Positions 1 to 64,000 of a stretch of 64,000 nucleotides of DNA are shown piece by piece. Both the position numbers and the translations under genes were made by a program. Below the pieces are notes generated by a model. It did no database searches. It was not told the origin of the DNA and saw nothing but the letters and a program-made list of their open reading frames with translations. The DNA is from Peptococcaceae bacterium BRH_c4a. Lineage in GTDB: Bacteria > Bacillota > Desulfotomaculia > Desulfotomaculales > Desulfocucumaceae. Location of the stretch: NCBI GenBank assembly GCA_000961585.1, contig LADN01000098.1:1-64000 (forward strand), read 5' to 3'. The number at the start of each line of letters is the position of its first letter. Position 1 is the first letter of the stretch.

Positions 1-1599
1 CCTGTTGCCACGGGAATCGTATTTGATACCGTTATTCCCGGGGGAGAAAAGGCCCAGCTTTTGCATGTTGCCTTTTTCCTGGTGGCCGGCGCCGTTGCAG
101 CAATGATTTTTCAGCTGACCAGATCCTTTGCCATGCAGCGAATAATGGGAAAAATGGACGGTTCCATTCAGGCTGCGGTCTGGGACAGGCTGCTTAGCCT
201 GCCGGTGCCCTTTTTCAGGGATTACACCTCCGGGGAGCTGGCCATGCGGGCCATGGCCATTGCCCAGATCCGGATGATCGTGTCGGAAACCACCGTAACA
301 ACCATTCTCACCTGCATATTTTCATGTTTTAACCTGATTCTGCTTTTTTACTATGACGCAAAATTGGCTGCCATGGCCGTCGTTCTATTGGCGGGGGCAA
401 TGGCTGTAACGTATTTTGCAGGGCGAATGATGATCAGGTATGAACGGCAAGTGATTGATATTTCCAATAAAATTTCCGGGTTAGTCTTGCAGTTTTTTGG
501 GGGAGTGGCTAAATTTCGTGTGGCCGGCGCCGAAAGCAGGGCTTTTTACCAGTGGTCCAGGGAATTCAGCGGACAAAGAAAAATTGCCTTCAATAAACAG
601 ATTATCGCCTGCTGGCTGGAAACCTTCAACTCAGTGTTTCAGGTGGCTGCCTCCATGGTCATTTTTCATGCCGTGGCGGCTTCCGCATCAACCACCCTGG
701 CCCCGGGCCAGTTCATCGCTTTTAATACGGCGTTCACCACTTTATTAATAGCCATGCTTGTGCTGTCGCAAATGCTGATGGGAATGAACACGGTGATTCC
801 CCTTCTGGAGCGGGCAAGGCCTATACTGGAGACAATGCCGGAGTACGATGAGGCAAAGGTTGATCCGGGTAAGTTGTCAGGCTCCATCGAGGTCAGCCAC
901 CTGCATTTCCGCTACAAGGAAGACGGGCCGCTGATCCTGAACGATGTGTCCCTGCATATAAAAGATGGCGAGTACATCGGGCTGGTGGGGTCTTCGGGCA
1001 GCGGCAAGTCCACTCTGTTCAGGGTCATGCTGGGTTTTGAAAAACTCGAATCGGGCCGGATATATTATAGCGGCCATGACATTGAAAAAGTGGACATCCG
1101 CGCGCTGCGCCGGCAGCTGGGAGTGGTCCTGCAGAACGGAAAGCTTTTGTCCGGGGATATATTAACCAATATCGTGGGATCCAATCCAAACCTGACCATT
1201 GGTGACGCCTGGGAAGCGGCAAAAATGGCCGGGCTGGACAAAGACATAAAGGATATGCCCATGGGCATGCACACTGTAATCAGCGAAGGGGCGGCCACCC
1301 TGTCCGGCGGCCAGAGGCAGCGGCTGCTGATAGCCCGGGCCATTGTCAACAGGCCTAAGATAATATATTTTGACGAGGCCACCAGCGCCCTGGACAACAA
1401 GACCCAGGCCATAGTCAGCCAGAGCCTGGACGGGCTCAAGGCCACCCGGGTGGTCATAGCCCACCGGCTCAGCACGGTTATAAACTGCGACCGGATCATC
1501 GTTTTGGATAAGGGAAGGATCATCGAGGAAGGTTCCTACCAGGCTTTGATGAAAACCGGCGGAGTGTTTGCGGAGTTGGCCAAGCGGCAGCTGGCCTAG
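1..1599 (+). CDS. NHLM-type bacteriocin/RiPP export ABC transporter, permease-ATPase (5' end outside window)
   Basis: The frame is open from the first base, so the start lies upstream and 532 residues are visible. The first half is a membrane domain with several hydrophobic helices. The second half is an ABC ATPase with Walker A GSSGSGKST, signature LSGGQRQR, Walker B IIYFDEATSALD and switch histidine IAHRLS. The overall pattern fits the NHLM-system ABC permease/ATPase subunits that export peptides carrying nitrile-hydratase-like leaders, and such a leader peptide is encoded 1.3 kb downstream on the same strand. The partner protease-ABC subunit would be expected upstream of the window. The substrate is inferred from neighbours. 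A generic exporter is the alternative, but the precursor nearby makes it less likely. Confidence 0.85.
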   Translation, partial: PVATGIVFDTVIPGGEKAQLLHVAFFLVAGAVAAMIFQLTRSFAMQRIMGKMDGSIQAAVWDRLLSLPVPFFRDYTSGELAMRAMAIAQIRMIVSETTVTTILTCIFSCFNLILLFYYDAKLAAMAVVLLAGAMAVTYFAGRMMIRYERQVIDISNKISGLVLQFFGGVAKFRVAGAESRAFYQWSREFSGQRKIAFNKQIIACWLETFNSVFQVAASMVIFHAVAASASTTLAPGQFIAFNTAFTTLLIAMLVLSQMLMGMNTVIPLLERARPILETMPEYDEAKVDPGKLSGSIEVSHLHFRYKEDGPLILNDVSLHIKDGEYIGLVGSSGSGKSTLFRVMLGFEKLESGRIYYSGHDIEKVDIRALRRQLGVVLQNGKLLSGDILTNIVGSNPNLTIGDAWEAAKMAGLDKDIKDMPMGMHTVISEGAATLSGGQRQRLLIARAIVNRPKIIYFDEATSALDNKTQAIVSQSLDGLKATRVVIAHRLSTVINCDRIIVLDKGRIIEEGSYQALMKTGGVFAELAKRQLA

Positions 1600-1722
1600 G
1601 AGGCTGTTGAAAAAGTCCATCTGCGGCGTTGCGGCGGCGGCTTCAATGCTCAACGTACAAGGAGTACGCCTCCGCTTGAAGCCTTGCCGCGCCTTGCATC
1701 TGGAGCTTTTTGAACAGCCTCC
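1599..1722. repeat. 124-bp imperfect palindromic element
   Basis: The two ends are inverted copies: GGAGGCTGTTGAAAAAG at the left and its near-perfect complement CTTTTTGAACAGCCTCC at the right, with one mismatch. The arms continue inward as partly paired GC-rich sequence (GCGGCG..GGCTTCAA against TTGAAGCC..CGC). The centre contains GTAC..GTAC. The left end touches the stop codon of the exporter gene. It looks like a MITE or REP-like intergenic hairpin; no transposase is present. Confidence 0.7.
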
Positions 1723-1879
1723 GGTTGTAGTCGAATAAGTACTTTGTTGACCTCTTAATATAGTTTTGCAACACTCTCCTAGGCCTTGTGTCTAATGCTG
1801 TAAATATTTCTAAAATCATGTAATGGAAATTCTGCCATGACGTATTAACAAGTGAGAAAAAATAACGAGGCAAATAAAC

Positions 1880-2767
1880 ATGAGTGAAAACGAAAAGATC
1901 CAAAATCTTGATTCGTCTGATGTCACCCGGTATGAAAAGTTTGCCTTCCCCCGTTTCCGTGATTTATTACGGAAAGAAAATCAGGATTCAATAGTTGCCG
2001 GGGCGGCTTCCTGTTACGGTTATCCGGCGGGACTTGTCCTGGCTGAAGCAATGGGAGGCGGTCAAACCGGTATAATCCATTCCTTGTTTGTGGCGCCGCG
2101 TTTTCGAAACCTCGGATTTGGAAAAGAACTGCTCTTTTTTGCCGAGAGGAAGCTGCGGGAAAAGGGATGTACGAAGTCGGAGATTTGTTTTGTTGACGAT
2201 GGGAATTCAACTTCGGCGATAAAAAGTACTCTCAGCAAGTGCGGATGGGGCGAACCGGAGTTAATGAGGGAAATCAGCAAAATTGATATCTTCTCGTTAT
2301 CGAAAGAAAATTGGCCCCATCGATATCACCTTCCCGCTGCCTACACCATAATCCCGTGGCCTGACGTTTTACCGGCGAAACTCGAAGAGCTGAAAGCGCC
2401 GGAACATAAATGGTATCCGGGTTATGCGTCTCCCTTTAAGGATCAGCCCGTTAGCCCTCACTTTTCTACCAGCTTTTGGCTGTGCCTCCGGGAGGAGATT
2501 GTCGGCTGGGTGATAACGCGACTAACAGCGCCGGACACTCTTTACTACGACATTCTTTTTGTCAGAGAAGACCTTCAAAAAACAGGACGGGGTGTACAAT
2601 TGCTCGCCGAAGCATTAAAAGCTCAATTTCGGGAACAGATACCTTTCGGGACACACATCGTAATGCACGCCGCCGGTTTTTCAAACCCGCCGCTGATAAG
2701 GTTTTCGGAACGGCGTCTGAAACCTTTTGCCTTGAGAACAGAGAAATACTGGAACTCTTATAAATGA
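1880..2767 (+). CDS. double-domain GNAT acetyltransferase of the RiPP locus
   Basis: 295 residues. The first half (about 15-135) has a GNAT acetyl-CoA-binding pattern, with the core strand IIHSLFVAPRFRNLGFGKEL and a following helix. The second half (about 150-290) repeats a weaker GNAT-like fold with YYDILFVREDLQKTGRGVQL. It lies between the peptide exporter and the precursor gene, all on the plus strand. A role in acetylating the peptide, or in self-protection, is inference from position. Base composition is lower in GC than in the housekeeping block. The ATG at 1880 has only a weak GAGG upstream. Confidence 0.7.
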   Translation: MSENEKIQNLDSSDVTRYEKFAFPRFRDLLRKENQDSIVAGAASCYGYPAGLVLAEAMGGGQTGIIHSLFVAPRFRNLGFGKELLFFAERKLREKGCTKSEICFVDDGNSTSAIKSTLSKCGWGEPELMREISKIDIFSLSKENWPHRYHLPAAYTIIPWPDVLPAKLEELKAPEHKWYPGYASPFKDQPVSPHFSTSFWLCLREEIVGWVITRLTAPDTLYYDILFVREDLQKTGRGVQLLAEALKAQFREQIPFGTHIVMHAAGFSNPPLIRFSERRLKPFALRTEKYWNSYK

Positions 2768-2877
2768 AATGATCTCTCAAAAATATTTTATTATAAGCTG
2801 TAATGGACTGCTTCATTAAACGTATTAACTAATGTGATCAAAGGAAGAGGAGTACTTCCATTTACGACTATGACAAA

Positions 2878-2889
2878 AAAGGAGGTGAT
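2878..2889 (+). promoter_or_regulatory. full-length Shine-Dalgarno of the peptide precursor
   Basis: AAAGGAGGTGAT is fully complementary to the canonical 3' end of 16S rRNA and ends five bases before the ATG at 2895. It fixes the start of the precursor gene and predicts very strong translation. Confidence 0.85.
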
Positions 2890-2894
2890 ATAAA

Positions 2895-3185
2895 ATGGCT
2901 GAAAACGGAAAAATATTGACACGCGAAGAAATTGAAAAGGCAGCAATCAGCAAAGCGTGGAAAGACGAAAACTTCAAGAAAGACCTGATGGAAAAGCCCC
3001 ATAAAGCGCTTACCCAATTAGGCGTTAATGTCCCCGAAAAAATTGAGATCAAGGTAGTCGAAGAGTCGGCTAAGGTGTTATATCTGGTTCTGCCGGTAAA
3101 TCCCGAGGACGAATTAACTGATGAAAGCCTTGAATCCGTGGCTGGTGGCAGTTGCAAAGATTTTTGCGTTCATGATATCTTTTAG
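2895..3185 (+). CDS. NHLP-leader RiPP precursor peptide
   Basis: 96 residues. Residues 1-85 form a nitrile-hydratase-alpha-like leader: an N-terminal segment with AWKDENFKKDLMEKPHKAL, then LGVNVPEKIEIKVVEES, the LPV signature, and a leader end DESLESVAGG. The double glycine is the expected cleavage site. The remaining core is only SCKDFCVHDIF, with two cysteines that are each followed by an aspartate (CKD and CVHD). This is the NHLP family of natural-product precursors (established knowledge). The core sequence and length are direct observation. The modification is inferred from the radical SAM gene that follows. Confidence 0.9.
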   Translation: MAENGKILTREEIEKAAISKAWKDENFKKDLMEKPHKALTQLGVNVPEKIEIKVVEESAKVLYLVLPVNPEDELTDESLESVAGGSCKDFCVHDIF

Positions 3186-3242
3186 TTGTTAAAATATGGC
3201 TTTTCCCGTTTCCGGCGGGATTAGCTTACTGTCATTTTTGAC

Positions 3243-3281
3243 CCGGAGGGGGAGTTTTTCTCCTCCTCCGGCACTTTTTTT
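3243..3281 (+). terminator. attenuator/terminator between precursor and maturase
   Basis: A 12-bp stem, CCGGAGGGGGAG pairing with CTCCTCCTCCGG (one G-U pair), closes a TTTTT loop. It is followed within four bases by seven T residues. Placed directly after the precursor, it would let most transcripts stop there and only some read into the maturase. Confidence 0.8.
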
Positions 3282-3297
3282 GTCTATGGGAGCTGAA

Positions 3298-4659
3298 ATG
3301 CAGATGAAACCTTCAATTTACAACTTTATCTGGCCCAGCGGCGACTCCGGGAAATTAATGGTCTTTAACAGCCTGACTACTTCACTGGTTGAAGTGGGGA
3401 GGACCCACGCAGAATTGTTAAATGTTCCCCGGTTTGAATACGATACCCTGCCTATAGCTGCAAAGCAGTTTGCCGACGGGTTAAAGCAGGGAGGATTCGT
3501 CCTGGAGGATCAAACCGATGAACTGAAAATATTGAAGTTTGCCTATAACAGTAGAAAATACCACCGGAGCGGGCTGGGTTTCACCATCGCCCCCACCCTG
3601 CGCTGCAATTTTGCCTGCACCTATTGCTATGAACAGTCGGGGGAAAACCAGGACAAGCGGGATGGTCAAAATGTTTTCATGCCGGAGAACGTACAACAAG
3701 AATTGCTTGATTACATAAAAAGGGCGGCAAAAACAGTAAAAGGCGTGAATATCACCTGGTTCGGCGGAGAGCCGCTTTTGGGTAAAGATATCATTTTCGA
3801 CCTGTCAGAGAAAATAATCGCAATCACCGGGGAGAACAAGCTGGGTTATAATGCCCGTATGGTTACCAACGGCTACCTGCTGACCGGCGATCCGGAAATA
3901 GTGCAGAAACTGAAAGACAGCAGGATAACGGCTTTCCAGATTACCCTCGACGGCCCCCCTGATGTACATAACAGCCGCCGGATGCTGAAAGCTGATAAAG
4001 GACCCACCTTCGACAGAATACTGGAAGGAATTAAGCTGTTGAAGGCTAATGAAATGAGAGTAGCCCTTCGTATCAACGTAGACCGTTCCAACATGGACGG
4101 TGTGTTAAAACTCCTGGATATACTTGAAGCCAATAATCTAAAAGACATGCCCATCAAACTGGGCCATGTTTCAGCCTATTCGGCAGGCTGCAAATCAATT
4201 GAAAATTCCTGTGCGACCAAGGAAGAATTCACGGTATTGAACCAGACCCTCCAAGAAACCTTAAGGCGAAGAGGCTTTAAAACAGGCCAGACCCCTTACT
4301 ATCCCAGTATCGCACATTCCTGTACAGCCAACCAAATAAACGCCTTTGTGGTGGATCCCGACGGCGATATGTACAAATGCTGGTCCGAAATCGGCGACAA
4401 GCCCGCACGCATTGGTAATATTATTGACTTTAAGCAACGTGGCAAGGATCAGCGGATGCGCGAAATAGGCTGGCTTACCTGGGAGCCTTTCGAGTATGCG
4501 GACTGCCGGGCCTGCAAAGTGCTGCCTATCTGCATGGGAAGCTGTGCTTACCGGGCAATGTTTGTCAACAAAGACAGGCCGGATTGCGCGGAGTGGAAAT
4601 ACGGACTGGAACATTACGTACGGGCCCGGTTTGACCGGGAAAAAGAAATCAGCTTTTAA
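3298..4659 (+). CDS. radical SAM/SPASM peptide maturase
   Basis: About 453 residues. The radical SAM cluster motif CNFACTYC sits near residue 105, followed by the TWFGGEPLL strand. A C-terminal SPASM domain carries the cysteine set CTANQ..., YKCW, CRACKVLPICMGSC and DCAEW, so auxiliary Fe-S clusters are expected. The N-terminal segment resembles the leader-recognition part of sactipeptide/ranthipeptide maturases. An upstream in-frame ATG at 3196 would place the attenuator inside the protein, so I reject it. ATG 3298 has GGGAG upstream; 3304 is also possible. The inferred reaction is a thioether or related crosslink on the 11-residue core. Confidence 0.88.
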   Translation: MQMKPSIYNFIWPSGDSGKLMVFNSLTTSLVEVGRTHAELLNVPRFEYDTLPIAAKQFADGLKQGGFVLEDQTDELKILKFAYNSRKYHRSGLGFTIAPTLRCNFACTYCYEQSGENQDKRDGQNVFMPENVQQELLDYIKRAAKTVKGVNITWFGGEPLLGKDIIFDLSEKIIAITGENKLGYNARMVTNGYLLTGDPEIVQKLKDSRITAFQITLDGPPDVHNSRRMLKADKGPTFDRILEGIKLLKANEMRVALRINVDRSNMDGVLKLLDILEANNLKDMPIKLGHVSAYSAGCKSIENSCATKEEFTVLNQTLQETLRRRGFKTGQTPYYPSIAHSCTANQINAFVVDPDGDMYKCWSEIGDKPARIGNIIDFKQRGKDQRMREIGWLTWEPFEYADCRACKVLPICMGSCAYRAMFVNKDRPDCAEWKYGLEHYVRARFDREKEISF

Positions 4660-4731
4660 AAAAACTACTGATAAAATATTTCATTCGGGTAAAAACTAGA
4701 GCCGTTATGAATATCTGCCCATGGGGTTTAT

Positions 4732-5760
4732 ATGGAGACCTTCAGGAACGGTACTTTCAACTTTACCATGATGGTGGCCGTATATATAATTGGAACCGCT
4801 ATTATTATAATCCCTGTCCTCGGTGTAAGCGAACAGGATATGTGGATCTCGGGAATAATTGGTTGGGTTGCCGGGATCGGATATGCGGTTTTCCTGAGTT
4901 TTTGCAAGCAGCCTGAAGGTCGCTACACCGTAGCAAGGATTGTATTATCCCTGTATTCCCTGCATCTGGCGGCCCTCGTAACCCGCAACATGGGTGAGAT
5001 AATACACTTAACCATTTTGCCAAATACCCCTCAAATAGTTTGCAGCACCATCCTGGTACTTTTAGCAGCCTACGCCACGGCGCAAGGGATAGAAGTAATT
5101 TGGCACTTGGCATTTTCATTTCTGGCAATTTATTTTGTGGCAGGAATTATTCTGATTGGTATGGCTGTGCCTGAAATGAACTTGAAGCATGTGCAGCCGA
5201 TGCTTGATCATGGTTTGGGATTGATAGCGAAAGAAGCAGTCCCATTTATTTCCTTTCCTTTTATGGAAACCGTGGTGTTCCTGCCATTGCTCAGGCTTGT
5301 TAAAAACCCTCTGAAATCGCTTCTCGGGGGTGTATTTATTGGAGGCGCTCTGCTTGTTTTAGCTATCTTCTTAACCGTCTTGGTATTGCCGCCTAATCGG
5401 ATTCAATACATTTTCTCTCCAATTTTAGTCGTGGCCAATTCAATTCCGGGAGAGAATTTTGCAAAAGCCGGTTTAGTGTTAATGTGGGTACAAACAGGCT
5501 TTTTAAAACTTGCAGTATTACATTTCATTGTGGTGAAGCAACTTGGCGATGCTTTAGCCATTGATTACAAGAAAATTATATTACCCTTGTCTATCCTCAT
5601 AATTAACTTCTCTATTTTGGTGTATAATAACTTCTTGGAAATGTTTAACTTCGCTTTTGAAATTTATCCATACTATGCAATGCCATTACAAATAGCAATA
5701 CCTTTGTACTTCATTATCGTCCAATGGCTCTCAAAAAGAAAAACACCAGCCAAGAGTTAG
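4732..5760 (+). CDS. GerAB/amino-acid-permease-like membrane protein
   Basis: 342 residues with about ten hydrophobic helices, beginning FTMMVAVYIIGTAIIIIPVL, as in the GerAB (spore germination permease) branch of the APC superfamily. It follows the radical SAM gene by 72 bp on the same strand. No GerAA or GerAC partner is present, which is unusual because germinant receptors are normally encoded as three-gene sets. It may serve germination alone, or may be linked to the peptide locus. Family assignment is good; role is unknown. Confidence 0.75.
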   Translation: METFRNGTFNFTMMVAVYIIGTAIIIIPVLGVSEQDMWISGIIGWVAGIGYAVFLSFCKQPEGRYTVARIVLSLYSLHLAALVTRNMGEIIHLTILPNTPQIVCSTILVLLAAYATAQGIEVIWHLAFSFLAIYFVAGIILIGMAVPEMNLKHVQPMLDHGLGLIAKEAVPFISFPFMETVVFLPLLRLVKNPLKSLLGGVFIGGALLVLAIFLTVLVLPPNRIQYIFSPILVVANSIPGENFAKAGLVLMWVQTGFLKLAVLHFIVVKQLGDALAIDYKKIILPLSILIINFSILVYNNFLEMFNFAFEIYPYYAMPLQIAIPLYFIIVQWLSKRKTPAKS

Positions 5761-6071
5761 CGCATGATACATTAATTTTCTGGGTAATCTGCGAGACAAC
5801 GGGGACGGTCCTTGAAGGCGGCATTCGGAAGTTTTGCGCGCAAAATTTTTGATTGTCCCGGAAGAATGAAGTCGCTACTCTCCGGGGCTATGGGATTTCA
5901 ATCTTTTGCTGTTGGCCTTTGAGATTTGATTTTTCCTGTTTTTTTGCATGCCGGGTGCATTTTTTATCGTTAAGGAAAGTATATACCATATTAAAGTATT
6001 AAAGCGCTAAAGTCCTGTTGTGCCCTGGTTCCTCCGGGGTCGCTTGAGGGTCGCTCCTGGGTCACTCTGTG

Positions 6072-6291
6072 GCCGGTGGAGGGGTTTGAGTCCGATCTAC
6101 TTATCCTCCGGCTGAACTGGCTCTAAGCTCGTCGCCTAACGGACTGCCGACCGCCTCCAACGCCGCGTCCATGCGTCGATTCCGGCTACCGGCTGCGTCC
6201 TGCAGCCGGCTCGGCAGTCCGTACGGCTCTGTCGCCAAGAGCCAGATAACAGCCTCCGGAACATCCGCCTGGACTAAAACCCCTCCCCCTC
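6072..6291. repeat. 220-bp imperfect palindromic block within the composite repeat
   Basis: The outer ends pair as GGAGGGGTTTGAGTCC and GGACTAAAACCCCTCC. Further in, CTGGCTCT..ACGGACTGCCGA pairs with TCGGCAGTCCGT..AGAGCCAG, around a central CCGGCTACCGGCTGCGTCC / CTGCAGCCGG. It could fold into one long RNA hairpin. The copy at 56539-56759 is almost identical. Confidence 0.8.
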
Positions 6292-6337
6292 ACTGCATGT
6301 CGCTTGAGGGTCGCTTTTAAGGCAGGCTGTCACCATT

Positions 6338-6408
6338 CTGGATTCTGGCTCCTGGCTCCTGGATTCCGCCGTCTGCAAGACGGCAACGCCCGTCAGGGCG
6401 TTTTTTTA
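6338..6408 (+). terminator. 7-base repeats followed by a terminator-like double hairpin
   Basis: Four heptads (CTGGATT, CTGGCTC, CTGGCTC, CTGGATT) are followed by the hairpin GCCGTCT-GCA-AGACGGC and then ACGCCC-GTCA-GGGCGT with seven T residues. On the plus strand this is a good intrinsic terminator. The iron transporter ATPase gene, read from the other strand, ends inside it. Confidence 0.7.
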
Positions 6409-7460
6409 TCTATCACCGCCACCAAACAGGGCAGCACCTTCATACGCACCAGGTCGCCTGGGGACAAGTCCATGCCTGGCCCCACCCTCACCAGAAGTCT
6501 GGTTGATTCCCGGGTATCGGGGGGCACATCAATCAGGCACTCCTGCTCACTGCCCAGATAGTTTACCGTATTTATCCTGCCGGTAATGGGGCCGTCGTCT
6601 GCCAGCTCAAAACCTTCCGGCCGGATGGACAGCCTGAAGGCGCCATTCTTTCCTTTTAAGTGGGGCGGATTAATGGGTATTTCTCCAATATCCGTTTCTA
6701 TGAACCGGCAGTTCGCCGACAGGCGGCCGGTGATAATATTTGATTTTCCTATGAAGGCGGCCACAAATTGGTTTGCCGGGCTGAGGTAGATTGATCTGGG
6801 GTCTCCCTGCTGCTGTATTGATCCCCGCTGCATAACCATTATACGGTCGGATATGGCCAGGGCGTCCTTCTGGTCGTGGGTGACCAGCACTGCTGTGGCG
6901 CCGGTGGAGCGGATAATTTTTTTAAGCTCCCCGCGCATGGTCTCCCGGAGGTCAGCATCCAAATTACTGAAAGGCTCATCCAGAAGAATGACCAGCGGCT
7001 CCGGGCAGAGAGCCCTTGCCAGGGCCACCCGCTGCTGCTGCCCGCCGGAAAGTTCGTGGGGAAACCTTTTTTCGAATCCCGAAAGGCCTACAAGATCAAT
7101 AAACTCCCTGGCCCTCCCCGCTCTCACGCAGGGTGGTGAATTCCTCAGGCCAAAGGCCACATTTCTTGCCACATCCAGGTGGGGGAAAAGGGCGTAGTTT
7201 TGAAAGACCATGCCCACCCCCCTTTTCTCGGGAGGTACCCAGTAACCAGCTCCGGCCATCACATTTCCCGCAATGGAGATTTGGCCGCCGTCCGGCTTTT
7301 CGAACCCTGCCAGAAGCCTCAGGGTGGTTGTTTTTCCACAGCCGCTGGGCCCCAAAAGGGTATAGATTTCACCTTTTTCAACCTGAAAGCTCAGGTTGTC
7401 CACTGCGGTCTGTCCGGACCGGTATGACTTTTTAACACCGCTAAACTGTATTTGATCCAC
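6393..7460 (-). CDS. fbpC: ferric-iron ABC importer ATPase
   Basis: 355 residues from a GTG at 7460, preceded by AGGAGG eight bases upstream; longer in-frame starts run into the permease gene and are unlikely. It shows Walker A GPSGCGKTT, signature LSGGQQQR, Walker B VILLDEPFSNLD and switch VLVTHD, then a C-terminal TOBE-like regulatory domain (about 240-355). This is the MalK/FbpC/PotA architecture. It overlaps the 3' end of the permease gene by 20 bp, so the two are coupled. The last residues (DKKTP) are encoded inside a repeat/terminator module. Iron is inferred from the binding protein and the Fur boxes upstream. Confidence 0.88.
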   Translation of the reverse strand: MDQIQFSGVKKSYRSGQTAVDNLSFQVEKGEIYTLLGPSGCGKTTTLRLLAGFEKPDGGQISIAGNVMAGAGYWVPPEKRGVGMVFQNYALFPHLDVARNVAFGLRNSPPCVRAGRAREFIDLVGLSGFEKRFPHELSGGQQQRVALARALCPEPLVILLDEPFSNLDADLRETMRGELKKIIRSTGATAVLVTHDQKDALAISDRIMVMQRGSIQQQGDPRSIYLSPANQFVAAFIGKSNIITGRLSANCRFIETDIGEIPINPPHLKGKNGAFRLSIRPEGFELADDGPITGRINTVNYLGSEQECLIDVPPDTRESTRLLVRVGPGMDLSPGDLVRMKVLPCLVAVIDKKTP

Positions 7461-9135
7461 GTCTGAAACCTCCTTTGGACAAATCCCGGCTGAACAGAAA
7501 TTTAAGTGGCAGGGCCGAAACCATAACCAGCAGGAGTGCCGCCGGAGCGCCCTGTTCAAAAAATCCTTCACTGGCTTCTATCCATATCCTTACTGAAAGA
7601 GTGTCAAAGCCCGCAGGCCTCAGCAAAAGAGTGGCCGGAAGTTCTTTGATTGAGCTTATAAACACCAGTGTCCAGCCTGAAATAAGGCCGGGCCGGATTA
7701 AAGGAAGGGTTACCCTGAGAAAGGCCGACCAGGCGGAGTACCCTGCCAGGCGGGCTGACTCTTCAAGGCTTGGGTTAACCCGGGCGAGGGCCGATTCTTC
7801 GGCCTGTAGGCTCTGGGGCAGAAACCGGGCAATATATGCTATCACCAGTAAAGCGGCTGTCCCGTAAAGATAGGGAAAACCGGAGCTCACCAGCAGCACG
7901 GTTCCCAGCGCCAGCATAACTCCGGGCAGGGCGTACCCGGCGAAAATAATATTTACAAGGTATTTCCCCAGACGGCTGTTGTACCTTACCGACAGGAAAA
8001 CCAGGGGGAGAGCCAGAGCCATGCATGCTGATGCTGCCGAGGCGGCGGTAATCAGGCTGTTGCGGGCATAGAGGAAAAAATCGCTGCCAAGCGAGCCGCC
8101 GGAGATGCCGGCGGCGCTCCAGAAACCCAGCAGGCCCAGGGGCGCTAGCACCGACAGCAGCACCACTGCCATAACAAAAAAAATCGCCGGGTACCGCCAC
8201 GCTCCAAGGGATACCGGGGCTGGCCGGCGGTTGCCGCCTTCCCCTTGATGGTATCTTGTTCCGCTCCTCCAGCGCCACTCAATGAATATTACCGCCAGGG
8301 CGATAAACAGCAGGACTGCGCTCAGCACCGCCGCCGTTCCCCGGTCGTATCTTCCCGTCAGCTGCAAATAGATGGCGCTGGTAAATGTGGGAAAGCGGAG
8401 CATAGCTACTGTTCCGAAGTCCGACAGAACATAGAGGAAAACAAGAATACCCCCGGCTGCCAGGGAAGGTCGCATCAAGGGCAGGGTTACCCTGAAAAAA
8501 GTTTGCCACCGGCTGAGCCCACAGGAAAGGGAGGCCTCCTCCAAATCACCTCCGCCGGATTTCAGGGCGGCCGCCGCCAGCAGGTATACATAGGGAAAGG
8601 TAAAAACCGACAGCACCAGTACAGTTCCTCCGAAACTATATATCGACGGCAGCTTAACCGCGCCTGGCGGCAGGCCGGAAACCGCCTCCAGGAGGTGTTG
8701 CGCCGCCCCGTTATATCCAAAGAAGGTTATATAGGCAAAGGCTCCGATGTACGCCGGGATGGCAAGGGGGACCGCCATCAGCCAGTGCATGACGTTTTTC
8801 CCGGGCAGGTCGGTGCGGATAATCAGATAGGATAAAAGAACTGACATAATTACGGTTACCGCAGTAACCGCCACGGCTAGCCCCAGGGTATTGACCAGAA
8901 GATCGGGAATTCTGCTGCGCCATAACCTTATCCATATTTCAGGGGAGGCCTGGGAAGCCCTCAGTAAAATATATAAAAAGGGGATCGCCGAAAGCGCTGC
9001 CACCAGCAGGGAAGCCGCCACTATACCGGCTGGCGGCCCTGACCCGGGCAAAAATATTTTCTTGACGGCAAAAATTCTTTGCCTGGTGCGGCCCTCAGGC
9101 CGCACCAGGCTGCTTGCAACATTTTCTTTTGTCAT
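7441..9135 (-). CDS. fbpB: ferric-iron ABC importer permease (two fused permease domains)
   Basis: About 564 residues, with two copies of the binding-protein-dependent permease domain, each carrying an EEA-type cytoplasmic loop: DLEEASLSCGLSRWQTFFRV in the first half and SLEESARLAGYSAWSAFLRV in the second. This duplicated layout is typical of FbpB/SfuB permeases. ATG 9135 has GGTGG just upstream and is preferred over the TTG at 9153. It lies between the binding protein and the ATPase genes on the minus strand. Confidence 0.88.
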   Translation of the reverse strand: MTKENVASSLVRPEGRTRQRIFAVKKIFLPGSGPPAGIVAASLLVAALSAIPFLYILLRASQASPEIWIRLWRSRIPDLLVNTLGLAVAVTAVTVIMSVLLSYLIIRTDLPGKNVMHWLMAVPLAIPAYIGAFAYITFFGYNGAAQHLLEAVSGLPPGAVKLPSIYSFGGTVLVLSVFTFPYVYLLAAAALKSGGGDLEEASLSCGLSRWQTFFRVTLPLMRPSLAAGGILVFLYVLSDFGTVAMLRFPTFTSAIYLQLTGRYDRGTAAVLSAVLLFIALAVIFIEWRWRSGTRYHQGEGGNRRPAPVSLGAWRYPAIFFVMAVVLLSVLAPLGLLGFWSAAGISGGSLGSDFFLYARNSLITAASAASACMALALPLVFLSVRYNSRLGKYLVNIIFAGYALPGVMLALGTVLLVSSGFPYLYGTAALLVIAYIARFLPQSLQAEESALARVNPSLEESARLAGYSAWSAFLRVTLPLIRPGLISGWTLVFISSIKELPATLLLRPAGFDTLSVRIWIEASEGFFEQGAPAALLLVMVSALPLKFLFSRDLSKGGFRRGSNTV

Positions 9136-9216
9136 ATTGACCACCGTTTTCAATACTCAAGCTCCAAAGCGCTTCTGCGCAATCCAGATATCCTTGGGGC
9201 CGCTTAAGGGTCGCTA

Positions 9217-10254
9217 TTAAGGCAGGCCTGCCTTTTCAATCAAGTTTATGGTTTTGTTGAGCTCGGATCCCAGTTGTTCCATTTTGACCGGGGTCCGCTT
9301 GAACTGGTCGAGTCTCCTGGCGTCATTGGCCGGAACCCCTTCAACCACCGGAATTTCATAATTCAGCTTGGCAAAAAGCTCCTGGGTTTGGGGCCTGATA
9401 AGGTATTCAATGAATTTTCGGGCGGACTCACTGTTTTTGGATCCCTTAACAATTGCTGCCCCGGCCACATTAACCGGAACCCCCATTTGTCCTTCTCCCT
9501 GGTCCGGGTATATTACTCCCACCGGAGAACCTTCCTGTTTCTGCAGGTGGTAATAATAGTGGTTAACCAACCCCAGCTTAAACTCGCCGGAACCAACGGC
9601 TTTTCTTACTTCGGTATGCCCTTTCAGGGACTGCGCCTGATTTGACATCAGGCTGCGCAGAAGTTTTTCGGTTTCCGCATCACCCATGGAAAGCCTCAGG
9701 GCTGTTATGTGCCCTATCAACGACTCATTGGAACTGGCAGAGATGGCCACCTGCTTTTTCCACCTGGGGTCAGCCAGGTCTTTTATGGATCTCGGCAGAT
9801 CGCTTTCTTTAACAAGGTTGGTATTATACATGATAACCCTGGTTCTGGCCGAAACTCCAATCCATGAGCCGTCATTCGCTCTCAGATCCTCGGGTACGGC
9901 TTTCAGCGCCGGTGAAGGATTGGGCTGGAGCAGTCCCTTCTGCCTCAACATTTCCATGGTGCCGGCGTCATTGGCTATAAATACGTCGGCGCCCGGGTAC
10001 TTTTGCTCTTCAATTATGGCGTTGGCCAATTCAGAGGCTCCCCCTGAACGAAGGGTAACCTTGATGCCGGTGTCCTTTTCAAAAGCATCCAGGACAGGCT
10101 TGATGAGGGGTTCCTTGCGTCCGGAATAAACCGCCAGCGGGGAACCTTCTTTCTTTTCCCCGGTGCCCTTCGGATCCTGGGATTGGGCGCAGCCGGCCAC
10201 AAGGGCGGCCATCAGCAATATTGCTGCGTAAACAAATAATAAACTTTTTTTCAT
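9217..10254 (-). CDS. fbpA: ferric-iron-binding lipoprotein of the ABC importer
   Basis: 345 residues with a lipoprotein signal (hydrophobic stretch ending LVAGC, lipidated cysteine near residue 22). The mature protein starts LAVYSGRKEPL, typical of the Fe(III)-binding FbpA/FutA family, and has the tyrosine-rich NHYYYHLQ segment where this family coordinates ferric iron. It is the first gene of the minus-strand operon and lies directly downstream of two Fur-box-like sites. The stop codon and last residues overlap a fragment of the intergenic repeat family (GGGTCGCTATTAAGGCAGG). Confidence 0.9.
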   Translation of the reverse strand: MKKSLLFVYAAILLMAALVAGCAQSQDPKGTGEKKEGSPLAVYSGRKEPLIKPVLDAFEKDTGIKVTLRSGGASELANAIIEEQKYPGADVFIANDAGTMEMLRQKGLLQPNPSPALKAVPEDLRANDGSWIGVSARTRVIMYNTNLVKESDLPRSIKDLADPRWKKQVAISASSNESLIGHITALRLSMGDAETEKLLRSLMSNQAQSLKGHTEVRKAVGSGEFKLGLVNHYYYHLQKQEGSPVGVIYPDQGEGQMGVPVNVAGAAIVKGSKNSESARKFIEYLIRPQTQELFAKLNYEIPVVEGVPANDARRLDQFKRTPVKMEQLGSELNKTINLIEKAGLP

Positions 10255-10280
10255 TTCAATCCTCCCGCTTGTTCCTAGTT

Positions 10281-10299
10281 GAAAATGATTATCAATATC
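10281..10299 (-). promoter_or_regulatory. Fur box 1
   Basis: GAAAATGATTATCAATATC matches 17 of 19 positions of the classical Fur consensus GATAATGATTATCATTATC. It lies 27 bp upstream of the binding-protein start, so iron-dependent repression of the importer is expected. Confidence 0.85.
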
Positions 10300-10392
10300 A
10301 TATTTCGCAGAAGCCCTTTTAACAAGGCCGAAAAAAGGTGATTTAGCCCAATTAGCTGTCTAAATCTTCACATGGATTGCCCTGTTACTTAG

Positions 10393-10411
10393 TGATAATC
10401 ATTTTCATTAT
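10393..10411 (-). promoter_or_regulatory. Fur box 2 (weaker)
   Basis: TGATAATCATTTTCATTAT keeps the TGATAATCATT core of a Fur site. It lies about 110 bp further from the importer than box 1, towards the divergent suyA-like gene, and may act on the importer promoter, on the divergent unit, or on both. Confidence 0.6.
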
Positions 10412-10492
10412 TTTCCGGGTTCCGAACAGGGGTCCGGAGAAAATTTTTTAATATTTTCTTAATGGAGCAGGATATTATTTAAACGAGTCGAA

Positions 10493-10529
10493 TGTTAACA
10501 GTTGACAGTCTACTGTTAACAATTATTTA
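10493..10529 (+). promoter_or_regulatory. candidate promoter with two TGTTAACA operator palindromes
   Basis: Two copies of the 8-bp palindrome TGTTAACA start 21 bp apart (10493 and 10514), forming TGTTAACAG-11 bp-CTGTTAACA. A TTGACA -35-like hexamer (10502) lies between them and a TATTTA -10-like element (10524) follows. The layout suggests a dimeric or tetrameric repressor on the promoter of the unit starting at 10555. The regulator is not identified; the GntR protein at 16235 is the obvious candidate. Confidence 0.5.
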
Positions 10530-10554
10530 AAGTATGGTTTGGGAGGAGTTTGTT

Positions 10555-10824
10555 GTGACCAAATGTCTGGTGCTGGACAAAAAGGATAATGTGGCTGTGT
10601 CAATGGCCCCTGTGAAGGCCGGAGATCAGGTTGATTTTTCCGGCGGGGAAAATGTTGTGGCGATAGACGAGGTGCCCTTTGCCCACAAGATTGCCATAAA
10701 ATCCATCCCCAGGGGAGCCAGGGTGTACAAATACGGTGAGGTTATCGGTGAAGCCACCGAGGACATCTCAGCTGGGCAGCATGTTCATGTGCATAATATC
10801 CGCAGCTTGAGGGTGAGGAGATAG
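10555..10824 (+). CDS. suyA: UxaA-family small subunit, likely (R)-sulfolactate sulfo-lyase alpha
   Basis: 89 residues from GTG 10555, with GGGAGGAG upstream. It is a single SAF-type domain, matching the separate N-terminal domain of altronate/galactarate dehydratases, and ends with HVHNIRSLRV. The large UxaA domain follows five bases later as its own gene. A split of about 90 plus 390 residues is the known arrangement of SuyA/SuyB, which cleave (R)-sulfolactate to pyruvate and sulfite. The Ldh-family dehydrogenase and TRAP transporter downstream support this. A split altronate-type hydro-lyase remains possible. Confidence 0.7.
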   Translation: MTKCLVLDKKDNVAVSMAPVKAGDQVDFSGGENVVAIDEVPFAHKIAIKSIPRGARVYKYGEVIGEATEDISAGQHVHVHNIRSLRVRR

Positions 10825-10829
10825 ATATA

Positions 10830-11990
10830 ATGAGTGCAGCTAATCTTTTGGGTTACCGCAGGCAGAACGGCGATATCGGGATAAGAAATTATGTGGCGGT
10901 AATTTCCGCCATGGATAATTCCAATCCGGTGGTGCGCAGGGTGGTAAACGCAGTGCAGGGGACTGTGGCGCTTACTCCCGGATTTGGCCGCGCTATGCTG
11001 GGGGATGATTATGAACAGCATAAAAACACACTTATTGGCTTGGGAACAAACCCCAATGTTTACGGGGCTATAGTCGTCAGCCTGGAAATCAATTCGGCAT
11101 TGGCCATCGCAGGTGGAATTGCCGCCAGCGGCCGCCCGGCGGAGGTTGTTTCCATTGAAGATGTGGGCGGAACCGTCAGGGCCACGGAGGTTGCTTCCCG
11201 GTATGCCATGAAAATGGCTCTGGATGCGGGGGCTCAGGCAAGGGAGCCCATGAGCTGGTCGGATCTGGTGATAGGCCTGGAGTGCGGGGGTTCCGACGGC
11301 AGTTCGGGGCTGGTATCCAACCCGGCCACCGGTAAAGTTGCAGATATGGTCATTGAACGGGGCGGCACCGCCATCATGAGCGAAACATTGGAAATACTGG
11401 GGGGAGAGCACCTTCTGGCGGTCAGGGCCAAGGATCGGGCCACCGGGCAAAAGCTGGTGGAGGCTGTGAACTTCTGCGTTACCTATGCTTCCGAAATGGG
11501 AGTGGACGTGCTGGGATCAAACCCCACCCCCGACAATATTCTGGGGGGTCTGTCCACCATTGAGGAAAAGGCCCTGGGGGCTATCAAAAAAGGCGGTTCC
11601 AGCACCCTCATGGAGGTTGTGGGGTATGGGCGGAGACCGTCATGCAAGGGATTCGTGGTGATGGACGCCCCCTGCCCGGGAATTGAGAATATGACGGCCA
11701 TGGCTTCGGCAGGCTGCCATGCCATTGTTTTTTCCACCGGCAAAGGAAATACCTCGGGCAACCCTGTCGCCCCCACCATAAAGGTTTCTGGCAATCCGTA
11801 CACCGTGGTGAACCTGGCTGACAATATTGATGTGGACCTGTCGGCCGTTATTGCCGGGGAAATGTCGCTGGATGGGGCGGCAAAAATATTGGAAGCCCGG
11901 CTGGCCGATGTCTGCAACGGCAGTATGACCCGGGCCGAGGTGTTGGGAGAGGTTGAGATAGCCATCAGCCGCATAGGCAGGTGCCTCTGA
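10830..11990 (+). CDS. suyB: UxaA-family large subunit, likely (R)-sulfolactate sulfo-lyase beta
   Basis: 386 residues. It begins GYRRQNGDIGIRNYVAVI, as in the catalytic domain of UxaA-type lyases, and has the GLECGGSDGSSGL motif and the cysteine-containing CPGIENMTAMASAGCH segment expected of the metal or Fe-S site. It forms a two-subunit enzyme with the preceding small gene. Altronate and galactarate dehydratases share this domain. The sulfolactate assignment rests on the split subunits and on the neighbours, and would make this locus an internal source of sulfite for the dsr genes. Confidence 0.72.
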   Translation: MSAANLLGYRRQNGDIGIRNYVAVISAMDNSNPVVRRVVNAVQGTVALTPGFGRAMLGDDYEQHKNTLIGLGTNPNVYGAIVVSLEINSALAIAGGIAASGRPAEVVSIEDVGGTVRATEVASRYAMKMALDAGAQAREPMSWSDLVIGLECGGSDGSSGLVSNPATGKVADMVIERGGTAIMSETLEILGGEHLLAVRAKDRATGQKLVEAVNFCVTYASEMGVDVLGSNPTPDNILGGLSTIEEKALGAIKKGGSSTLMEVVGYGRRPSCKGFVVMDAPCPGIENMTAMASAGCHAIVFSTGKGNTSGNPVAPTIKVSGNPYTVVNLADNIDVDLSAVIAGEMSLDGAAKILEARLADVCNGSMTRAEVLGEVEIAISRIGRCL

Positions 11991-12067
11991 CCCGGTATTG
12001 ACAGTGAGTGGCGGACAGTACAGTGAACAGGGGCATCTATGCGTGGAAAGGGGGGGGCGATCAGGTC

Positions 12068-13102
12068 ATGAGTGGTATGATGTCGGACTTTTGCAGGCGG
12101 GTTCTGGAAAAGGTTGGGATGCCTCCCGATGAAGCGGCCATAATGGCCCAGTGTCTCACCGAGGCCGACCTCAGGGGACATGAAACCCACGGAATGTCCC
12201 GGCTGGGAATGTACCTGGAAAGGGTAAAAAGGGGTGTCATGAAGCCCGACCCGGAGATAAGGGTGGTGCAGGACGGCGGTGCGGTTACCGTTTTGGACGG
12301 GGACCACGGATTCGGTCAGGTTGTGGCTGCCCTGGCCCTGGAAATGGCTGCCTCAAAAGCGGCTGAAATAGGCGTGGGAGTGGTTGCCGTGCGCAACAGC
12401 GGCCATGCGGGAGCCCTGGGAATTTTGGCCGAAAGAGTGGTTTCCCGGAGGAAAATAGGCATAATTTTCACCAATACCAGTCCTATTATGGCCCCCTGGG
12501 GGGGCAGGGAACCCGAGCTGGGTAATAACCCCTTCGCCATAGCGGTTCCCAGGGAGGGCCGTGATCCCGTTATACTGGACATGGCGCTCAGTGTTACAGC
12601 CCGGGGCAACATCATACTGGCATCCCGGGAGGGCGGCGCCATTCCGGAAGGGTGGGCCATAGACCGCGGGGGGCGGCCGGTAACAGACGCCCGGGAGGCC
12701 CTGCTGGGCACTGTTCTGCCCATTGCCGGACACAAGGGTTATGCCCTGGCCCTGATGATCGAAATATTGGCCGGTGTGCTGACCGGGGCTTCCTTTGGAA
12801 GGAATGTGGCCTCACTGATGCCGCCTGATTACAGCAAGCCCCTGGGAATGGGCCATCTGGTGATGGTGCTGGATGTGGAAAAATTTATTCCCTGGGATGA
12901 GTTTCAACGGCGCCTGAGCCGGTTTTTAAATCAGATCAAGGAGAGCCCGCCGGGGGATGGGGGATCTGAAATTATCATCCCCGGGGAAAAGTCGGCGCAA
13001 AAAAGGTCCCGGAGGCTCAAGGAGGGCTGCGTAATCAATGAGTCAACCCGCAGGGAGCTGATCAGGATCGGTGAGGAGTACGGCGTTCCCTTTGAGGTAT
13101 AG
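12068..13102 (+). CDS. Ldh-family NAD(P) dehydrogenase, possibly sulfolactate dehydrogenase
   Basis: 344 residues from ATG 12068, which aligns with the usual N-terminus of the malate/L-lactate dehydrogenase (Ldh_2) family; an in-frame GTG at 12008 would add 20 atypical residues. Family motifs present: ADLRGHETHGMSRL with the catalytic histidine, VRNSGHAGALG, GNNPFAIAVP and the late GHKGYALALMIEILAGVLTG. ComC, the (R)-sulfolactate dehydrogenase, belongs to this family, and it often accompanies suyAB and a transporter. Malate, lactate or ureidoglycolate substrates cannot be excluded from sequence. Confidence 0.75.
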   Translation: MSGMMSDFCRRVLEKVGMPPDEAAIMAQCLTEADLRGHETHGMSRLGMYLERVKRGVMKPDPEIRVVQDGGAVTVLDGDHGFGQVVAALALEMAASKAAEIGVGVVAVRNSGHAGALGILAERVVSRRKIGIIFTNTSPIMAPWGGREPELGNNPFAIAVPREGRDPVILDMALSVTARGNIILASREGGAIPEGWAIDRGGRPVTDAREALLGTVLPIAGHKGYALALMIEILAGVLTGASFGRNVASLMPPDYSKPLGMGHLVMVLDVEKFIPWDEFQRRLSRFLNQIKESPPGDGGSEIIIPGEKSAQKRSRRLKEGCVINESTRRELIRIGEEYGVPFEV

Positions 13103-13202
13103 ATCTTGGCATATTAAATATTTTTACCCGGTTCCCGGTGCAAGGCAAAACCGGGATAGCGGGATAATAATAAAAAATAAATAAAACAGGGGGGTAAACA
13201 AT

Positions 13203-14249
13203 TTGAACCAGAAAGAATTCAGAAAGGGCAGTTTTGCCCGAATCGCCGGTGTTCTGGCGCTGGCGGCAGTGGTCGGCTTTACCGCCGTGGGATGCGGCGG
13301 CGGCAAGGGTTCCCAAGAAAAGTCAGGGGCGCCTGACAAGCAGTATGTATTCAAGGTGGGCCACGCCATGCCGGAAAACCACCCGTTCCAAAAAGGGCTG
13401 GTTAAATTCGCAGAGCTGGCGGCCCAGAAGAGCAACAGCAAGATAAAGGTGGAGGTTTTTGCCTCGGGAGTGCTGGGAGGAACCAGGGATCGCACTGAAG
13501 GGGTCAAGAACGGCATCGCCGACATGGAGCTGGTGGGCAGCACCCAGCTGGGAGCCTTCGTTCCCCAAATGCTGGTGGCCGACCTTCCATTCATTTTCCG
13601 TGACTATGACCATGTGGACAAGGTTTTCCAGGGAGAAGTGGGTAAAAAGCTTGCCGAGGCTTCGGACAAGCAGGGAATCAAGGTGCTGGGATGGGGTGAA
13701 AATGGCTTCCGCCATGTTTTCAACCGCTACCGCCCGGTCAACTCACTGGAGGACATGAAGGGTCTTAAACTCCGGGTATTCCCCAACCAAGTGTATGTTG
13801 ACACTTTCAAGGCCATGGGTACCCTGCCGGTAACCACCGACTGGGGTGAGTTGTTCACCGCCCTGTCTCAGAAAACAGTGGACGGGGCCGAAGCCGCCCC
13901 GGCGCACTTTATCACCAGCAAGTTCTCGGAAGCCGGGCAGAAGTACTTCTCCATGACCGGCCACATGTACGTTCCGGCCGTTCTAATCATGAGCTCCAAG
14001 AAATTCAGTGAAATGCCGGCGGACCTCCAGAAGGCCCTGGGCGAGGCCGCCAGGGAAGCCATGGACTACCAGCGCAAGCTGGCCCGGGAAGAGGAGAAGG
14101 GTTTCCTGAACGAGATCAAGTCTAAGGGTGTAGCGATCAATGAAATAGCTGACAAGTCCAAAATTATGGAGCAGACAAAAGGGGTATACACCACTTTTGA
14201 GCCGAAGATCGGCAAGGATCTGATTGAAGCAGTTAAAAACGCAAAATAG
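13203..14249 (+). CDS. dctP: TRAP transporter solute-binding lipoprotein
   Basis: 348 residues starting with TTG behind a GGGGGG run. A lipoprotein signal ends FTAVGC. The mature protein begins YVFKVGHAMPENHPFQKGL, a DctP hallmark, and has LKLRVFPNQVY with the arginine that binds a substrate carboxylate, then TDWGELFTALSQKTVDGAE. It is followed by the small and large membrane subunits. An organic acid is expected; sulfolactate or a relative is inferred from the enzymes upstream. Confidence 0.92.
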   Translation: MNQKEFRKGSFARIAGVLALAAVVGFTAVGCGGGKGSQEKSGAPDKQYVFKVGHAMPENHPFQKGLVKFAELAAQKSNSKIKVEVFASGVLGGTRDRTEGVKNGIADMELVGSTQLGAFVPQMLVADLPFIFRDYDHVDKVFQGEVGKKLAEASDKQGIKVLGWGENGFRHVFNRYRPVNSLEDMKGLKLRVFPNQVYVDTFKAMGTLPVTTDWGELFTALSQKTVDGAEAAPAHFITSKFSEAGQKYFSMTGHMYVPAVLIMSSKKFSEMPADLQKALGEAAREAMDYQRKLAREEEKGFLNEIKSKGVAINEIADKSKIMEQTKGVYTTFEPKIGKDLIEAVKNAK

Positions 14250-14264
14250 GGGGAACCAATCAAT

Positions 14265-14762
14265 ATGGATGGGCTGAAAAAGGTTGCCGACATCACCTAC
14301 CAGACTGTAAAGGCGCTGTCCCTGCTGATGCTGGGGGCAATGATCGTGGCCGGTTTTTCACAGGTAGTGCTTCGGTACGTTCTGCACTCACCCATCCCCT
14401 GGGCCGAAGAATTAATACGGTATTTGTTTGTCTGGATAACCCTTCTGGGGGGGGCAATGGCCGTCAGGAGCAAGGGCCACCTGGCCATGGACATGTTGGT
14501 CAGCAAGCTCCCCCCCAAGCTGGGGGTTTCCTGTGCGTTTATAGGATCCGTTCTATCCGGAGGGGTACTTGTTTTTCTTGCGGTATCAGGGGCTGAACTG
14601 GCCTTAAACAATTCAAGTCAGGTTTCCGACGCCATGGGAATGACCATGTCCATACCTTACATGGCCATCCCCGCAGGGACCGTGTTAATGTTATTTTTCC
14701 TGGTTGAGGCATTGGTTCAGGCGGGCCGGGCGCTGCTGAGACCGGCCCGGTCAGGCAGTTAA
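14265..14762 (+). CDS. dctQ: TRAP transporter small membrane subunit
   Basis: 165 residues and four hydrophobic helices, with the DctQ signature PIPWAEELIRYLFVWITLLG and the family's GGAMAVRSKGHLAMD segment. It lies 15 bp after the binding protein and 15 bp before the large subunit. Confidence 0.92.
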   Translation: MDGLKKVADITYQTVKALSLLMLGAMIVAGFSQVVLRYVLHSPIPWAEELIRYLFVWITLLGGAMAVRSKGHLAMDMLVSKLPPKLGVSCAFIGSVLSGGVLVFLAVSGAELALNNSSQVSDAMGMTMSIPYMAIPAGTVLMLFFLVEALVQAGRALLRPARSGS

Positions 14763-14777
14763 GGTGGTGAAATATTA

Positions 14778-16049
14778 ATGGTTACAATTCTTTTTATTGT
14801 TCTCCTGGGCTGCCTTTTAATTGGAATGCCCATCTGGATTGGACTGCTGCTGGCCGTTATGGCCGGCATGATGATGTCCGACCTGCCTCTGATGGTCATT
14901 GTCCAAAAAACATTCACCTCCATTGATTCCTTCCCCATGCTGGCCATTCCCTTTTTTATCCTGGCGGGGGCCATTATGGAGCATGGTGGGATGTCCCGCA
15001 GGCTGATCCGGCTGGCCTCGGTTCTGGTGGGAGCTCTTACCGGCGGCCTGGCTATGGTTTCGGTGCTGAGCTCCATGCTCTTCGGCGCCCTTACCGGATC
15101 GGCCCCGGCCACCACTGCGGCCATCGGGGGCATTATGATCAAAGAGATGGAAAAGAAGGGCTATGACTCCCGCTTCTCTGCGGCTCTCCTGGCCATCTCC
15201 GGGGAACTGGGCATTCTCATACCCCCCAGCATTCCCATGATACTTTTTGCGATTACCGCCAACGTGTCGGTACTGGATGTTTTTATGGGTGGAATTGTTC
15301 CGGGAATCATATTTGCAATTACTCTGATGGTGATGGCCTACATCATATCGGCCAGCAGAGGGTACCGGGGTGAAAAAAGGGCCACGCTGAGGGAAACGGC
15401 GGTGGCTGCGAAAGATGCCTTCCTGGCCCTTCTGACCCCGGTGATTATACTGGGAGGAATTTACGGAGGAGTTTTCACTCCCACCGAGGCCGGGGTGGTG
15501 GCATGTGTATATGCGCTGCTTATAGGTTTTTTTGTTTACAGGGAGCTGGATATGCAAAAGCTCGCCAGAATTGCCGTACAGGTGACAGAGTCCAGCGCCG
15601 CCATAATGCTGGTGGTGGTCGGGGCCACCGCCTTCGGCTGGCTTATGACCAACCAGCATGTTCCCCAGGACATCACGGCATATATGAGCAACGTTTCTTC
15701 CAGCCCATACTTGGTTCTGTTCCTGCTTAACCTTCTCTTCTTTGTTACCGGGTTCTTTATGAACCAGGGGGCGGCCATACTGATCCTTACACCCATGCTT
15801 CTGCCGGTTATCACCAAGCTGGGTGTGGACCCCGCCTTTTATGGCGTCATAATGGTTATGGTGCTTGGTTTAAGCCAGGTAACCCCTCCGGTGGCCCTCT
15901 CGCTTTTCGTGGCCAGCCGGATAAGCGGCAGGACGGTGGAAGAGATCATACCGTCACTCCTTCCCTTCCTGATCGTAGCCACCATTGTGGCCTTCATGCT
16001 GACCTACATGCCCGGGGTGGTTATGCTTCTGCCCAACCTGCTTAAATAA
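14778..16049 (+). CDS. dctM: TRAP transporter large membrane subunit
   Basis: 423 residues, strongly hydrophobic with about a dozen helices. It shows DctM features: FPMLAIPFFILAGAIMEHGG, LFGALTGSAPATTAAIGGIM, LGILIPPSIPMILFAI and FTPTEAGVVACVYAL. It drives sodium- or proton-coupled uptake with DctP and DctQ and completes the transport part of the putative sulfolactate unit. An imperfect hairpin (CCGCAA..GGAGGAA / TTCCTC..TTGCGG, about 16065-16125) follows the stop. Confidence 0.93.
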   Translation: MVTILFIVLLGCLLIGMPIWIGLLLAVMAGMMMSDLPLMVIVQKTFTSIDSFPMLAIPFFILAGAIMEHGGMSRRLIRLASVLVGALTGGLAMVSVLSSMLFGALTGSAPATTAAIGGIMIKEMEKKGYDSRFSAALLAISGELGILIPPSIPMILFAITANVSVLDVFMGGIVPGIIFAITLMVMAYIISASRGYRGEKRATLRETAVAAKDAFLALLTPVIILGGIYGGVFTPTEAGVVACVYALLIGFFVYRELDMQKLARIAVQVTESSAAIMLVVVGATAFGWLMTNQHVPQDITAYMSNVSSSPYLVLFLLNLLFFVTGFFMNQGAAILILTPMLLPVITKLGVDPAFYGVIMVMVLGLSQVTPPVALSLFVASRISGRTVEEIIPSLLPFLIVATIVAFMLTYMPGVVMLLPNLLK

Positions 16050-16164
16050 ACCTGGGAGGGATATCCCGCAACTGATGGAGGAAGACCTTAAAAGCAATAG
16101 CTTGATGGGTATTCCTCTTTCTTGCGGTTGGGGAATTTCAGTTAATGCAGCGGTGATTAATCCG

Positions 16165-16193
16165 TTGTAATGAGTTTCTGAAACATGTATAAT
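16165..16193 (+). promoter_or_regulatory. sigma-A-type promoter of the GntR gene
   Basis: TTGTAA and TATAAT are separated by 17 bp. A GTTTCTGAAAC palindrome lies between them and could be an operator. Confidence 0.65.
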
Positions 16194-16234
16194 CTGAATT
16201 ATTATAAGTCAACGCATATATGGGAGGGTTCTGA

Positions 16235-16891
16235 TTGTCCTTTCCGCAGTTAAGGGCTGAAACTTTAAAGGAACATGCTCTGCAGGTTATAAGAGACGCA
16301 ATAATGAACGGGAATCTAAAGCCCGGGGAGCGTCTGGTGGAAAGCAAGCTGGCAGAGGAGATGGGCATCAGCCGGGGCCCCATCCGGGAAGCGGTGGGCC
16401 AGCTAAAAAACGAGGGGCTGGTAAAGGTTATACCGCACAAGGGGACATTTGTGGTGGAATGGTCCCGGGACGATGTTCTTGAGGTATACTTGCTCCGCAG
16501 CGTGCTGGAGGGGCTGGCCGCCCGGAAGGCTGCGGAATTGTTTGACCATGAGGACTTCAATTACCTTCAGGATCTATTGCGGCAGGCCAAAACTTTGCCC
16601 CCGGAAGGAACGGTAAGCCAGCTTTCCGGGTTCAGCCTGGAGTTTCACGAGTTTATCTGCCGGAGATGTGGTTTGCCGCGGCTTTATGAAATGTGGTCGG
16701 TGGTAAATGCCCAGAGGTATCTTTTTTCATTCTTAATGTTTACTCATGCCAGCCGGGATGAGATCATACAAAAGCACCAGCTTCTACTGGATGATCTGCG
16801 AAAGAGAGATTCCGACATTGCCGAGCAAAGTATGCGCCGGCATATAATGGATGCCAGGACGTCCTTTGAAAGCATTGGTATCAAGCCTTAG
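16235..16891 (+). CDS. GntR-family regulator, FadR/FCD type
   Basis: 218 residues from TTG with GGGAGGG upstream. An N-terminal winged helix-turn-helix (LKPGERLVESKLAEEMGISR, GPIREAVGQLKNEGLV) is followed by an all-helical FCD ligand domain with LLRSVLEGLAARKAA and metal-type histidines (EFHEFI, RHIMDARTSF). It sits between the putative sulfolactate unit and the decarboxylase/oxidoreductase unit and has its own promoter. It probably responds to an organic acid and controls one or both units. Confidence 0.88.
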   Translation: MSFPQLRAETLKEHALQVIRDAIMNGNLKPGERLVESKLAEEMGISRGPIREAVGQLKNEGLVKVIPHKGTFVVEWSRDDVLEVYLLRSVLEGLAARKAAELFDHEDFNYLQDLLRQAKTLPPEGTVSQLSGFSLEFHEFICRRCGLPRLYEMWSVVNAQRYLFSFLMFTHASRDEIIQKHQLLLDDLRKRDSDIAEQSMRRHIMDARTSFESIGIKP

Positions 16892-16942
16892 GCCATTGGG
16901 GGCACGGCGGAGGTTCACAGCGGCGCAGCCGTTTTAATAGTT

Positions 16943-16954
16943 ATTGTCGACAAT
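16943..16954 (+). promoter_or_regulatory. GntR-type operator palindrome
   Basis: ATTGTCGACAAT is a perfect 12-bp palindrome 22 bp upstream of the decarboxylase start. Its form (TTGTnnACAA) is that of FadR-subfamily GntR sites, and the gene for such a regulator ends 50 bp upstream. Confidence 0.55.
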
Positions 16955-16975
16955 ACTTTTTGGAGGAAAGCTTTA

Positions 16976-18220
16976 ATGGCCGAAAAAAAACCACCTTTTT
17001 CCAAGGAACAACTGATGCGGATAATTGAACAGCATCCCACGCCTTTTCATATTTACCATGAAGAGGCCATCCGGGCCAATGCCCGGAAACTTCTGGCGGC
17101 CTTCGGCTGGGCCCCGGCCTTTAAGGAATATTTTGCCGTCAAGGCCACACCCAATCCCCATATATTGAAGATACTCCATGAGGAGGGGTGCGGCGCCGAC
17201 TGCAGTTCTCTTCCGGAGCTGATTCTGGCGGAAAAATCGGGCATCCGGGGAGAAGACATTATATTCACCTCCAACGACACGCCGGCCAATGAGTTTATAA
17301 AGGCCAAAGAACTGGGAGCGGTAATTAATCTGGATGATATAAGCCATATTGATTTTCTGGAAAAGAACGCCGGGATACCGGAACTGATTTGCTTCCGTTA
17401 TAACCCCGGGCCCCTTAGGGAAGGGGGCAACGCCATCATCGGCAGCCCGGAGGAATCCAAGTACGGACTGACCCGCAAGCAGCTCCTGGACGCCTACAGG
17501 ATAATGAGGGACAAGGGCGCGCAGAGGTTCGGTCTGCATACCATGGTTATTTCCAACGAGTTGGATCCCAACTATTTTATTGAAACGGCCAACATGATGT
17601 TTGATCTGGTGGTTGAGATTTTCCGGACCCTGAAAATAAGGGTTGAATTCGTAAATTTCGGCGGAGGTATAGGAATACCTTACCGCCCGGAGCAGCAGGC
17701 AGTGGATCTGGATTACCTGAGCCGGGGGCTCAAGGAGTCCTATGACAGGAAAATTGTGGCCAACGGGCTGCACCCTCTTAAGCTGGCCATGGAAAGCGGT
17801 CGGATGATAACCGGGCCCTATGGTTATCTGGTGGCCACCGTACTGCATAAGAAGGAAATTTATAAAAATTATGTGGGTCTGGACGCCTGCATGGCCAATC
17901 TGATGCGTCCGGGGATATACGGGGCCTATCATCATATAACCGTGATGGGTAAAGAGGACTGGCCCCTGGGCTATATATATGATGTCACAGGCTCGCTGTG
18001 TGAAAACAATGATAAATTTGCGGTGAACCGGAAGCTGCCCATGGTTGAAATAGGCGATGTCATGGTGATACATGACACAGGGGCCCACGGTTACGCCATG
18101 GGATTCAATTATAACGGAAAGCTGCGGTCGGCCGAACTGCTTCTGAAGGCTGACGGAAGCGTGGAGATGATCCGGCGGGCCGAGACCATTGAAGACTATT
18201 TTGCCACCCTCAATTTTTGA
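16976..18220 (+). CDS. PLP-dependent decarboxylase of the diaminopimelate decarboxylase family
   Basis: 414 residues with GGAGG upstream. A type III fold PLP lysine lies in YFAVKATPNP, near residue 58. Other family motifs are GADCSSLPEL, GLHTMVI (histidine stacking on PLP), FVNFGGGIGIPY (phosphate-binding glycines), LAMESGRMI and DVTGSLCENND with the active-site cysteine. The length fits LysA. Its neighbours (FrhB-like, IorAB) are catabolic, not lysine biosynthetic, so it may act on another amino acid. The start is 85 bp after the GntR gene, behind a palindromic operator. Confidence 0.8.
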   Translation: MAEKKPPFSKEQLMRIIEQHPTPFHIYHEEAIRANARKLLAAFGWAPAFKEYFAVKATPNPHILKILHEEGCGADCSSLPELILAEKSGIRGEDIIFTSNDTPANEFIKAKELGAVINLDDISHIDFLEKNAGIPELICFRYNPGPLREGGNAIIGSPEESKYGLTRKQLLDAYRIMRDKGAQRFGLHTMVISNELDPNYFIETANMMFDLVVEIFRTLKIRVEFVNFGGGIGIPYRPEQQAVDLDYLSRGLKESYDRKIVANGLHPLKLAMESGRMITGPYGYLVATVLHKKEIYKNYVGLDACMANLMRPGIYGAYHHITVMGKEDWPLGYIYDVTGSLCENNDKFAVNRKLPMVEIGDVMVIHDTGAHGYAMGFNYNGKLRSAELLLKADGSVEMIRRAETIEDYFATLNF

Positions 18221-18265
18221 AATAATAATTATCCGGCATATAGGCGGGGTATAAGGAGGAGTTTT

Positions 18266-19363
18266 ATGCCTGGTCAGGATCGGTTAAAAAGGGACATTAT
18301 TGACAGAGGACTATGTTCGTCCTGCGGCATGTGCGTGGGACTTTGCCCTTATATTAAAACAGCCGGAGACATGGTCAGGGTAATCAACCCCTGCGGCCTG
18401 GCTGAGGGAGCCTGTTACTCGGTCTGCCCCAAAGTTTCCCTGGACCTGAGGGAGATGGATCTGGCGGTATTCGGCCGGGAAAGGGAGGACCAGGCACTGG
18501 GTGTGGTAAGGGAAATTTATTTTGCCCGGGCCGGTGAAAACAGGGCGGCCAAAGCCCAGTACGGCGGGGTTGCCTCGGCTTTGGCCGCCTTTGCCCTGAA
18601 AGAGGGAATGGTTACCGGGATGGCCCTGGCCGGGGGGGGGGTTCTCTGCCCCAGGCCGGTGCTGGCCCGCACCGTTGATGAGGTAAACGGTTGTGCCGGG
18701 TCCAAGTATACAGCGGTGCCATCCCTGGCAGTGCTGAACCGGGCCCTTCGGGAGGGTATGTCAGGATTGGGCCTGGTGGGGAGGCCCTGCCAGATAGCCG
18801 CGGCGCGCAAGGCTCAGGCCGGTAATTTGGCAGGAGATCAGTTTAGTAATCCTCAGGCTGTGGGGATGGCCCTGGGGCTGTTCTGCTTCTGGTCCCTTTC
18901 CCCGGATTTTTACCGCTTTGCTTTCCGCAGGGTGAAGGGGGAAGAGATGGTCAGGATGGACATTCCCTTGGAGGGGCCGGTGGTGGAGACCAATTCAGGG
19001 AATTGCCGCTGGCAGTTGGAAGAAATACGGCCTTTTATTAAAAAGCCCTGCAGCCTGTGCTTTGACAGCACCTCGGAGTGGGCGGACCTATCGGTGGGAT
19101 CCACTGAGTTCGACCCATCCTGGAATACACTGATTGTCCGGTCGGACAAAGGGCGGGAACTGGTTGATCTGGCCCTGCGCAGGGGGGCTATAGAAATTGC
19201 TCAATACCCCGAAGAAAGGCTGCCTTTGTTAAGGAGGGCGGCATTGAATAAAAAAATGCGGGTTCTGGGGCTGCCGGAGTTTGAGGACGGAAAACCAGGC
19301 TTCCCTGTGGTGGGCCGGTACCGGGAACAGATTGAAGCCCAGTGGGGAGGAGTGAACCAGTGA
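18266..19363 (+). CDS. FrhB-like Fe-S flavoprotein (coenzyme F420 hydrogenase beta family)
   Basis: 365 residues, AAGGAGG upstream. An N-terminal ferredoxin-type cluster motif, CSSCGMCVGLCP, is followed by a second cysteine group, then the FrhB body with KAQYGGVASALAAFAL, GRPCQIAAARKAQ and the later cysteine pair KKPCSLCFD. Such proteins pass electrons between ferredoxin and a flavin-linked acceptor. It overlaps the following iorA by four bases (GTGA), so it is probably a dedicated electron partner of this indolepyruvate oxidoreductase; that role is inference. Confidence 0.82.
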   Translation: MPGQDRLKRDIIDRGLCSSCGMCVGLCPYIKTAGDMVRVINPCGLAEGACYSVCPKVSLDLREMDLAVFGREREDQALGVVREIYFARAGENRAAKAQYGGVASALAAFALKEGMVTGMALAGGGVLCPRPVLARTVDEVNGCAGSKYTAVPSLAVLNRALREGMSGLGLVGRPCQIAAARKAQAGNLAGDQFSNPQAVGMALGLFCFWSLSPDFYRFAFRRVKGEEMVRMDIPLEGPVVETNSGNCRWQLEEIRPFIKKPCSLCFDSTSEWADLSVGSTEFDPSWNTLIVRSDKGRELVDLALRRGAIEIAQYPEERLPLLRRAALNKKMRVLGLPEFEDGKPGFPVVGRYREQIEAQWGGVNQ

Positions 19364-21285
19364 CCATCATGGGAGTCCGTGAGGAAAAGCCGGGGGTCAG
19401 GGTGGCTCTTACCGGAAATGAATCCATCGCCCGGGGAGCTCTGGAGGCCGGGGTGGCCTATGCCGCCTCCTATCCCGGATCCCCCACCGCCGAAGTGCTG
19501 GGAACCCTGGCTAAGGTGGCCGGGGAACATGATATATACGTTGAGTGGTCTGTCAATGAAAAGGTGGCCCTGGAAGGGGCCGCGGCCGCATCCTTCACCG
19601 GGTTGAGATCCCTGACCGTGATGAAGGCTGACGGCCTCAATGTTGCCCTGGACTTTGCCGGCGCCCTGGCCATTTCAGGCTGCCGGGGAGGCATGGTAAT
19701 AGTGGTGGGCGATGACCCGGCGGCCCACTCCAGTGTTCGGGAAGAGGATTCCCGCAATCTGTGCAAGGTGATTCACCTGCCTGTGCTGGAGCCCTCCTCG
19801 GTAGAGGAGGCCATGGACATGACCAGGGAAGCTTTCTCACTGTCGGAGGAGCTGGCGCTGCCGGTGGTGGTGCGCTGTGTCACCCGGGTTTGCCACGCCA
19901 GCGGCGATGTAAAGCTGGGGAAAATAGCCCGTACAGAAAGGGAGCCGGAATTTCAAAGGGGCGACCGGGTAATCACCTTCGGTATAGCCCTGCACGCAAT
20001 GCAGGAGCAGAAGCTGACCAGGGCTTCGGCTTTGTTCTGTAAATCGGGATTCAACAGCTACACCGGCCCTCAAAGGGCCCAAAGACTGATCATTGCCAGC
20101 GGGCCCAGCTACATGTATGCCCTGGAGGCCCTGGAAATGCTGGATCTGAGTAGGGAAACCGGGGTGCTGAAGCTGGGGACCACCTGGCCGCTGCCGGAAT
20201 CCTTGCTGCTGGATTATCTTATAAACGCTTCCGAGGTGGTATTCGCCGAAGAGGTGGAGCCCTTTGTGGAGGATAATGTGATGGCCCTGGCCGCCCGCCA
20301 CTGGAAAGACATTGGAAGCATCACCTTTTACGGCAAAAGGAGCGGCCACGTGGCCGGCCCGGCGGGCCCGGGCATAGGGGAGATGAACCCGGATATACTG
20401 GCCGGGTCCCTTTCGAAAATAACCGGGGCAGCCTTTAAAAGCCCTGTTCTTTCCGGTCGGAAGGGAGCCCTGGAGCTTCTGGGGGAAAAGATGCCGGGCA
20501 GGGATCTGGCCCTCTGCGCCGGGTGTCCGCACAGGGCTTCTTTCTGGTCCATAAAGACGGCCCTGGAGCTGGACGGCAGGGGAGGGATCGTTCTGGGGGA
20601 CATAGGCTGCTATACCCTGGGCATCGCCAGAACCGGCTACCATATCCTGCAGACGGTGCACTGCATGGGCGCCGGGGTAGGCATCGCCGGGGGCATGGGA
20701 AAGCTGGACCGCTTTGGATTTAACCGGCCGGTTATAACCGTGGTGGGGGATTCCACCTTTTATCACGCCGCTGTGCCGGCACTGATCAACGCCCGCTATA
20801 ACCGCTCCAATTTTATGCTGGTGCTGCTGGACAATGAAACCACCGCCATGACCGGTCATCAGCCCCACCCGGGGCGCAGTTCCACCGCCACCGGGGAACC
20901 TGCCGACACCGTGCATATGGAAGATATAATCCGGGGCATAGGCATACCCTGCAGCCTTCAGGACCCCTACGATGTTGAGGCGACCATTGATGTTATTTGC
21001 CGGATGCTGCAGCAAGAAGGTCCCCGGGTGCTGATACTGAGGAGAACCTGCGCCCTGGCGGCCGTTAAGGGAAAACAAAAAAACAGGGTGTATGTGGATG
21101 GAAAGAGGTGCATAGGGGATGCCTGCGGCTGCGGAAGGTTCTGCAGCAAAGTTTTCTCCTGTCCTGCCAATATATGGGATGCGGAGTCGGGTAAGGCCCG
21201 TATTGACGAGGCGGTATGCAACGGCTGCGGGGTGTGCGCCACCCTTTGCCCCCGGCAGGCCATCACGGTGGAAAGGACGGTTTAG
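19360..21285 (+). CDS. iorA: indolepyruvate ferredoxin oxidoreductase alpha subunit, copy 1
   Basis: About 641 residues from GTG 19360 (GGGGAGGAG upstream, GTGA overlap). The N-terminal pyrimidine-binding domain starts LTGNESIARGALEAGVAYAA and has YPGSPTAEV. The thiamine-diphosphate motif is GDIGCYTLG with later GDSTFYHAAVPAL. A C-terminal ferredoxin domain has an odd first cluster, CIGDACGCGRFC, then a regular CNGCGVCATLCP. It oxidatively decarboxylates aryl (or branched) 2-oxo acids to acyl-CoA and reduces ferredoxin. A second copy lies at 49793. Confidence 0.9.
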   Translation: MTIMGVREEKPGVRVALTGNESIARGALEAGVAYAASYPGSPTAEVLGTLAKVAGEHDIYVEWSVNEKVALEGAAAASFTGLRSLTVMKADGLNVALDFAGALAISGCRGGMVIVVGDDPAAHSSVREEDSRNLCKVIHLPVLEPSSVEEAMDMTREAFSLSEELALPVVVRCVTRVCHASGDVKLGKIARTEREPEFQRGDRVITFGIALHAMQEQKLTRASALFCKSGFNSYTGPQRAQRLIIASGPSYMYALEALEMLDLSRETGVLKLGTTWPLPESLLLDYLINASEVVFAEEVEPFVEDNVMALAARHWKDIGSITFYGKRSGHVAGPAGPGIGEMNPDILAGSLSKITGAAFKSPVLSGRKGALELLGEKMPGRDLALCAGCPHRASFWSIKTALELDGRGGIVLGDIGCYTLGIARTGYHILQTVHCMGAGVGIAGGMGKLDRFGFNRPVITVVGDSTFYHAAVPALINARYNRSNFMLVLLDNETTAMTGHQPHPGRSSTATGEPADTVHMEDIIRGIGIPCSLQDPYDVEATIDVICRMLQQEGPRVLILRRTCALAAVKGKQKNRVYVDGKRCIGDACGCGRFCSKVFSCPANIWDAESGKARIDEAVCNGCGVCATLCPRQAITVERTV

Positions 21286-21288
21286 GGG

Positions 21289-21903
21289 ATGCCAAAACTG
21301 TTTGCGGAACCTTTAAATATAATAATCACCGGTGTGGGAGGGCAGGGCAACGTGCTGGCCTCCCAGATACTCTCGGTGGCGGCGGCCGAGGCCGGCTACC
21401 GGGTGGCCGTAGGTGAAACCTTCGGTGTTTCCCAGAGGGGCGGATCGGTGATGAGCCATGTGAGGATCTCCCGGGATAAACCCATTGGCCCGCTTATCCC
21501 CAGGGGGAGGGCCCACGTGGTGGCGGGCTTCGAGCCCCTGGAAACCATGAGGGTGATCATGGATTATGCCAATCCTGACACCGTGGTGATCATGAACGAC
21601 CGCCCCAACTATCCCCTGGGCTGTCTTCTGGGTGAGGATAAATACCCCCATCCCGCCCGCATAGAGGAGGCGGTAAAAAAAATGGTGTCAAGGGTCCATA
21701 CCCTGCCCGCCACCCATCTGGCCCAGGAGGCCGGAAGCCCCCTGGCCGCCAATATGGTCATGACCGGGGCCATGGCCGCAAGCGGCCTTGTGCCCTTTGG
21801 CCGGGAGTATTTTATTAGAACCATTGAGTCTCTTTTTACCGGCGGTGTCAGGGAGCTAAACCTCCGGGCCTTTGACACGGGCTATAGCCGTATTTCGGGA
21901 TAA
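21289..21903 (+). CDS. iorB: indolepyruvate ferredoxin oxidoreductase beta subunit, copy 1
   Basis: 204 residues, four bases after iorA. The gamma-type domain begins IIITGVGGQGNVLASQIL and has GVSQRGGSVMSHVRIS, both typical of IorB. It completes the enzyme with the preceding subunit. The next genes are on the opposite strand, so this ends the operon. Confidence 0.9.
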   Translation: MPKLFAEPLNIIITGVGGQGNVLASQILSVAAAEAGYRVAVGETFGVSQRGGSVMSHVRISRDKPIGPLIPRGRAHVVAGFEPLETMRVIMDYANPDTVVIMNDRPNYPLGCLLGEDKYPHPARIEEAVKKMVSRVHTLPATHLAQEAGSPLAANMVMTGAMAASGLVPFGREYFIRTIESLFTGGVRELNLRAFDTGYSRISG

Positions 21904-21934
21904 TGTCGGCTGGTTCTTACATGAATGAAAAACT

Positions 21935-22771
21935 CTATAAAAAATAAATTTTATAGTTTACCACCAGATCATCAGCCCGGTATTTTTTAACTATGCTGAA
22001 GACCTTCTTTTGTTGTATATGAAGATCTTCCGTGATAAAGCTCACATAGACAAAGGGAGTTGAGATGCTCCACTGAACATTCATCCCTGTCAGCAGGTTT
22101 TTTGCCTTGGCGGCCACCTTCTGGATAATGTCTGCTGTTCCGTTAAGAATATCTTCTGAGGTCAGTTCCGGGGGCTTTAACCCGGTCATCAGGCTTATAA
22201 TGCCGGTGGCTGCTTCCCTGCCCATGGTCAGGTAAATAATGGCATTGACTTTCCCCTGTATAATCATTTGCCCGGAAAGATAATCCTTCTGCGCAGCGGT
22301 TTCTGGAGGTCCATATTCCTCAGACACCTCCAGTCCGGTGGAGTATGCCAGAATATTCCTTGCGGCATCGGAAAAGCAGTTGTTTAATAAGTCATATTCA
22401 TACCCCAATCCAAGGCATTGCAGTATTTTTTTGGTCAGTTCCTGCTCGGTGAAGGGCTTAATAAGATAATTGTTGGCCCCGGCCTGGACAGCCTTAACGA
22501 TCTTATCCTTTTCGCCCTCGGTGGTGGCCATCATTACCGGGATGTTTTTATACTTCTCCTGGCGTCTTATTTTGTTTAAAAACTCGAAACCGTTCATATT
22601 TGGCATATTCCAGTCCAGTATGATTAGATCGAACTTTCCTTCGGTTTTTTTCAGAGTCGACAGGGCCTCAATGCCGTCAGACGCCTCAAAGAGCTGCCCA
22701 CCCATGGCCTCCACCGTTTTCTTGGTAAGTTTCCTAATCAGCAAAACATCATCCACGGATAAAATTTTCAC
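21935..22771 (-). CDS. CheY receiver fused to a CheX/CheC-like phosphatase domain
   Basis: 278 residues. Residues 1-120 form a receiver with the acidic pair VDD, phospho-aspartate in LIILDWNMPN, threonine in MATTEGE and lysine in YLIKPFTEQE. Residues about 125-278 resemble CheX/CheC-type domains, which dephosphorylate CheY-P; the family's E..N motif may be DILNGTADII. It is the last gene of the minus-strand chemosensory operon and could be a phosphate sink or a self-terminating response regulator. Confidence 0.78.
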   Translation of the reverse strand: MKILSVDDVLLIRKLTKKTVEAMGGQLFEASDGIEALSTLKKTEGKFDLIILDWNMPNMNGFEFLNKIRRQEKYKNIPVMMATTEGEKDKIVKAVQAGANNYLIKPFTEQELTKKILQCLGLGYEYDLLNNCFSDAARNILAYSTGLEVSEEYGPPETAAQKDYLSGQMIIQGKVNAIIYLTMGREAATGIISLMTGLKPPELTSEDILNGTADIIQKVAAKAKNLLTGMNVQWSISTPFVYVSFITEDLHIQQKKVFSIVKKYRADDLVVNYKIYFL

Positions 22772-22827
22772 GCCAACACTCCTATCCGGAAATAAATTCC
22801 ATCCCCATGCTCTTGTGGATTTAAGCT

Positions 22828-23916
22828 TTAACCTCTGCCCGAAATGATTTGCAAAATACGAAAAGGTATTGTGGACAGATCCTCTACGGCATCAGACAGG
22901 CCTGCGTCCACCACGCTTTTGGGCATTCCGTAAACAACGCAGGTTCGTTCACTCTGGGCCAGGCAGAAGCATTCACAGCTCTTTTTTATTTCCTCCACGC
23001 CCAGCATTCCGTCACTGCCCATGCCCGTAAGTATCACGGCCAGCACTCTTTTATTGCGGTAGACCCTGGCCACAGAGCGGAAGAGCACATCGGCAGCGGG
23101 TTTGACACCGTTTACCGGGGGGGTGGATTCAACTTTTATGATTATACCGGTGCCCTTTCCTGTTTCAACCGTCATATGAAAACCTCCGGGTGCGATCATT
23201 ATCTGACCCGGTCTCACGGCGTCCCCATCCTGGGCCTCCAGTACCGGAAGGCTGCATTTTTTATCCAGTGACTGGGCCATTCTGCCGGTCAGTTCCGCCG
23301 GCATATGCTGAACCACCAGAACGGGCTTGTTAAATCCGGCCGGAAGATCTTTGCAAACTGTCTCCAGGGCCGCCGGGCCGCCGGTGGAAGAGGCTATAAG
23401 CACCAGGTCGACTCCGCTTAATCTCCTTTTTTTTGCCGCCGGGGCCGCTGGGGGAGGGGTGGTGTTCCGCTGAAGGGAGGGCGCTGCGTTTACATTCCAG
23501 GAAGTGAACTTCCTGGCTATTATCTGGGTAAACAGTCCCTGCAGCCTCTGTTTCATGCCGCTGATATTTTTTTCAGCCGTTGCCGCCGGAGGTTTTTTTA
23601 TAAAGTTCATAACGCCGGCTTCCGGTGATCTGAATTTTTCCGCCTGGCTGTCTGACCCCGGGGAGACCAGCATGATCACGAAAATATGGGGGTGGCGCCT
23701 GCGGATTTGATCCAGGGTTTCAAGTAATTTGGCTTCGGGTGTGAACATATCCAAAAGGACAACATCGGTGCTGCCCCGGTTTAATCTTTCAATGGCCAGG
23801 GCTCCGCTGGAGGCGGTATTTGTCACAATGCCCAGGCCGGTGCTCTCCACCGCCTGGGCCAGTATTTTTTTGTAAAACACAGAGTTGTCTAAAATTAAAA
23901 CCTTAAGCTTTTCCAA
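22828..23916 (-). CDS. cheB: chemoreceptor methylesterase CheB
   Basis: 362 residues. The receiver domain (1-120, aspartate in VVLLDMF) is divergent and has an irregular second half. A proline-rich linker leads to a CheB methylesterase domain with catalytic serine in IASSTGGPAAL, histidine in VVQHMPAEL and aspartate in LTGMGSDGMLG. No CheR is present in the operon, so the methyltransferase must be encoded elsewhere, or the demethylase/deamidase acts alone. Confidence 0.88.
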   Translation of the reverse strand: MEKLKVLILDNSVFYKKILAQAVESTGLGIVTNTASSGALAIERLNRGSTDVVLLDMFTPEAKLLETLDQIRRRHPHIFVIMLVSPGSDSQAEKFRSPEAGVMNFIKKPPAATAEKNISGMKQRLQGLFTQIIARKFTSWNVNAAPSLQRNTTPPPAAPAAKKRRLSGVDLVLIASSTGGPAALETVCKDLPAGFNKPVLVVQHMPAELTGRMAQSLDKKCSLPVLEAQDGDAVRPGQIMIAPGGFHMTVETGKGTGIIIKVESTPPVNGVKPAADVLFRSVARVYRNKRVLAVILTGMGSDGMLGVEEIKKSCECFCLAQSERTCVVYGMPKSVVDAGLSDAVEDLSTIPFRILQIISGRG

Positions 23917-23940
23917 ACACTCACCAGCCTAGCGGTTGCG

Positions 23941-24948
23941 CTAATTATTAAAGTTGACACTGGCCACCATAACCCGGTTCCGCCCCTGACATTTTGCGCT
24001 GTAAAGGGCTCCGTCGGCCGCAGAAATCAGATCAGCCGTTGAAAGTTCCTTTGTGGGAAGAATGGTGGCCACTCCCAGGCTGACCGTTACATGATCGCTT
24101 GCTTTGGATCCGCTGTGTAAAATAGCCCTTTTCTCCACCGCCGAGCATATTGTTTCAGCCAAAAAAACCGCCCCATTTTTTTGAGTTCCCGGCAAAACCA
24201 CAGTGAATTCCTCGCCGCCGTACCGGCACAGCAGATCCTCGGGGCGTCTCAGCGTGCTTTGAATTGTGTTGGCAACGGTCATCAGGCACTCGTCTCCGGC
24301 CTGATGACCATATGTATCATTGTAGGCCTTAAAAAAATCAATATCCGCCATTATTAAAGAAAGGGGCTTAAAATGCCTTCTTCCCCGCCGCCATTCCGCA
24401 TCCATGTATTCGTCAAAGCGCCGCCGGTTGGCAATCCCCGTCAGCCCGTCCAGGGAGGAAAGGAGGTTTAGCTTTTGAACGGCCACCTCCAGCTGCCTGG
24501 TTACCTCCAGCAGTTTCTGCTCCCGCATCTTGCGGCTGTCCATCTCGTGCTTCAGCTTAAGGGCTGACCGGGACCGGGCCAGCAGCTCAATTTTATTGAT
24601 TGGTTTGGTGATGTAATCAATGGCCCCGGCCTCAAAGGCTTTTTCCAGGTGCTCGCTTTCTGTAAGGGAGGTTACCATTATTACAGGAATATCCTGTAAG
24701 CGCTCCACAGACTTTATGATGCGGCAGGCTTCCCTTCCGTCCATGTCGGGCAGTACAATATCCAGCAAAACAAGGTCTATTTCTGAACCGGCGTCCACGG
24801 ATGTCTCCCCGGCGGAATTAATATCCAGCTTTTCAAAGGCGTCCAGAGCTGATTCCGAAAACAGCAGATCCGAGTATCCGGACTCAGTCAGGTAAGATTC
24901 AATTATTAATCGGGTAGTTTTAGAATCGTCAACAATCAGTATGCTCAT
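23941..24948 (-). CDS. receiver-GGDEF response regulator (diguanylate cyclase)
   Basis: 335 residues. An N-terminal receiver has VDDSKTTR, phospho-site LVLLDIVLPD and KPINK, then a coiled linker (about 130-165) and a GGDEF domain with intact RYGGEEF active site. The RPED sequence just before it is the product-inhibition I-site (RxxD). It therefore should make c-di-GMP when phosphorylated by the CheA of the same operon. The order receptor, CheW, CheA-REC, CheB, receiver-GGDEF is the Wsp type. Confidence 0.9.
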   Translation of the reverse strand: MSILIVDDSKTTRLIIESYLTESGYSDLLFSESALDAFEKLDINSAGETSVDAGSEIDLVLLDIVLPDMDGREACRIIKSVERLQDIPVIMVTSLTESEHLEKAFEAGAIDYITKPINKIELLARSRSALKLKHEMDSRKMREQKLLEVTRQLEVAVQKLNLLSSLDGLTGIANRRRFDEYMDAEWRRGRRHFKPLSLIMADIDFFKAYNDTYGHQAGDECLMTVANTIQSTLRRPEDLLCRYGGEEFTVVLPGTQKNGAVFLAETICSAVEKRAILHSGSKASDHVTVSLGVATILPTKELSTADLISAADGALYSAKCQGRNRVMVASVNFNN

Positions 24949-24981
24949 ACGGTGTCTCTTCCCTTTCGGCCACTGATTTAC

Positions 24982-27264
24982 TTATACCCGGAATTGCTGA
25001 ATCTGGGACTCCATCTTCTGGGCCATATCCGCCAAATCCCTTGCAGATTTGCTGGTTTTATCGGCGCCGCCGGCGGTTTCGGCCGACACCTGGCTGATTT
25101 CCTGTATGCTCTGGGATATTTCCGCCGCCCCTCTGGAAATTTCGGCGGCGTCCCTGGCTACCAGAGCCACCCTGTCCGAAGCCTTGGTGGTGTTGTCCGA
25201 GGCGTCGTTGGCCGAAATGGAAAGCTCATTTATGGACCGGGCCACCTCCTGCAGCCCTTTGGAAGTTTCGTCAATGCTGCGGGCAGCGTGACTGGCATTG
25301 GAGGCGGCATCGGAAATCTCCCGGGTGATCAGTCCTACCTTTTCGGCAGTCAGCACTACGGACTTGGATATTTCCCCGGTGGACTCCGACTGCTGGGTGA
25401 CCGCCGAGGCAATGGTGTTGGTTATGTCGGTGGTTTCGCCGATTACCCGGGTTATGGTTTCCACCGCCTGTACCGCCCCCACCATGTTGCCCTGCATAGC
25501 CTCTATCTGAAGGCTTATTTCTTCGGTGGCCTCGGCCGTCTGCTTGGCCAGCTCTTTCACCTCGTTGGCCACCACGGCGAAGCCCCTGCCGGCTTCCCCG
25601 GCCCCGGCCGCCTCGATGGCGGCGTTCAAGGCCAGCATCTTGGTCTGCTCGGCTATGTCGTTGATTACATTTACAATCTTTCCAATCTGCCTGGAGGAGT
25701 CATTGAGCTTTCCTATGATTTCCCTGGTTTCGGCAGCTCTCACCCCGGCGTTGTCGGTGATTTGAATGGACCTCTCGCAGTTGCGGCTGACCTCATTAAG
25801 GGAGCTGTTTATTTCCTTGACCGCCGTGGCCACGCTGTTTACCGAGGCCGACATGTCCTGGGAGGAATGGGATATTTTATTAATGCTGTCGGAATTCTGC
25901 TCCGCCGAAACGGTAACCTGCTCCAGGCTGGCCGATATTTGCTCGGATGCCGAGGCCAGTTTCTGTACGCTGCCGTACATGTCCTCCAGGGCGGAGGCGT
26001 TCATGTTGATGTAGTCGCTGGTTTCCGAGGAGGAGCAGGCCGTTCCGGTGATGCTCTCGGTGATCTGCCCCACAGCGGTGTTGACCACGTTTATTTTTGT
26101 ATTCATCTCGGTGTTCCGGGCCGCCATGTTTCCTGCCATGGACGACATTTCGCGCAGTGATTCGCTGATGATGATGGAACTGTCCCGTATGTCAATGAGC
26201 ATATGCTGTATTTTCTCTATGAACTGATTAAATGATGAGGTCAGTTGTCCAATTTCGTCCCCTGATGAAACCTCACTCCGCACGGTGAGGTCGCCCTGTT
26301 CGGCGCGGGCCATAAGTTGGCGGATTTTGTCAAGGGGATTGCTGATCATGCGGGACAGCAGCATTATTGAGACAATGGAGCTGATCAGCGCCACGAAGGC
26401 AGCTATGGCCAGGGTGAAAAACGGGAGGTAGATCAGGGCTGCCGACAGCTCTTCCGCCGGGGCCGTTACCGCTATACCCCAGTTGACTCCCTGTATGGGG
26501 TTATAGGCTACATATTTGTCCACATCCTCAAAGACATAGCGGCTTATACCAGTCTCTCCCCGGGTTACTTTTTGTATGGCTTCTTTTAACCTGGGATCTA
26601 TGCTGGTATCGGTCATGGGGTTTAATTTCATCACCAGGTCTTTACTGGGGTGTGCAATGACCAGGCCGTCACTGCGCACCATGTAGGCATAGCCGGTTTT
26701 TACGGCCTTTATGGAGTCCACCCGTTGGGAAATATCGTCGATGGTAACCGTTCCGCCAAGCAGCCCGGTCACAACGCCGTCCTTTTTAAGAGGAGAGGCC
26801 ACAACAATTACCGTTTTTCCCGTGGCCCTGGAAACCAGGGGATCGGATACCACTATTTCACCCGTAGACATTACTTTTTTATAATAATCACGGTCCTTAA
26901 CATTTGCCGGTGTTCCCGAAGTTATAATGTAATCACCCTTGCTGTCGGCTATGAAAAAGGTTTCATACAGCTTGTTGCGCTGTATCTCGGAGGATAAAAA
27001 GGAAAGCCTGGCCGTGTTGCTGCCGGAATTAATCAGGGGCATGTTGGCCAGCATAGCCAGTTCCGATTTCCGGCTGTCAAGCCACATGCCCACCTCCTTG
27101 CTGGAGGAAACCGCCACCGAGGTGAGGGTTTGTTCCATATTGCGGACTAAAATGTCCTTGGCCTTGTAGTAGCCGGTGGCCACCGTGATTAATACGGCTA
27201 CCACCAGTGTGACAATGTTGATGGTAATCAGTTTTGCCTTAATGCTGTTGTTAATGCCCGCCAA
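24982..27264 (-). CDS. methyl-accepting chemotaxis protein with dCACHE-type sensor
   Basis: About 760 residues from TTG 27264 (AGGAGG seven bases upstream). Transmembrane helix 1 (about 15-35) is followed by an extracellular double-CACHE-like domain (about 40-275, with [19 protein letters not shown] and [18 protein letters not shown]), helix 2 ([19 protein letters not shown]), HAMP, and a long coiled-coil signalling domain with hairpin tip [20 protein letters not shown]. There is no C-terminal CheR-tethering pentapeptide. An amino acid or carboxylate ligand is typical for this sensor type but unproven here. Confidence 0.9.
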
Positions 27265-27290
27265 ATTAAAGCCTCCTTTCAAATCCCTTA

Positions 27291-27701
27291 TTATTCAAAA
27301 ACAGCTTCCCGGTGGAGGATCATCAGCAGCTGATTCTCCAGTCTGACCACCTCGCTGACAAATTTCTTTTCAATACTGTTAATGTTGGCCGGGGGCGGCT
27401 CGCAGATATCTTCCACAATGTCAACCACAGATCCGGGTTTGTCGATAATGAAACCTATATAGTCAGGGTTATCGGGCCTGCTTTTGAGTATAATGCAGTT
27501 AAGCGGTCCCTCTCTTATCTCCCCGCTGTAACCCATCATCCCGGCCAGATTGAAAAGAGTTACTATTTGTCCCCGCATGTTTAAAAGACCTATAACATGG
27601 GAGGGGGCATCGGGAACCGTGGTGTACTCGATGTTGCGGTTGATTTCCTTTAAGGCCAGTATGTCGATGCCAAATAGGTTTTCCTGGATGAAAAAAGTCA
27701 A
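27291..27701 (-). CDS. cheW: CheW coupling protein with a frameshift at its start
   Basis: 136 residues in the open frame, with CheW features [28 protein letters not shown] and [13 protein letters not shown]. The natural start appears to be the ATG at 27712, directly after the cheA stop (TAAATG). From there the reading is Met-Glu-Gln-Phe-stop, because of a TTTT run at 27703-27700. One more T would restore [18 protein letters not shown], a normal CheW N-terminus. As written, only TTG 27701 is available as start, and it lacks an RBS. This is either a real mutation or a base-call error. Confidence 0.8.
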
Positions 27702-27712
27702 AACTGTTCCAT

Positions 27713-29779
27713 TTATACCGCATCACCCCTTTTTTGGAAGGCCAGCCTGATTTTTTCCAGAAGCCGATCTTTATCCAGCTTTATTTCATAAAAATCAAAG
27801 CCGGCGTCAATGCCCTTGTTTATACTCCATTCGTCGGCCTTGGAGGTTACCGCCACCACCGGCAGGGCGGACAGCCTTTTGTCGGCCCGGATTCTTTTGG
27901 CCAGCTCATAACCGTCCATTATCGGCATCTCAATGTCGCTGACAACGGCATCCACTTCTTTTTCCTGGAGTATATTCCAGGCTTCCCTGCCGTTAACCGC
28001 CGTTATTACCGTGTAGCCTGCGGACTCCAGGTATTCTTTCTCCACTTTGGCGAAAAAAGGCGTATCTTCCACCAGCAAAAGAGATTTACCCCCTGTTTTT
28101 TCTTCCTTCCGGTCTTTCCCGGAGTTTTTTGGGCAGGCCATTTCAAACAGCTCATATATATTGATAAAGAGAACTATACGGTCATCCAGTATTGCCGATC
28201 CCACCAGGCCCCTGGTTTTAATATCGGCCTGGTTAAACCTGACCTTGGTTTCCATGGTGTTGTGAATTCTTTCGAGGAGTATTCCCAGAGGCTGTTTCAT
28301 TTTGGGGATTATTACATATAGATTTTGGCTCTTTAACTTTTCAGCGGTAACAGGGAGGTAGTCTTCGGGGCGGATTACTCTCAGCGCTTCACCCTTAAAC
28401 TGAATAAACTCTTTTTCCCCTATCTTTTCGATCTGGCCTGCCTGAAGCTTTTCCACCCTTGCCACCATGGAAAGGTGGATGCCGAAGGTCTCGGGGCCGG
28501 AGCATTTAAACAGAAGCAGATTCTGCAATTCGGTCATGGCTTCTTCGGCCGGGGGAGTTTTGTCTTCAGGCGGCCGGCTGCTTTCATCAGGGAAACGGAG
28601 ACCGGCCCTTTCTGCAATGCCCTCGGGATCCAAAATCATGGCAATTCTTCCGTCACCCATGATGGTAACCCCTGAATAGCACCGGCATTCGTTCAGGTAT
28701 CTGGGGATAGGTTTGACCAGTATTTCTTCTCCGTCATATATGGTGTCCACCACCAGCCCGAACTGTTTTGACCCGCTTTTTAACACCAGCACCCGTATCA
28801 CCCGGCCAGTGTCCAGATGGCCGCCTTTTAAGCCCAGAACATTGGCGAGCTGAACCAGGGGCAGCAGCCTTCCCCTCAGCCTTAAAACCTCGGAATCCCT
28901 AACGTGCTCAATCTTGCGGGCAGGATCGCCGGGTTTGATCCGAACCATACCCTTGAGGTTTACCTGAGGAATGGCGAATTTCTGGCCATCGGTCTCCACA
29001 ATGAGGGAGGAGATGATGGCCAGGGTCAGCGGCAGTATTAAGCGGAAGGTGGTGCCCAGCCCAAGGCTGGTCATAATCTCCATGGCGCCGCCCAGTTTTT
29101 CGATGTTGGTTTTGACCACATCCATACCCACGCCTCTGCCGGAGAGGTCAGTGACTTTTTCGGCGGTGGAAAAGCCGGGGCGGAAAAGCAGGCCCAGCAG
29201 CTCCCGCTCTCCCATCAGGTGCATTTCCTCGGGGCTGATCATTCCTTTTTGCAAGGCGTTGTTGGTAATTTTTTCCACATTGATTCCCGCGCCGTCATCA
29301 ATGATGTCTATATTGACATGTCCGCTCTCGTGGTATGCTTTCAAAATTATGGCCCCGCTTCTGGGCTTGCCTTCTATCTCCCTTATGTCCGGTGTTTCTA
29401 TGCCGTGATCCACGGCATTCCGGATCAAATGGGTGAGGGGATCTCCCAGGGCTTCTATTATAGACTTGTCCAGTTCAACTGCGCCGCCCTCCATCCGCAG
29501 ATCAATGTCTTTCCCCATTTTCCGGGACAATTCCCGGACGATGCGGGGGAACTTACTGAATACTTTAGCAACAGGCTGCATACGGGTTTGCATAATTTTT
29601 TCCTGCAGCTCGGTGGTAACCCCGTCGATATTCTGCAGCACCGCATTGAGGCCAGGAATTCCTTTACGGTGCGCTTCCAGTATGCGTAGAAGCTGGTTTC
29701 TTCCCAGAACCATTTCACTGGCCAGATTCAGCAAGTCATTCAACAGTGTTATATGTACCCTCACAGTGTCTTCGGCCAT
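27713..29779 (-). CDS. cheA: CheA kinase core with two CheW-like domains and a receiver
   Basis: 688 residues. Dimerisation domain at the start (LLNDLLNLASEMVLGRNQLL), HATPase with N-box LIRNAVDHGIE, G1 DDGAGIN and G2 GRGVGMDVV, a CheW-like domain (about 300-420), a second CheW-like domain (about 430-555), and a C-terminal receiver (LLLVEDTPFF, phospho-site VVSDIEMPIMDGY). The phosphotransfer (Hpt) domain is not here but in the preceding gene, whose stop overlaps this start (TAATG). It is a hybrid kinase like WspE or FrzE, but broken in two. Confidence 0.9.
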   Translation of the reverse strand: MAEDTVRVHITLLNDLLNLASEMVLGRNQLLRILEAHRKGIPGLNAVLQNIDGVTTELQEKIMQTRMQPVAKVFSKFPRIVRELSRKMGKDIDLRMEGGAVELDKSIIEALGDPLTHLIRNAVDHGIETPDIREIEGKPRSGAIILKAYHESGHVNIDIIDDGAGINVEKITNNALQKGMISPEEMHLMGERELLGLLFRPGFSTAEKVTDLSGRGVGMDVVKTNIEKLGGAMEIMTSLGLGTTFRLILPLTLAIISSLIVETDGQKFAIPQVNLKGMVRIKPGDPARKIEHVRDSEVLRLRGRLLPLVQLANVLGLKGGHLDTGRVIRVLVLKSGSKQFGLVVDTIYDGEEILVKPIPRYLNECRCYSGVTIMGDGRIAMILDPEGIAERAGLRFPDESSRPPEDKTPPAEEAMTELQNLLLFKCSGPETFGIHLSMVARVEKLQAGQIEKIGEKEFIQFKGEALRVIRPEDYLPVTAEKLKSQNLYVIIPKMKQPLGILLERIHNTMETKVRFNQADIKTRGLVGSAILDDRIVLFINIYELFEMACPKNSGKDRKEEKTGGKSLLLVEDTPFFAKVEKEYLESAGYTVITAVNGREAWNILQEKEVDAVVSDIEMPIMDGYELAKRIRADKRLSALPVVAVTSKADEWSINKGIDAGFDFYEIKLDKDRLLEKIRLAFQKRGDAV

Positions 29780-30618
29780 TACGCCCTGGCGCTTTTTCCG
29801 CTGATGTTGGGGACTGTGGAGGACTGAACGCCGGCCGTCTCAGCAAGATACGGCCGGGTGGTGGGGAGGCCTTCCCGGCTTTTGTATCTTTCTTCAGTTA
29901 GAAGATCCTGTTCATCCAGCGGGATGATATTCTCCTCGGCTATATCCAGAGCAAGGGATATCAGATTGCTTTCCAGCACCGTTGCCACCAGTACGTCAAA
30001 GGCATCCCCCGGACCAGGAGTACCGGAGGACCCGGAGTTTCCGGCAATACTACCGATGGACTCTATTTTTTTTAACATCTCAGGAGGGTTATTTCCAGGT
30101 GCGATTTTTATTTTGTAAAACCTCTGCCCGCGCCTTGCGGTCTCCCGGATTTCCTCGATATCTATTTCGCCGCTAAAAAAACCCCCGTAGTTATTGGCCG
30201 TTGCCGGGCCTGGAGATGAATCGGACTGCTGTTCCCCGGATTTACTGTTCAAAGCTTTTGCTATTCTGGCCGTGTGTTCCGAAATATCCTCCATTTCGCT
30301 GTTTTCCGCATCCATAATCATTTGTTTAAGGCAGTCGTTGGCGGAGAGTAAAACGTCAATCATCCGGTTATCAATAACCAGACTGCCGTTTCTTATTTCT
30401 CCAAAAAGGTTTTCCATAGCGTGGGAAAGTCTCACAATATTCTTCAGGCTGAAAAAGCCTGCTGTTCCCTTAATACTGTGCAGGTTCCGGAAGATACTGT
30501 GAATGATATCGGCATCCCCTTCACCATTTTCCAGTTTTAAGAGCCCAGCTTCGGCGGAATCTACGTGCGCCAAGGCCTCTTCCACAAAGTCCTTAAGAAA
30601 ATCGGAGTTATTTGCCAT
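29779..30618 (-). CDS. CheA N-terminal Hpt part on a separate reading frame
   Basis: 279 residues from ATG 30618 with AGAGGTGA upstream. The Hpt helix bundle has the phosphorylatable histidine in FRNLHSIKGTAGFF and HAMENLFGEIRNG. A low-complexity linker (SSPGPATANN) and a second small alpha/beta domain (YKIKIAPGNNPPEMLKKIE), resembling the CheY-binding P2 region, follow. The stop overlaps the start of the kinase core by one base (TAATG). Coupled translation could make two proteins that work together; alternatively a one-base change split one cheA gene. Confidence 0.85.
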   Translation of the reverse strand: MANNSDFLKDFVEEALAHVDSAEAGLLKLENGEGDADIIHSIFRNLHSIKGTAGFFSLKNIVRLSHAMENLFGEIRNGSLVIDNRMIDVLLSANDCLKQMIMDAENSEMEDISEHTARIAKALNSKSGEQQSDSSPGPATANNYGGFFSGEIDIEEIRETARRGQRFYKIKIAPGNNPPEMLKKIESIGSIAGNSGSSGTPGPGDAFDVLVATVLESNLISLALDIAEENIIPLDEQDLLTEERYKSREGLPTTRPYLAETAGVQSSTVPNISGKSARA

Positions 30619-30850
30619 TAAATCACCTCTTTTCATCTGCGGCCTTCATATAAAACCTTGAAATCCACACCGGGAGGGATGATAGATATGATTATTAACC
30701 TTGTTTTAGACCCTGAAATTGTTGGAACAGCCGCTAAATGGCGGCCATTGTTGGTTAATTCAACATAAATTGACAATGCCCTGTTTATAGAGGAAAGAAT
30801 AATTAAGAATTTCTCTGTGTTCCTGCTAAAGGCAATTATTGGCGGCTGTT

Positions 30851-31390
30851 TTACGCTTTCTCCACCTCGGCGTATTCTTCTCCGAAAGTCTCCACCGTTA
30901 CGCTTTTCATTTTCTGATCCACCAGGGGCCTGTCCATGCGGTTCTTCTCGGAGTTTACTATCCGGTCGGCCTCCTCCATGCCTTCTATAACCCGGCCAAA
31001 GGCCGCGTATTCACCATCCAGGTGAGGGGACTTTGAGGTCATAATGAAGAACTGGGATCCTGCCGAATCCGGCATGCCGGTCCGGGCCATGGAGATGACT
31101 CCCCTGTCGTGCCGCAGATCGTTTGCATGGCGGTTTTTTGCAAACTCTCCTTTGATGCAGTAGCCCGGCCCACCCATGCCTGTGCCCTGGGGGCAGCCTC
31201 CCTGGATCATAAATCCGGGTATCACCCTGTGGAATATAAGCCCGTCATAAAACCCCTTGCGGGCCAGAGATATGAAATTCCTCACAGTGTTGGGAGCAAT
31301 CCCGGGATAGAGCTCCGCCTTCATGGTGTTGCCGCTTTCCATTTCGATGGTGGCCACTGGATTTTTACTCAAATTCATCTTCCTTTCCAT
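30851..31390 (-). CDS. cyclophilin-type peptidyl-prolyl isomerase
   Basis: 179 residues (or 175 from the ATG at 31378). It has the cyclophilin motifs FYDGLIFHRVIPGFMIQGG, GPGYCIKGEF and SAGSQFFIMTSKSPHLDG, including the catalytic arginine in FHRV. There is no signal peptide, so it should be a cytoplasmic protein-folding helper. TATAAT on the minus strand lies just upstream of the start, so the leader is short. It stands alone between the chemosensory operon and dsrA. Confidence 0.92.
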   Translation of the reverse strand: MERKMNLSKNPVATIEMESGNTMKAELYPGIAPNTVRNFISLARKGFYDGLIFHRVIPGFMIQGGCPQGTGMGGPGYCIKGEFAKNRHANDLRHDRGVISMARTGMPDSAGSQFFIMTSKSPHLDGEYAAFGRVIEGMEEADRIVNSEKNRMDRPLVDQKMKSVTVETFGEEYAEVEKA

Positions 31391-32258
31391 TCAAATATAA
31401 TTATTATACCAAAAAATACTAAGAAAATATCATTACTCTTAAAGTGGGACTAAAGCTTTCGAGAAGGTCATGGTAAGCACATCCTGTGGACTTTAGCGTA
31501 CCTCCCGGTGTAAAATAGCCGGTGAGGCATCCTCTTTGTATTAAAAAAATTGACCTAAATTAGAAGGAATAATGCAATGCACAACGAATACAGCTTATGA
31601 GAATATATTTTTGCCGTCCGCCTATTATCATCTGTACCGGCTTCAGCCTGAGCAAGTTGGGAAATGCCGGATAAAAGATGCCGTGGGTTGGTTTTTTGTG
31701 TCTTTCGCAAAGGCAGGGATAAAAGCCGAAACATACCACCTGTGGACAGGCAGGATATCGGCCCCGGTTGGTCTGGAAATTCGGCAGGGGATCAATGGAT
31801 TATTTATGGATACTTTTTAGCCCAGATTCTACAAAGAGAAGGATGCGGCCAGGGGAGGAATTGCAGAAGGGGAGGGAGGTTAGTCTGTTATATTTTGTGT
31901 CCGATGAGGCTGCCGGGGCATACAGAGAATACCGGCGCGGAGGATAGCGGCTTGATTGTTGTGCGGTGGGTTGGGGCAGCGCACAAGGCTTTGGAGATTG
32001 GCGGCGCCGGTGGAAGGCATGTACCCATACGTAGGCGGAAAGCTTATAGTCAGCGTCTCAAGTTCTTTGTTATCTTGACTCTCGCTTAAGCGGCGGGAGA
32101 TGCAACGTACTAAACCGACATAGGACAATGGTAATAACCTGTGTGTTTGAGTGTGTTTCGGAAAACCTGGTGGAGTTAGGCCTTAAAAGATAGACAGATT
32201 GGAAGAGGATGATTAAATCTTTTGGTTTAAGTCCATATCACAAAAGGGGGTATTGTTA
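31391..32258. other. 868-bp gene-free region upstream of dsrA
   Basis: No convincing gene is visible. It contains a 24-bp sequence including AAGCACATCCTGTGGACTTT (31471-31494) that recurs at 38326-38350, both followed by a TGTAAAATA..GTG match. One open frame (31572-31820, 82 codons) has no family features. The dsrA promoter must lie in the last part, but I could not assign boxes with confidence. Confidence 0.5.
31471..31494 (+). repeat. dsr-flanking 24-bp repeat, copy 1
   Basis: It differs from copy 2 (38326-38350) at one position over the first 24 bases (TGGTAAGC against TGGCAAGC) and shares AAGCACATCCTGTGGACTTT. Weaker similarity (TGTAAAATA) continues for about 30 bases. Both are on the plus strand in non-coding sequence. 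Confidence 0.65.
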
Positions 32259-33677
32259 GTGGCTTTTGAACCTAAACGTCCAGTGAAAGAAATAAACTAT
32301 GCCGAGTCCAGGATATACACTGACGCAGAACTGAATAACTACACCGAAGAGGAACTTAAGAATTTTAAAGTCAAGCACGAAATTCCGATGCTTGAAGAAC
32401 TGGAAAAGGGGCCATGGCCCAGCTTTGTGGCTGATGCCAAAAGAAACGCCCTGCATAGAAAAAAATTGGCCGATGGCAGGCTGCTGCTTGACAAAGAAGG
32501 TTCCGAGGATCTGCTGGGATTGCTGGAGCAGTCCTTTGAAGAGGGCGAAACCCACTGGAAGCACGGCGGTATCGTGGGAGTTATGGGCTACGGCGGAGGC
32601 GTTATCGGCAGATACACCGACATGGCCGAAAAATATCCTTCCATTGCTCATTTCCACACCATGCGCGTCAACCAGCCCGCCAGCAAGTTTTATGACACAA
32701 ATTTCCTGAGAACCATATGCGACCTCTGGAGCTACCGTGGAAGCGGACTGATGAACCTGCACGGTTCCACCGGCGACCTGGTTCTTTTGGGAACGGTAAC
32801 AGAGCAACTGGAGCCCATTTTCTTTGAACTGACCCACGTTATGGATACCGACATCGGAGGATCCGGCTCCAACCTGCGCACTCCTTCCTGCTGTATCGGC
32901 AAGGCCCGCTGTGAGTTTGCCTGTGTGGACACTCAGGAACTGAGCTACGAACTGACCAACCATTATCAGGATGAACTGCACCGCCCGGCTTTCCCCTATA
33001 AGTTTAAGTTTAAATTTGACGGCTGCCCCAACGGCTGCGTTGCTTCCATCGCCCGTTCCGACCTGTCCTTCATCGGTACCTGGAGGGACGACATCAGGAT
33101 CGACCAGGAGGCCGTGAAAGCCTATATTGCCGGAGAAATCAAGCCCAATGCCGGCGCCCACGGCGGAAGAGACTGGGGCAAGTTCGACATTCAGAAAGAG
33201 GTTATAGGCCTCTGCCCCACCGGTTGCATGGCCATGGAAGACGGCAAGCTTGTTATCGATAACGCCAACTGCACCCGCTGCATGCACTGTATCAACACCA
33301 TGCCCAGAGCTTTAAAGCCCGGCACTGATACCGGCATCAGTCTGCTTTGCGGAGCCAAGGCCCCCATACTGGACGGCGCACAGATGGCTACCCTGCTGGT
33401 GCCCTTTATGAAGGCCGAGCCGCCTTATGACAACATTAAAGAATTAATTGAGAAAATTTGGGAATGGTGGATGGATGAGGGCAAAAACCGTGAGCGTATA
33501 GGTGAGCTCATCCAGCGCGTCGGCCTGCCGAAATTCATTGAGGTTCTGGAGCTTCCGCCTGCCCCGCAGATGGTCAAGGCTCCTCGTTCCAACCCGTACA
33601 TCTTCTGGAAGGAAGAGGATGTTATCGGCGGATGGGACAGGGATATCAATGATTATCGGAAGAGACATAAGAGATAG
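32259..33677 (+). CDS. dsrA: dissimilatory sulfite reductase alpha subunit
   Basis: 472 residues from GTG 32259 (AAAAGGGGGT upstream), giving the usual N-terminus AFEPKRPVKEI. Siroheme/[4Fe-4S] cysteines occur as CCIGKARCEFAC and FDGCPNGCVAS. An inserted ferredoxin domain has CPTGCMAMEDG and NCTRCMHCINTMP. With DsrB it reduces sulfite by transferring sulfur to DsrC in the cytoplasm. It is first in dsrABD, 15 bp before dsrB. The co-occurrence of dsrD indicates the reductive direction. Confidence 0.98.
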   Translation: MAFEPKRPVKEINYAESRIYTDAELNNYTEEELKNFKVKHEIPMLEELEKGPWPSFVADAKRNALHRKKLADGRLLLDKEGSEDLLGLLEQSFEEGETHWKHGGIVGVMGYGGGVIGRYTDMAEKYPSIAHFHTMRVNQPASKFYDTNFLRTICDLWSYRGSGLMNLHGSTGDLVLLGTVTEQLEPIFFELTHVMDTDIGGSGSNLRTPSCCIGKARCEFACVDTQELSYELTNHYQDELHRPAFPYKFKFKFDGCPNGCVASIARSDLSFIGTWRDDIRIDQEAVKAYIAGEIKPNAGAHGGRDWGKFDIQKEVIGLCPTGCMAMEDGKLVIDNANCTRCMHCINTMPRALKPGTDTGISLLCGAKAPILDGAQMATLLVPFMKAEPPYDNIKELIEKIWEWWMDEGKNRERIGELIQRVGLPKFIEVLELPPAPQMVKAPRSNPYIFWKEEDVIGGWDRDINDYRKRHKR

Positions 33678-33691
33678 GGGGTTAGAGAAAT

Positions 33692-34879
33692 ATGAAATTA
33701 TCCACCGAAAAAGCTGGCAGATTCATACTGGAAAAGCCGCAGGAAAACAGGCTTACAGACCTGGGCCCCAGGCATTACTGGGAGTATTTTCCTCCGGTTA
33801 TTAAAGAAAATTACGGCAAGTGGGCATATCATGATATGCTGGAGCCCGGCGTGATGGTGCACGTATCGGAAACCGGAGCCAAGGTGTTCACCGTCAGGTG
33901 CGGCGCCGCCCGTTTTATGACTGTTGAGCATGTCCGCGAGATCTGTGACATCGCCGACAAGCACTGCGGAGGCTATGTGCGCTTCACCACCAGGAACAAC
34001 ATCGAGTTCCTGACCGACAACCTGGAAAGCTTAGAGGCGCTGAAGGCCGATCTCTTAAGCCGGAAACATGTATCCGGAAGCTTCAAGTTCCCCATCGGAG
34101 GAACCGGCGCCGGCATCACCAATATAGTCCATACCCAGGGCTATATACACTGCCATACCCCGGCCACCGATGCTTCTTCCATGGTTAAGGCTGTGTCCGA
34201 TGAGCTGTTTGAATACTTCACCGGCATGCAGCTGCCCGCCAAGGTCAGGGTTTCCATGGCCTGCTGCCTGAATATGTGCGGCGCCGTGCACTGCTCGGAC
34301 ATCGCTCTTTTAGGATATCACCGGAAGCCTCCCATTGTGGACCATGAGTATATCAGCAAGCTCTGCGAAATTCCTCTGGCCATTGCAGCCTGCCCGGTGG
34401 GCGCCATCTCCCCGGACAAGACCGCAGACGGTAAGAGAACCGTCAAGATCAAGAATGAGCGCTGCATGTTCTGCGGAAACTGTTACACCATGTGCCAGGC
34501 ACTGCCTCTTTCGGACAAAGAGGGTGACGGCGTGACAATACTGGCCGGCGGGAAAATTTCCAACCGGATCAGCGAGCCCAAGTTCTCCAAGGTTGTTGTG
34601 CCCTGGCTGCCAAATAACTTCCCCAGGTTCCCCGAAGTGATCAGTGATGTCAAGAAGATTGTGGAAGCCTATGCCAACGGCGCCAACAAGTATGAACGTC
34701 TGGGAGACTGGGCCGAGCGTATCGGCTGGGAGAAATTCTTCGAGAAAACCGGGCTGCCCTTTACCGAGCACCTGATCGACGATTACCGCCTGGCCTATGA
34801 CACCTGGCGGACCAGCACACAGTTTAAATTTACGGATGCAGCCTGGGCGGTCTCAAAGGCAGCGGGCGGGATTGACTAG
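33692..34879 (+). CDS. dsrB: dissimilatory sulfite reductase beta subunit
   Basis: 395 residues. It starts with the typical [17 protein letters not shown]-like segment (here [18 protein letters not shown]) and has [11 protein letters not shown], the siroheme/cluster site [14 protein letters not shown], and a ferredoxin domain with [17 protein letters not shown]. It pairs with DsrA in an alpha2beta2 enzyme. A GGGGGTTAG stretch precedes the ATG. It is followed 31 bp later by dsrD. Confidence 0.98.
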
Positions 34880-34910
34880 GCTCACCTAATGAAAAGGAGA
34901 GAGGTCACAA

Positions 34911-35156
34911 ATGGAAATCAGAGACGTTATTCTGGATTTTGCTGAGAACAGCAAGAAAACCAAGTTCTACTTCAAAGACATGGAAAAAGCCGTTCAGGCC
35001 AAGATGCCGGGAGCAAAAATGAGAGATATCAAAAAGGCTGCCACCGAACTGGTCAAGGAAGGTATCATGATCTACTTTTCCACCGGCAGCAGCACCATGT
35101 ACGGCCTGAAGGGAAGGGGCATGACAGAAGACCCCACCGAAGGCGACTCCGAATAA
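34911..35156 (+). CDS. dsrD: DsrD, winged-helix partner of DsrAB
   Basis: 81 residues with the winged-helix pattern VILDFAENSKKTKFYFKDME and IKKAATELVKEGIMIYFSTG. DsrD is an allosteric activator of DsrAB and marks reductive rather than oxidative dsr systems (established knowledge). It is the last gene of the dsrABD unit, with a terminator after it. Confidence 0.97.
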   Translation: MEIRDVILDFAENSKKTKFYFKDMEKAVQAKMPGAKMRDIKKAATELVKEGIMIYFSTGSSTMYGLKGRGMTEDPTEGDSE

Positions 35157-35170
35157 ATATGCGTCAGCAG

Positions 35171-35206
35171 AGGCTGCTGTCCTTTCGAGACGGCAGCCTT
35201 TTTTTA
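35171..35206 (+). terminator. intrinsic terminator of dsrABD
   Basis: The stem AGGCTGCTGTC pairs with GACGGCAGCCT (one G-U) around a seven-base loop, followed by eight T residues. It lies 15 bp after the dsrD stop. Confidence 0.9.
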
Positions 35207-35289
35207 ATCGTAGCAGAAGATATATTTATAATTTCTGTGTTCTGATGTAAACTCTATAGGTATAAATATGAATCAGAAGGGCGGATGAC

Positions 35290-35916
35290 ATGACTACGCC
35301 ACAAGGTTCCCGGGAATTTATCGAGGAACAGATAAGAATACTTAGGGAAAACCCCGGCTGCGCCAACTCCCATAACAACCTGGGCGTTCACCTGATGGAG
35401 CGGGGGAGATATGACGAGGCCATAGAATGTTTTGAGAACGCTATCCTCAACAGCGGACGGATGTTTGAGGCCTGTGTCAACCTGGGATATATCTATTTTA
35501 AGCTGGGAGATCTGGAAAAGGTGGTGGCCGCCAACAAAAAAGCGCTACAAATTGAGCCCAGATACGCCAGGGGATATGCCAACATGGGGTTTGCCTATCT
35601 GCAGATGTCCATGGCCGATGAGGCCATAGAGGCCCTTGAGAAGGCAATAGAGCTTAATCCGGAAATGGCCCAGGCCTGGAGCAATCTCATTAACGCCTAT
35701 CTTCAGAAAGACGATGTGGAAAAGGCCATAGAGGCGGGGGAAAAACTGGTACAGTTCGCCCCAGGGTTTGCCCTTGGTCAAAACAACCTTGCCTTTGCCT
35801 ATTATGTCAATGAAGACTATGAAAAGGCCATCATGTGCGTTGACAGGGCTTTGGAACTGGGATTCGGGGTCCATCCCCAGTTTCTTGAGAACCTTGCCCC
35901 ATACCGATCAAAATGA
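35290..35916 (+). CDS. TPR-repeat protein of the dsr region
   Basis: 208 residues consisting almost entirely of five tetratricopeptide repeats, for example NNLGVHLMERGRYDEAIECF, NMGFAYLQMSMADEAIEALE and NNLAFAYYVNEDYEKAI. No signal peptide or membrane segment, so a cytoplasmic scaffold is likely. It overlaps the next gene by four bases (ATGA), so the two are co-translated. A role in sulfur respiration is suggested only by position. Confidence 0.85.
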   Translation: MTTPQGSREFIEEQIRILRENPGCANSHNNLGVHLMERGRYDEAIECFENAILNSGRMFEACVNLGYIYFKLGDLEKVVAANKKALQIEPRYARGYANMGFAYLQMSMADEAIEALEKAIELNPEMAQAWSNLINAYLQKDDVEKAIEAGEKLVQFAPGFALGQNNLAFAYYVNEDYEKAIMCVDRALELGFGVHPQFLENLAPYRSK

Positions 35917-36584
35917 AGATAATATTTGAGGATCTCTTTCAGCAGTATGAAAAATTGGTGGCCATGGCGGATGAGTCTTTCAGAGAGGTGGAGAGAGAGT
36001 GGGGCCCCCTGATGAAGTGCGGGGAGATGTGCTCTGACTGCTGCAACTCGGTATTTGGCCTTTTTCTCATTGAATCGGTTTACCTCAACCAGCGCATTGC
36101 AAAGATGGAGAGAAGGAAAAGGCGGGAGGTTCTATCCAGGGGAGAGAGGTCGGATCGGGAACTGCTGGAGGCAGAAAAAAGGCTGCAGGCGTATGACCGC
36201 GACCCCGGCGCCAAGGCCTTGGCCATGGCCAGGGAAAGGGTAAGGTGCCCCCTGCTGGACGACCGGGGAAAATGCGCACTGTACCGGCACAGGCCCGTCA
36301 CTTGCCGGGTTTATGGCATTCCCACCATTATAAACGGGAAGATCCATGCCTGCTGGAAGGCTGGATTTGAAAAGGATAAGCCCTATCCGGCCTTTAACCT
36401 TGACGGGGCTTACAGGGAGCTTTACCGTCTGTCGGGTCGGCTTCTGCAAAGGCTGGCCCCCCAAAATATGGAAAGGGCCTCCCTGCTGGTATCTGTCTCC
36501 AAATCCATCAATACCCCCCCGGAGGGGCTGATATACCAGAATTCAGACTCCAGAATAAAAAAGGGCGTAACGAAACGGACCTGA
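35913..36584 (+). CDS. YkgJ-family cysteine-cluster protein
   Basis: 223 residues. Cysteines CGEMCSDCC near residue 33, then CPLLDDRGKCALYRHRPVTC and ACWKAGF, form the YkgJ (UPF0153) pattern, thought to bind zinc or an Fe-S cluster. It is translationally coupled to the TPR gene. The last residues (QNSDSRIKKG) are encoded by 7-base intergenic repeats, so the natural C-terminus has probably been altered by repeat insertion. Confidence 0.8.
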   Translation: MKIIFEDLFQQYEKLVAMADESFREVEREWGPLMKCGEMCSDCCNSVFGLFLIESVYLNQRIAKMERRKRREVLSRGERSDRELLEAEKRLQAYDRDPGAKALAMARERVRCPLLDDRGKCALYRHRPVTCRVYGIPTIINGKIHACWKAGFEKDKPYPAFNLDGAYRELYRLSGRLLQRLAPQNMERASLLVSVSKSINTPPEGLIYQNSDSRIKKGVTKRT

Positions 36585-36707
36585 AGTGGTTGCATAATGC
36601 TTACCCCCTCAGGTCCGCTAATTTTAACCGTGCCTTTTTATACTGTGTCTTACGCAACCTGCTCCATCTATTCTGGTTTCTGGCTTCTGGATTCTGGATT
36701 CTGAATC
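36537..36707. repeat. inverted pair of heptad arrays around a hairpin, between convergent genes
   Basis: The left arm has CAGAATT, CAGACTC, CAGAATA (36537-36557). The right arm has CTGGTTT, CTGGCTT, CTGGATT, CTGGATT, CTGAATC (36673-36707). Between them, CGGACCTGA pairs with TCAGGTCCG and a CTTTTTAT stretch follows. Each arm encodes the C-terminal residues of the gene that enters it. Confidence 0.8.
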
Positions 36708-37798
36708 TTTCCAAGTGCTTCTTTAGCCAGTCGGCCCACGGAGTGTTTGGCAATCTCACCGTTATTATAGATATCGATTTCCCGCTGGTCGCCCAATATT
36801 TTTTCCAAATCACTGACCGCTTCCCGGGCGCCCAGGTTGCCCAGGAGACATGCTGTATAACCCAGTGTTTCCGGGTCGCTCTTGGCCAGCAAGGGCATAA
36901 CCCGGAAGGACAGATTTCTGATAAGTTCCGGCCTGCCCATGGAAATCCTTGCCAGAGCCCTTAGGATACCGGGCCTCAGCGACTCATCTCCCAGGAACTG
37001 ATACATGGCAGGAATGTATCCGGCGAAGAGGTCGGGAGAATGAAGGATTATTTCCCCTGCGGCGTCTATTGATCCCCAGCCTGAGGAACCGGGAGTGGAA
37101 AGCGAGTTCAGCAGTATCTGCAAAAGGTTGGAGATGGCGCCAGGATCCTTGCGGGCAATCACTGAGGACACGTTACCCAGAATATCGGCCGCTCTGGAAC
37201 GCAGCAGGTCATCACCGGAATAAAGAAGTCTTTGCAGGTGCCGGACAATTTTTTTATCCCTGCCGGCAGCCATCATCAGAGGGTTTAGCTGGTAGTCCGC
37301 CACCAGTTCGGACACTTCTTCTTTCGAAAAAATCTTTTCAGCCGGCCATGGGGCAGACAGAGGCGGGGCTTTCTGATCCAGCCTTTTTTGCACGCCCTCG
37401 CCGGCGGCCTCCCTAATATCCTTCTGAAGCCTGATAAAGTAGAGTGCCCCGGATATTCTCCTGCCCTCATAGGATCCGCTTGGCACTATATAATGGCTTT
37501 CCAGGTCGTAATTTTCAACCAGGCTTTCCAGATAATCCTCTTCCGGATACAGGTTCCAGGCCAGATCCCAATCCATGTTGCAGCCAAACACCAGTGCCTC
37601 TATAAAGGCTGACCCCAGATTGTGCCCGGTGACGTCAAAGGCGTAAACAGCGCCGCAACCGCAAGATCCCACCGGCATTTCCCCCGGCCTCCGGCTTTTT
37701 AGCTCCGCCGGTCTTTCCAAGGGGCCGGAGCAGAAGGGACAGGTCACGCTTTTAACCGGATCCCGCCCAAAATAAACATTTTGCAATGGTCTTTTCAT
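36668..37798 (-). CDS. HEAT-repeat protein with N-terminal zinc-binding region (dsr-associated)
   Basis: 376 residues. The N-terminus has paired cysteines (VTCPFCSGPL, GSCGCGAVYAFD) suitable for a zinc ribbon. The C-terminal two thirds consist of helical HEAT-like repeats, for example LLRSRAADILGNVSSVIARK and LGYTACLLGNLGAREAVSDL. It resembles a conserved protein seen near dsr genes in sulfate reducers (the Desulfovibrio DVU0298 type, from memory). The last twelve or so residues (QNPESRSQKPE) come from heptad repeats. It is convergent with the YkgJ-type gene. Function unknown. Confidence 0.75.
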   Translation of the reverse strand: MKRPLQNVYFGRDPVKSVTCPFCSGPLERPAELKSRRPGEMPVGSCGCGAVYAFDVTGHNLGSAFIEALVFGCNMDWDLAWNLYPEEDYLESLVENYDLESHYIVPSGSYEGRRISGALYFIRLQKDIREAAGEGVQKRLDQKAPPLSAPWPAEKIFSKEEVSELVADYQLNPLMMAAGRDKKIVRHLQRLLYSGDDLLRSRAADILGNVSSVIARKDPGAISNLLQILLNSLSTPGSSGWGSIDAAGEIILHSPDLFAGYIPAMYQFLGDESLRPGILRALARISMGRPELIRNLSFRVMPLLAKSDPETLGYTACLLGNLGAREAVSDLEKILGDQREIDIYNNGEIAKHSVGRLAKEALGKIQNPESRSQKPE

Positions 37799-37860
37799 AA
37801 AAGACTGCAGCTACCCCTCTTCCACAGTTTTTACCACAAGGAAAGCAATTCTCCTCAAAT

Positions 37861-37945
37861 GCAATCCACTTGAGGGTCGCTTTTGAGGCAGGCTGTACTA
37901 CTCTGAATTCTGGATTCTGGATTCCAGCCCGCCCGCAGGGCGGCT
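37861..37945. repeat. intergenic repeat-family copy with three heptads and a GC hairpin
   Basis: CACTTGAGGGTCGCTTTTGA matches the segment at 6301; then come CTGAATT, CTGGATT, CTGGATT (37903-37923) and a hairpin CAGCCCGCC-CGCA-GGGCGGCTG. It ends six bases from the stop of the FmdB-type gene. Confidence 0.75.
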
Positions 37946-37950
37946 GATTA

Positions 37951-38196
37951 TTACTCGTCCGGGCCGGGAATTTCCAGCGTCATACAGTCGTTGCCCGAAC
38001 TGCAGGACTTGGTTGTTACCTTTGGCTTGCTGCCGCCTTTTCCTGATCCCATAACATAGTTGGTTCTGCTTATCACCCGCTCAAAGGAAGGTGATTTGCA
38101 TTTGGGACATTCAATGATAACTTCTTCACCCGTCTTTATAAACAGCTTTTCAAAAATATTGCCGCATTCAAGGCATCTAAATTCAAAAATAGGCAT
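37951..38196 (-). CDS. FmdB-type zinc-ribbon protein
   Basis: 81 residues beginning MPIFEFRCLECGNIFEKL, the standard FmdB zinc-ribbon start, with the second cysteine pair CPKCKSPSF. The C-terminal tail has CSSGNDC, an additional cysteine pair. Small proteins of this family are common in anaerobes near redox enzymes and may be regulatory. It is transcribed opposite to the ferredoxin-dsrMK genes. Confidence 0.88.
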   Translation of the reverse strand: MPIFEFRCLECGNIFEKLFIKTGEEVIIECPKCKSPSFERVISRTNYVMGSGKGGSKPKVTTKSCSSGNDCMTLEIPGPDE

Positions 38197-38644
38197 AAAT
38201 CATCTTTCTCCTTAAGAAGTTTAAATCCAGAGCAATTAAAGGGCTTGACCTTTCCCAATCATCGTGGTTATTATATCAGTATAGCAGATACAATGTCAAA
38301 AGATAGCGGGTTGTTTTATCCTCCGATGGCAAGCACATCCTGTGGACTTTTCGGTCGGTGGTGTTGTAAAATACCAGTGGGAGTTCTGGTTTCGGCGGGG
38401 CCTGTTTTCGGGCAGGAAAATTGAATAGAGACAGAAGGAATAATCTGAAGACTTTGGGTTTGTTTTTTTCGCTTTTCAGCAAAAGGCCCCGGTCAAATCA
38501 GGGATGAAAGGCGTAAGTCAAGATGCTATGGCGGTGTCCCGGCAGATGAGCCGACAAGGCGTATAATTCGGAGAGGGATTAGAATAATGCAGGGGCCGGC
38601 TATAACATATCAGTTTCAATACAATATTTAAGGAGGGTTCTTTA
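38197..38644. other. 448-bp gene-free region before the ferredoxin-dsrMK genes
   Basis: It holds copy 2 of the 24-bp dsr-flanking repeat (38326-38350) and otherwise no feature I can name. It must contain the divergent promoters for the FmdB-type gene and the first ferredoxin. The stretch 38400-38600 has no open frame of coding quality. Confidence 0.5.
38326..38350 (+). repeat. dsr-flanking 24-bp repeat, copy 2
   Basis: Contains AAGCACATCCTGTGGACTTT and then TTGTAAAATACCAGTG, matching the copy upstream of dsrA (31471) in the same orientation. The two copies bracket the dsrABD-to-FmdB block. Confidence 0.65.
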
Positions 38645-38833
38645 ATGTACACTGTAACCATCGATCGCGATAAGTGCGAGGGATGCGGAGAGTGCGTGGA
38701 AAACTGCCCGGCTTCCATACTGGAAATGGCTGACGGAAAAGCTCAGGTGTCCGGTGATCTGGAAGATTGCCTGGGCTGTGAAACCTGCGTATCCGTATGT
38801 ACCACCGGCGCCGTCACTCTTACCGAGGGCTAA
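38645..38833 (+). CDS. small 2x[4Fe-4S] ferredoxin 1
   Basis: 62 residues with two cluster motifs: CEGCGECVENCP and CLGCETCVSVCTTGAV, the second with Thr in place of the usual Pro after the last Cys. AAGGAGGG precedes the ATG. Together with its paralogue at 39241 it directly precedes dsrMK and is a likely soluble electron carrier to or from DsrMK or DsrAB. Confidence 0.93.
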   Translation: MYTVTIDRDKCEGCGECVENCPASILEMADGKAQVSGDLEDCLGCETCVSVCTTGAVTLTEG

Positions 38834-39240
38834 ACAGCAGTTAATTAATTGGAGAGTATGCCATTGATAAGGCCGCCGCTTAAGAGTGGAGGCCTTATCG
38901 GGTTTAAGTGTTGAAATCTGATACTTTTTGTTAAACTCATAAAAAATCTGGATGTAAACAGAAGGATAAATTAATTGAGTAACGAAATAGGTAATAAGGA
39001 AATTACTCTGAAATTGTTACCGCGCGACCAGGCCTGAAGTGATACAGTGGGGGCTGTGGGCGTATGGTTTTTTTCTGTTGTTTGAGCAGGTTTTTATGGT
39101 TCCGGAATGGAGTTTTTGGTAGGGTTATATAAATAATTGTTATGATTGCGTCCGGTTTTTGGTGGCGGACCTGCCGTGGAGAGGAGTTAACGGCCGCCAG
39201 CATTAGGTAATATAGATTTAGAGATTAAGGAGGTGATCCT
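38834..39240. other. 407-bp spacer between the two ferredoxin genes
   Basis: A 9-bp perfect stem, GATAAGGCC pairing with GGCCTTATC (about 38866-38899), lies after the first ferredoxin. It lacks a T run, so termination is uncertain. Nothing else is recognisable. The last bases hold a full Shine-Dalgarno (AAGGAGGTGATC) for the second ferredoxin. Confidence 0.5.
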
Positions 39241-39429
39241 GTGTATCAAATTGAAATTGATCGCGAGAAATGCGAGGGTTGCGGTGAGTGCGCAGAAGCC
39301 TGTCCCGGCTCGGTGCTGGGAATGACGGACGGCAAGGCCGAAGTCACAGGCAGCAACGACGACTGCCTTGGCTGTGAGTCGTGTGTATCGGTTTGTCCCA
39401 GTGGCGCAGTGGCCTTGCAAGAATTGTAA
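39241..39429 (+). CDS. small 2x[4Fe-4S] ferredoxin 2
   Basis: 62 residues from GTG 39241 with AAGGAGGTGATC upstream. Cluster motifs CEGCGECAEACP and CLGCESCVSVCPSGAV. It is a paralogue of ferredoxin 1 (same length, same IDR(D/E)KCEGCGEC start), so the pair arose by duplication. It lies 32 bp before dsrM and is probably in the same transcript. Confidence 0.93.
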   Translation: MYQIEIDREKCEGCGECAEACPGSVLGMTDGKAEVTGSNDDCLGCESCVSVCPSGAVALQEL

Positions 39430-39460
39430 TACTTATAGGGCACCCTAAGGAGGTGTTGAT

Positions 39461-40273
39461 GTGTCTTATTTTATTCTTCAGATTTTACCCTATCTCACCA
39501 TGGTGATTTTTACTTTTGGACTGCTGTACAGGCTGGGTCGCTGGGCCGGATCCAGGATAGTTCATAATATCACGCTTTCGCCGTTTCCCCAGAGCAATAC
39601 CCAGGCGCTTGGTATTTTAGGAGCCGAACTGATATTCTTCCGCAGCCTGTTCAACTTTGACCGGCCGCTGTGGATAGGCGCCTGGCTTATGCACATAGCT
39701 CTGTTTTCGGTTATTGGCGGCCATGTGGTGGGTATTTACTTCCTGGGCAGGCAGTTTGTCTACCTTGGTATGTCGGCCAGCCTCAGCGAGAATATGTCGG
39801 CCGTGTTGGGGACCAGTATGGGGCTTCTTATGCTCGCCGGGCTTTTATACCTGCTGATCAGGCGTTTCACCATCGCCAAGGTTAAGGAAGTCACCGGTCC
39901 CAGCGATTACCTGCACCTGGTGCTTCTGCTGACTATTGTTGTTATCGGAAACATTATGCGTTTGTGGGAGCACGATCTGGGAATAAGCTATGCTCCGGTG
40001 AAGGATTACGTCACTCATCTGGTTATGCTGCAGCCAGTGCCCATGAATCATGAGGTCCTGACAAAGCCGCTTTTTGTGCTGCACCTTTTATTTGTGCAAA
40101 TACTTCTAATGATCTTCCCATTCAGTAAATTAATGCATGTCTTTGGCATGTTTGCCGAGCGTTGGATTATAAACCGCGTGTACAAGGAACCCGCACCAGG
40201 GCTGCCCAATGTGGATGTGGCAGCAGCCAGGGCTGCGGGCGCCGGTCTGCCGTCTGGCGACGGCGCGGCTTAG
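39461..40273 (+). CDS. dsrM: DsrM, membrane cytochrome b subunit
   Basis: 270 residues from GTG 39461 (AAGGAGGTG upstream), with five or six hydrophobic helices of the respiratory nitrate reductase gamma type. Haem-binding histidines lie in AWLMHIALFSVIGGHVVG and later in LHLLFVQILLMIFPFSKLMH. It oxidises menaquinol and passes electrons to DsrK. The C-terminal tail is alanine/glycine rich. Confidence 0.95.
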   Translation: MSYFILQILPYLTMVIFTFGLLYRLGRWAGSRIVHNITLSPFPQSNTQALGILGAELIFFRSLFNFDRPLWIGAWLMHIALFSVIGGHVVGIYFLGRQFVYLGMSASLSENMSAVLGTSMGLLMLAGLLYLLIRRFTIAKVKEVTGPSDYLHLVLLLTIVVIGNIMRLWEHDLGISYAPVKDYVTHLVMLQPVPMNHEVLTKPLFVLHLLFVQILLMIFPFSKLMHVFGMFAERWIINRVYKEPAPGLPNVDVAAARAAGAGLPSGDGAA

Positions 40274-40286
40274 GGGGTGAAAATAA

Positions 40287-41669
40287 GTGCCTGAAGTTAA
40301 TGGTCTGAAGATGCCTGCCAAGGCGTCAGAAAAGGAAATGAAAAATATTCACATTGATCCGGTGCCCGATGACCAGAAGGTTGAGGTGGCCTTACAACAC
40401 CTGGACGAAATGCGCAAGAAGTTCCGTTCTTTCGTTATGGCCATGGAATCCTGCGTTAAATGCGGCGCTTGCGCCGAAAACTGCCACACTTACCTGGGCA
40501 CAAAGGATCCCAACAACATTCCCACCAACCGGGCCGAGCTTATCCGCAAGATTTATAAACGGTATTTTACCCTGGAGGGCCGCTGGTTCGGAAAGCTGGT
40601 GGGGGCCGAGGATTTGACCCTGGATGTGCTTGAACAGTGGTATTCTTATTTTTACCAGTGCAATGAGTGCAGGCGTTGCGCCATGTCCTGCCCCTTCGGC
40701 ATTGACACCTGCGAGGTCACCTTTGTGGGCCGCCAGATACTGCACTGGCTGGGGATGGTTCCCAAGCTGCACGCCAATGTGGGCGCCGCCATGGAAAAGG
40801 CGGGCAACCACACCGGGTTGCCCAAGCCCAGTCTGATAGATACCCTGGAGTTTCTTTCCGAGGAGATACAGGAAGAGTTTGGTGTGGAAGTCAATTTCCC
40901 GGTGGATAAGCCGGATTCCGACATTCTTTATATTCCCTCGTCGGCTGACTTCCTTCTGAATCCATATACACTGATGGGCGCCGGAATGTTCTTTACGTAT
41001 ATCGGCGCCAACTGGACCATACCCAGCACGGTGGCTGAGGCCGGGAATTTCGGTCTGCTGTTTGACCAGAGGTTCACCCAGCGCCACAACGTCACAAGAT
41101 TGCTGGATGCCTCCCAAAAGCTGGGCATCAAGAAGATTGTCTGGGGTGAGTGCGGCCACGGCTGGCGGGCAGCCAAAATGTACATTCCGACCCTGGCGGA
41201 CCGCCCGGTAAAATGGCCCATCGTGCATCTGCATGATGAAACATCCTATTACGTCAATACCAATCAGTTGAAACTGGATCCCGGTAAAAACAACCATCCC
41301 ACAACACTGCATGATCCCTGTAACTATGGCAGGGCCTGCGGCATGACCAAGCAACTGAGGGATGTTCTTTCGGCCTGCGTGACAGATTTCCGTGAAATGA
41401 CTCCCAACCAGGAGAAAAACTTCTGCTGTGGCGGAGGTTCGGCAATACTGTTTGACGACCCGGAAATGTACGATCTGCGCATCAAGTTTTCTGCCAAGAA
41501 GGCCGAGCAGGTCAGGGCAACCGGCGTGGGCGCCAACGGCGACGGTTATCTGTGCGCTCCCTGCTCCATTTGCAAAGCTCAGCTCTATCCCATGGTGGAA
41601 GAACACAAGTTGGGTGTAGAGGTAAAAGGTTTGATTGACTTGCTGGGCAAGGCCCTGGTCTGGAAATAA
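40287..41669 (+). CDS. dsrK: DsrK, HdrD-like Fe-S subunit
   Basis: 460 residues from GTG 40287 (GGGGGTG upstream). Two [4Fe-4S] motifs, CVKCGACAENC and CNECRRCAMSCPFGIDTC, precede the C-terminal CCG-type domain (HDPCNYGRACG, FCCGGGSA, CAPCSICKAQL), which binds the catalytic noncubane cluster as in heterodisulfide reductase. With DsrM it reduces the DsrC trisulfide. No dsrJOP follow, as is usual in Gram-positive sulfate reducers. Confidence 0.97.
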   Translation: MPEVNGLKMPAKASEKEMKNIHIDPVPDDQKVEVALQHLDEMRKKFRSFVMAMESCVKCGACAENCHTYLGTKDPNNIPTNRAELIRKIYKRYFTLEGRWFGKLVGAEDLTLDVLEQWYSYFYQCNECRRCAMSCPFGIDTCEVTFVGRQILHWLGMVPKLHANVGAAMEKAGNHTGLPKPSLIDTLEFLSEEIQEEFGVEVNFPVDKPDSDILYIPSSADFLLNPYTLMGAGMFFTYIGANWTIPSTVAEAGNFGLLFDQRFTQRHNVTRLLDASQKLGIKKIVWGECGHGWRAAKMYIPTLADRPVKWPIVHLHDETSYYVNTNQLKLDPGKNNHPTTLHDPCNYGRACGMTKQLRDVLSACVTDFREMTPNQEKNFCCGGGSAILFDDPEMYDLRIKFSAKKAEQVRATGVGANGDGYLCAPCSICKAQLYPMVEEHKLGVEVKGLIDLLGKALVWK

Positions 41670-41694
41670 AACTTAGTTAAAAATATTGGGACTG

Positions 41695-41727
41695 CCATAT
41701 CGCCTGAAACGGGCGAATGGTATTTTT
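41695..41727 (+). terminator. terminator after dsrK
   Basis: CCAT-A-TCGCC pairs with GGCGA-ATGG (one bulged A) around TGAAAC, followed by TATTTTT. Confidence 0.65.
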
Positions 41728-41755
41728 AGGCAGGCCCCATTTAAAAGACATGTGA

Positions 41756-41784
41756 TTGACTATGGGACCTGTCAATGGTATCCT
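41756..41784 (+). promoter_or_regulatory. candidate promoter of dsrC
   Basis: TTGACT and TATCCT are separated by 17 bp, about 130 bp upstream of the dsrC start and after the dsrK terminator. This suggests that dsrC is transcribed on its own, as expected for a protein needed in excess. Confidence 0.55.
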
Positions 41785-41915
41785 TGTATCTGGGGGAACA
41801 TGTCTGCGGGTACTTGTGGGGGTGCCGGCGTGACTTGGTTTTTTTACCCTGGTTATTAAAACAGGCGAAAGATATATATCGCCATATCAAAAATTTAGCG
41901 GAGGTGCTTTTTGAG

Positions 41916-42233
41916 ATGCCATTCGTAAATATTGGTGGTAAAGAAGTCGAATTGGACGAGGATGGTTTCATGGTTGATCCGGAGGCCTGGACCGAGGATT
42001 GTGCCAAATATTTTTCTGAAGGCGAAGGAATTCCCGAAATGACAGAAGATCACTGGAAGGTTATCTTCTACCTGCGTGACTATTACAAGCAATTCCAGAT
42101 TGCTCCCATGATTCGTAAGCTGTGCAAAGAAACCGGCTGCAGCCTGAAGTACATTTATGAGCTATTTCCCACCGGTCCTGCAAAAGGTTCCTGCAAACTG
42201 GCAGGTCTGCCCAAGCCCACCGGTTGCGTGTAA
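41916..42233 (+). CDS. dsrC: DsrC, sulfur-carrier substrate of DsrAB
   Basis: 105 residues from ATG 41916 with GGAGGTG nine bases upstream; longer in-frame readings are not supported. It has the DsrC core (DEDGFMVDPEAWTEDCAKYF, DHWKVIFYLRDYY) and a C-terminal arm, CKLAGLPKPTGCV, with both conserved cysteines at positions 93 and 104 and the penultimate cysteine in place. It accepts sulfite-derived sulfur as a trisulfide, which DsrMK reduces. It is a true DsrC, not a TusE-like relative. Confidence 0.97.
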   Translation: MPFVNIGGKEVELDEDGFMVDPEAWTEDCAKYFSEGEGIPEMTEDHWKVIFYLRDYYKQFQIAPMIRKLCKETGCSLKYIYELFPTGPAKGSCKLAGLPKPTGCV

Positions 42234-42298
42234 TTTTCTTGGGTTTCAGGTAAACAGTTTTAATTATTGTGTAATATAGGGCACAGGCCATTGAGTCT

Positions 42299-42320
42299 GC
42301 CGGCGGCGTTTGCCGCCGGC
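42299..42320 (+). other. perfect GC hairpin between dsrC and dsrN
   Basis: GCCGGCGGC and GCCGCCGGC form a 9-bp perfect stem with a four-base loop. There is no T run, so it may be an mRNA stability or processing element that protects the dsrC message. Confidence 0.6.
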
Positions 42321-42391
42321 GGAGCATAAGCTTAGTGCCTATTGTTTTTAAGCTATAAGCTTACAGCTTGATTGACGGGGGGGCGTTAAAT

Positions 42392-43798
42392 GTGGTTGAA
42401 AACAGAAGAAGAATACCCCGGGTGGTGGTAGGCGCCCCCTGCGGCAGGTCCGGAAAAACAACTGTTACACTGGGGCTGCTTGCAGCCTTGAAAAGCCGTG
42501 GAATTAGGGTTCAACCCTTTAAAAAAGGCCCCGACTTTATTGATCCCGGTTGGATGACCATGGTTACCGGGCGGCCCTGCCGGAATCTGGACAGCTTTAT
42601 GATGACCAAACAGGTAATACTTGATTCTTTCATGACAAGCGCCGCCGACGCTGATATTGGCGTGGTGGAGGGGGCCATGGGGCTTTTTGACGGGGTTGAC
42701 ATTGAAGGCAGCGGCAGTACCGCAGAAATAGCAAAGTCCATTGCCGCACCGGTGTTGCTGGTGGTTGACACCACCAGGATGACCAGAAGCATAGCCCCAC
42801 TGGTAAAAGGGTTCACAAGTTTTGACCCTAATCTTACAGTGGCAGGGGTAATTTTGAATAAGGTGGCCAGGCCAAGGCATGAGGCTATGCTCAGGGAGGC
42901 CGTGGAAAAATATTGCGGCATACCTGTCCTGGGGGTAATCCCCAAGGGCCGGCAGTTTACCATTCCAGACCGTCATCTGGGCCTGGTTCCCGCAGCAGAG
43001 AGGGATGATCTGGCAGCCTCGGTGGATGAAATAGGAAAGGCTGCCATACGCTTCTTTGATATGGACAGAATTTTGGAGGTGGCGGCGTCTGCTCCTTTGT
43101 TGAGTTCTTCCGGCTTCCGGCGGATTTTCTGCCGCAGGTCTGACCAAAACGGTCAAAAACCCGTTGTGGGGGTATTTAGGGACAGGGCTTTCACCTTTTA
43201 TTACCCGGAAAACATTGAGGCTCTGGAAGAGGCCGGAGCCCGCCTGGTGGAGATTGACGCTATAAATGACCAGGTTTTGCCCGGTATTGACGCTCTTTAC
43301 ATCGGGGGGGGATTTCCGGAGGTCTTTGCAGCCGGGCTGGAAGCCAACCAGGGGCTGAGGAAGGCTGTGAAGGAGGGGGTGGAGTCCGGGCTGCCGGTAT
43401 ACGCCGAGTGCGGGGGACTTATGTACCTTGCCCGGAACCTCGTCTGGAAAGACCGGAAATACCAGATGTCAGGCTGCCTTCCCTTTGACGTGGTGATGTC
43501 CGACCGTCCCCAGGGACATGGGTACGAGGTGGTGGAGGTTTGTTCGGACAATCCTTTCTTTTCCATGGACAGTATTGTCAGGGGACATGAATTCCACCAT
43601 TCCAGTGTTGAAAATATTGATGAAAGCATGGTTTCCTTCGCCTTCAGGGTAACCAGGGGCTGGGGCATTGACGGCCGCAGGGACGGGGCTGTATATAAAA
43701 ATGTACTGGCCTGCTACAGCCACATGCACGCCCGGTCCTGCCCGGAATGGGCCCCGGCGGTTGTGAAGAGGGCGCTGGAGTTCAGGGAGGGAAGCTGA
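42392..43798 (+). CDS. dsrN: DsrN, CobB/CbiA-type siroheme amidase
   Basis: 468 residues from GTG 42392 (GGGGGGG upstream). The N-terminal dethiobiotin-synthetase-like domain has P-loop GAPCGRSGKTTVTLGLL and GPDFIDPGWM. The C-terminal class I amidotransferase domain has the catalytic cysteine in YAECGGLMYL and a histidine in CYSHMHARSC. Cobyrinate a,c-diamide synthases share this architecture, but the position after dsrC identifies the dsr-linked form thought to amidate the sirohaem of DsrAB. Confidence 0.92.
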   Translation: MVENRRRIPRVVVGAPCGRSGKTTVTLGLLAALKSRGIRVQPFKKGPDFIDPGWMTMVTGRPCRNLDSFMMTKQVILDSFMTSAADADIGVVEGAMGLFDGVDIEGSGSTAEIAKSIAAPVLLVVDTTRMTRSIAPLVKGFTSFDPNLTVAGVILNKVARPRHEAMLREAVEKYCGIPVLGVIPKGRQFTIPDRHLGLVPAAERDDLAASVDEIGKAAIRFFDMDRILEVAASAPLLSSSGFRRIFCRRSDQNGQKPVVGVFRDRAFTFYYPENIEALEEAGARLVEIDAINDQVLPGIDALYIGGGFPEVFAAGLEANQGLRKAVKEGVESGLPVYAECGGLMYLARNLVWKDRKYQMSGCLPFDVVMSDRPQGHGYEVVEVCSDNPFFSMDSIVRGHEFHHSSVENIDESMVSFAFRVTRGWGIDGRRDGAVYKNVLACYSHMHARSCPEWAPAVVKRALEFREGS

Positions 43799-43816
43799 GA
43801 GCTGACAGCTTTTTTC
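43792..43816 (+). terminator. short terminator at the dsrN stop
   Basis: AAGCTG and CAGCTT form a six-base stem that includes the stop codon, followed by TTTTT. Confidence 0.55.
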
Positions 43817-43817
43817 A

Positions 43818-44011
43818 GCGTTAAGGAAAGCATGTGCCACATTAAAACATTAAAGCGCTAAAGCCTTATCGGCACTAGTTCCTCCGGGGGTCGCTCCGGG
43901 GTCGCTTGAGGGTCGCTTTTAAAGTATGCTGTCACTATTCTGGCTTCTGGCTCCTGGATTCCGCCGTCTGCAAGACGGCACCGCCGACAAGGCGGTTTTT
44001 TCTTTTTTTAC
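43818..44011. repeat. intergenic repeat-family copy with terminator hairpin
   Basis: The unit GCGTTAAGGAAAGCATGTG..TTAAAGCGCTAAA is followed by GGGTCGCT segments, three heptads (CTGGCTT, CTGGCTC, CTGGATT, 43940-43960), the hairpin GCCGTCT-GCA-AGACGGC and a terminator CCGCC-GACAA-GGCGG with a T run. It lacks the 220-bp palindromic block of the long copies. Confidence 0.8.
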
Positions 44012-44072
44012 ATACTTATAGCCCCGCCAACGCAAAATATAATCATACTCTATTGCTGGGGGGGGAGAGATT

Positions 44073-44786
44073 TTGAACTGCCGGAATGAAAAAAGGGTTG
44101 TGGTAACGCTTGTGGCCTTAATAATAGCCGGGATAATGGCCTGGCAGGGGCCTGAAGCCTTTGGGCAAAACAGAGTTCTCTATTGGGGGAGCAGCGGAAG
44201 CGAGGTTAAAAAGGTGCAGTCCTTGCTAAACAGGTGGGGCTACTACAATGGCGCTATTGACGGGTATTATTCGGGAAAAACCTTCAGGGCGGTGCAGGAT
44301 TTTCAAAGGAAAAACGGCTTAAACGTGGATGGGGTGGTGGGTCCCCAGACCTGGTCGGCCCTGGGCCATCCCGCCGTAAGGCGGCAGGCCACCTCGCAGG
44401 CGGCGGCCGGAGGGTCCTCCAGGGGGATAACAGACAGAGACAATGTTTATCTGCTGGCCAGGGTTATCGAGGGAGAGGCAGCCGATGAGTCCTATGTGGG
44501 CAAAGTGGCTGTAGGCGCAGTGATTGTGAACAGAACCCAGAGCGGGGCCTTTCCCAATTCGCTGGCCGGGGTTATTTATCAGCCCCATGCCTTTGAGTCT
44601 GTAACCAACGGCCAGTACACAAGACCTGTGTCCGCTGAGACACTCAGGGCCGCCCAGGAGGCCATAAATGGTTTTGATCCCACCGGGGGTGCTCTGTTTT
44701 TCTGGAATCCCTATAAAAAGGTCAGTGCCTGGATATGGTCCAGGCCGGTGATAACTCAAATAGGACGGCATGTATTTGCCAGATAA
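44073..44786 (+). CDS. sleB: spore cortex-lytic enzyme SleB
   Basis: 237 residues from TTG 44073 (GGGGGGAGA upstream). Signal peptide (about 1-32), a peptidoglycan-binding domain (VLYWGSSGSEVKKVQSLLNR..FQRKNGLNVDGVVGPQTW), a short linker, and a SleB hydrolase domain starting NVYLLARVIEGEAADESYVG with the catalytic glutamate and GALFFWNPYKKVS. It acts on the spore cortex during germination. It overlaps the next gene region, consistent with the usual sleB-ypeB operon. Confidence 0.96.
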   Translation: MNCRNEKRVVVTLVALIIAGIMAWQGPEAFGQNRVLYWGSSGSEVKKVQSLLNRWGYYNGAIDGYYSGKTFRAVQDFQRKNGLNVDGVVGPQTWSALGHPAVRRQATSQAAAGGSSRGITDRDNVYLLARVIEGEAADESYVGKVAVGAVIVNRTQSGAFPNSLAGVIYQPHAFESVTNGQYTRPVSAETLRAAQEAINGFDPTGGALFFWNPYKKVSAWIWSRPVITQIGRHVFAR

Positions 44787-44799
44787 GGAGTTGTTGCAG

Positions 44800-46170
44800 G
44801 TGTTCAAGAAATACAGGTGGATTTTATCTTTAGTCCTGGGAATTGTTTTGCTGGCCGGGGTGGGCCGCTGGGGTTATGGGCAGATGGTAGCCCGGAGGGC
44901 GGCTGAAACCGCTTTAAACAACAAGTATAACCTGGCTTTTTATAATCTCTTAAACAATATCCAAAATATTGAGGTAACTCTTTCCAAGACCCTAGTGGGT
45001 GAGGAGACCTGGCAGGACTCTCAGCTTTTTATGAGGCTGTGGCAGGAGTCGCTGTCAGCCCAGGCTAATCTTGGGCAAATCCCGGTTCCCGACAACACCG
45101 TGGCCCGGACCATTAAATACTTAAACCAGGTGGGAGGTTTCTCTCAAACCCTGGCCGCCCAAACGGCGGGGGGAATGTCTAAAACCGAGGATCAGTGGCG
45201 CAATCTGCAAAATCTCTACAGGCAGGCAGGCCAGCTTAACAGTGAAATGCACAGGGTGGGGGCCAGCCTGTCCAGCGGCGCCCTAACCATGAGCGAGCTC
45301 AAAAGGGAAAGCGGGCTGATGCTGCGCAGGGCGGGGCCACAGCTGGCAAACAGCAATTTTCAGTTTATGGACAGGAATATGCAGCAGTTCCCCACCCTGA
45401 TATATGACGGGCCCTTTTCGGATCATTTGGAACGTAAGACCCCGGCCGGGATCAGCGGCCCCCAGATAAGTCCCGACCAGGCCGGTAACAAGGCGCTGGC
45501 CTTTGTGGGACCAAGGCCCAATACAAACTACACTGCCGGCGCTGTCAGCAAAGACAACGGAAGGATTCCGCTGTATCGTGTGGATATAACGCCCAACCCT
45601 GCCCGGGCCGGGGAGAAGATCGTAATGGGTGTTTCCAGGCAGGGCGGCCTGCCCATCTGGATGCTGAATACCAGGCCTATTGACAGTACGGGTATTTCAG
45701 TGCGGGAAGCCGGGGACACGGCCGGTGGTTTTCTGGCGGATAGAGGCTTTAAGGATATGGAGCCGGCGTACTATGAGATACGCAGCAACATGGCTGTGTT
45801 TAATTACGCCGCCACCCAGGGCGGGGTTATAATCTACCCCGACCAGATAAAGGTTTCTGTGGCCCTGGACGATGGCCAGGTGGTGGGTTTTGACGCCACC
45901 AACTACTGGATGGCCCACAGGACCAGGGAATTGCCCAATCCGGTGCTGACCGTGGCCCAGGCCAGAGAAAAGCTCAGCCCCAGGCTGCAGGACGTTAGTC
46001 CCGGCAGACTGGCCCTTATACCAAAAACGGTGGACATGGAAGTGCTTACCTATGAATTTCAGGGCCGGCTGGACAATGACGTATTCCTCATTTACATAGA
46101 CGCAGTGACAGGCGAGGAAGAGAAGGTCTTAAGGGTGATCAGAACAAATGAAGGAGTACTTACTATGTAG
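44800..46170 (+). CDS. ypeB: germination protein YpeB
   Basis: About 456 residues from GTG 44800 (AAGGAG nine bases upstream); an ATG at 44770 inside sleB is less likely. One N-terminal membrane anchor (ILSLVLGIVLLAGVG) is followed by a helical domain (about 35-190) and C-terminal PepSY-type domains. YpeB is needed for localisation and stability of SleB in the spore, and the adjacent gene order is as in Bacillus. Confidence 0.94.
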   Translation: MFKKYRWILSLVLGIVLLAGVGRWGYGQMVARRAAETALNNKYNLAFYNLLNNIQNIEVTLSKTLVGEETWQDSQLFMRLWQESLSAQANLGQIPVPDNTVARTIKYLNQVGGFSQTLAAQTAGGMSKTEDQWRNLQNLYRQAGQLNSEMHRVGASLSSGALTMSELKRESGLMLRRAGPQLANSNFQFMDRNMQQFPTLIYDGPFSDHLERKTPAGISGPQISPDQAGNKALAFVGPRPNTNYTAGAVSKDNGRIPLYRVDITPNPARAGEKIVMGVSRQGGLPIWMLNTRPIDSTGISVREAGDTAGGFLADRGFKDMEPAYYEIRSNMAVFNYAATQGGVIIYPDQIKVSVALDDGQVVGFDATNYWMAHRTRELPNPVLTVAQAREKLSPRLQDVSPGRLALIPKTVDMEVLTYEFQGRLDNDVFLIYIDAVTGEEEKVLRVIRTNEGVLTM

Positions 46171-46184
46171 TCGGGATTTTGGGT

Positions 46185-46275
46185 CAGAATACAGAATTCA
46201 GGAGTCAGGAGCCAGAATGGTTTCCTTGGCGGGAAGTGGGGTAAATGCTTAAAATCTCCTGTCTCCTGTATTCTA
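46185..46275. repeat. inverted pair of heptad arrays after ypeB
   Basis: The left arm is CAGAATA, CAGAATT, CAGGAGT, CAGGAGC, CAGAATG (46185-46219). The right arm is CTCCTGT, CTCCTGT, ATTCT (46256-46275). The arms can pair partly. The array begins 15 bp after the ypeB stop. Confidence 0.75.
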
Positions 46276-46310
46276 ATACATGCATAATTCTTGCTTCTAA
46301 ACTTTCCCTG

Positions 46311-46340
46311 TTGACTTTAAAAAAAGCCCTGTGCTATAAT
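46311..46340 (+). promoter_or_regulatory. sigma-A promoter of the T-box operon
   Basis: TTGACT and TATAAT with an 18-bp spacer, placed directly before the T-box leader. Confidence 0.8.
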
Positions 46341-46346
46341 TGCCGT

Positions 46347-46600
46347 AATTTCTATAGTTATGGTTATGAAGGGGAATATGGGCAGGTGTAGTCTTTAGCG
46401 ATCCGGGGATGGTGAAAGCCTGGTAGGCGAAGTTGCCCGTGCCGCCCCGGAGCTGCAGGACTAAAACCCAAGGGGTAGTAAGCTCTGCCGGAAGCCCCCG
46501 TTAACGGGCGCTGAAGAGGGCCGTATGTATTATGGCCAATTTGGGTGGTACCGCGAGAAGAATCTCTCGTCCCTTATATTATTGGGGACGGGAGTTTTTT
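46347..46600 (+). promoter_or_regulatory. T-box riboswitch leader
   Basis: The conserved T-box sequence GGGTGGTACCGCG (46543-46555) is followed by a terminator, CTCTCGTCCC pairing with GGGACGGGAG plus six T. Stem I has AGTC/GACT and CCGGGG/CCCCGG helices and the distal loop GGTGAAAGCC. The specifier side reads GAGCTGCAG; by comparison with the usual GAACnnnA pattern the codon would be TGC (46454-46456), cysteine. A leucine CTG reading, one base earlier, is the main alternative. It controls the operon from the Lrp-type gene onward. Confidence 0.9.
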
Positions 46601-46644
46601 ATTTGAATATACCCCCGGGGGGTCAATGTAAGGGAGGTGCCGGC

Positions 46645-47124
46645 GTGAAAGAAATACTGGAATTACTGGAGTCCAATTCCAAGCTTACCGAAAACGATAT
46701 TGCCATAATGCTTTCCATGGATGTGGAAGAAGTAAGAAGTAAGATAAAGGAATTGGAGAACAACAAGACCATTCTTAAATACATTACACTGGTAAACTGG
46801 GAAAAGGTGGGAGAGGAGAAGGTTTCCGCAATGATCGAGGTGCGTACCACACCCCAGCGGGATGTGGGCTTCGATTCAGTGGCCGAGAGGATATACCGTT
46901 TTCCAGAGGTGCGCAGCGTTCGTCTGCTGTCCGGGACATATGATCTGGGAGTATTTATTGAGGGCAGGACCATGAGAGAGGTCAGCCATTTTGTGGCCAC
47001 GAAATTATCCACCATTGAAGGGGTGGTCAGCACCACAACGCATTTTGTGCTAAAAACTTATAAGCAGGATGGGGTAATCATCGAGGATGATGAAGAAGAT
47101 AGGAGGTTGGTGGTGTCGCCGTGA
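46645..47124 (+). CDS. Lrp/AsnC-family regulator
   Basis: 159 residues from GTG 46645, with GGGAGGTG upstream and after the T-box terminator; a more upstream ATG would start inside the leader and is rejected. N-terminal helix-turn-helix (LTENDIAIMLSMDVEEVRSK, KELENNKTI) and C-terminal RAM ligand domain (VRLLSGTYDLGVFIEGRTMR). It overlaps the aminotransferase gene by four bases and probably senses an amino acid to control the operon. Confidence 0.92.
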   Translation: MKEILELLESNSKLTENDIAIMLSMDVEEVRSKIKELENNKTILKYITLVNWEKVGEEKVSAMIEVRTTPQRDVGFDSVAERIYRFPEVRSVRLLSGTYDLGVFIEGRTMREVSHFVATKLSTIEGVVSTTTHFVLKTYKQDGVIIEDDEEDRRLVVSP

Positions 47125-48326
47125 TTAATAAAAACAACTGGTCTGAAAGAATTAACCCTGTGGTTCGAAGCATACCGCCTTCCGGAATACGTAAATTTTT
47201 TGATATGGCCACCGAAATGAAAGGTGTAATTTCGCTGGGTGTGGGTGAACCGGATTTTGTTACGCCCTGGCATATAAGGGAGGGTTGTATTTATTCTCTG
47301 GAAAAGGGATACACCATGTATACCTCAAACCAGGGACTACTGGAACTGCGGGAAGAGATTGCCCGGGATCTTGACATTACTTACGGGGTGACATACGATG
47401 CCCGGAGGGAACTGCTGGTGACGGTTGGAGTGAGTGAGGGCCTGGACCTTTCCATGAGGGCGCTTATTTGCCCCGGAGACGAGGTGCTTATTCCGGAGCC
47501 TTCATATGTTTCTTATGCGCCCGCCACCGCCCTGGCGGGCGGAGTTCCGGTGACCATTGCCACCAGTGTTGAGGAGGAGTTCAGACTGACGGCGGACAGG
47601 GTGGAGAAGGCCATCACTCCACGAACCAAGATACTGCTGCTTTGTTATCCCAACAATCCCACCGGGGCCGTGCTCAGGCGCCGGGACCTGCTGGAGATTG
47701 CCGAGGTGGTCAGAGACCATGACCTGATTGTTATTTCGGATGAAATCTACGACAAGCTCACCTATATCGGAAGCCATACCTGTTTTTCATCAATACCCGG
47801 GATGCGGGATCGTACCGTTCTTCTAAACGGTTTTTCCAAGTCTTACGCCATGACCGGCTGGCGTATAGGATATGCGGCAGGCAATTCTGATTTTATAGGG
47901 GCCATGAATAAAATTCACCAGTACAGCATACTTTGCGCCCCTATAACGGCCCAGATGGCCGCCCTGGAGGCCCTTAAAAACGGTCGGGAGGGAATGAGGA
48001 AAATGGTGCAGCACTACAACAGACGCCGGCACTTGGTTATGCAGGCCTTTAAGGATATGGGAATACCGTGCTTTGAGCCGGGGGGGGCCTTTTATACCTT
48101 TCCCGACATCAGTTCCACCGGCCTTACCTCCGAGATGTTTGCCGAAAAGCTGCTGATGGAGGAAAAGGTGGCAGTTATTCCGGGTAATGCCTTCGGGCCC
48201 AGTGGCAGTGGTTTTGTGCGCTGTGCTTACGCTGCGTCCATGGAAGACCTGGGAGAGGCCTTCAGAAGGATGTCTGGCTTTGTAAAACGAAACGGCGTAC
48301 AATCAAAAATCGTGGTCAACCTTTAG
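47121..48326 (+). CDS. class I/II aminotransferase (aspartate/aromatic type)
   Basis: 401 residues from GTG 47121 (overlapping the regulator's stop). Fold type I motifs: GVGEPDFVTPWHIREG, YTSNQGLLELREEIA, LLCYPNNPTGAVL, ISDEIYDKLTY, PLP lysine in NGFSKSYAMTGWRIGYA, and FVRCAYA with the carboxylate-binding arginine. It would turn an amino acid into the 2-oxo acid used by IorAB encoded downstream. Confidence 0.93.
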   Translation: MINKNNWSERINPVVRSIPPSGIRKFFDMATEMKGVISLGVGEPDFVTPWHIREGCIYSLEKGYTMYTSNQGLLELREEIARDLDITYGVTYDARRELLVTVGVSEGLDLSMRALICPGDEVLIPEPSYVSYAPATALAGGVPVTIATSVEEEFRLTADRVEKAITPRTKILLLCYPNNPTGAVLRRRDLLEIAEVVRDHDLIVISDEIYDKLTYIGSHTCFSSIPGMRDRTVLLNGFSKSYAMTGWRIGYAAGNSDFIGAMNKIHQYSILCAPITAQMAALEALKNGREGMRKMVQHYNRRRHLVMQAFKDMGIPCFEPGGAFYTFPDISSTGLTSEMFAEKLLMEEKVAVIPGNAFGPSGSGFVRCAYAASMEDLGEAFRRMSGFVKRNGVQSKIVVNL

Positions 48327-48358
48327 CGGGTGTAGTAAGGGTAAGGAAGTGGAGTTGC

Positions 48359-49663
48359 ATGATTTGGGATCCCCGACATGAATGTATCAGCCGGGAACAA
48401 CTTAGAGAATTACAGTTCAGAAGACTTAAGGAAACCCTGAAATTGGTGTATAACCGGGTTCCCTATTACAAAGAACAGTTTGACCGGTGCGGGGTGCTGC
48501 CTGAAGACCTCAGTTGCCTGGAAGATATAAGGAAATTTCCTTTTACCGCCAAGCTGGCTTTAAGGGACAATTATCCTTACGGTCTGTTTGCCGCACCCAT
48601 GAAAGATGTGGTCCGGCTGCACGCCTCCTCGGGCACAACCGGAAAGCCCATCGTGGTGGGATACACTAAAAATGATTTAAAAAACTGGTCCGAACTCATT
48701 GCCCGTATCGTTACCATGGCCGGTGTCACAGACGAGGACGTGGCTCAAATTACCTTTGGCTACGGGCTTTTTACCGGGGCCTTTGGTCTTCACTACGGGC
48801 TGGAAAGGGCTGGAGTCACCATTGTGCCGTCATCGGTGGGAAATACTGAAAAGCAGATTATGCTGATGAAGGACTTTGGGGCCACCGTTCTGGTGGGAAC
48901 ACCTTCCTACGCCCTTCACCTGGCCGAGGCCGCCGCGAAAATGGGTATCGGCCCCGGGGATTTGAAGCTGAGGGTGGGCCTTTTTGGGGCCGAGGCCTGG
49001 TCGGAGAGCATGCGCTGCGAACTGGAGAAGGCCTGGGGCATTAAGGCCACCGACAACTATGGTCTCAGCGAGGTGATGGGGCCGGGGGTATCCGGGGAAT
49101 GCACAGAGGCTCTGGGTATGCACGTAAACGAGGACCACTTCCTGGTGGAGGTCATAGATCCGGAAACAGGCCATCCCAAAGGGCCGGGAGAGCCGGGAGA
49201 ACTGGTGATCACCACCCTGACCAAGGAGGCCTTTCCGGTTATCAGGTACCGTACCAGGGATATAACCACCCTGAATTATGATCCCTGTATTTGCGGCAGA
49301 ACCTTGGCCAGGATGCGAAAGGTTACCGGCAGGACCGACGACATGCTGATTATTTCCGGGGTAAATGTATTTCCCTCTCAGATTGAAAGCGTTCTTGTGG
49401 AAATAGATGGCATTTCCCCCCATTATCAGATAATTGTTACCAAAAAGGGATACCTGGATATGCTGGAAGTCCGGGTGGAGCCCACAGAAAAGGCATTTAC
49501 AGGCAACTTCAAGGATCTTGAGGCTCTGGAGGTTAAAATAAAGTCCCGGCTTCAGAGCGTGCTCTCCATAGGCGCCAGAGTCAGGCTGGCGGAGCCCTTC
49601 TCCATCGAAAGAAGCCAGGGGAAGGCCAAAAGGGTTATTGATAACAGACCGAAAAGCAGTTAG
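48359..49663 (+). CDS. paaK: phenylacetate-CoA ligase family enzyme
   Basis: 434 residues. The adenylate-forming motif is LHASSGTTGKPIVVGYT, and the PaaK pattern includes KATDNYGLSEVMGPGVSGEC, VIRYRTRDIT and GRTDDMLIISGVNVFPSQIE. It links arylacetyl groups with CoA and AMP. Next to iorAB it may run in the reverse direction, or activate free arylacetate for re-use. Confidence 0.92.
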   Translation: MIWDPRHECISREQLRELQFRRLKETLKLVYNRVPYYKEQFDRCGVLPEDLSCLEDIRKFPFTAKLALRDNYPYGLFAAPMKDVVRLHASSGTTGKPIVVGYTKNDLKNWSELIARIVTMAGVTDEDVAQITFGYGLFTGAFGLHYGLERAGVTIVPSSVGNTEKQIMLMKDFGATVLVGTPSYALHLAEAAAKMGIGPGDLKLRVGLFGAEAWSESMRCELEKAWGIKATDNYGLSEVMGPGVSGECTEALGMHVNEDHFLVEVIDPETGHPKGPGEPGELVITTLTKEAFPVIRYRTRDITTLNYDPCICGRTLARMRKVTGRTDDMLIISGVNVFPSQIESVLVEIDGISPHYQIIVTKKGYLDMLEVRVEPTEKAFTGNFKDLEALEVKIKSRLQSVLSIGARVRLAEPFSIERSQGKAKRVIDNRPKSS

Positions 49664-49666
49664 CGG

Positions 49667-49775
49667 TAAGCGATAAGCTATAAGCATTAAGCTATAGCAT
49701 GCTGTTAACATTTGACTTTCAGTCAAATGTCTTTTATTGGGATAATGGCTTACAGCTTACAGCTTACAGCTTACT
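49667..49775. repeat. inverted heptad arrays (TAAGCTA type) flanking a terminator
   Basis: Left arm: TAAGCGA, TAAGCTA, TAAGCAT, TAAGCTA (49667-49694). Right arm: GCTTACA three times, then GCTTACT (49748-49775). The arms are inverted copies of each other, and the terminator stem lies in the middle. Confidence 0.8.
49708..49736 (+). terminator. terminator hairpin between paaK and iorA
   Basis: ACATTTGACT and AGTCAAATGT form a perfect 10-bp stem with a TTC loop, followed by CTTTTATT. It may limit read-through into the second iorAB. Confidence 0.75.
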
Positions 49776-49792
49776 TAGGAGGTGGACAGTTT

Positions 49793-51562
49793 TTGAGAGA
49801 GCTTATGACGGGCAATGAGGCCATTGCCCGGGGAGCCTTTGAAAACGGTGTGACGGTGGCTTCTGGTTATCCGGGAACTCCAAGCACTGAGATATTGGAA
49901 AATTTCTGCCGCTATCAAGGGGTATACGCCGAGTGGGCGCCCAATGAAAAGGTTGCCCTGGAGGTTGGGATAGGGGCCTCCATGGCCGGGGCCAGGGCAC
50001 TGGTGACCATGAAGCATGTGGGTGTTAACGTAGCGGCCGACCCCTTGCTGACGGCGGCATATACCGGTGTAAACGGCGGTCTGGTCATTATTTCGGCCGA
50101 CGACCCCGGGATGCATAGCTCGCAAAATGAACAGGATAACCGCAATTATGCGCGTTTTGCCCGGATACCCATGCTGGAGCCGTCAGACAGCGCCGAAGCC
50201 AGGGATATGATGGGATTGGCCCTGGAGATCAGTGAGGAGTTCGACATTCCGGTAATGCTCCGCATTACCACCAGGGTGGCGCACTCCCAGAGCTTTGTTG
50301 ATTTAAAGGAACAGGTAACGCCATCCCTCAGAGAGTATAAGAAGGACACCCGCAAGTGGCTGATGGTTCCCGCCTTCGGAAGGATGCGCAGGGCCTCCCT
50401 GGGAGAAAGAATGGAGAGGCTTTCCCGCTATTCCGGGAAGACGCCGGTGAACTTTATCCTGCCGGGTGACAAAAAAGTGGGGGTAATCACCAGCGGCGTC
50501 AGCTATCAGTACCTTCGGGACACCCTGCCCGGGGCCTCTGTTTTAAAGCTGGGGATGACCTACCCTCTGCCTGCCGGGCTGATCAGACAGTTTGCCGCCG
50601 GGGTTGAAAAACTCTTTGTGGTGGAGGAGTTGGAGCCCTATATTGAAGATTTTGTAAGGGGCCTGGGCCTTAATGCCAAAGGCAAGGAATTCTTTCCCGA
50701 AACGGGCGAATTGGGTGCCGCCCCGGTGAGGAGGGGCTTTATCGCTGCCGGTGTCATTCCGGAGGAGGCATCGGCCCCGGTGCCGCAATACCAGGATATG
50801 CCGGCGGTTCCGGTGAGGCCTCCGGTTCTTTGCGCCGGGTGCCCCCACCGGGGAGTGTTCTATGCACTGCGCAAGCTGAAGCTGGTTGTAACCGGGGACA
50901 TAGGCTGCTATACCCTGGGAGGGCTGGCGCCCCTGGAAGGAATGGACAGTTGTGTCTGCATGGGGGCCAGTATAGGCATGTCCCACGGCATAGATATGGC
51001 CGCCCCGGGGCTGCGGGGCCGTACCGTGGCTGTAATAGGGGATTCCACTTTCCTTCATTCCGGGATTACCGGGCTTATTGACGTTGTTTACAATGGCGGC
51101 AACACCACCGTTCTCATTCTGGACAACAGCACCACCGCCATGACCGGGCATCAGGATAACCCGGCCACCGGCAAGACCCTGATGGGGAAGGATGCGCCTG
51201 TCATAGACCTGGAGGGTCTGGTAAAATCCCTGGGGGTGGTCCGGGTCAGAACGGTGGACCCCCTTGATCTGTCTCAGCTGGAAGAGGCAATCAAAGAAGA
51301 GGTGACGGCCTCCGGCCCCTCAGTAATAATTGCCCGCAAACCCTGCGTTTTACTGAGAAGGCAGACCGGATCCCCGGTTACGGTAAATGAGGAGGCCTGC
51401 ACCGGCTGCAAGACCTGCCTGCGGCTGAGCTGTCCTGCCATTTCAGTAAATGATAAAAAATGTTCGGTGGACCCGGTTTCCTGTATTGGCTGCGGCCTGT
51501 GTCCGCAGGTATGTAAATTCGGGGCGCTGGTGGCGGCAAAAGGAGGCGGGGCCGGTGCGTAG
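49793..51562 (+). CDS. iorA: indolepyruvate ferredoxin oxidoreductase alpha subunit, copy 2
   Basis: About 589 residues from TTG 49793, with AGGAGGTGG upstream; a longer reading would include the heptad repeats. N-terminus MTGNEAIARGAFENGVTVAS with GYPGTPSTE, thiamine-diphosphate motif GDIGCYTLGGLAPLEGMD and GDSTFLHSGITGLIDVVYNG, and a C-terminal ferredoxin domain (CTGCKTCLRLSCPA, CIGCGLCPQVCKFGAL). Unlike copy 1, both clusters are regular. It oxidises aryl 2-oxo acids to arylacetyl-CoA with reduction of ferredoxin. Confidence 0.93.
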   Translation: MRELMTGNEAIARGAFENGVTVASGYPGTPSTEILENFCRYQGVYAEWAPNEKVALEVGIGASMAGARALVTMKHVGVNVAADPLLTAAYTGVNGGLVIISADDPGMHSSQNEQDNRNYARFARIPMLEPSDSAEARDMMGLALEISEEFDIPVMLRITTRVAHSQSFVDLKEQVTPSLREYKKDTRKWLMVPAFGRMRRASLGERMERLSRYSGKTPVNFILPGDKKVGVITSGVSYQYLRDTLPGASVLKLGMTYPLPAGLIRQFAAGVEKLFVVEELEPYIEDFVRGLGLNAKGKEFFPETGELGAAPVRRGFIAAGVIPEEASAPVPQYQDMPAVPVRPPVLCAGCPHRGVFYALRKLKLVVTGDIGCYTLGGLAPLEGMDSCVCMGASIGMSHGIDMAAPGLRGRTVAVIGDSTFLHSGITGLIDVVYNGGNTTVLILDNSTTAMTGHQDNPATGKTLMGKDAPVIDLEGLVKSLGVVRVRTVDPLDLSQLEEAIKEEVTASGPSVIIARKPCVLLRRQTGSPVTVNEEACTGCKTCLRLSCPAISVNDKKCSVDPVSCIGCGLCPQVCKFGALVAAKGGGAGA

Positions 51563-52127
51563 TATAGATGTTCTTCTGGTGGGAGTAGGCGGCCAGGGGA
51601 CAATACTGGCCAGCAGGATACTGGCCCATGTGGGTCAGTCCATGGGTTATGACATAAAGGTTTCGGAAATACACGGCATGGCCCAGAGGGGCGGCAGTGT
51701 TGTCACCCAGGTAAGAATGGGAGAAAAGGTGTTTTCTCCGCTTATAGAAGAAGGTACGGCCGACATCATACTGGCCTTTGAAAAACTGGAGGGACTGCGC
51801 TGGCTGAGTTATCTGAAGCCGGGCGGCAGCATGATAGTAAACGATCAGGCCATTTACCCTGTGCCTGTGCTGGCCGGCCTGGCCGTGTACCCCGAGGATG
51901 TAACAGGCTGCCTGAGCGCCAGGGTAAAAGACAACGCAGTGGTGGATGCCCTGGCTATTGCCCGGGACTGCGGCAACCCAAAGGCTGCCAATGTTGTGCT
52001 GGTGGGAGTTCTGGCCAGGAGGCTGCCCATTCCGGAGGAAAAATGGCAGGAGGCTCTGGCGGCCAGGGTGCCGGCCAAATTCCTGGAGGTAAACAGGGCG
52101 GCCTTCAGCAAGGGATATAAACTTTAG
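51555..52127 (+). CDS. iorB: indolepyruvate ferredoxin oxidoreductase beta subunit, copy 2
   Basis: About 190 residues from GTG 51555, with GGAGG eight bases upstream and overlapping the iorA stop by eight bases. Motifs VLLVGVGGQGTILASRIL and GMAQRGGSVVTQVRMG are typical of IorB. It ends the operon; a terminator follows. Confidence 0.92.
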   Translation: MRSIDVLLVGVGGQGTILASRILAHVGQSMGYDIKVSEIHGMAQRGGSVVTQVRMGEKVFSPLIEEGTADIILAFEKLEGLRWLSYLKPGGSMIVNDQAIYPVPVLAGLAVYPEDVTGCLSARVKDNAVVDALAIARDCGNPKAANVVLVGVLARRLPIPEEKWQEALAARVPAKFLEVNRAAFSKGYKL

Positions 52128-52155
52128 GAAGAATACAGGAGTTGAATTATCAAAT

Positions 52156-52192
52156 AAAAAGAGAACCAGTGTTTCATGGGTTCTCTTTTTTG
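52156..52192 (+). terminator. terminator of the amino-acid oxidation operon
   Basis: AAAAAGAGAACC pairs with GGTTCTCTTTTT (12 bp) around an 11-base loop and ends in a T run. Confidence 0.88.
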
Positions 52193-52369
52193 TGTCCCCT
52201 TTCCTTTAAGAATGTTAACATGGTTACTTTTGGTTACGGCCAAAAAAGAGTATAATAAACAGAATCAAGGGAAGGGCAGGGGTCGTCAATTTAGTCCGGG
52301 AGACCGTCGAAATCCGCCGGGGATTTTTGATGCGGTCATTTTAGATTTAAGGGGGCATTTTTCAAGGCA

Positions 52370-54055
52370 ATGAATGGAATAGTGGAAAAAACGCGCAGAC
52401 AAATAGCCGGCATGCTGGAAAGGGCACTGATTTCAGCGGGCAAAAAGGGTTTATTGCCGCCGTTGGAGGCGCCCGACTTTGTGGTGGAGGTACCCCGGGA
52501 AAAGGATCATGGGGATTTTGCCAGCAATATGGCTATGCTTTTGGCCAAGCCCGCCCGAAGCTCACCCCGAAAAATCGCCGAAGCCCTGGCAGGAGAACTG
52601 GAACTGAAGAATTCACCGGTGGAGAAGGTGGAAGTTGCCGGCCCCGGGTTTATTAATCTCTACCTGAAATCAGACTGGACCTTCTCTGAGCTGTTGGGGA
52701 TACTGTCCCAGGACGAGAATTACGGCAGGGTGGATATAGGCGAAGGTCAACGCATTCAGGTGGAATTTGTCAGCGCCAACCCCACCGGGCTTTTGCACAT
52801 GGGTAATGCCCGGGGTGCGGCGCTGGGTGACAGCCTGTCTGCGCTGCTGGAATTTGCCGGGTTTGAGGTGACAAAGGAATTTTACATAAATGACGCCGGG
52901 AATCAGATAGAGTGTTTCGGGAGATCCCTGGAGGCGCGCTACCTGCAGCTTTTGGGCAGGCAGGCCGAGGTGCCCGAAGAGGGGTATCACGGTGAAGATA
53001 TAATTGATACCATGAAGGGGTTTATACAGAAATACGCTGACAGATACCTTGAGGTTTCCGAAGGGGAGAGGCGTGAGGCCATGGTAGGATACTCCCTGAC
53101 GGAAAAAATGGGCGCCATTAAATCCGCGCTGAAGGAATTCGGGGTGGAGTACGATGTGTGGTTTTCCGAGCAGTCCCTACACCAATCCGGGGCGGTGGCC
53201 AATGCCATAGACCGCCTGAGACAGCGGGGACACCTGTATAATCATGAAGATGCCGTGTGGTTTAAGGCCACAGATTTCGGGGTGGAGAAGGATGAGGTTT
53301 TGGTTCGCAGCAACGGTGTGCCCACCTATTTTGCGGCCGACATAGCCTATCATATGAACAAGTTTGAACGGGGATTCCAGCGGGTGATAAATATATGGGG
53401 AGCCGATCACCACGGGCATATTCCCAGAATGAAAGGGGCCGTTGCGGCCCTTGGCTATGACCCTGACGCACTGCAGATAATAATTATGCAATTGGTCAGG
53501 CTCTACAAAAACGGGGTAATCGTGCGCATGAGCAAGCGCACGGGGCAGTTTGTCACCCTGGAGGAGCTAATGGAGGAAGTGGGCAGGGATGCGGCCAGAT
53601 ACTTTTTCGTTATGCGCAGCCCGGACAGCCACCTGGAATTTGACCTGGACCTGGCCAAGGCCAGAACCAACGAGAACCCGGTTTATTACATACAGTACGC
53701 CCACGCCCGTATTTGCAGCATTTTGAGGCAGTTGGAGGATCAGGGAAGGGAACTGCCGGAACCGTCCCGGGCAAACCTGTCGCTGCTGGCGGAGGAGCCG
53801 GAAATAATACTGGCTCGTAAACTGGCGGATTTTCCGGAAGAGGTGGCGGCTTCGGCCAGGGATATGGCCCCTCACAGGATAGCCCGCTATATACACGAGG
53901 TGGCCGGACTGCTGCACAGTTATTATAATGCCCACAGGGTTATTTCCGACCGGGAGGATTTGACCGATGCCCGGCTGGTGTTGGTAATGGCCACCCGGTC
54001 GGTGATCAGAAACGGGCTCAAGATCCTTGGCCTGTCTGCGCCTGAAAGAATGTAG
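52370..54055 (+). CDS. argS: arginyl-tRNA synthetase
   Basis: 561 residues. N-terminal additional domain, then the class I HIGH-type motif in SANPTGLLHMGNARG, the KMSK-equivalent region VRMSKRTGQFVTLEEL, and a C-terminal anticodon-binding DALR domain (HRIARYIHEVAGLLHSYYN). Length is normal. A small hairpin, AAATCC-GCCG-GGGATTT (about 52309-52326), lies in the leader. It starts the housekeeping block whose order resembles Bacillus. Confidence 0.97.
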   Translation: MNGIVEKTRRQIAGMLERALISAGKKGLLPPLEAPDFVVEVPREKDHGDFASNMAMLLAKPARSSPRKIAEALAGELELKNSPVEKVEVAGPGFINLYLKSDWTFSELLGILSQDENYGRVDIGEGQRIQVEFVSANPTGLLHMGNARGAALGDSLSALLEFAGFEVTKEFYINDAGNQIECFGRSLEARYLQLLGRQAEVPEEGYHGEDIIDTMKGFIQKYADRYLEVSEGERREAMVGYSLTEKMGAIKSALKEFGVEYDVWFSEQSLHQSGAVANAIDRLRQRGHLYNHEDAVWFKATDFGVEKDEVLVRSNGVPTYFAADIAYHMNKFERGFQRVINIWGADHHGHIPRMKGAVAALGYDPDALQIIIMQLVRLYKNGVIVRMSKRTGQFVTLEELMEEVGRDAARYFFVMRSPDSHLEFDLDLAKARTNENPVYYIQYAHARICSILRQLEDQGRELPEPSRANLSLLAEEPEIILARKLADFPEEVAASARDMAPHRIARYIHEVAGLLHSYYNAHRVISDREDLTDARLVLVMATRSVIRNGLKILGLSAPERM

Positions 54056-54091
54056 GAGGCAGCTATTGGTTGACAAAGGGGTGTACCGCTG

Positions 54092-54256
54092 ATGAAGGAA
54101 GTATTGTTTTCCCTGGGAACAGGTACTCTGGTGGGGATGCTGTTTGCCTTTCTGCGGCTGCCGGTGCCGGCCCCTCCCACCTTGTCCGGGATCGCAGGGA
54201 TTGTGGGGCTGTTTTTGGGCTATCTGGCTGCCGTTAAGCTGGGCTGGGGCAAGTGA
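54092..54256 (+). CDS. XapX-domain small membrane protein
   Basis: 54 residues: MKEVLFSLGTGTLVGMLFAF, a short LRLPVPAPPTLSGIAGIVG segment, then a second hydrophobic helix LFLGYLAAVKLGWGK. This is the two-helix XapX (DUF1427) pattern with its PxPAPP turn. AAGGGGTG lies upstream of the ATG. It sits 36 bp after argS, and no function is known for this family. Confidence 0.85.
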   Translation: MKEVLFSLGTGTLVGMLFAFLRLPVPAPPTLSGIAGIVGLFLGYLAAVKLGWGK

Positions 54257-54284
54257 AATGATCTCCTTAAAATTTTCATGGAGG

Positions 54285-55979
<1,695 letters not shown>

Positions 55980-55980
55980 G

Positions 55981-56175
55981 CATTATAAAGTCGTTAAATA
56001 TGAAGGCAGCTCCATAGAAACACAAACAAATACTGATGGGGTAGTGATTCTGTCTTTACCTTCTATCGGCACATACCAGGTTGAGCTATATTGTGACAAG
56101 GAATATGTAAATGGGACAACCATAGCAATGATGCAATCGGGACAATCCATTTCTATAGGACTTGCGCTCCCTTAA
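55981..56175 (+). pseudogene. 3' remnant of a surface/carboxypeptidase-regulatory-like domain gene
   Basis: An open frame of 64 codons right after pyrG reads HYKVVKYEGSSIETQ, TDGVVILSLPSIGTYQVEL and ends SGQSISIGLALP. It has the beta-strand pattern of a transthyretin-like or Ig-like repeat (..DG.V.L.LP..G.Y.V.L). No start codon or ribosome site exists before it, and an in-frame stop lies inside the pyrG end. It looks like the tail of a larger gene lost by rearrangement. Confidence 0.55.
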
Positions 56176-56324
56176 AATGAAAAAACACAGATCTATACGA
56201 GCTTATTTTATACTTTTATATACTATTCCCGGCATAGGCCAGCAAAATGCAGAAGTCTGGAGCCCAAAGCGTCTGTTAAAAAGGGATCAAAAAAGGAGCC
56301 GTTTGCGGCTCTCTTTTTATCGTT

Positions 56325-56425
56325 AAGGAAAGTGTGTGTCATATTGAGGGCAGTGCCTGTCACTATTCTGGCTCCTGACTCCTGGCTTCTGGATTCCGCC
56401 GTCTGCAAGACGGCACCGCCAGGCG
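56325..56425. repeat. intergenic repeat-family copy (short form)
   Basis: ATCGTTAAGGAAAGTGTGTG, a short spacer, four heptads (CTGGCTC, CTGACTC, CTGGCTT, CTGGATT, 56368-56395), the hairpin GCCGTCT-GCA-AGACGGC and a terminator CCGCC-A-GGCGG with T run. It lies in tandem with the long copy that follows. Confidence 0.8.
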
Positions 56426-56432
56426 GTTTTTC

Positions 56433-56865
56433 ATCGTTAAGGAAAGTATATACCATATTAAAGTATTAAAGCGCTAAATCGCCGAAGCATTTTTATGTAG
56501 CCCAGAGTTTTTCTGGGGTCGCTCCTGGGTCACTCTGTGGCCGGTGGAGGGGTTTGAGTCCGATCTACTTATCCTCCGGCTGAACTGGCTCTAAGCTCGT
56601 CGCCTAACGGACTGCCGACCGCCTCCAACGCCGCATCCTTGCGTCGATTCCGGCTACCGGCTGCGTCCTGCAGCCGGTTCGGCAGTCCGTACGGCTCTGT
56701 CGCCAAGAGCCAGATAACAGCCTCCGGAACATCCGCCTGGACTAAAACCCCTCCCCCTCACTGCATGTCGCTTGAGGGTCACGCTTGCTTTTTCTGGATT
56801 CTGAATTCTGAATTCTGAATTCCGCCGTCTGCAAGACGGCAACGCCCGTTAGGGCGTTTTTTTAT
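56433..56865. repeat. long composite intergenic repeat, copy 2
   Basis: Same order of parts as the copy at 5967. The first 45 bases and the region from GGGGTCGCTCCTGGGTCAC to the end of the 220-bp palindromic block (56539-56759) are nearly identical. The stretch between them differs. It ends with heptads CTGGATT, CTGAATT x3 (56794-56821), the GCCGTCT hairpin and ACGCCC-GTTA-GGGCGT plus T run. Confidence 0.85.
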
Positions 56866-57330
56866 ATTAAATTGCTTTTATGTATGTTAATTTAACCTTA
56901 GTTCTCGGTGTGCAATGAGCAGGACTGACCCCGTATACGTTTGCGAAACAAATGGTGGGTCAGGTATATGGAACCGCATTCATCGCATACCCATAAAGTT
57001 AATCCCAATACAGAGATTACTTTTCTCCACCTGACGTAACTCATGAAGATGCACCCCTGATATTAGCATATAAAACGAAGTATTAAAGGACAAGAAAAAA
57101 CATTGTCATTTTATGATAGTGTGTGGAAGCGCCACAGGTGACGGTTTAACTGTTGCACTCAGGCTCTAAAAATCCACAGAATTAAAGGAAGCAGGCAAAT
57201 GGGAGTAAAAAAATTTTTTAGCCCGGGGAAAATACTGGCGAATTATTTGCTGAGGGTATTGTCTTTGGAGTAGAATATGACGATAATTTCAATAGGCGGT
57301 TATTTTTTACTTGTGAATCGGGCAGGAGGT
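56866..57330. other. gene-free region before sppA
   Basis: Nothing is recognised in 56866-57240. Near its end, TTGCTG (57246) and TAGAAT (57270) with an 18-bp spacer form a possible sppA promoter. Confidence 0.4.
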
Positions 57331-58302
57331 ATGGAAAATTTGACCGGAAAGAAAATAATCGGCGGGCTGGTGCTGGGGCTGACCCTTTTGTCCCTGCTGG
57401 CAGTACTTTTGGTAAGGTCGGTAAATTTTGCCGGAGGGGACGGGAACAAGGCCGCAGGACCGCAGGCCGGAGGTTCGGTGGGAATAGTTGATATTAACGG
57501 CGTAATTATGGGGGGAAACTCGTCACCAGCCCTTTTCGGAGGTAATGTCACCGGGTCCGAAACGGTGATGAGCCAACTGCGGCAGGTATCCAAAAACCCT
57601 GATATTAAAGCGGTGGTTTTACGGATAAACAGTCCCGGCGGAACCCCGGCCGCCTCCCAGGAAATCACCGGGGAGCTGAACAGGCTGAAAAAATCCGGAA
57701 TAAAGATTGTTGCATCAATGGGGGATGTGGCGGCATCCGGGGCATACTGGATAGCCTCGGCATCGGACCAGATAGTGGCTAATCCTGGAACAATTACCGG
57801 CAGTATAGGTGTGATTATTAATACCCAGAATTACACGGGTCTTTACGACAAACTGGGCATCGGAAGCAATACCATTAAGAGCGGGGCATACAAGGATATG
57901 GGGACCACCGAGAGGCCCATGACAGAAGATGAAAAAAAAATATTTCAATCCATGGTGGATGACACTTATCTTCAGTTTATAGAAGCAGTGGCCGGGGGGC
58001 GAAAGATCAGCCAGGATAACATCCGGGAGCTGAACGGTCGTGTGCTTACCGGCCGGCAGGCCATGCAGGCCGGATTGGTGGACCGCATGGGAAACTTGCA
58101 TGATGCCGTCAGTGTGGCCGGAGAAATCGCAGGCCTTGGCAAAGCCCCCAGGGTGGTCAACATAGAACCCCGGAAGCAATGGTGGCGTTTTCTGGACGGC
58201 ATTGGCAGCTCCGCAGGCATGATAAAACCTGCGGCGAACGCCCCCGGCGGGTATTACGGCGCACTGCTGCTTTATCCGACGGTAAAGCTGTGGACGGAAT
58301 AA
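57331..58302 (+). CDS. sppA: signal peptide peptidase SppA
   Basis: About 323 residues. ATG 57331 lies one base after AGGAGGT, so TTG 57340 (ten bases away) may be the real start; an ATG at 57277 is also in frame. One membrane anchor (IIGGLVLGLTLLSLLAVLLV), then the S49 protease domain with GIVDINGVIM, VLRINSPGGTPAASQEI, nucleophile serine in GDVAASGAYWIAS and catalytic lysine in IKSGAYKDMG. It degrades signal peptides in the membrane. Confidence 0.93.
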   Translation: MENLTGKKIIGGLVLGLTLLSLLAVLLVRSVNFAGGDGNKAAGPQAGGSVGIVDINGVIMGGNSSPALFGGNVTGSETVMSQLRQVSKNPDIKAVVLRINSPGGTPAASQEITGELNRLKKSGIKIVASMGDVAASGAYWIASASDQIVANPGTITGSIGVIINTQNYTGLYDKLGIGSNTIKSGAYKDMGTTERPMTEDEKKIFQSMVDDTYLQFIEAVAGGRKISQDNIRELNGRVLTGRQAMQAGLVDRMGNLHDAVSVAGEIAGLGKAPRVVNIEPRKQWWRFLDGIGSSAGMIKPAANAPGGYYGALLLYPTVKLWTE

Positions 58303-58355
58303 AAGGCGGCTAAAATCTCCGGATGTGTTCCGGCATTAGAAAGGGGATCCAGGGG

Positions 58356-59021
58356 ATGGACAATGAATATGCGGATAAGCCGGACAATACTCCCGGTTTT
58401 TTAGAGTTGATTTATGGTGTGCTTTTTGATCCGGTAAAAACCTTCCGGAGGATAGCCCAGTCCCCACCCCTGGGCAGTTCCGCCGTTATATTTTCCCTGG
58501 CCAAGGTTTTGTCGGCAGCCGTTGGGGGATACGTATCCGCGAGGTACATGTCCGACTTGCCCGGGCGCGAATACGGTCTTCAGGAATTGCTGAGGGCAAT
58601 GATGCCGGCAGTGGTGGTAATAATACTTGTTTATGAATACATAAAATGGTTTGTGTACAGCGGGCTGCTGTATCTTGTGGCCGAATTGTCCGGGGGCAGG
58701 GGAAGGGCTGTGGGGGTTTTATGCGTAACCGGCCTTGCTTCCCTTCCCGCCCTGCTTTTTTTACCGGTACAGACTTTGGCCGCTGTATTTGTGGGCAGGG
58801 GCCTCACCGGTCCGGTAAATGTTTTATTCTGGCTGGGTGTAATGATCTGGGGTTGTGTTCTGGTGATTCTCGGACTGAGAGAGACCCAGCATATATCCAC
58901 CGGAAGGGCTGTCCTGGCGGCATTGGCGCCGGCAATGGTGCTTTTGTTAATTTTTATCGTCATACTGGTAATGGCTGTGGGAATGCTGGCCCCCATTTTT
59001 GAATCGTTTTCGGGACAGTGA
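58356..59021 (+). CDS. Yip1-domain membrane protein
   Basis: 221 residues from ATG 58356. After a short soluble start (FLELIYGVLFDPVKTFRRIA, the typical Yip1 N-terminal segment) come five hydrophobic helices. It follows sppA by 54 bp and is probably in its transcript. The bacterial function of this family is not known. Confidence 0.8.
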   Translation: MDNEYADKPDNTPGFLELIYGVLFDPVKTFRRIAQSPPLGSSAVIFSLAKVLSAAVGGYVSARYMSDLPGREYGLQELLRAMMPAVVVIILVYEYIKWFVYSGLLYLVAELSGGRGRAVGVLCVTGLASLPALLFLPVQTLAAVFVGRGLTGPVNVLFWLGVMIWGCVLVILGLRETQHISTGRAVLAALAPAMVLLLIFIVILVMAVGMLAPIFESFSGQ

Positions 59022-59095
59022 AATCTTATTTTTTGCATATAAAGGAATTTTAACCCATCCGCCGAATTTTTTAAGAGGTACAGGGGGTATTCCAA

Positions 59096-59503
59096 ATGAC
59101 CGAAAATAACTTCAGTATACTTGTGGTTGACGATCAGAATGGTGTGCGGCGGCTTCTCTATGAAGTATTTATCGACGAGGGATACCGCGTAAGAATGGCC
59201 TCAGGGGGATCCGAAGCCCTTAAACTGGTTTCTCAGGAAATGCCGGACATGGTTCTCTTAGACATAAAAATGCCCGGCATGACCGGCCTGGAAACCCTTT
59301 CGGAGCTGCGAAAGATTAACTCAGACCTGTTGGTTTTAATAATGACTGCCTACGGGGACCTTGAGGTTGTGGGGCAGGCAAAAAAACTTGGGGTAAAGCA
59401 TTATATAGTTAAACCCTTTGACCTGAACGAGGTAAGGCATTTGGTTAAGGGCCTTCTTTATGAATCCGGGCCCAAAAAAGGCCAGTATCAGGAAATAGGG
59501 TAG
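59096..59503 (+). CDS. spo0F: sporulation response regulator Spo0F
   Basis: 135 residues, a single receiver domain: VVDDQNGVRRLLYEVFIDEG, phospho-site MVLLDIKMPGMTGLE, IMTAYGDLEV and IVKPFDLNEVR. The QNGVRRLLYEVF region closely follows Bacillus Spo0F, and the location before fba is the Bacillus one. It is an intermediate in the phosphorelay to Spo0A. The C-terminal tail is slightly longer than in Bacillus. Confidence 0.9.
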   Translation: MTENNFSILVVDDQNGVRRLLYEVFIDEGYRVRMASGGSEALKLVSQEMPDMVLLDIKMPGMTGLETLSELRKINSDLLVLIMTAYGDLEVVGQAKKLGVKHYIVKPFDLNEVRHLVKGLLYESGPKKGQYQEIG

Positions 59504-59625
59504 AGTATTGCGGAATATACAAAAGGATTTTGACCACAGATGGAGAATGATCTTCTTTGAAAAATTAAATAGTTATAATCGGTTTTCGAAACGTGTTTTT
59601 TCAGTCACGAAGGGAGGTAGGACCG

Positions 59626-60312
59626 ATGCCCGTGGACACCGAAAAGATGCTGGCCATGCGCTGTCCTCAATGTGGCAGGTTGGGATACCACCCGTTACAG
59701 CGATTTTCCATAAGATCCGGTAATCTGGAAATAAAATGTTCTTGCGGGGCGGTTAAACTCGTGATTAATACCGTCAACCGGTCTGATTACCATATCAAGA
59801 CAGCCTGTGTTTTTTGTGAGTGTTTTCATAGCCGACCCCTTTCCGGGAAGCAGATCTGGTCTTCCCCGGGGATAATTGATCTTTATTGTCATGACACCGG
59901 TATTGAGCTGGGACATATTGGCCGGGAAGAAAGCGTCAGAAAAATTGTGTCCGACAGGGAGAAAGAACTGGAAATGCTGGTGGATGAGTTTGGAAAGGAC
60001 GAATTTTTCCACAGCAGCAAAATAATGTACGAGGTGCTGCAGTGTCTGCACCAGATAGCCGAGAAAGAGACACTGTACTGCCAGTGTGGAAACCGTCATA
60101 TAGAGGTTGAGATTTTCCCCGACCGGCTGGAACTTCAGTGCCGGAACTGCGGCAGCGTTAATATAATCTATGCTGAAACAGAAGAAGACCTTCAGGTTAT
60201 ACGCCAGGTGGAGGAAATAGAGCTGGTCAAAAGCGGTTTCGAGTACCTGGACAGTCTGGTGAGGTCCGGAAGAATTAAAAAATCCGGGACGGGGAGAAAT
60301 AACAAAACATAA
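59626..60312 (+). CDS. zinc-ribbon protein with several cysteine pairs, unknown function
   Basis: 228 residues from ATG 59626 with GGGAGGT upstream. Three zinc-knuckle-like cysteine pairs: MRCPQCGRLG with KCSCGAV, ACVFCECF with YCHDT, and YCQCGNRH with QCRNCGSVN. A helical middle part (about 110-150) separates them. No enzyme motif is visible. Proteins of this kind occur between spo0F and fba in related spore formers, as far as I recall. Possibly a regulatory or RNA-binding protein. Confidence 0.7.
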   Translation: MPVDTEKMLAMRCPQCGRLGYHPLQRFSIRSGNLEIKCSCGAVKLVINTVNRSDYHIKTACVFCECFHSRPLSGKQIWSSPGIIDLYCHDTGIELGHIGREESVRKIVSDREKELEMLVDEFGKDEFFHSSKIMYEVLQCLHQIAEKETLYCQCGNRHIEVEIFPDRLELQCRNCGSVNIIYAETEEDLQVIRQVEEIELVKSGFEYLDSLVRSGRIKKSGTGRNNKT

Positions 60313-60361
60313 ACCTTTTAAACCAGAGATATACTTACAGAGAACAAGAACACACAGGAAG

Positions 60362-60420
60362 GGGGTACGACCCGGAAAGCCGGGGTAGGGGCTAAACCGG
60401 AATCAACCCGGTCCGGGGTA
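60362..60420 (+). promoter_or_regulatory. structured leader directly before fba
   Basis: CCCGG-AAAG-CCGGG (60371-60384) and ACCGG-AATCAAC-CCGGT (60396-60412) form two small hairpins. The hexamer GGGGTA occurs three times (60362, 60382, 60415). It ends five bases before the fba ATG and may be a translational control element. Confidence 0.45.
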
Positions 60421-60425
60421 TAAAA

Positions 60426-61280
60426 ATGTCTTTTGTTTCCGTTGATGATCTTTTAAAAGGGGCCGAGGCCGGGGGTTATGCGGTAGGGGCCTTCAACTGC
60501 AACAATATGGAAATTGTCCAGGCCATTGTCAGGGCGGCCGAAGCTGAAAAAGCGCCGGTGATCATGCAGGCCAGCCAGGGGGCCATAAAATACGCAGGCA
60601 TTAATTTTATCGTGGCCATGGCCAGGGAAGCGGCCTCCTCGGTGAAGGTTCCCGTAGCTTTGCACCTGGATCACGGAACGGGTTTTGACCAGATCATGTG
60701 GTGCATCAGATCGGGTTTCAGCTCGGTGATGATAGACGGATCCAAAAAGCCCCTGGAGGAGAATATAGCCTTGACCAGCCAGGTGATCCGTTGCGCCTAT
60801 CCCCTGGGTATTTCAGTGGAAGCCGAACTGGGTAAGATAGGCGGAACCGAGGATGACATTACAGTTTCCGAAAGAGAGGCCATGTTCACCGACCCCAAAG
60901 AAGTTCGTTATTTTGTGGAGAAAACCGGCGTGGGCTCCCTGGCCGTGGCCATCGGGACGGCCCATGGCAGGTACAGGGGAGAGCCAAAGCTGGATTTTGA
61001 AAGGCTTAAGCAAATCCGCGCCCTGGTTGATATACCCATTGTACTGCACGGTTCTTCAGGAGTTCCCGATGATCAGATTGCAGAGGCAATAAGGCTGGGA
61101 GTTCGCAAGGTTAACATAGACACCAATATCAGGGAGGCCTTTGTTGATGCGGTAAGGCGCGCAGTGGCCCAGGATCCAGACGAGATAGACCCCCGGAAGA
61201 TACTGGGGCCGGCCAGGGACGCCGCCACTGAAATTATAAGGGAAAAAATAAGGCTTTTCGGAAGCTCGGGAAAAGCGTAA
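60426..61280 (+). CDS. fba: class II fructose-1,6-bisphosphate aldolase
   Basis: 284 residues. Zinc ligands lie in VALHLDHGTGFD and later GTAHGRYRGEP and IVLHGSSGVPDD. The catalytic region is VEAELGKIGGTEDD, and VNIDTNIREAF is the phosphate-binding end. It cleaves FBP to dihydroxyacetone phosphate and glyceraldehyde 3-phosphate. Its location after spo0F and before tal is as in Bacillus. Confidence 0.97.
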   Translation: MSFVSVDDLLKGAEAGGYAVGAFNCNNMEIVQAIVRAAEAEKAPVIMQASQGAIKYAGINFIVAMAREAASSVKVPVALHLDHGTGFDQIMWCIRSGFSSVMIDGSKKPLEENIALTSQVIRCAYPLGISVEAELGKIGGTEDDITVSEREAMFTDPKEVRYFVEKTGVGSLAVAIGTAHGRYRGEPKLDFERLKQIRALVDIPIVLHGSSGVPDDQIAEAIRLGVRKVNIDTNIREAFVDAVRRAVAQDPDEIDPRKILGPARDAATEIIREKIRLFGSSGKA

Positions 61281-61301
61281 ATTCAGACAGGAGGTATTAC
61301 C

Positions 61302-61943
61302 ATTAAGCTATTTATCGATTCCGCCAATATAGACGAAATAAAATCCGCATACCAACTGGGAGTTATCAGCGGAGTAACCACCAACCCCTCCCTCATAGCC
61401 AGGGAGGGCAGGGATTTCGGTCAGGTGGTCAGGGAAATTACCTCCATGGTGGATGGTCCCATCAGCGCCGAGGCCGTAAGTACCGGGGCGCCGGAAATAA
61501 TAACCGAGGCCGGACAGCTTGCTGCCATACATCCCAGCATTGTGGTGAAAATCCCCATGGACGCTGAGGGATTGAAGGCAGTAAAGGCGCTGTCTGAAAA
61601 GGGAATAAAAACCAATGTTACACTGGTTTTTTCAGCAAACCAGGCACTGCTGGCCGCCCTGGCCGGCGCCACATACGTCAGCCCCTTTGTGGGAAGGCTG
61701 GATGATGTGGGTCAGGAAGGGATGGATTTGATAAGGGAGATCATGGCGATATATACCAACTACGGTATTGAAACCGAGGTAATAGCCGCCAGCATCCGCC
61801 ACCCAGTCCATGTTACCCAGGCCGCCCTGGCAGGATCGGATATCGCAACTGTTCCCTACAAGGTTATAATGCAAATGCTGGAACATCCTCTGACCGGCAT
61901 CGGAATTAAAAAGTTCCTGGCTGACTGGGAAAAGGTGCGGTAA
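61302..61943 (+). CDS. tal: transaldolase (short, Fsa/TalC type) with an ATT start codon
   Basis: 213 residues if translation begins at ATT 61302, exactly where homologues start (here [19 protein letters not shown]). AGGAGG lies seven bases upstream. No ATG, GTG or TTG is available there; the first ATG is 123 bases inside the protein. Motifs: [23 protein letters not shown] with the Schiff-base lysine, [20 protein letters not shown] and FVGRLDDVG. It exchanges dihydroxyacetone units in the non-oxidative pentose phosphate pathway. Confidence 0.9.
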
Positions 61944-62021
61944 TTAGCTTATAAGATGCGGTAACTGGCAAGAATATTAAAATATATAAGGAGCCGGTTA
62001 TTTTGGAAAGGACTTCCTTCT

Positions 62022-62519
62022 GTGCTGCAAAAACTGGCAGGCGAGTATGTCCGGAGGCTTAAGGATGTCTGGGAAAAGGTGATGAACCTTCCGGACTCCC
62101 CCAGAAAAATTGCCCAGGGCGTCGCTCTGGGCGCCGCCCTGGATTTTCTCCCAATGCCGTTCATTAGTATTCCCATTTCCTTTTTAATTGCAAAGCTTAT
62201 CAGGGTTAATGCGGCTGCCGCGGTGCTTGCGGTCATTTTTCTCAAATGGGCCGTACCGTTTTTCTTTGCCTTCAATTATTTTATCGGAAGAATATTGATG
62301 GGAGAGGCAGCTCCCCCCCCTTATGCGGCGGACAGTTTCTGTTTAACGTCTCCGGCGGCATGGATAGACTGGATAACACATTTGGGCTACCCCTTTTTAA
62401 TTGGGGCTGCCGTAAACTCGGCGGTGGCCGGCGTGGTTACGTATTTTGCCGTTATGGCGCTTTTGGATTGCCGCCGCAAGAAAAAAGAACAGCTGGCGGC
62501 AATGCTTTCTCGAAAATGA
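62022..62519 (+). CDS. DUF2062 membrane protein
   Basis: 165 residues from GTG 62022 with AAAGGA nine bases upstream. The family signature (SPRKIAQGVALGAALDFLPM) is followed by three to four hydrophobic helices and a basic tail RRKKKEQ. It lies between tal and rho, where Bacillus carries murAB and glpX. Function unknown. Confidence 0.8.
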   Translation: MLQKLAGEYVRRLKDVWEKVMNLPDSPRKIAQGVALGAALDFLPMPFISIPISFLIAKLIRVNAAAAVLAVIFLKWAVPFFFAFNYFIGRILMGEAAPPPYAADSFCLTSPAAWIDWITHLGYPFLIGAAVNSAVAGVVTYFAVMALLDCRRKKKEQLAAMLSRK

Positions 62520-62627
62520 GGATGTATAATTTATAATTCGGACAAGCAGTTTAGTTAAAAATTAACTTTTGAATTACCCGGCTTTGATAGATTTTTTAGA
62601 GGCCGGTGTTCAGGCGGGGGGAATGTA

Positions 62628-63878
62628 ATGATTTATACTGATTTAGAAAACAAGACTATGCAGGAACTCTACAAGATTGCCAGGGAAATTGAGTTGATAG
62701 GGTATTCCAGGCTGCGTAAACAAGAGCTGGTTTTCGAAATAACTAAAAAGCAAACCGAAAAAAGCGGGCTGATAATGGCCAGCGGGGTACTGGACGTTAT
62801 CCACGAGGGATATGGGTTCCTGAGGCCTTTCAAGTATCTGCCCAGTTATGACGACATTTATGTTTCGGTTTCCCAGATCAGAAGGTTTGATCTCCGCACC
62901 GGGGATCTGGTGGGGGGCCAGGTGCGGGGGCCTAAGGACAATGAAAGGTATTTCGCCCTGCTGAGGGTTGAGAAGGTAAACGGATTTAACCCCGAAGAGT
63001 CTGCTGAAAGGCTGCACTTCGACGGTTACACCCCGCTTTATCCCAACGAGCGGATTAAGCTGGAGACAGCCCCTCACCTGCACTCCACCCGTTTGATTGA
63101 CCTGATTGCTCCCATAGGAAAAGGGCAGCGGGGATTAATCGTGGCCCCTCCGAAAGCAGGGAAGACAACCCTCCTGAAAAGCATAGCGCACAGTATTACA
63201 CAGAATCACCCCGAGATATATTTAATAGTCCTTCTCATAGATGAACGGCCCGAAGAGGTTACCGATATAGAGCGTTCAGTGGAAGGGGAGGTTGTCAGCT
63301 CAACCTTTGACGAGCCGGCCGAAAACCACGTAAAGGTGGCCGATATGGTTCTGGAGAGGGCCAAGAGGCTGGTTGAACACCGCTGCCATGTGGTTATCCT
63401 GCTGGACAGCATTACCCGTCTGGCCAGAGCGCATAACCTGGTGGTGGCGCCCAGCGGCCGGACGCTGAGCGGCGGTGTGGACCCCGCCTCCCTGCACCGC
63501 CCCAAGAGATTTTTCGGCGCCGCCCGGAATCTGGAGGAGGGAGGCAGCCTTACTATTTTGGCCACCGCTCTGGTTGAGACCGGCAGCCGTATGGATGACG
63601 TCATTTTCGAGGAATTTAAGGGAACAGGCAATATGGAGCTGATACTGGACCGGAAATTAGCCGAGCGAAGGATATTCCCGGCCATTGATGTGGTAAGGTC
63701 CGGAACCCGGAAGGAAGAACTCCTTCTCTCAAACTATGAGCTTGACTGGATGTGGCACTTCCGCAAGGCTGTGGCCGGTATGGCCCCGGTGGACGCCATG
63801 GAGCTGATGATGGACAGGATTAAAAGAACAAAGAATAATGTTGAGCTGATGCAGGCCTTTCGTGAAACCAGGAGATAA
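62628..63878 (+). CDS. rho: transcription termination factor Rho
   Basis: 416 residues. N-terminal helical domain ([20 protein letters not shown]), RNA-binding cold-shock-like domain ([16 protein letters not shown]), then a RecA-type ATPase with Walker [17 protein letters not shown], Walker [18 protein letters not shown]-loop region [20 protein letters not shown] and [20 protein letters not shown]. Complete and normal in length. It ends the conserved block; heptad repeats start 36 bases later. Confidence 0.98.
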
Positions 63879-63914
63879 AATAGCTCATACTGATGACCTT
63901 ATTCTGTCGGGAGT

Positions 63915-64000
63915 CAGAAGCCAGTAGTCAGGAGTCAGAATGGGAAAAGCCGGGCAGAGGGCATTTGTGCTAAAGCCTTATCGGCCCTAGTTCCTCGGAG
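63915..64000. repeat. intergenic repeat-family copy cut by the window end
   Basis: Four heptads (CAGAAGC, CAGTAGT, CAGGAGT, CAGAATG, 63915-63942) are followed near the end by GCTAAAGCCTTATCGGCCCT, which matches the copy at 43857 with one difference. The rest lies outside the window. Confidence 0.75.

Follow-up and report, generated by a model that had tools for sequence, protein, structure and literature searches.

An NHLP-leader RiPP locus combining a radical SAM/SPASM maturase, a tandem GNAT and a very short core peptide in Peptococcaceae bacterium BRH_c4a

What kind of peptide would be made by a locus in which an NHLP leader carries a core of only eleven residues and is encoded between a two-domain acetyltransferase-like protein and a radical SAM enzyme? 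Clusters of NHLP leaders and NHLM export genes have been described as a RiPP class (Haft 2010 PMC2887384; Haft and Basu 2011 PMC3023750; Letzel 2014 PMC4289311), and two of these papers, from 2011 and 2014, pointed out radical SAM proteins next to such leaders in anaerobes (PMC3023750, PMC4289311). The class with radical SAM enzymes in anaerobes has been known since 2010–2014. In the window, by which we mean the whole stretch of 64,000 nucleotides that was analysed, positions 1–5760 hold an exporter tail, a tandem GNAT, an NHLP precursor, a radical SAM/SPASM maturase and a GerAB-like permease, all co-directional on the + strand. The preliminary description had named these five genes on one strand, and all of them were found again as ORFs with profile matches; we name only ORFs that have such profile support. 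Its proposal of a RiPP locus with an NHLP leader, NHLM export and radical SAM/SPASM maturation is supported, and we consider it practically certain that this is a RiPP locus. The features are as follows, the last two lying outside the window, upstream on the overlapping contig C94 (coordinates of locus L009).

1..1599, + strand: 3′ part of an NHLM ABC2 exporter gene (permease/ATPase; TIGR03797, 785 bits, cut-off 709 bits)
1600..1782, no strand: MITE-like repeat with terminal inverted repeats GAGGCTGTTGAAAAAG...CTTTTTGAACAGCCTC, between the exporter and GNAT genes
1880..2767, + strand: tandem (two-domain) GNAT of 295 aa, probable core-lysine acyltransferase (PF00583 twice, E=5e-18)
2895..3185, + strand: NHLP precursor of 96 aa, an 85-aa leader ending in VAGG plus the core SCKDFCVHDIF (TIGR03793)
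3242..3283, + strand: terminator-like GC-rich hairpin CCCGGAGGGGGAG...CTCCTCCTCCGG with a T-run, between precursor and maturase
3304..4659, + strand: radical SAM/SPASM peptide maturase of an apparent NHLP-linked subfamily near TIGR04334 (PF04055, E=2e-22; SPASM)
4732..5760, + strand: GerAB-like permease (Spore_permease; PF03845, E=5e-19), probably a neighbour outside the conserved set
L009 5008-6420: HlyD (TIGR03794, 466 bits)
L009 6421-8613: ABC1 with C39 peptidase (TIGR03796, 1156 bits)

Position 1 of the window is a contig end (the first base of contig C62), and the 3,130 bases that close contig C94 recur unchanged at the start of the window, which shows that the two contigs overlap. The 5′ part of the ABC2 gene lies on C94, and the full-length protein (903 aa; L009 8659-11370) reaches 966 bits against TIGR03797. 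HlyD, ABC1 and ABC2 are linked to the precursor and each score above the curated cut-off in the profile search. Since C94 adds HlyD, ABC1 and the rest of ABC2, the export set is the complete standard NHLM set; for the same reason the locus, which had been described as compact, is less so than it first appears. Cleavage is expected after VAGG, a cut that the C39 peptidase encoded in ABC1 explains. The MITE-like repeat is present at about 33 places in the genome, mostly at 96–100% identity, and is missing from the corresponding intergenic region of the related genome BRH_c8a, which measures 117 bp versus 280 bp here. Because this repeat sits between them, exporter and GNAT may be transcribed separately. 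A search for known RNA families found none in 1–5760 and one TwoAYGGAY match outside that range. The same window also carries dsrA at 32391-33650 (582 bits, cut-off 393), directly followed by a second, weaker dsr-type match, the pair spanning 32391-34768; this is consistent with the sulfate reducer that the preliminary description had assumed.

The leader of the precursor scores 113 bits against TIGR03793 (cut-off 50.9) and, by this comparison, is a genuine NHLP leader peptide. Its 11-residue core is encoded by bases 3150-3182 directly after VAGG, and a strong ribosome-binding site, AAAGGAGGTGATATAAA, lies ahead of the gene. The genome contains two NHLP matches only, both being copies of one precursor in the contig overlap, and a second paralogue was hence rejected as a candidate. 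In Peptococcaceae BRH_c8a, which is assigned to a different family within the order, the core is identical and the leader 80% identical, and the core codons differ by two synonymous and no nonsynonymous changes. This constancy is notable because cores elsewhere in the precursor family are hypervariable, and the codon comparison is suggestive of purifying selection; with merely eleven codons in the core, the evidence is suggestive rather than strong. The core of Desulfocucumis palustris reads GACKGFCVHDVI, in which Asp4 is replaced by Gly. The order of NHLM genes followed by GNAT, precursor and radical SAM gene recurs in BRH_c8a and also in D. palustris, where small insertions interrupt it, and both genomes possess an equivalent of the hairpin behind the precursor (loci L011 and L027, respectively), which would fit a need for precursor in excess over enzyme. 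The match of the precursor to the NHase_alpha domain (PF02979) raises the alternative that it is a decayed nitrile hydratase fragment within a chance assembly of genes, a doubt that had already been voiced when the locus was first described. As nitrile hydratase alpha the protein reaches 38 bits versus the 113 bits obtained as NHLP leader, its core appears to be under purifying selection, and BRH_c8a and Desulfocucumis share the gene neighbourhood. Scores, core conservation and shared neighbourhood together refute this alternative, to which we assign a negligible probability.

The ORF of the maturase opens at 3196, and homology to TIGR04334 and its relatives begins at MKPSIYNF (3304). Its best NCBIfam match, and the nearest curated maturase family over the full length, is TIGR04334 'Clo7bot' with 451 bits, which is below the cut-off of 600. 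All ten [4Fe-4S] cysteines are present, comprising the radical SAM motif CX3CX2C (C101, C105, C108) and seven SPASM cysteines (C340, C359, C401, C404, C410, C414, C428), and each of them is invariant in 19 homologues. The match to the PapB profile (NF047865) is below threshold (117 bits, cut-off 340), as is that to the SCIFF maturase profile (425-bit mark). The closest solved enzyme by profile and fold is CteB (5WHY/5WGG), a thioether former with an RRE, and the N-terminus of the structure model follows the strand-strand-strand-helix-helix-helix order of an RRE; the models of maturase and GNAT are both of low confidence (pLDDT 59 and 53, respectively). In a survey of the class, the maturase occurs in 15 of 113 genomes and an NHLP leader in 14 of these 15, with a Fisher p-value of 2e-11 that is too small because the 113 genomes are related. 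Furthermore, an NHLP precursor lies within about 1.2 kb in 16 of the 17 closest radical SAM loci. The co-occurrence of maturase and precursor, proposed as a check in the preliminary description, was thereby borne out. The subfamily extends to Methanosarcina and Methanomicrobiales at 56–61% identity, there too with NHLP precursors; the core of these, C[VM]GCDGVGGCGFCEC, hardly varies, and a transfer between domains is likely. Since the tested homologues, Methanosarcina included, reach 397–451 bits against TIGR04334 and thus stay under the cut-off, they seem to form an NHLP-linked subfamily of their own. Among the papers listed for TIGR04334, TIGR04463, OhkG, geopeptide and CefB, none was relevant, and a literature search for Clo7bot gave no paper. 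At the level of sequence, gene content, the NHLP leader, the intact Fe-S motifs, co-occurrence and core conservation are established.

It is very probable that the maturase acts on the core SCKDFCVHDIF. A single Cys-acceptor motif shared across the cores of the radical SAM subfamily was not found by eye, and Cys is their most constant feature. The spacings of possible acceptors in the core are C2-K-D4 and C6-V-H-D9. As PapB accepts Cys-Xn-Asp with n = 0–6 (PMC9413430), a Cys-Asp thioether is our best guess for the cross-link, one that we somewhat favour. Since Asp4 is Gly in Desulfocucumis, at most the pair Cys6-Asp9 would be conserved, which leaves one ring of the two in doubt.

The tandem GNAT is the distinctive and informative part of the locus; its meaning as a likely core-lysine acyltransferase had been overlooked in the preliminary description. 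P-loop motifs are found in both halves, RNLGFG (aa 76–81) and QKTGRG (aa 233–238), and R76, G79 and G81 of the first are invariant in ten homologues. The best fold match of its low-confidence model is the tandem GNAT 2WPX, with VipF also listed. Tandem GNATs have been reported to lipidate core lysines of NHLP/Nif11 precursors (PMC13060382; PMC9505594), and NpuN, a tandem GNAT with a [QR]xxGx[GA] P-loop, transfers a C16 acyl onto Lys1 of the nostolysamide core (PMC13060382). The kinship of our GNAT with NpuN would be one of type, context and published description rather than of direct alignment. By profile search, nine genomes of the class encode this GNAT family, each of them beside an NHLP precursor; an earlier single-sequence search had found GNAT and NHLP together in 8/8 GNAT genomes (p=6e-7). 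Lys is present in 15 of 17 GNAT-linked cores versus 27 of 54 other cores (p=0.005), and lies within two residues of a Cys in 12/17 versus 5/54 (p=2e-6), p-values that are too small given that three distance limits were tried and paralogous arrays were counted repeatedly (seven cores in genome G026, three in G036). Counted by locus, Lys-bearing cores make up 7/9. The GNAT-linked cores of genomes G017 and G022 (CSCTMGQIAIEPPLR, identical in both) have no Lys, and for this reason the GNAT may act elsewhere in these two. In SCKDFCVHDIF, position 3 holds the single Lys. L090, a more remote cluster from the same phylum, encodes a GNAT and a pair of NHLP precursors, whose 7-aa cores are HSAPKNF and GTKWDIG, alongside a ketosynthase, an SDR reductase, a FabA/FabZ-like dehydratase, an ACP, an AMP-ligase and a PPTase. 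Lys is the sole amine side chain of these cores, and the case for lysine acylation is stronger because L090 joins them with acyl-supply genes. Taken together, we think it fairly likely that the GNAT acylates Lys3 of the core.

Several other readings accept the RiPP locus and assign its parts differently. The radical SAM enzyme could install another modification, such as an aromatic C-C cyclophane, a C-alpha sactionine bond or an epimerisation, with the cysteines serving as a disulfide or, with His8 and Asp9, as a Cys2/Cys6/His8/Asp9 metal site. Profile matches of 55–81 bits to the cyclophane makers YhhB, GrrM/OscB and AmcB speak in its favour, as do the hypervariable subfamily cores with abundant aromatics near Cys; yet the thioether-type maturases outscore the cyclophane makers (PapB 117 bits, CteB fold) and it is Cys that is most constant among the cores. 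We regard this reading as unlikely, though with a real share of the probability. A shade less probable still is that the GNAT merely acetylates, that its acylation target is the N-terminus or a residue of the leader, or that it protects the producer by acetylating the product, none of which would place a fatty acid on Lys3. Single-domain relatives do acetylate small amines, NpuN accepts acetyl-CoA in vitro (PMC13060382) and two GNAT-linked cores are devoid of Lys. Against this stand the enrichment of Lys in the linked cores and the dedicated acyl-chain genes of L090, and for NpuN a role in self-resistance has been argued against (PMC13060382).

The GerAB-like permease had been counted as a part of the system in the preliminary description, and could then be an immunity factor, an exporter or a peptide receptor. 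It starts 72 bases after the maturase on the same strand, but its ribosome-binding site is weak, BRH_c8a has a gene for a DUF7005 protein in that place and, among all loci of relatives searched, no permease adjoins a radical SAM or GNAT relative. Hence, we treat the permease as a neighbouring gene, and its membership in the system appears improbable. Its next best copies in the genome are 26–29% identical. The ORF map shows no GerAA or GerAC genes with it, the maturase lying upstream and an ABC transporter on the opposite strand downstream. DUF7005 recurs at NHLM/NHLP loci; a search for it gave no match in the genome of the window, nor in the control genomes, so that the gene may nevertheless be present here.

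Our preferred reading is a secreted, doubly modified short RiPP that is cross-linked by the radical SAM enzyme and acylated by the GNAT, and as a whole we hold it to be an evenly balanced call. The 85-aa NHLP leader would direct the precursor to the maturase, whose RRE-like N-terminal domain probably binds it. The maturase would then cross-link the core, most likely by one or two ranthipeptide-type thioethers from Cys to Asp (Cys2-Asp4, Cys6-Asp9), and the tandem GNAT would acylate the side chain of Lys3. As in selidamides and nostolysamides, the most likely modification is a fatty acyl group delivered by CoA or ACP. Cleavage after Gly-Gly is predicted to fall to the C39 peptidase encoded in ABC1, and ABC1, ABC2 and HlyD would export a small cyclic lipopeptide. 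By calculation, the unmodified core has a monoisotopic mass of 1312.56 Da, which each thioether would lower by 2.016 Da (to 1310.54 and 1308.53 Da) and a palmitoyl group would raise by 238.23 Da. We infer the bond type, the acyl chain, the order of the steps and the role of the product, which could be that of a membrane-active lipopeptide or of a signalling one, as the preliminary description had suggested.

When compared with already described systems, the locus shares with NHLP/NHLM RiPP clusters the TIGR03793 leader, the VAGG cut site and the HlyD/ABC1/ABC2 set, and relatives are known from Pelotomaculum and Desulfotomaculum. In contrast to these clusters, it is devoid of a cyclodehydratase or LanM and has a tandem GNAT, and with 11 aa its core falls short of the 14–59 aa reported. 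With selidamides and nostolysamides (PMC13060382, PMC9505594) it has in common the tandem GNAT beside an NHLP/Nif11 precursor, the C39-type exporter and a core Lys. The characterised members are lanthipeptides made with LanM, whereas a radical SAM/SPASM enzyme is found here instead, and the P-loop-like motif is clear in the N-terminal half only of NpuN and present in both halves of our GNAT. The full set of SPASM cysteines is as in ranthipeptide systems (freyrasin/PapB, SCIFF/CteB; PMC9413430, PMC8326336), and the putative RRE-like N-terminus and the Cys/Asp spacings, which PapB would tolerate, may be further points of resemblance; from these systems the locus differs in its NHLP leader, its just two core cysteines and a maturase under the PapB and SCIFF cut-offs. 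Nif11 clusters on Mesorhizobium plasmids likewise combine a leader-type precursor and radical SAM enzymes with a tandem GNAT that belongs to this family (22% identity), but there a Nif11 leader occurs with an epimerase and a C-methyltransferase, while our locus has a SPASM cross-linker. In the literature searched, which included few subscription journals, no description was found of a Clo7bot-like maturase and a selidamide-type tandem GNAT acting on one very short and conserved core. This combination of two known peptide modifications is thus apparently new.

Few RiPPs are lipidated, and those that have been characterised with a lipid on a side chain are lanthipeptides. If our reading is true, tandem GNATs also pair with radical SAM cross-linking. 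A simple rule is offered by the proximity of Lys to Cys in GNAT-linked NHLP cores, and a radical SAM family with natural cores of about 5 to 35 residues would be useful for studies of maturase substrate tolerance. More tentatively, and with somewhat less than even confidence, we envisage a lineage of radical SAM-cross-linked, side-chain-lipidated mini-RiPPs in which the 11-residue product, with Cys and acyl-Lys adjacent, is constant across families. A product fixed among otherwise fast-changing peptides would suggest a conserved target or signal, and strict anaerobes such as sulfate reducers and syntrophs would, if the reading is true, gain small cyclic lipopeptides.

Two non-coding elements lie within the window:

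1600–1782, MITE-like repeat (about 187 bp) that is bounded by long terminal inverted repeats and can fold into a very stable hairpin
6103–6261, minus strand, TwoAYGGAY RNA motif (Rfam, 45.5 bits against a gathering threshold of 43)

The MITE-like repeat is inserted between the exporter gene and the GNAT gene, and about 32 further copies are present in the same genome. Since most of these copies are 96–100% identical, the element has been mobile recently. The TwoAYGGAY motif is placed between the permease gene and ABC transporter genes encoded on the other strand. The window contig (C62, 1–3130) shares 3,130 identical bases with a second contig of this genome (C94, 22771–25900), and the genes in this overlap are therefore counted double in searches of the genome.

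Two related loci in other genomes are delimited as follows:

L057 (G026:C17:127000–146000), 9406–14272, from the same genus, seven arrayed NHLP precursors that come after a GNAT
L090 (G264:C205), 6264–16039, cluster of NHLP precursors, a tandem GNAT and an acyl-chain gene set

Most cores of the L057 array terminate with Lys-(x)-Cys-[YF]-G-[YF]-G-Y, and we take these YGYGY ends to be reminiscent of splicease substrates; two other SPASM radical SAM enzymes are encoded on the opposite strand. In L090, the precursors carry the 7-aa cores HSAPKNF and GTKWDIG, and the tandem GNAT is accompanied by a private set of ketosynthase, SDR, FabA-like, ACP, AMP-ligase-thioesterase and PPTase genes. L090 is thus likely a RiPP-polyketide or RiPP-fatty-acid hybrid cluster and is perhaps more novel than the window locus.

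At L053 (G017:C10) and L054 (G022:C1), an S41-peptidase-like gene, a GNAT and a divergent maturase (49%) accompany a precursor with the Lys-free core CSCTMGQIAIEPPLR, and an additional precursor (core ICFIYS...) lies on the other strand. Approximately 15 NHLP precursors are dispersed over about 100 kb in G094 (L058–L063, C1:2375000–2490000), where a single maturase type, present in three copies of which one contains an in-frame stop, is common to very different cores. DUF7005 (PF22541), possibly an accessory RiPP protein, adjoins NHLM exporters or NHLP precursors at L051, L052, L057, L061, L066, L079 and L080; its search returned no match in the window's genome and was silent in the control genomes too.

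Maturases of the window-type subfamily (56–61% identity) also occur with NHLP precursors in Methanomicrobiales and Methanosarcina (L022–L026), where the precursors share a core, C[VM]GCDGVGGCGFCEC, that hardly varies. This core likely represents a conserved archaeal RiPP, and the presence of the maturase subfamily together with its precursors in methanogenic archaea likely reflects transfer between domains.
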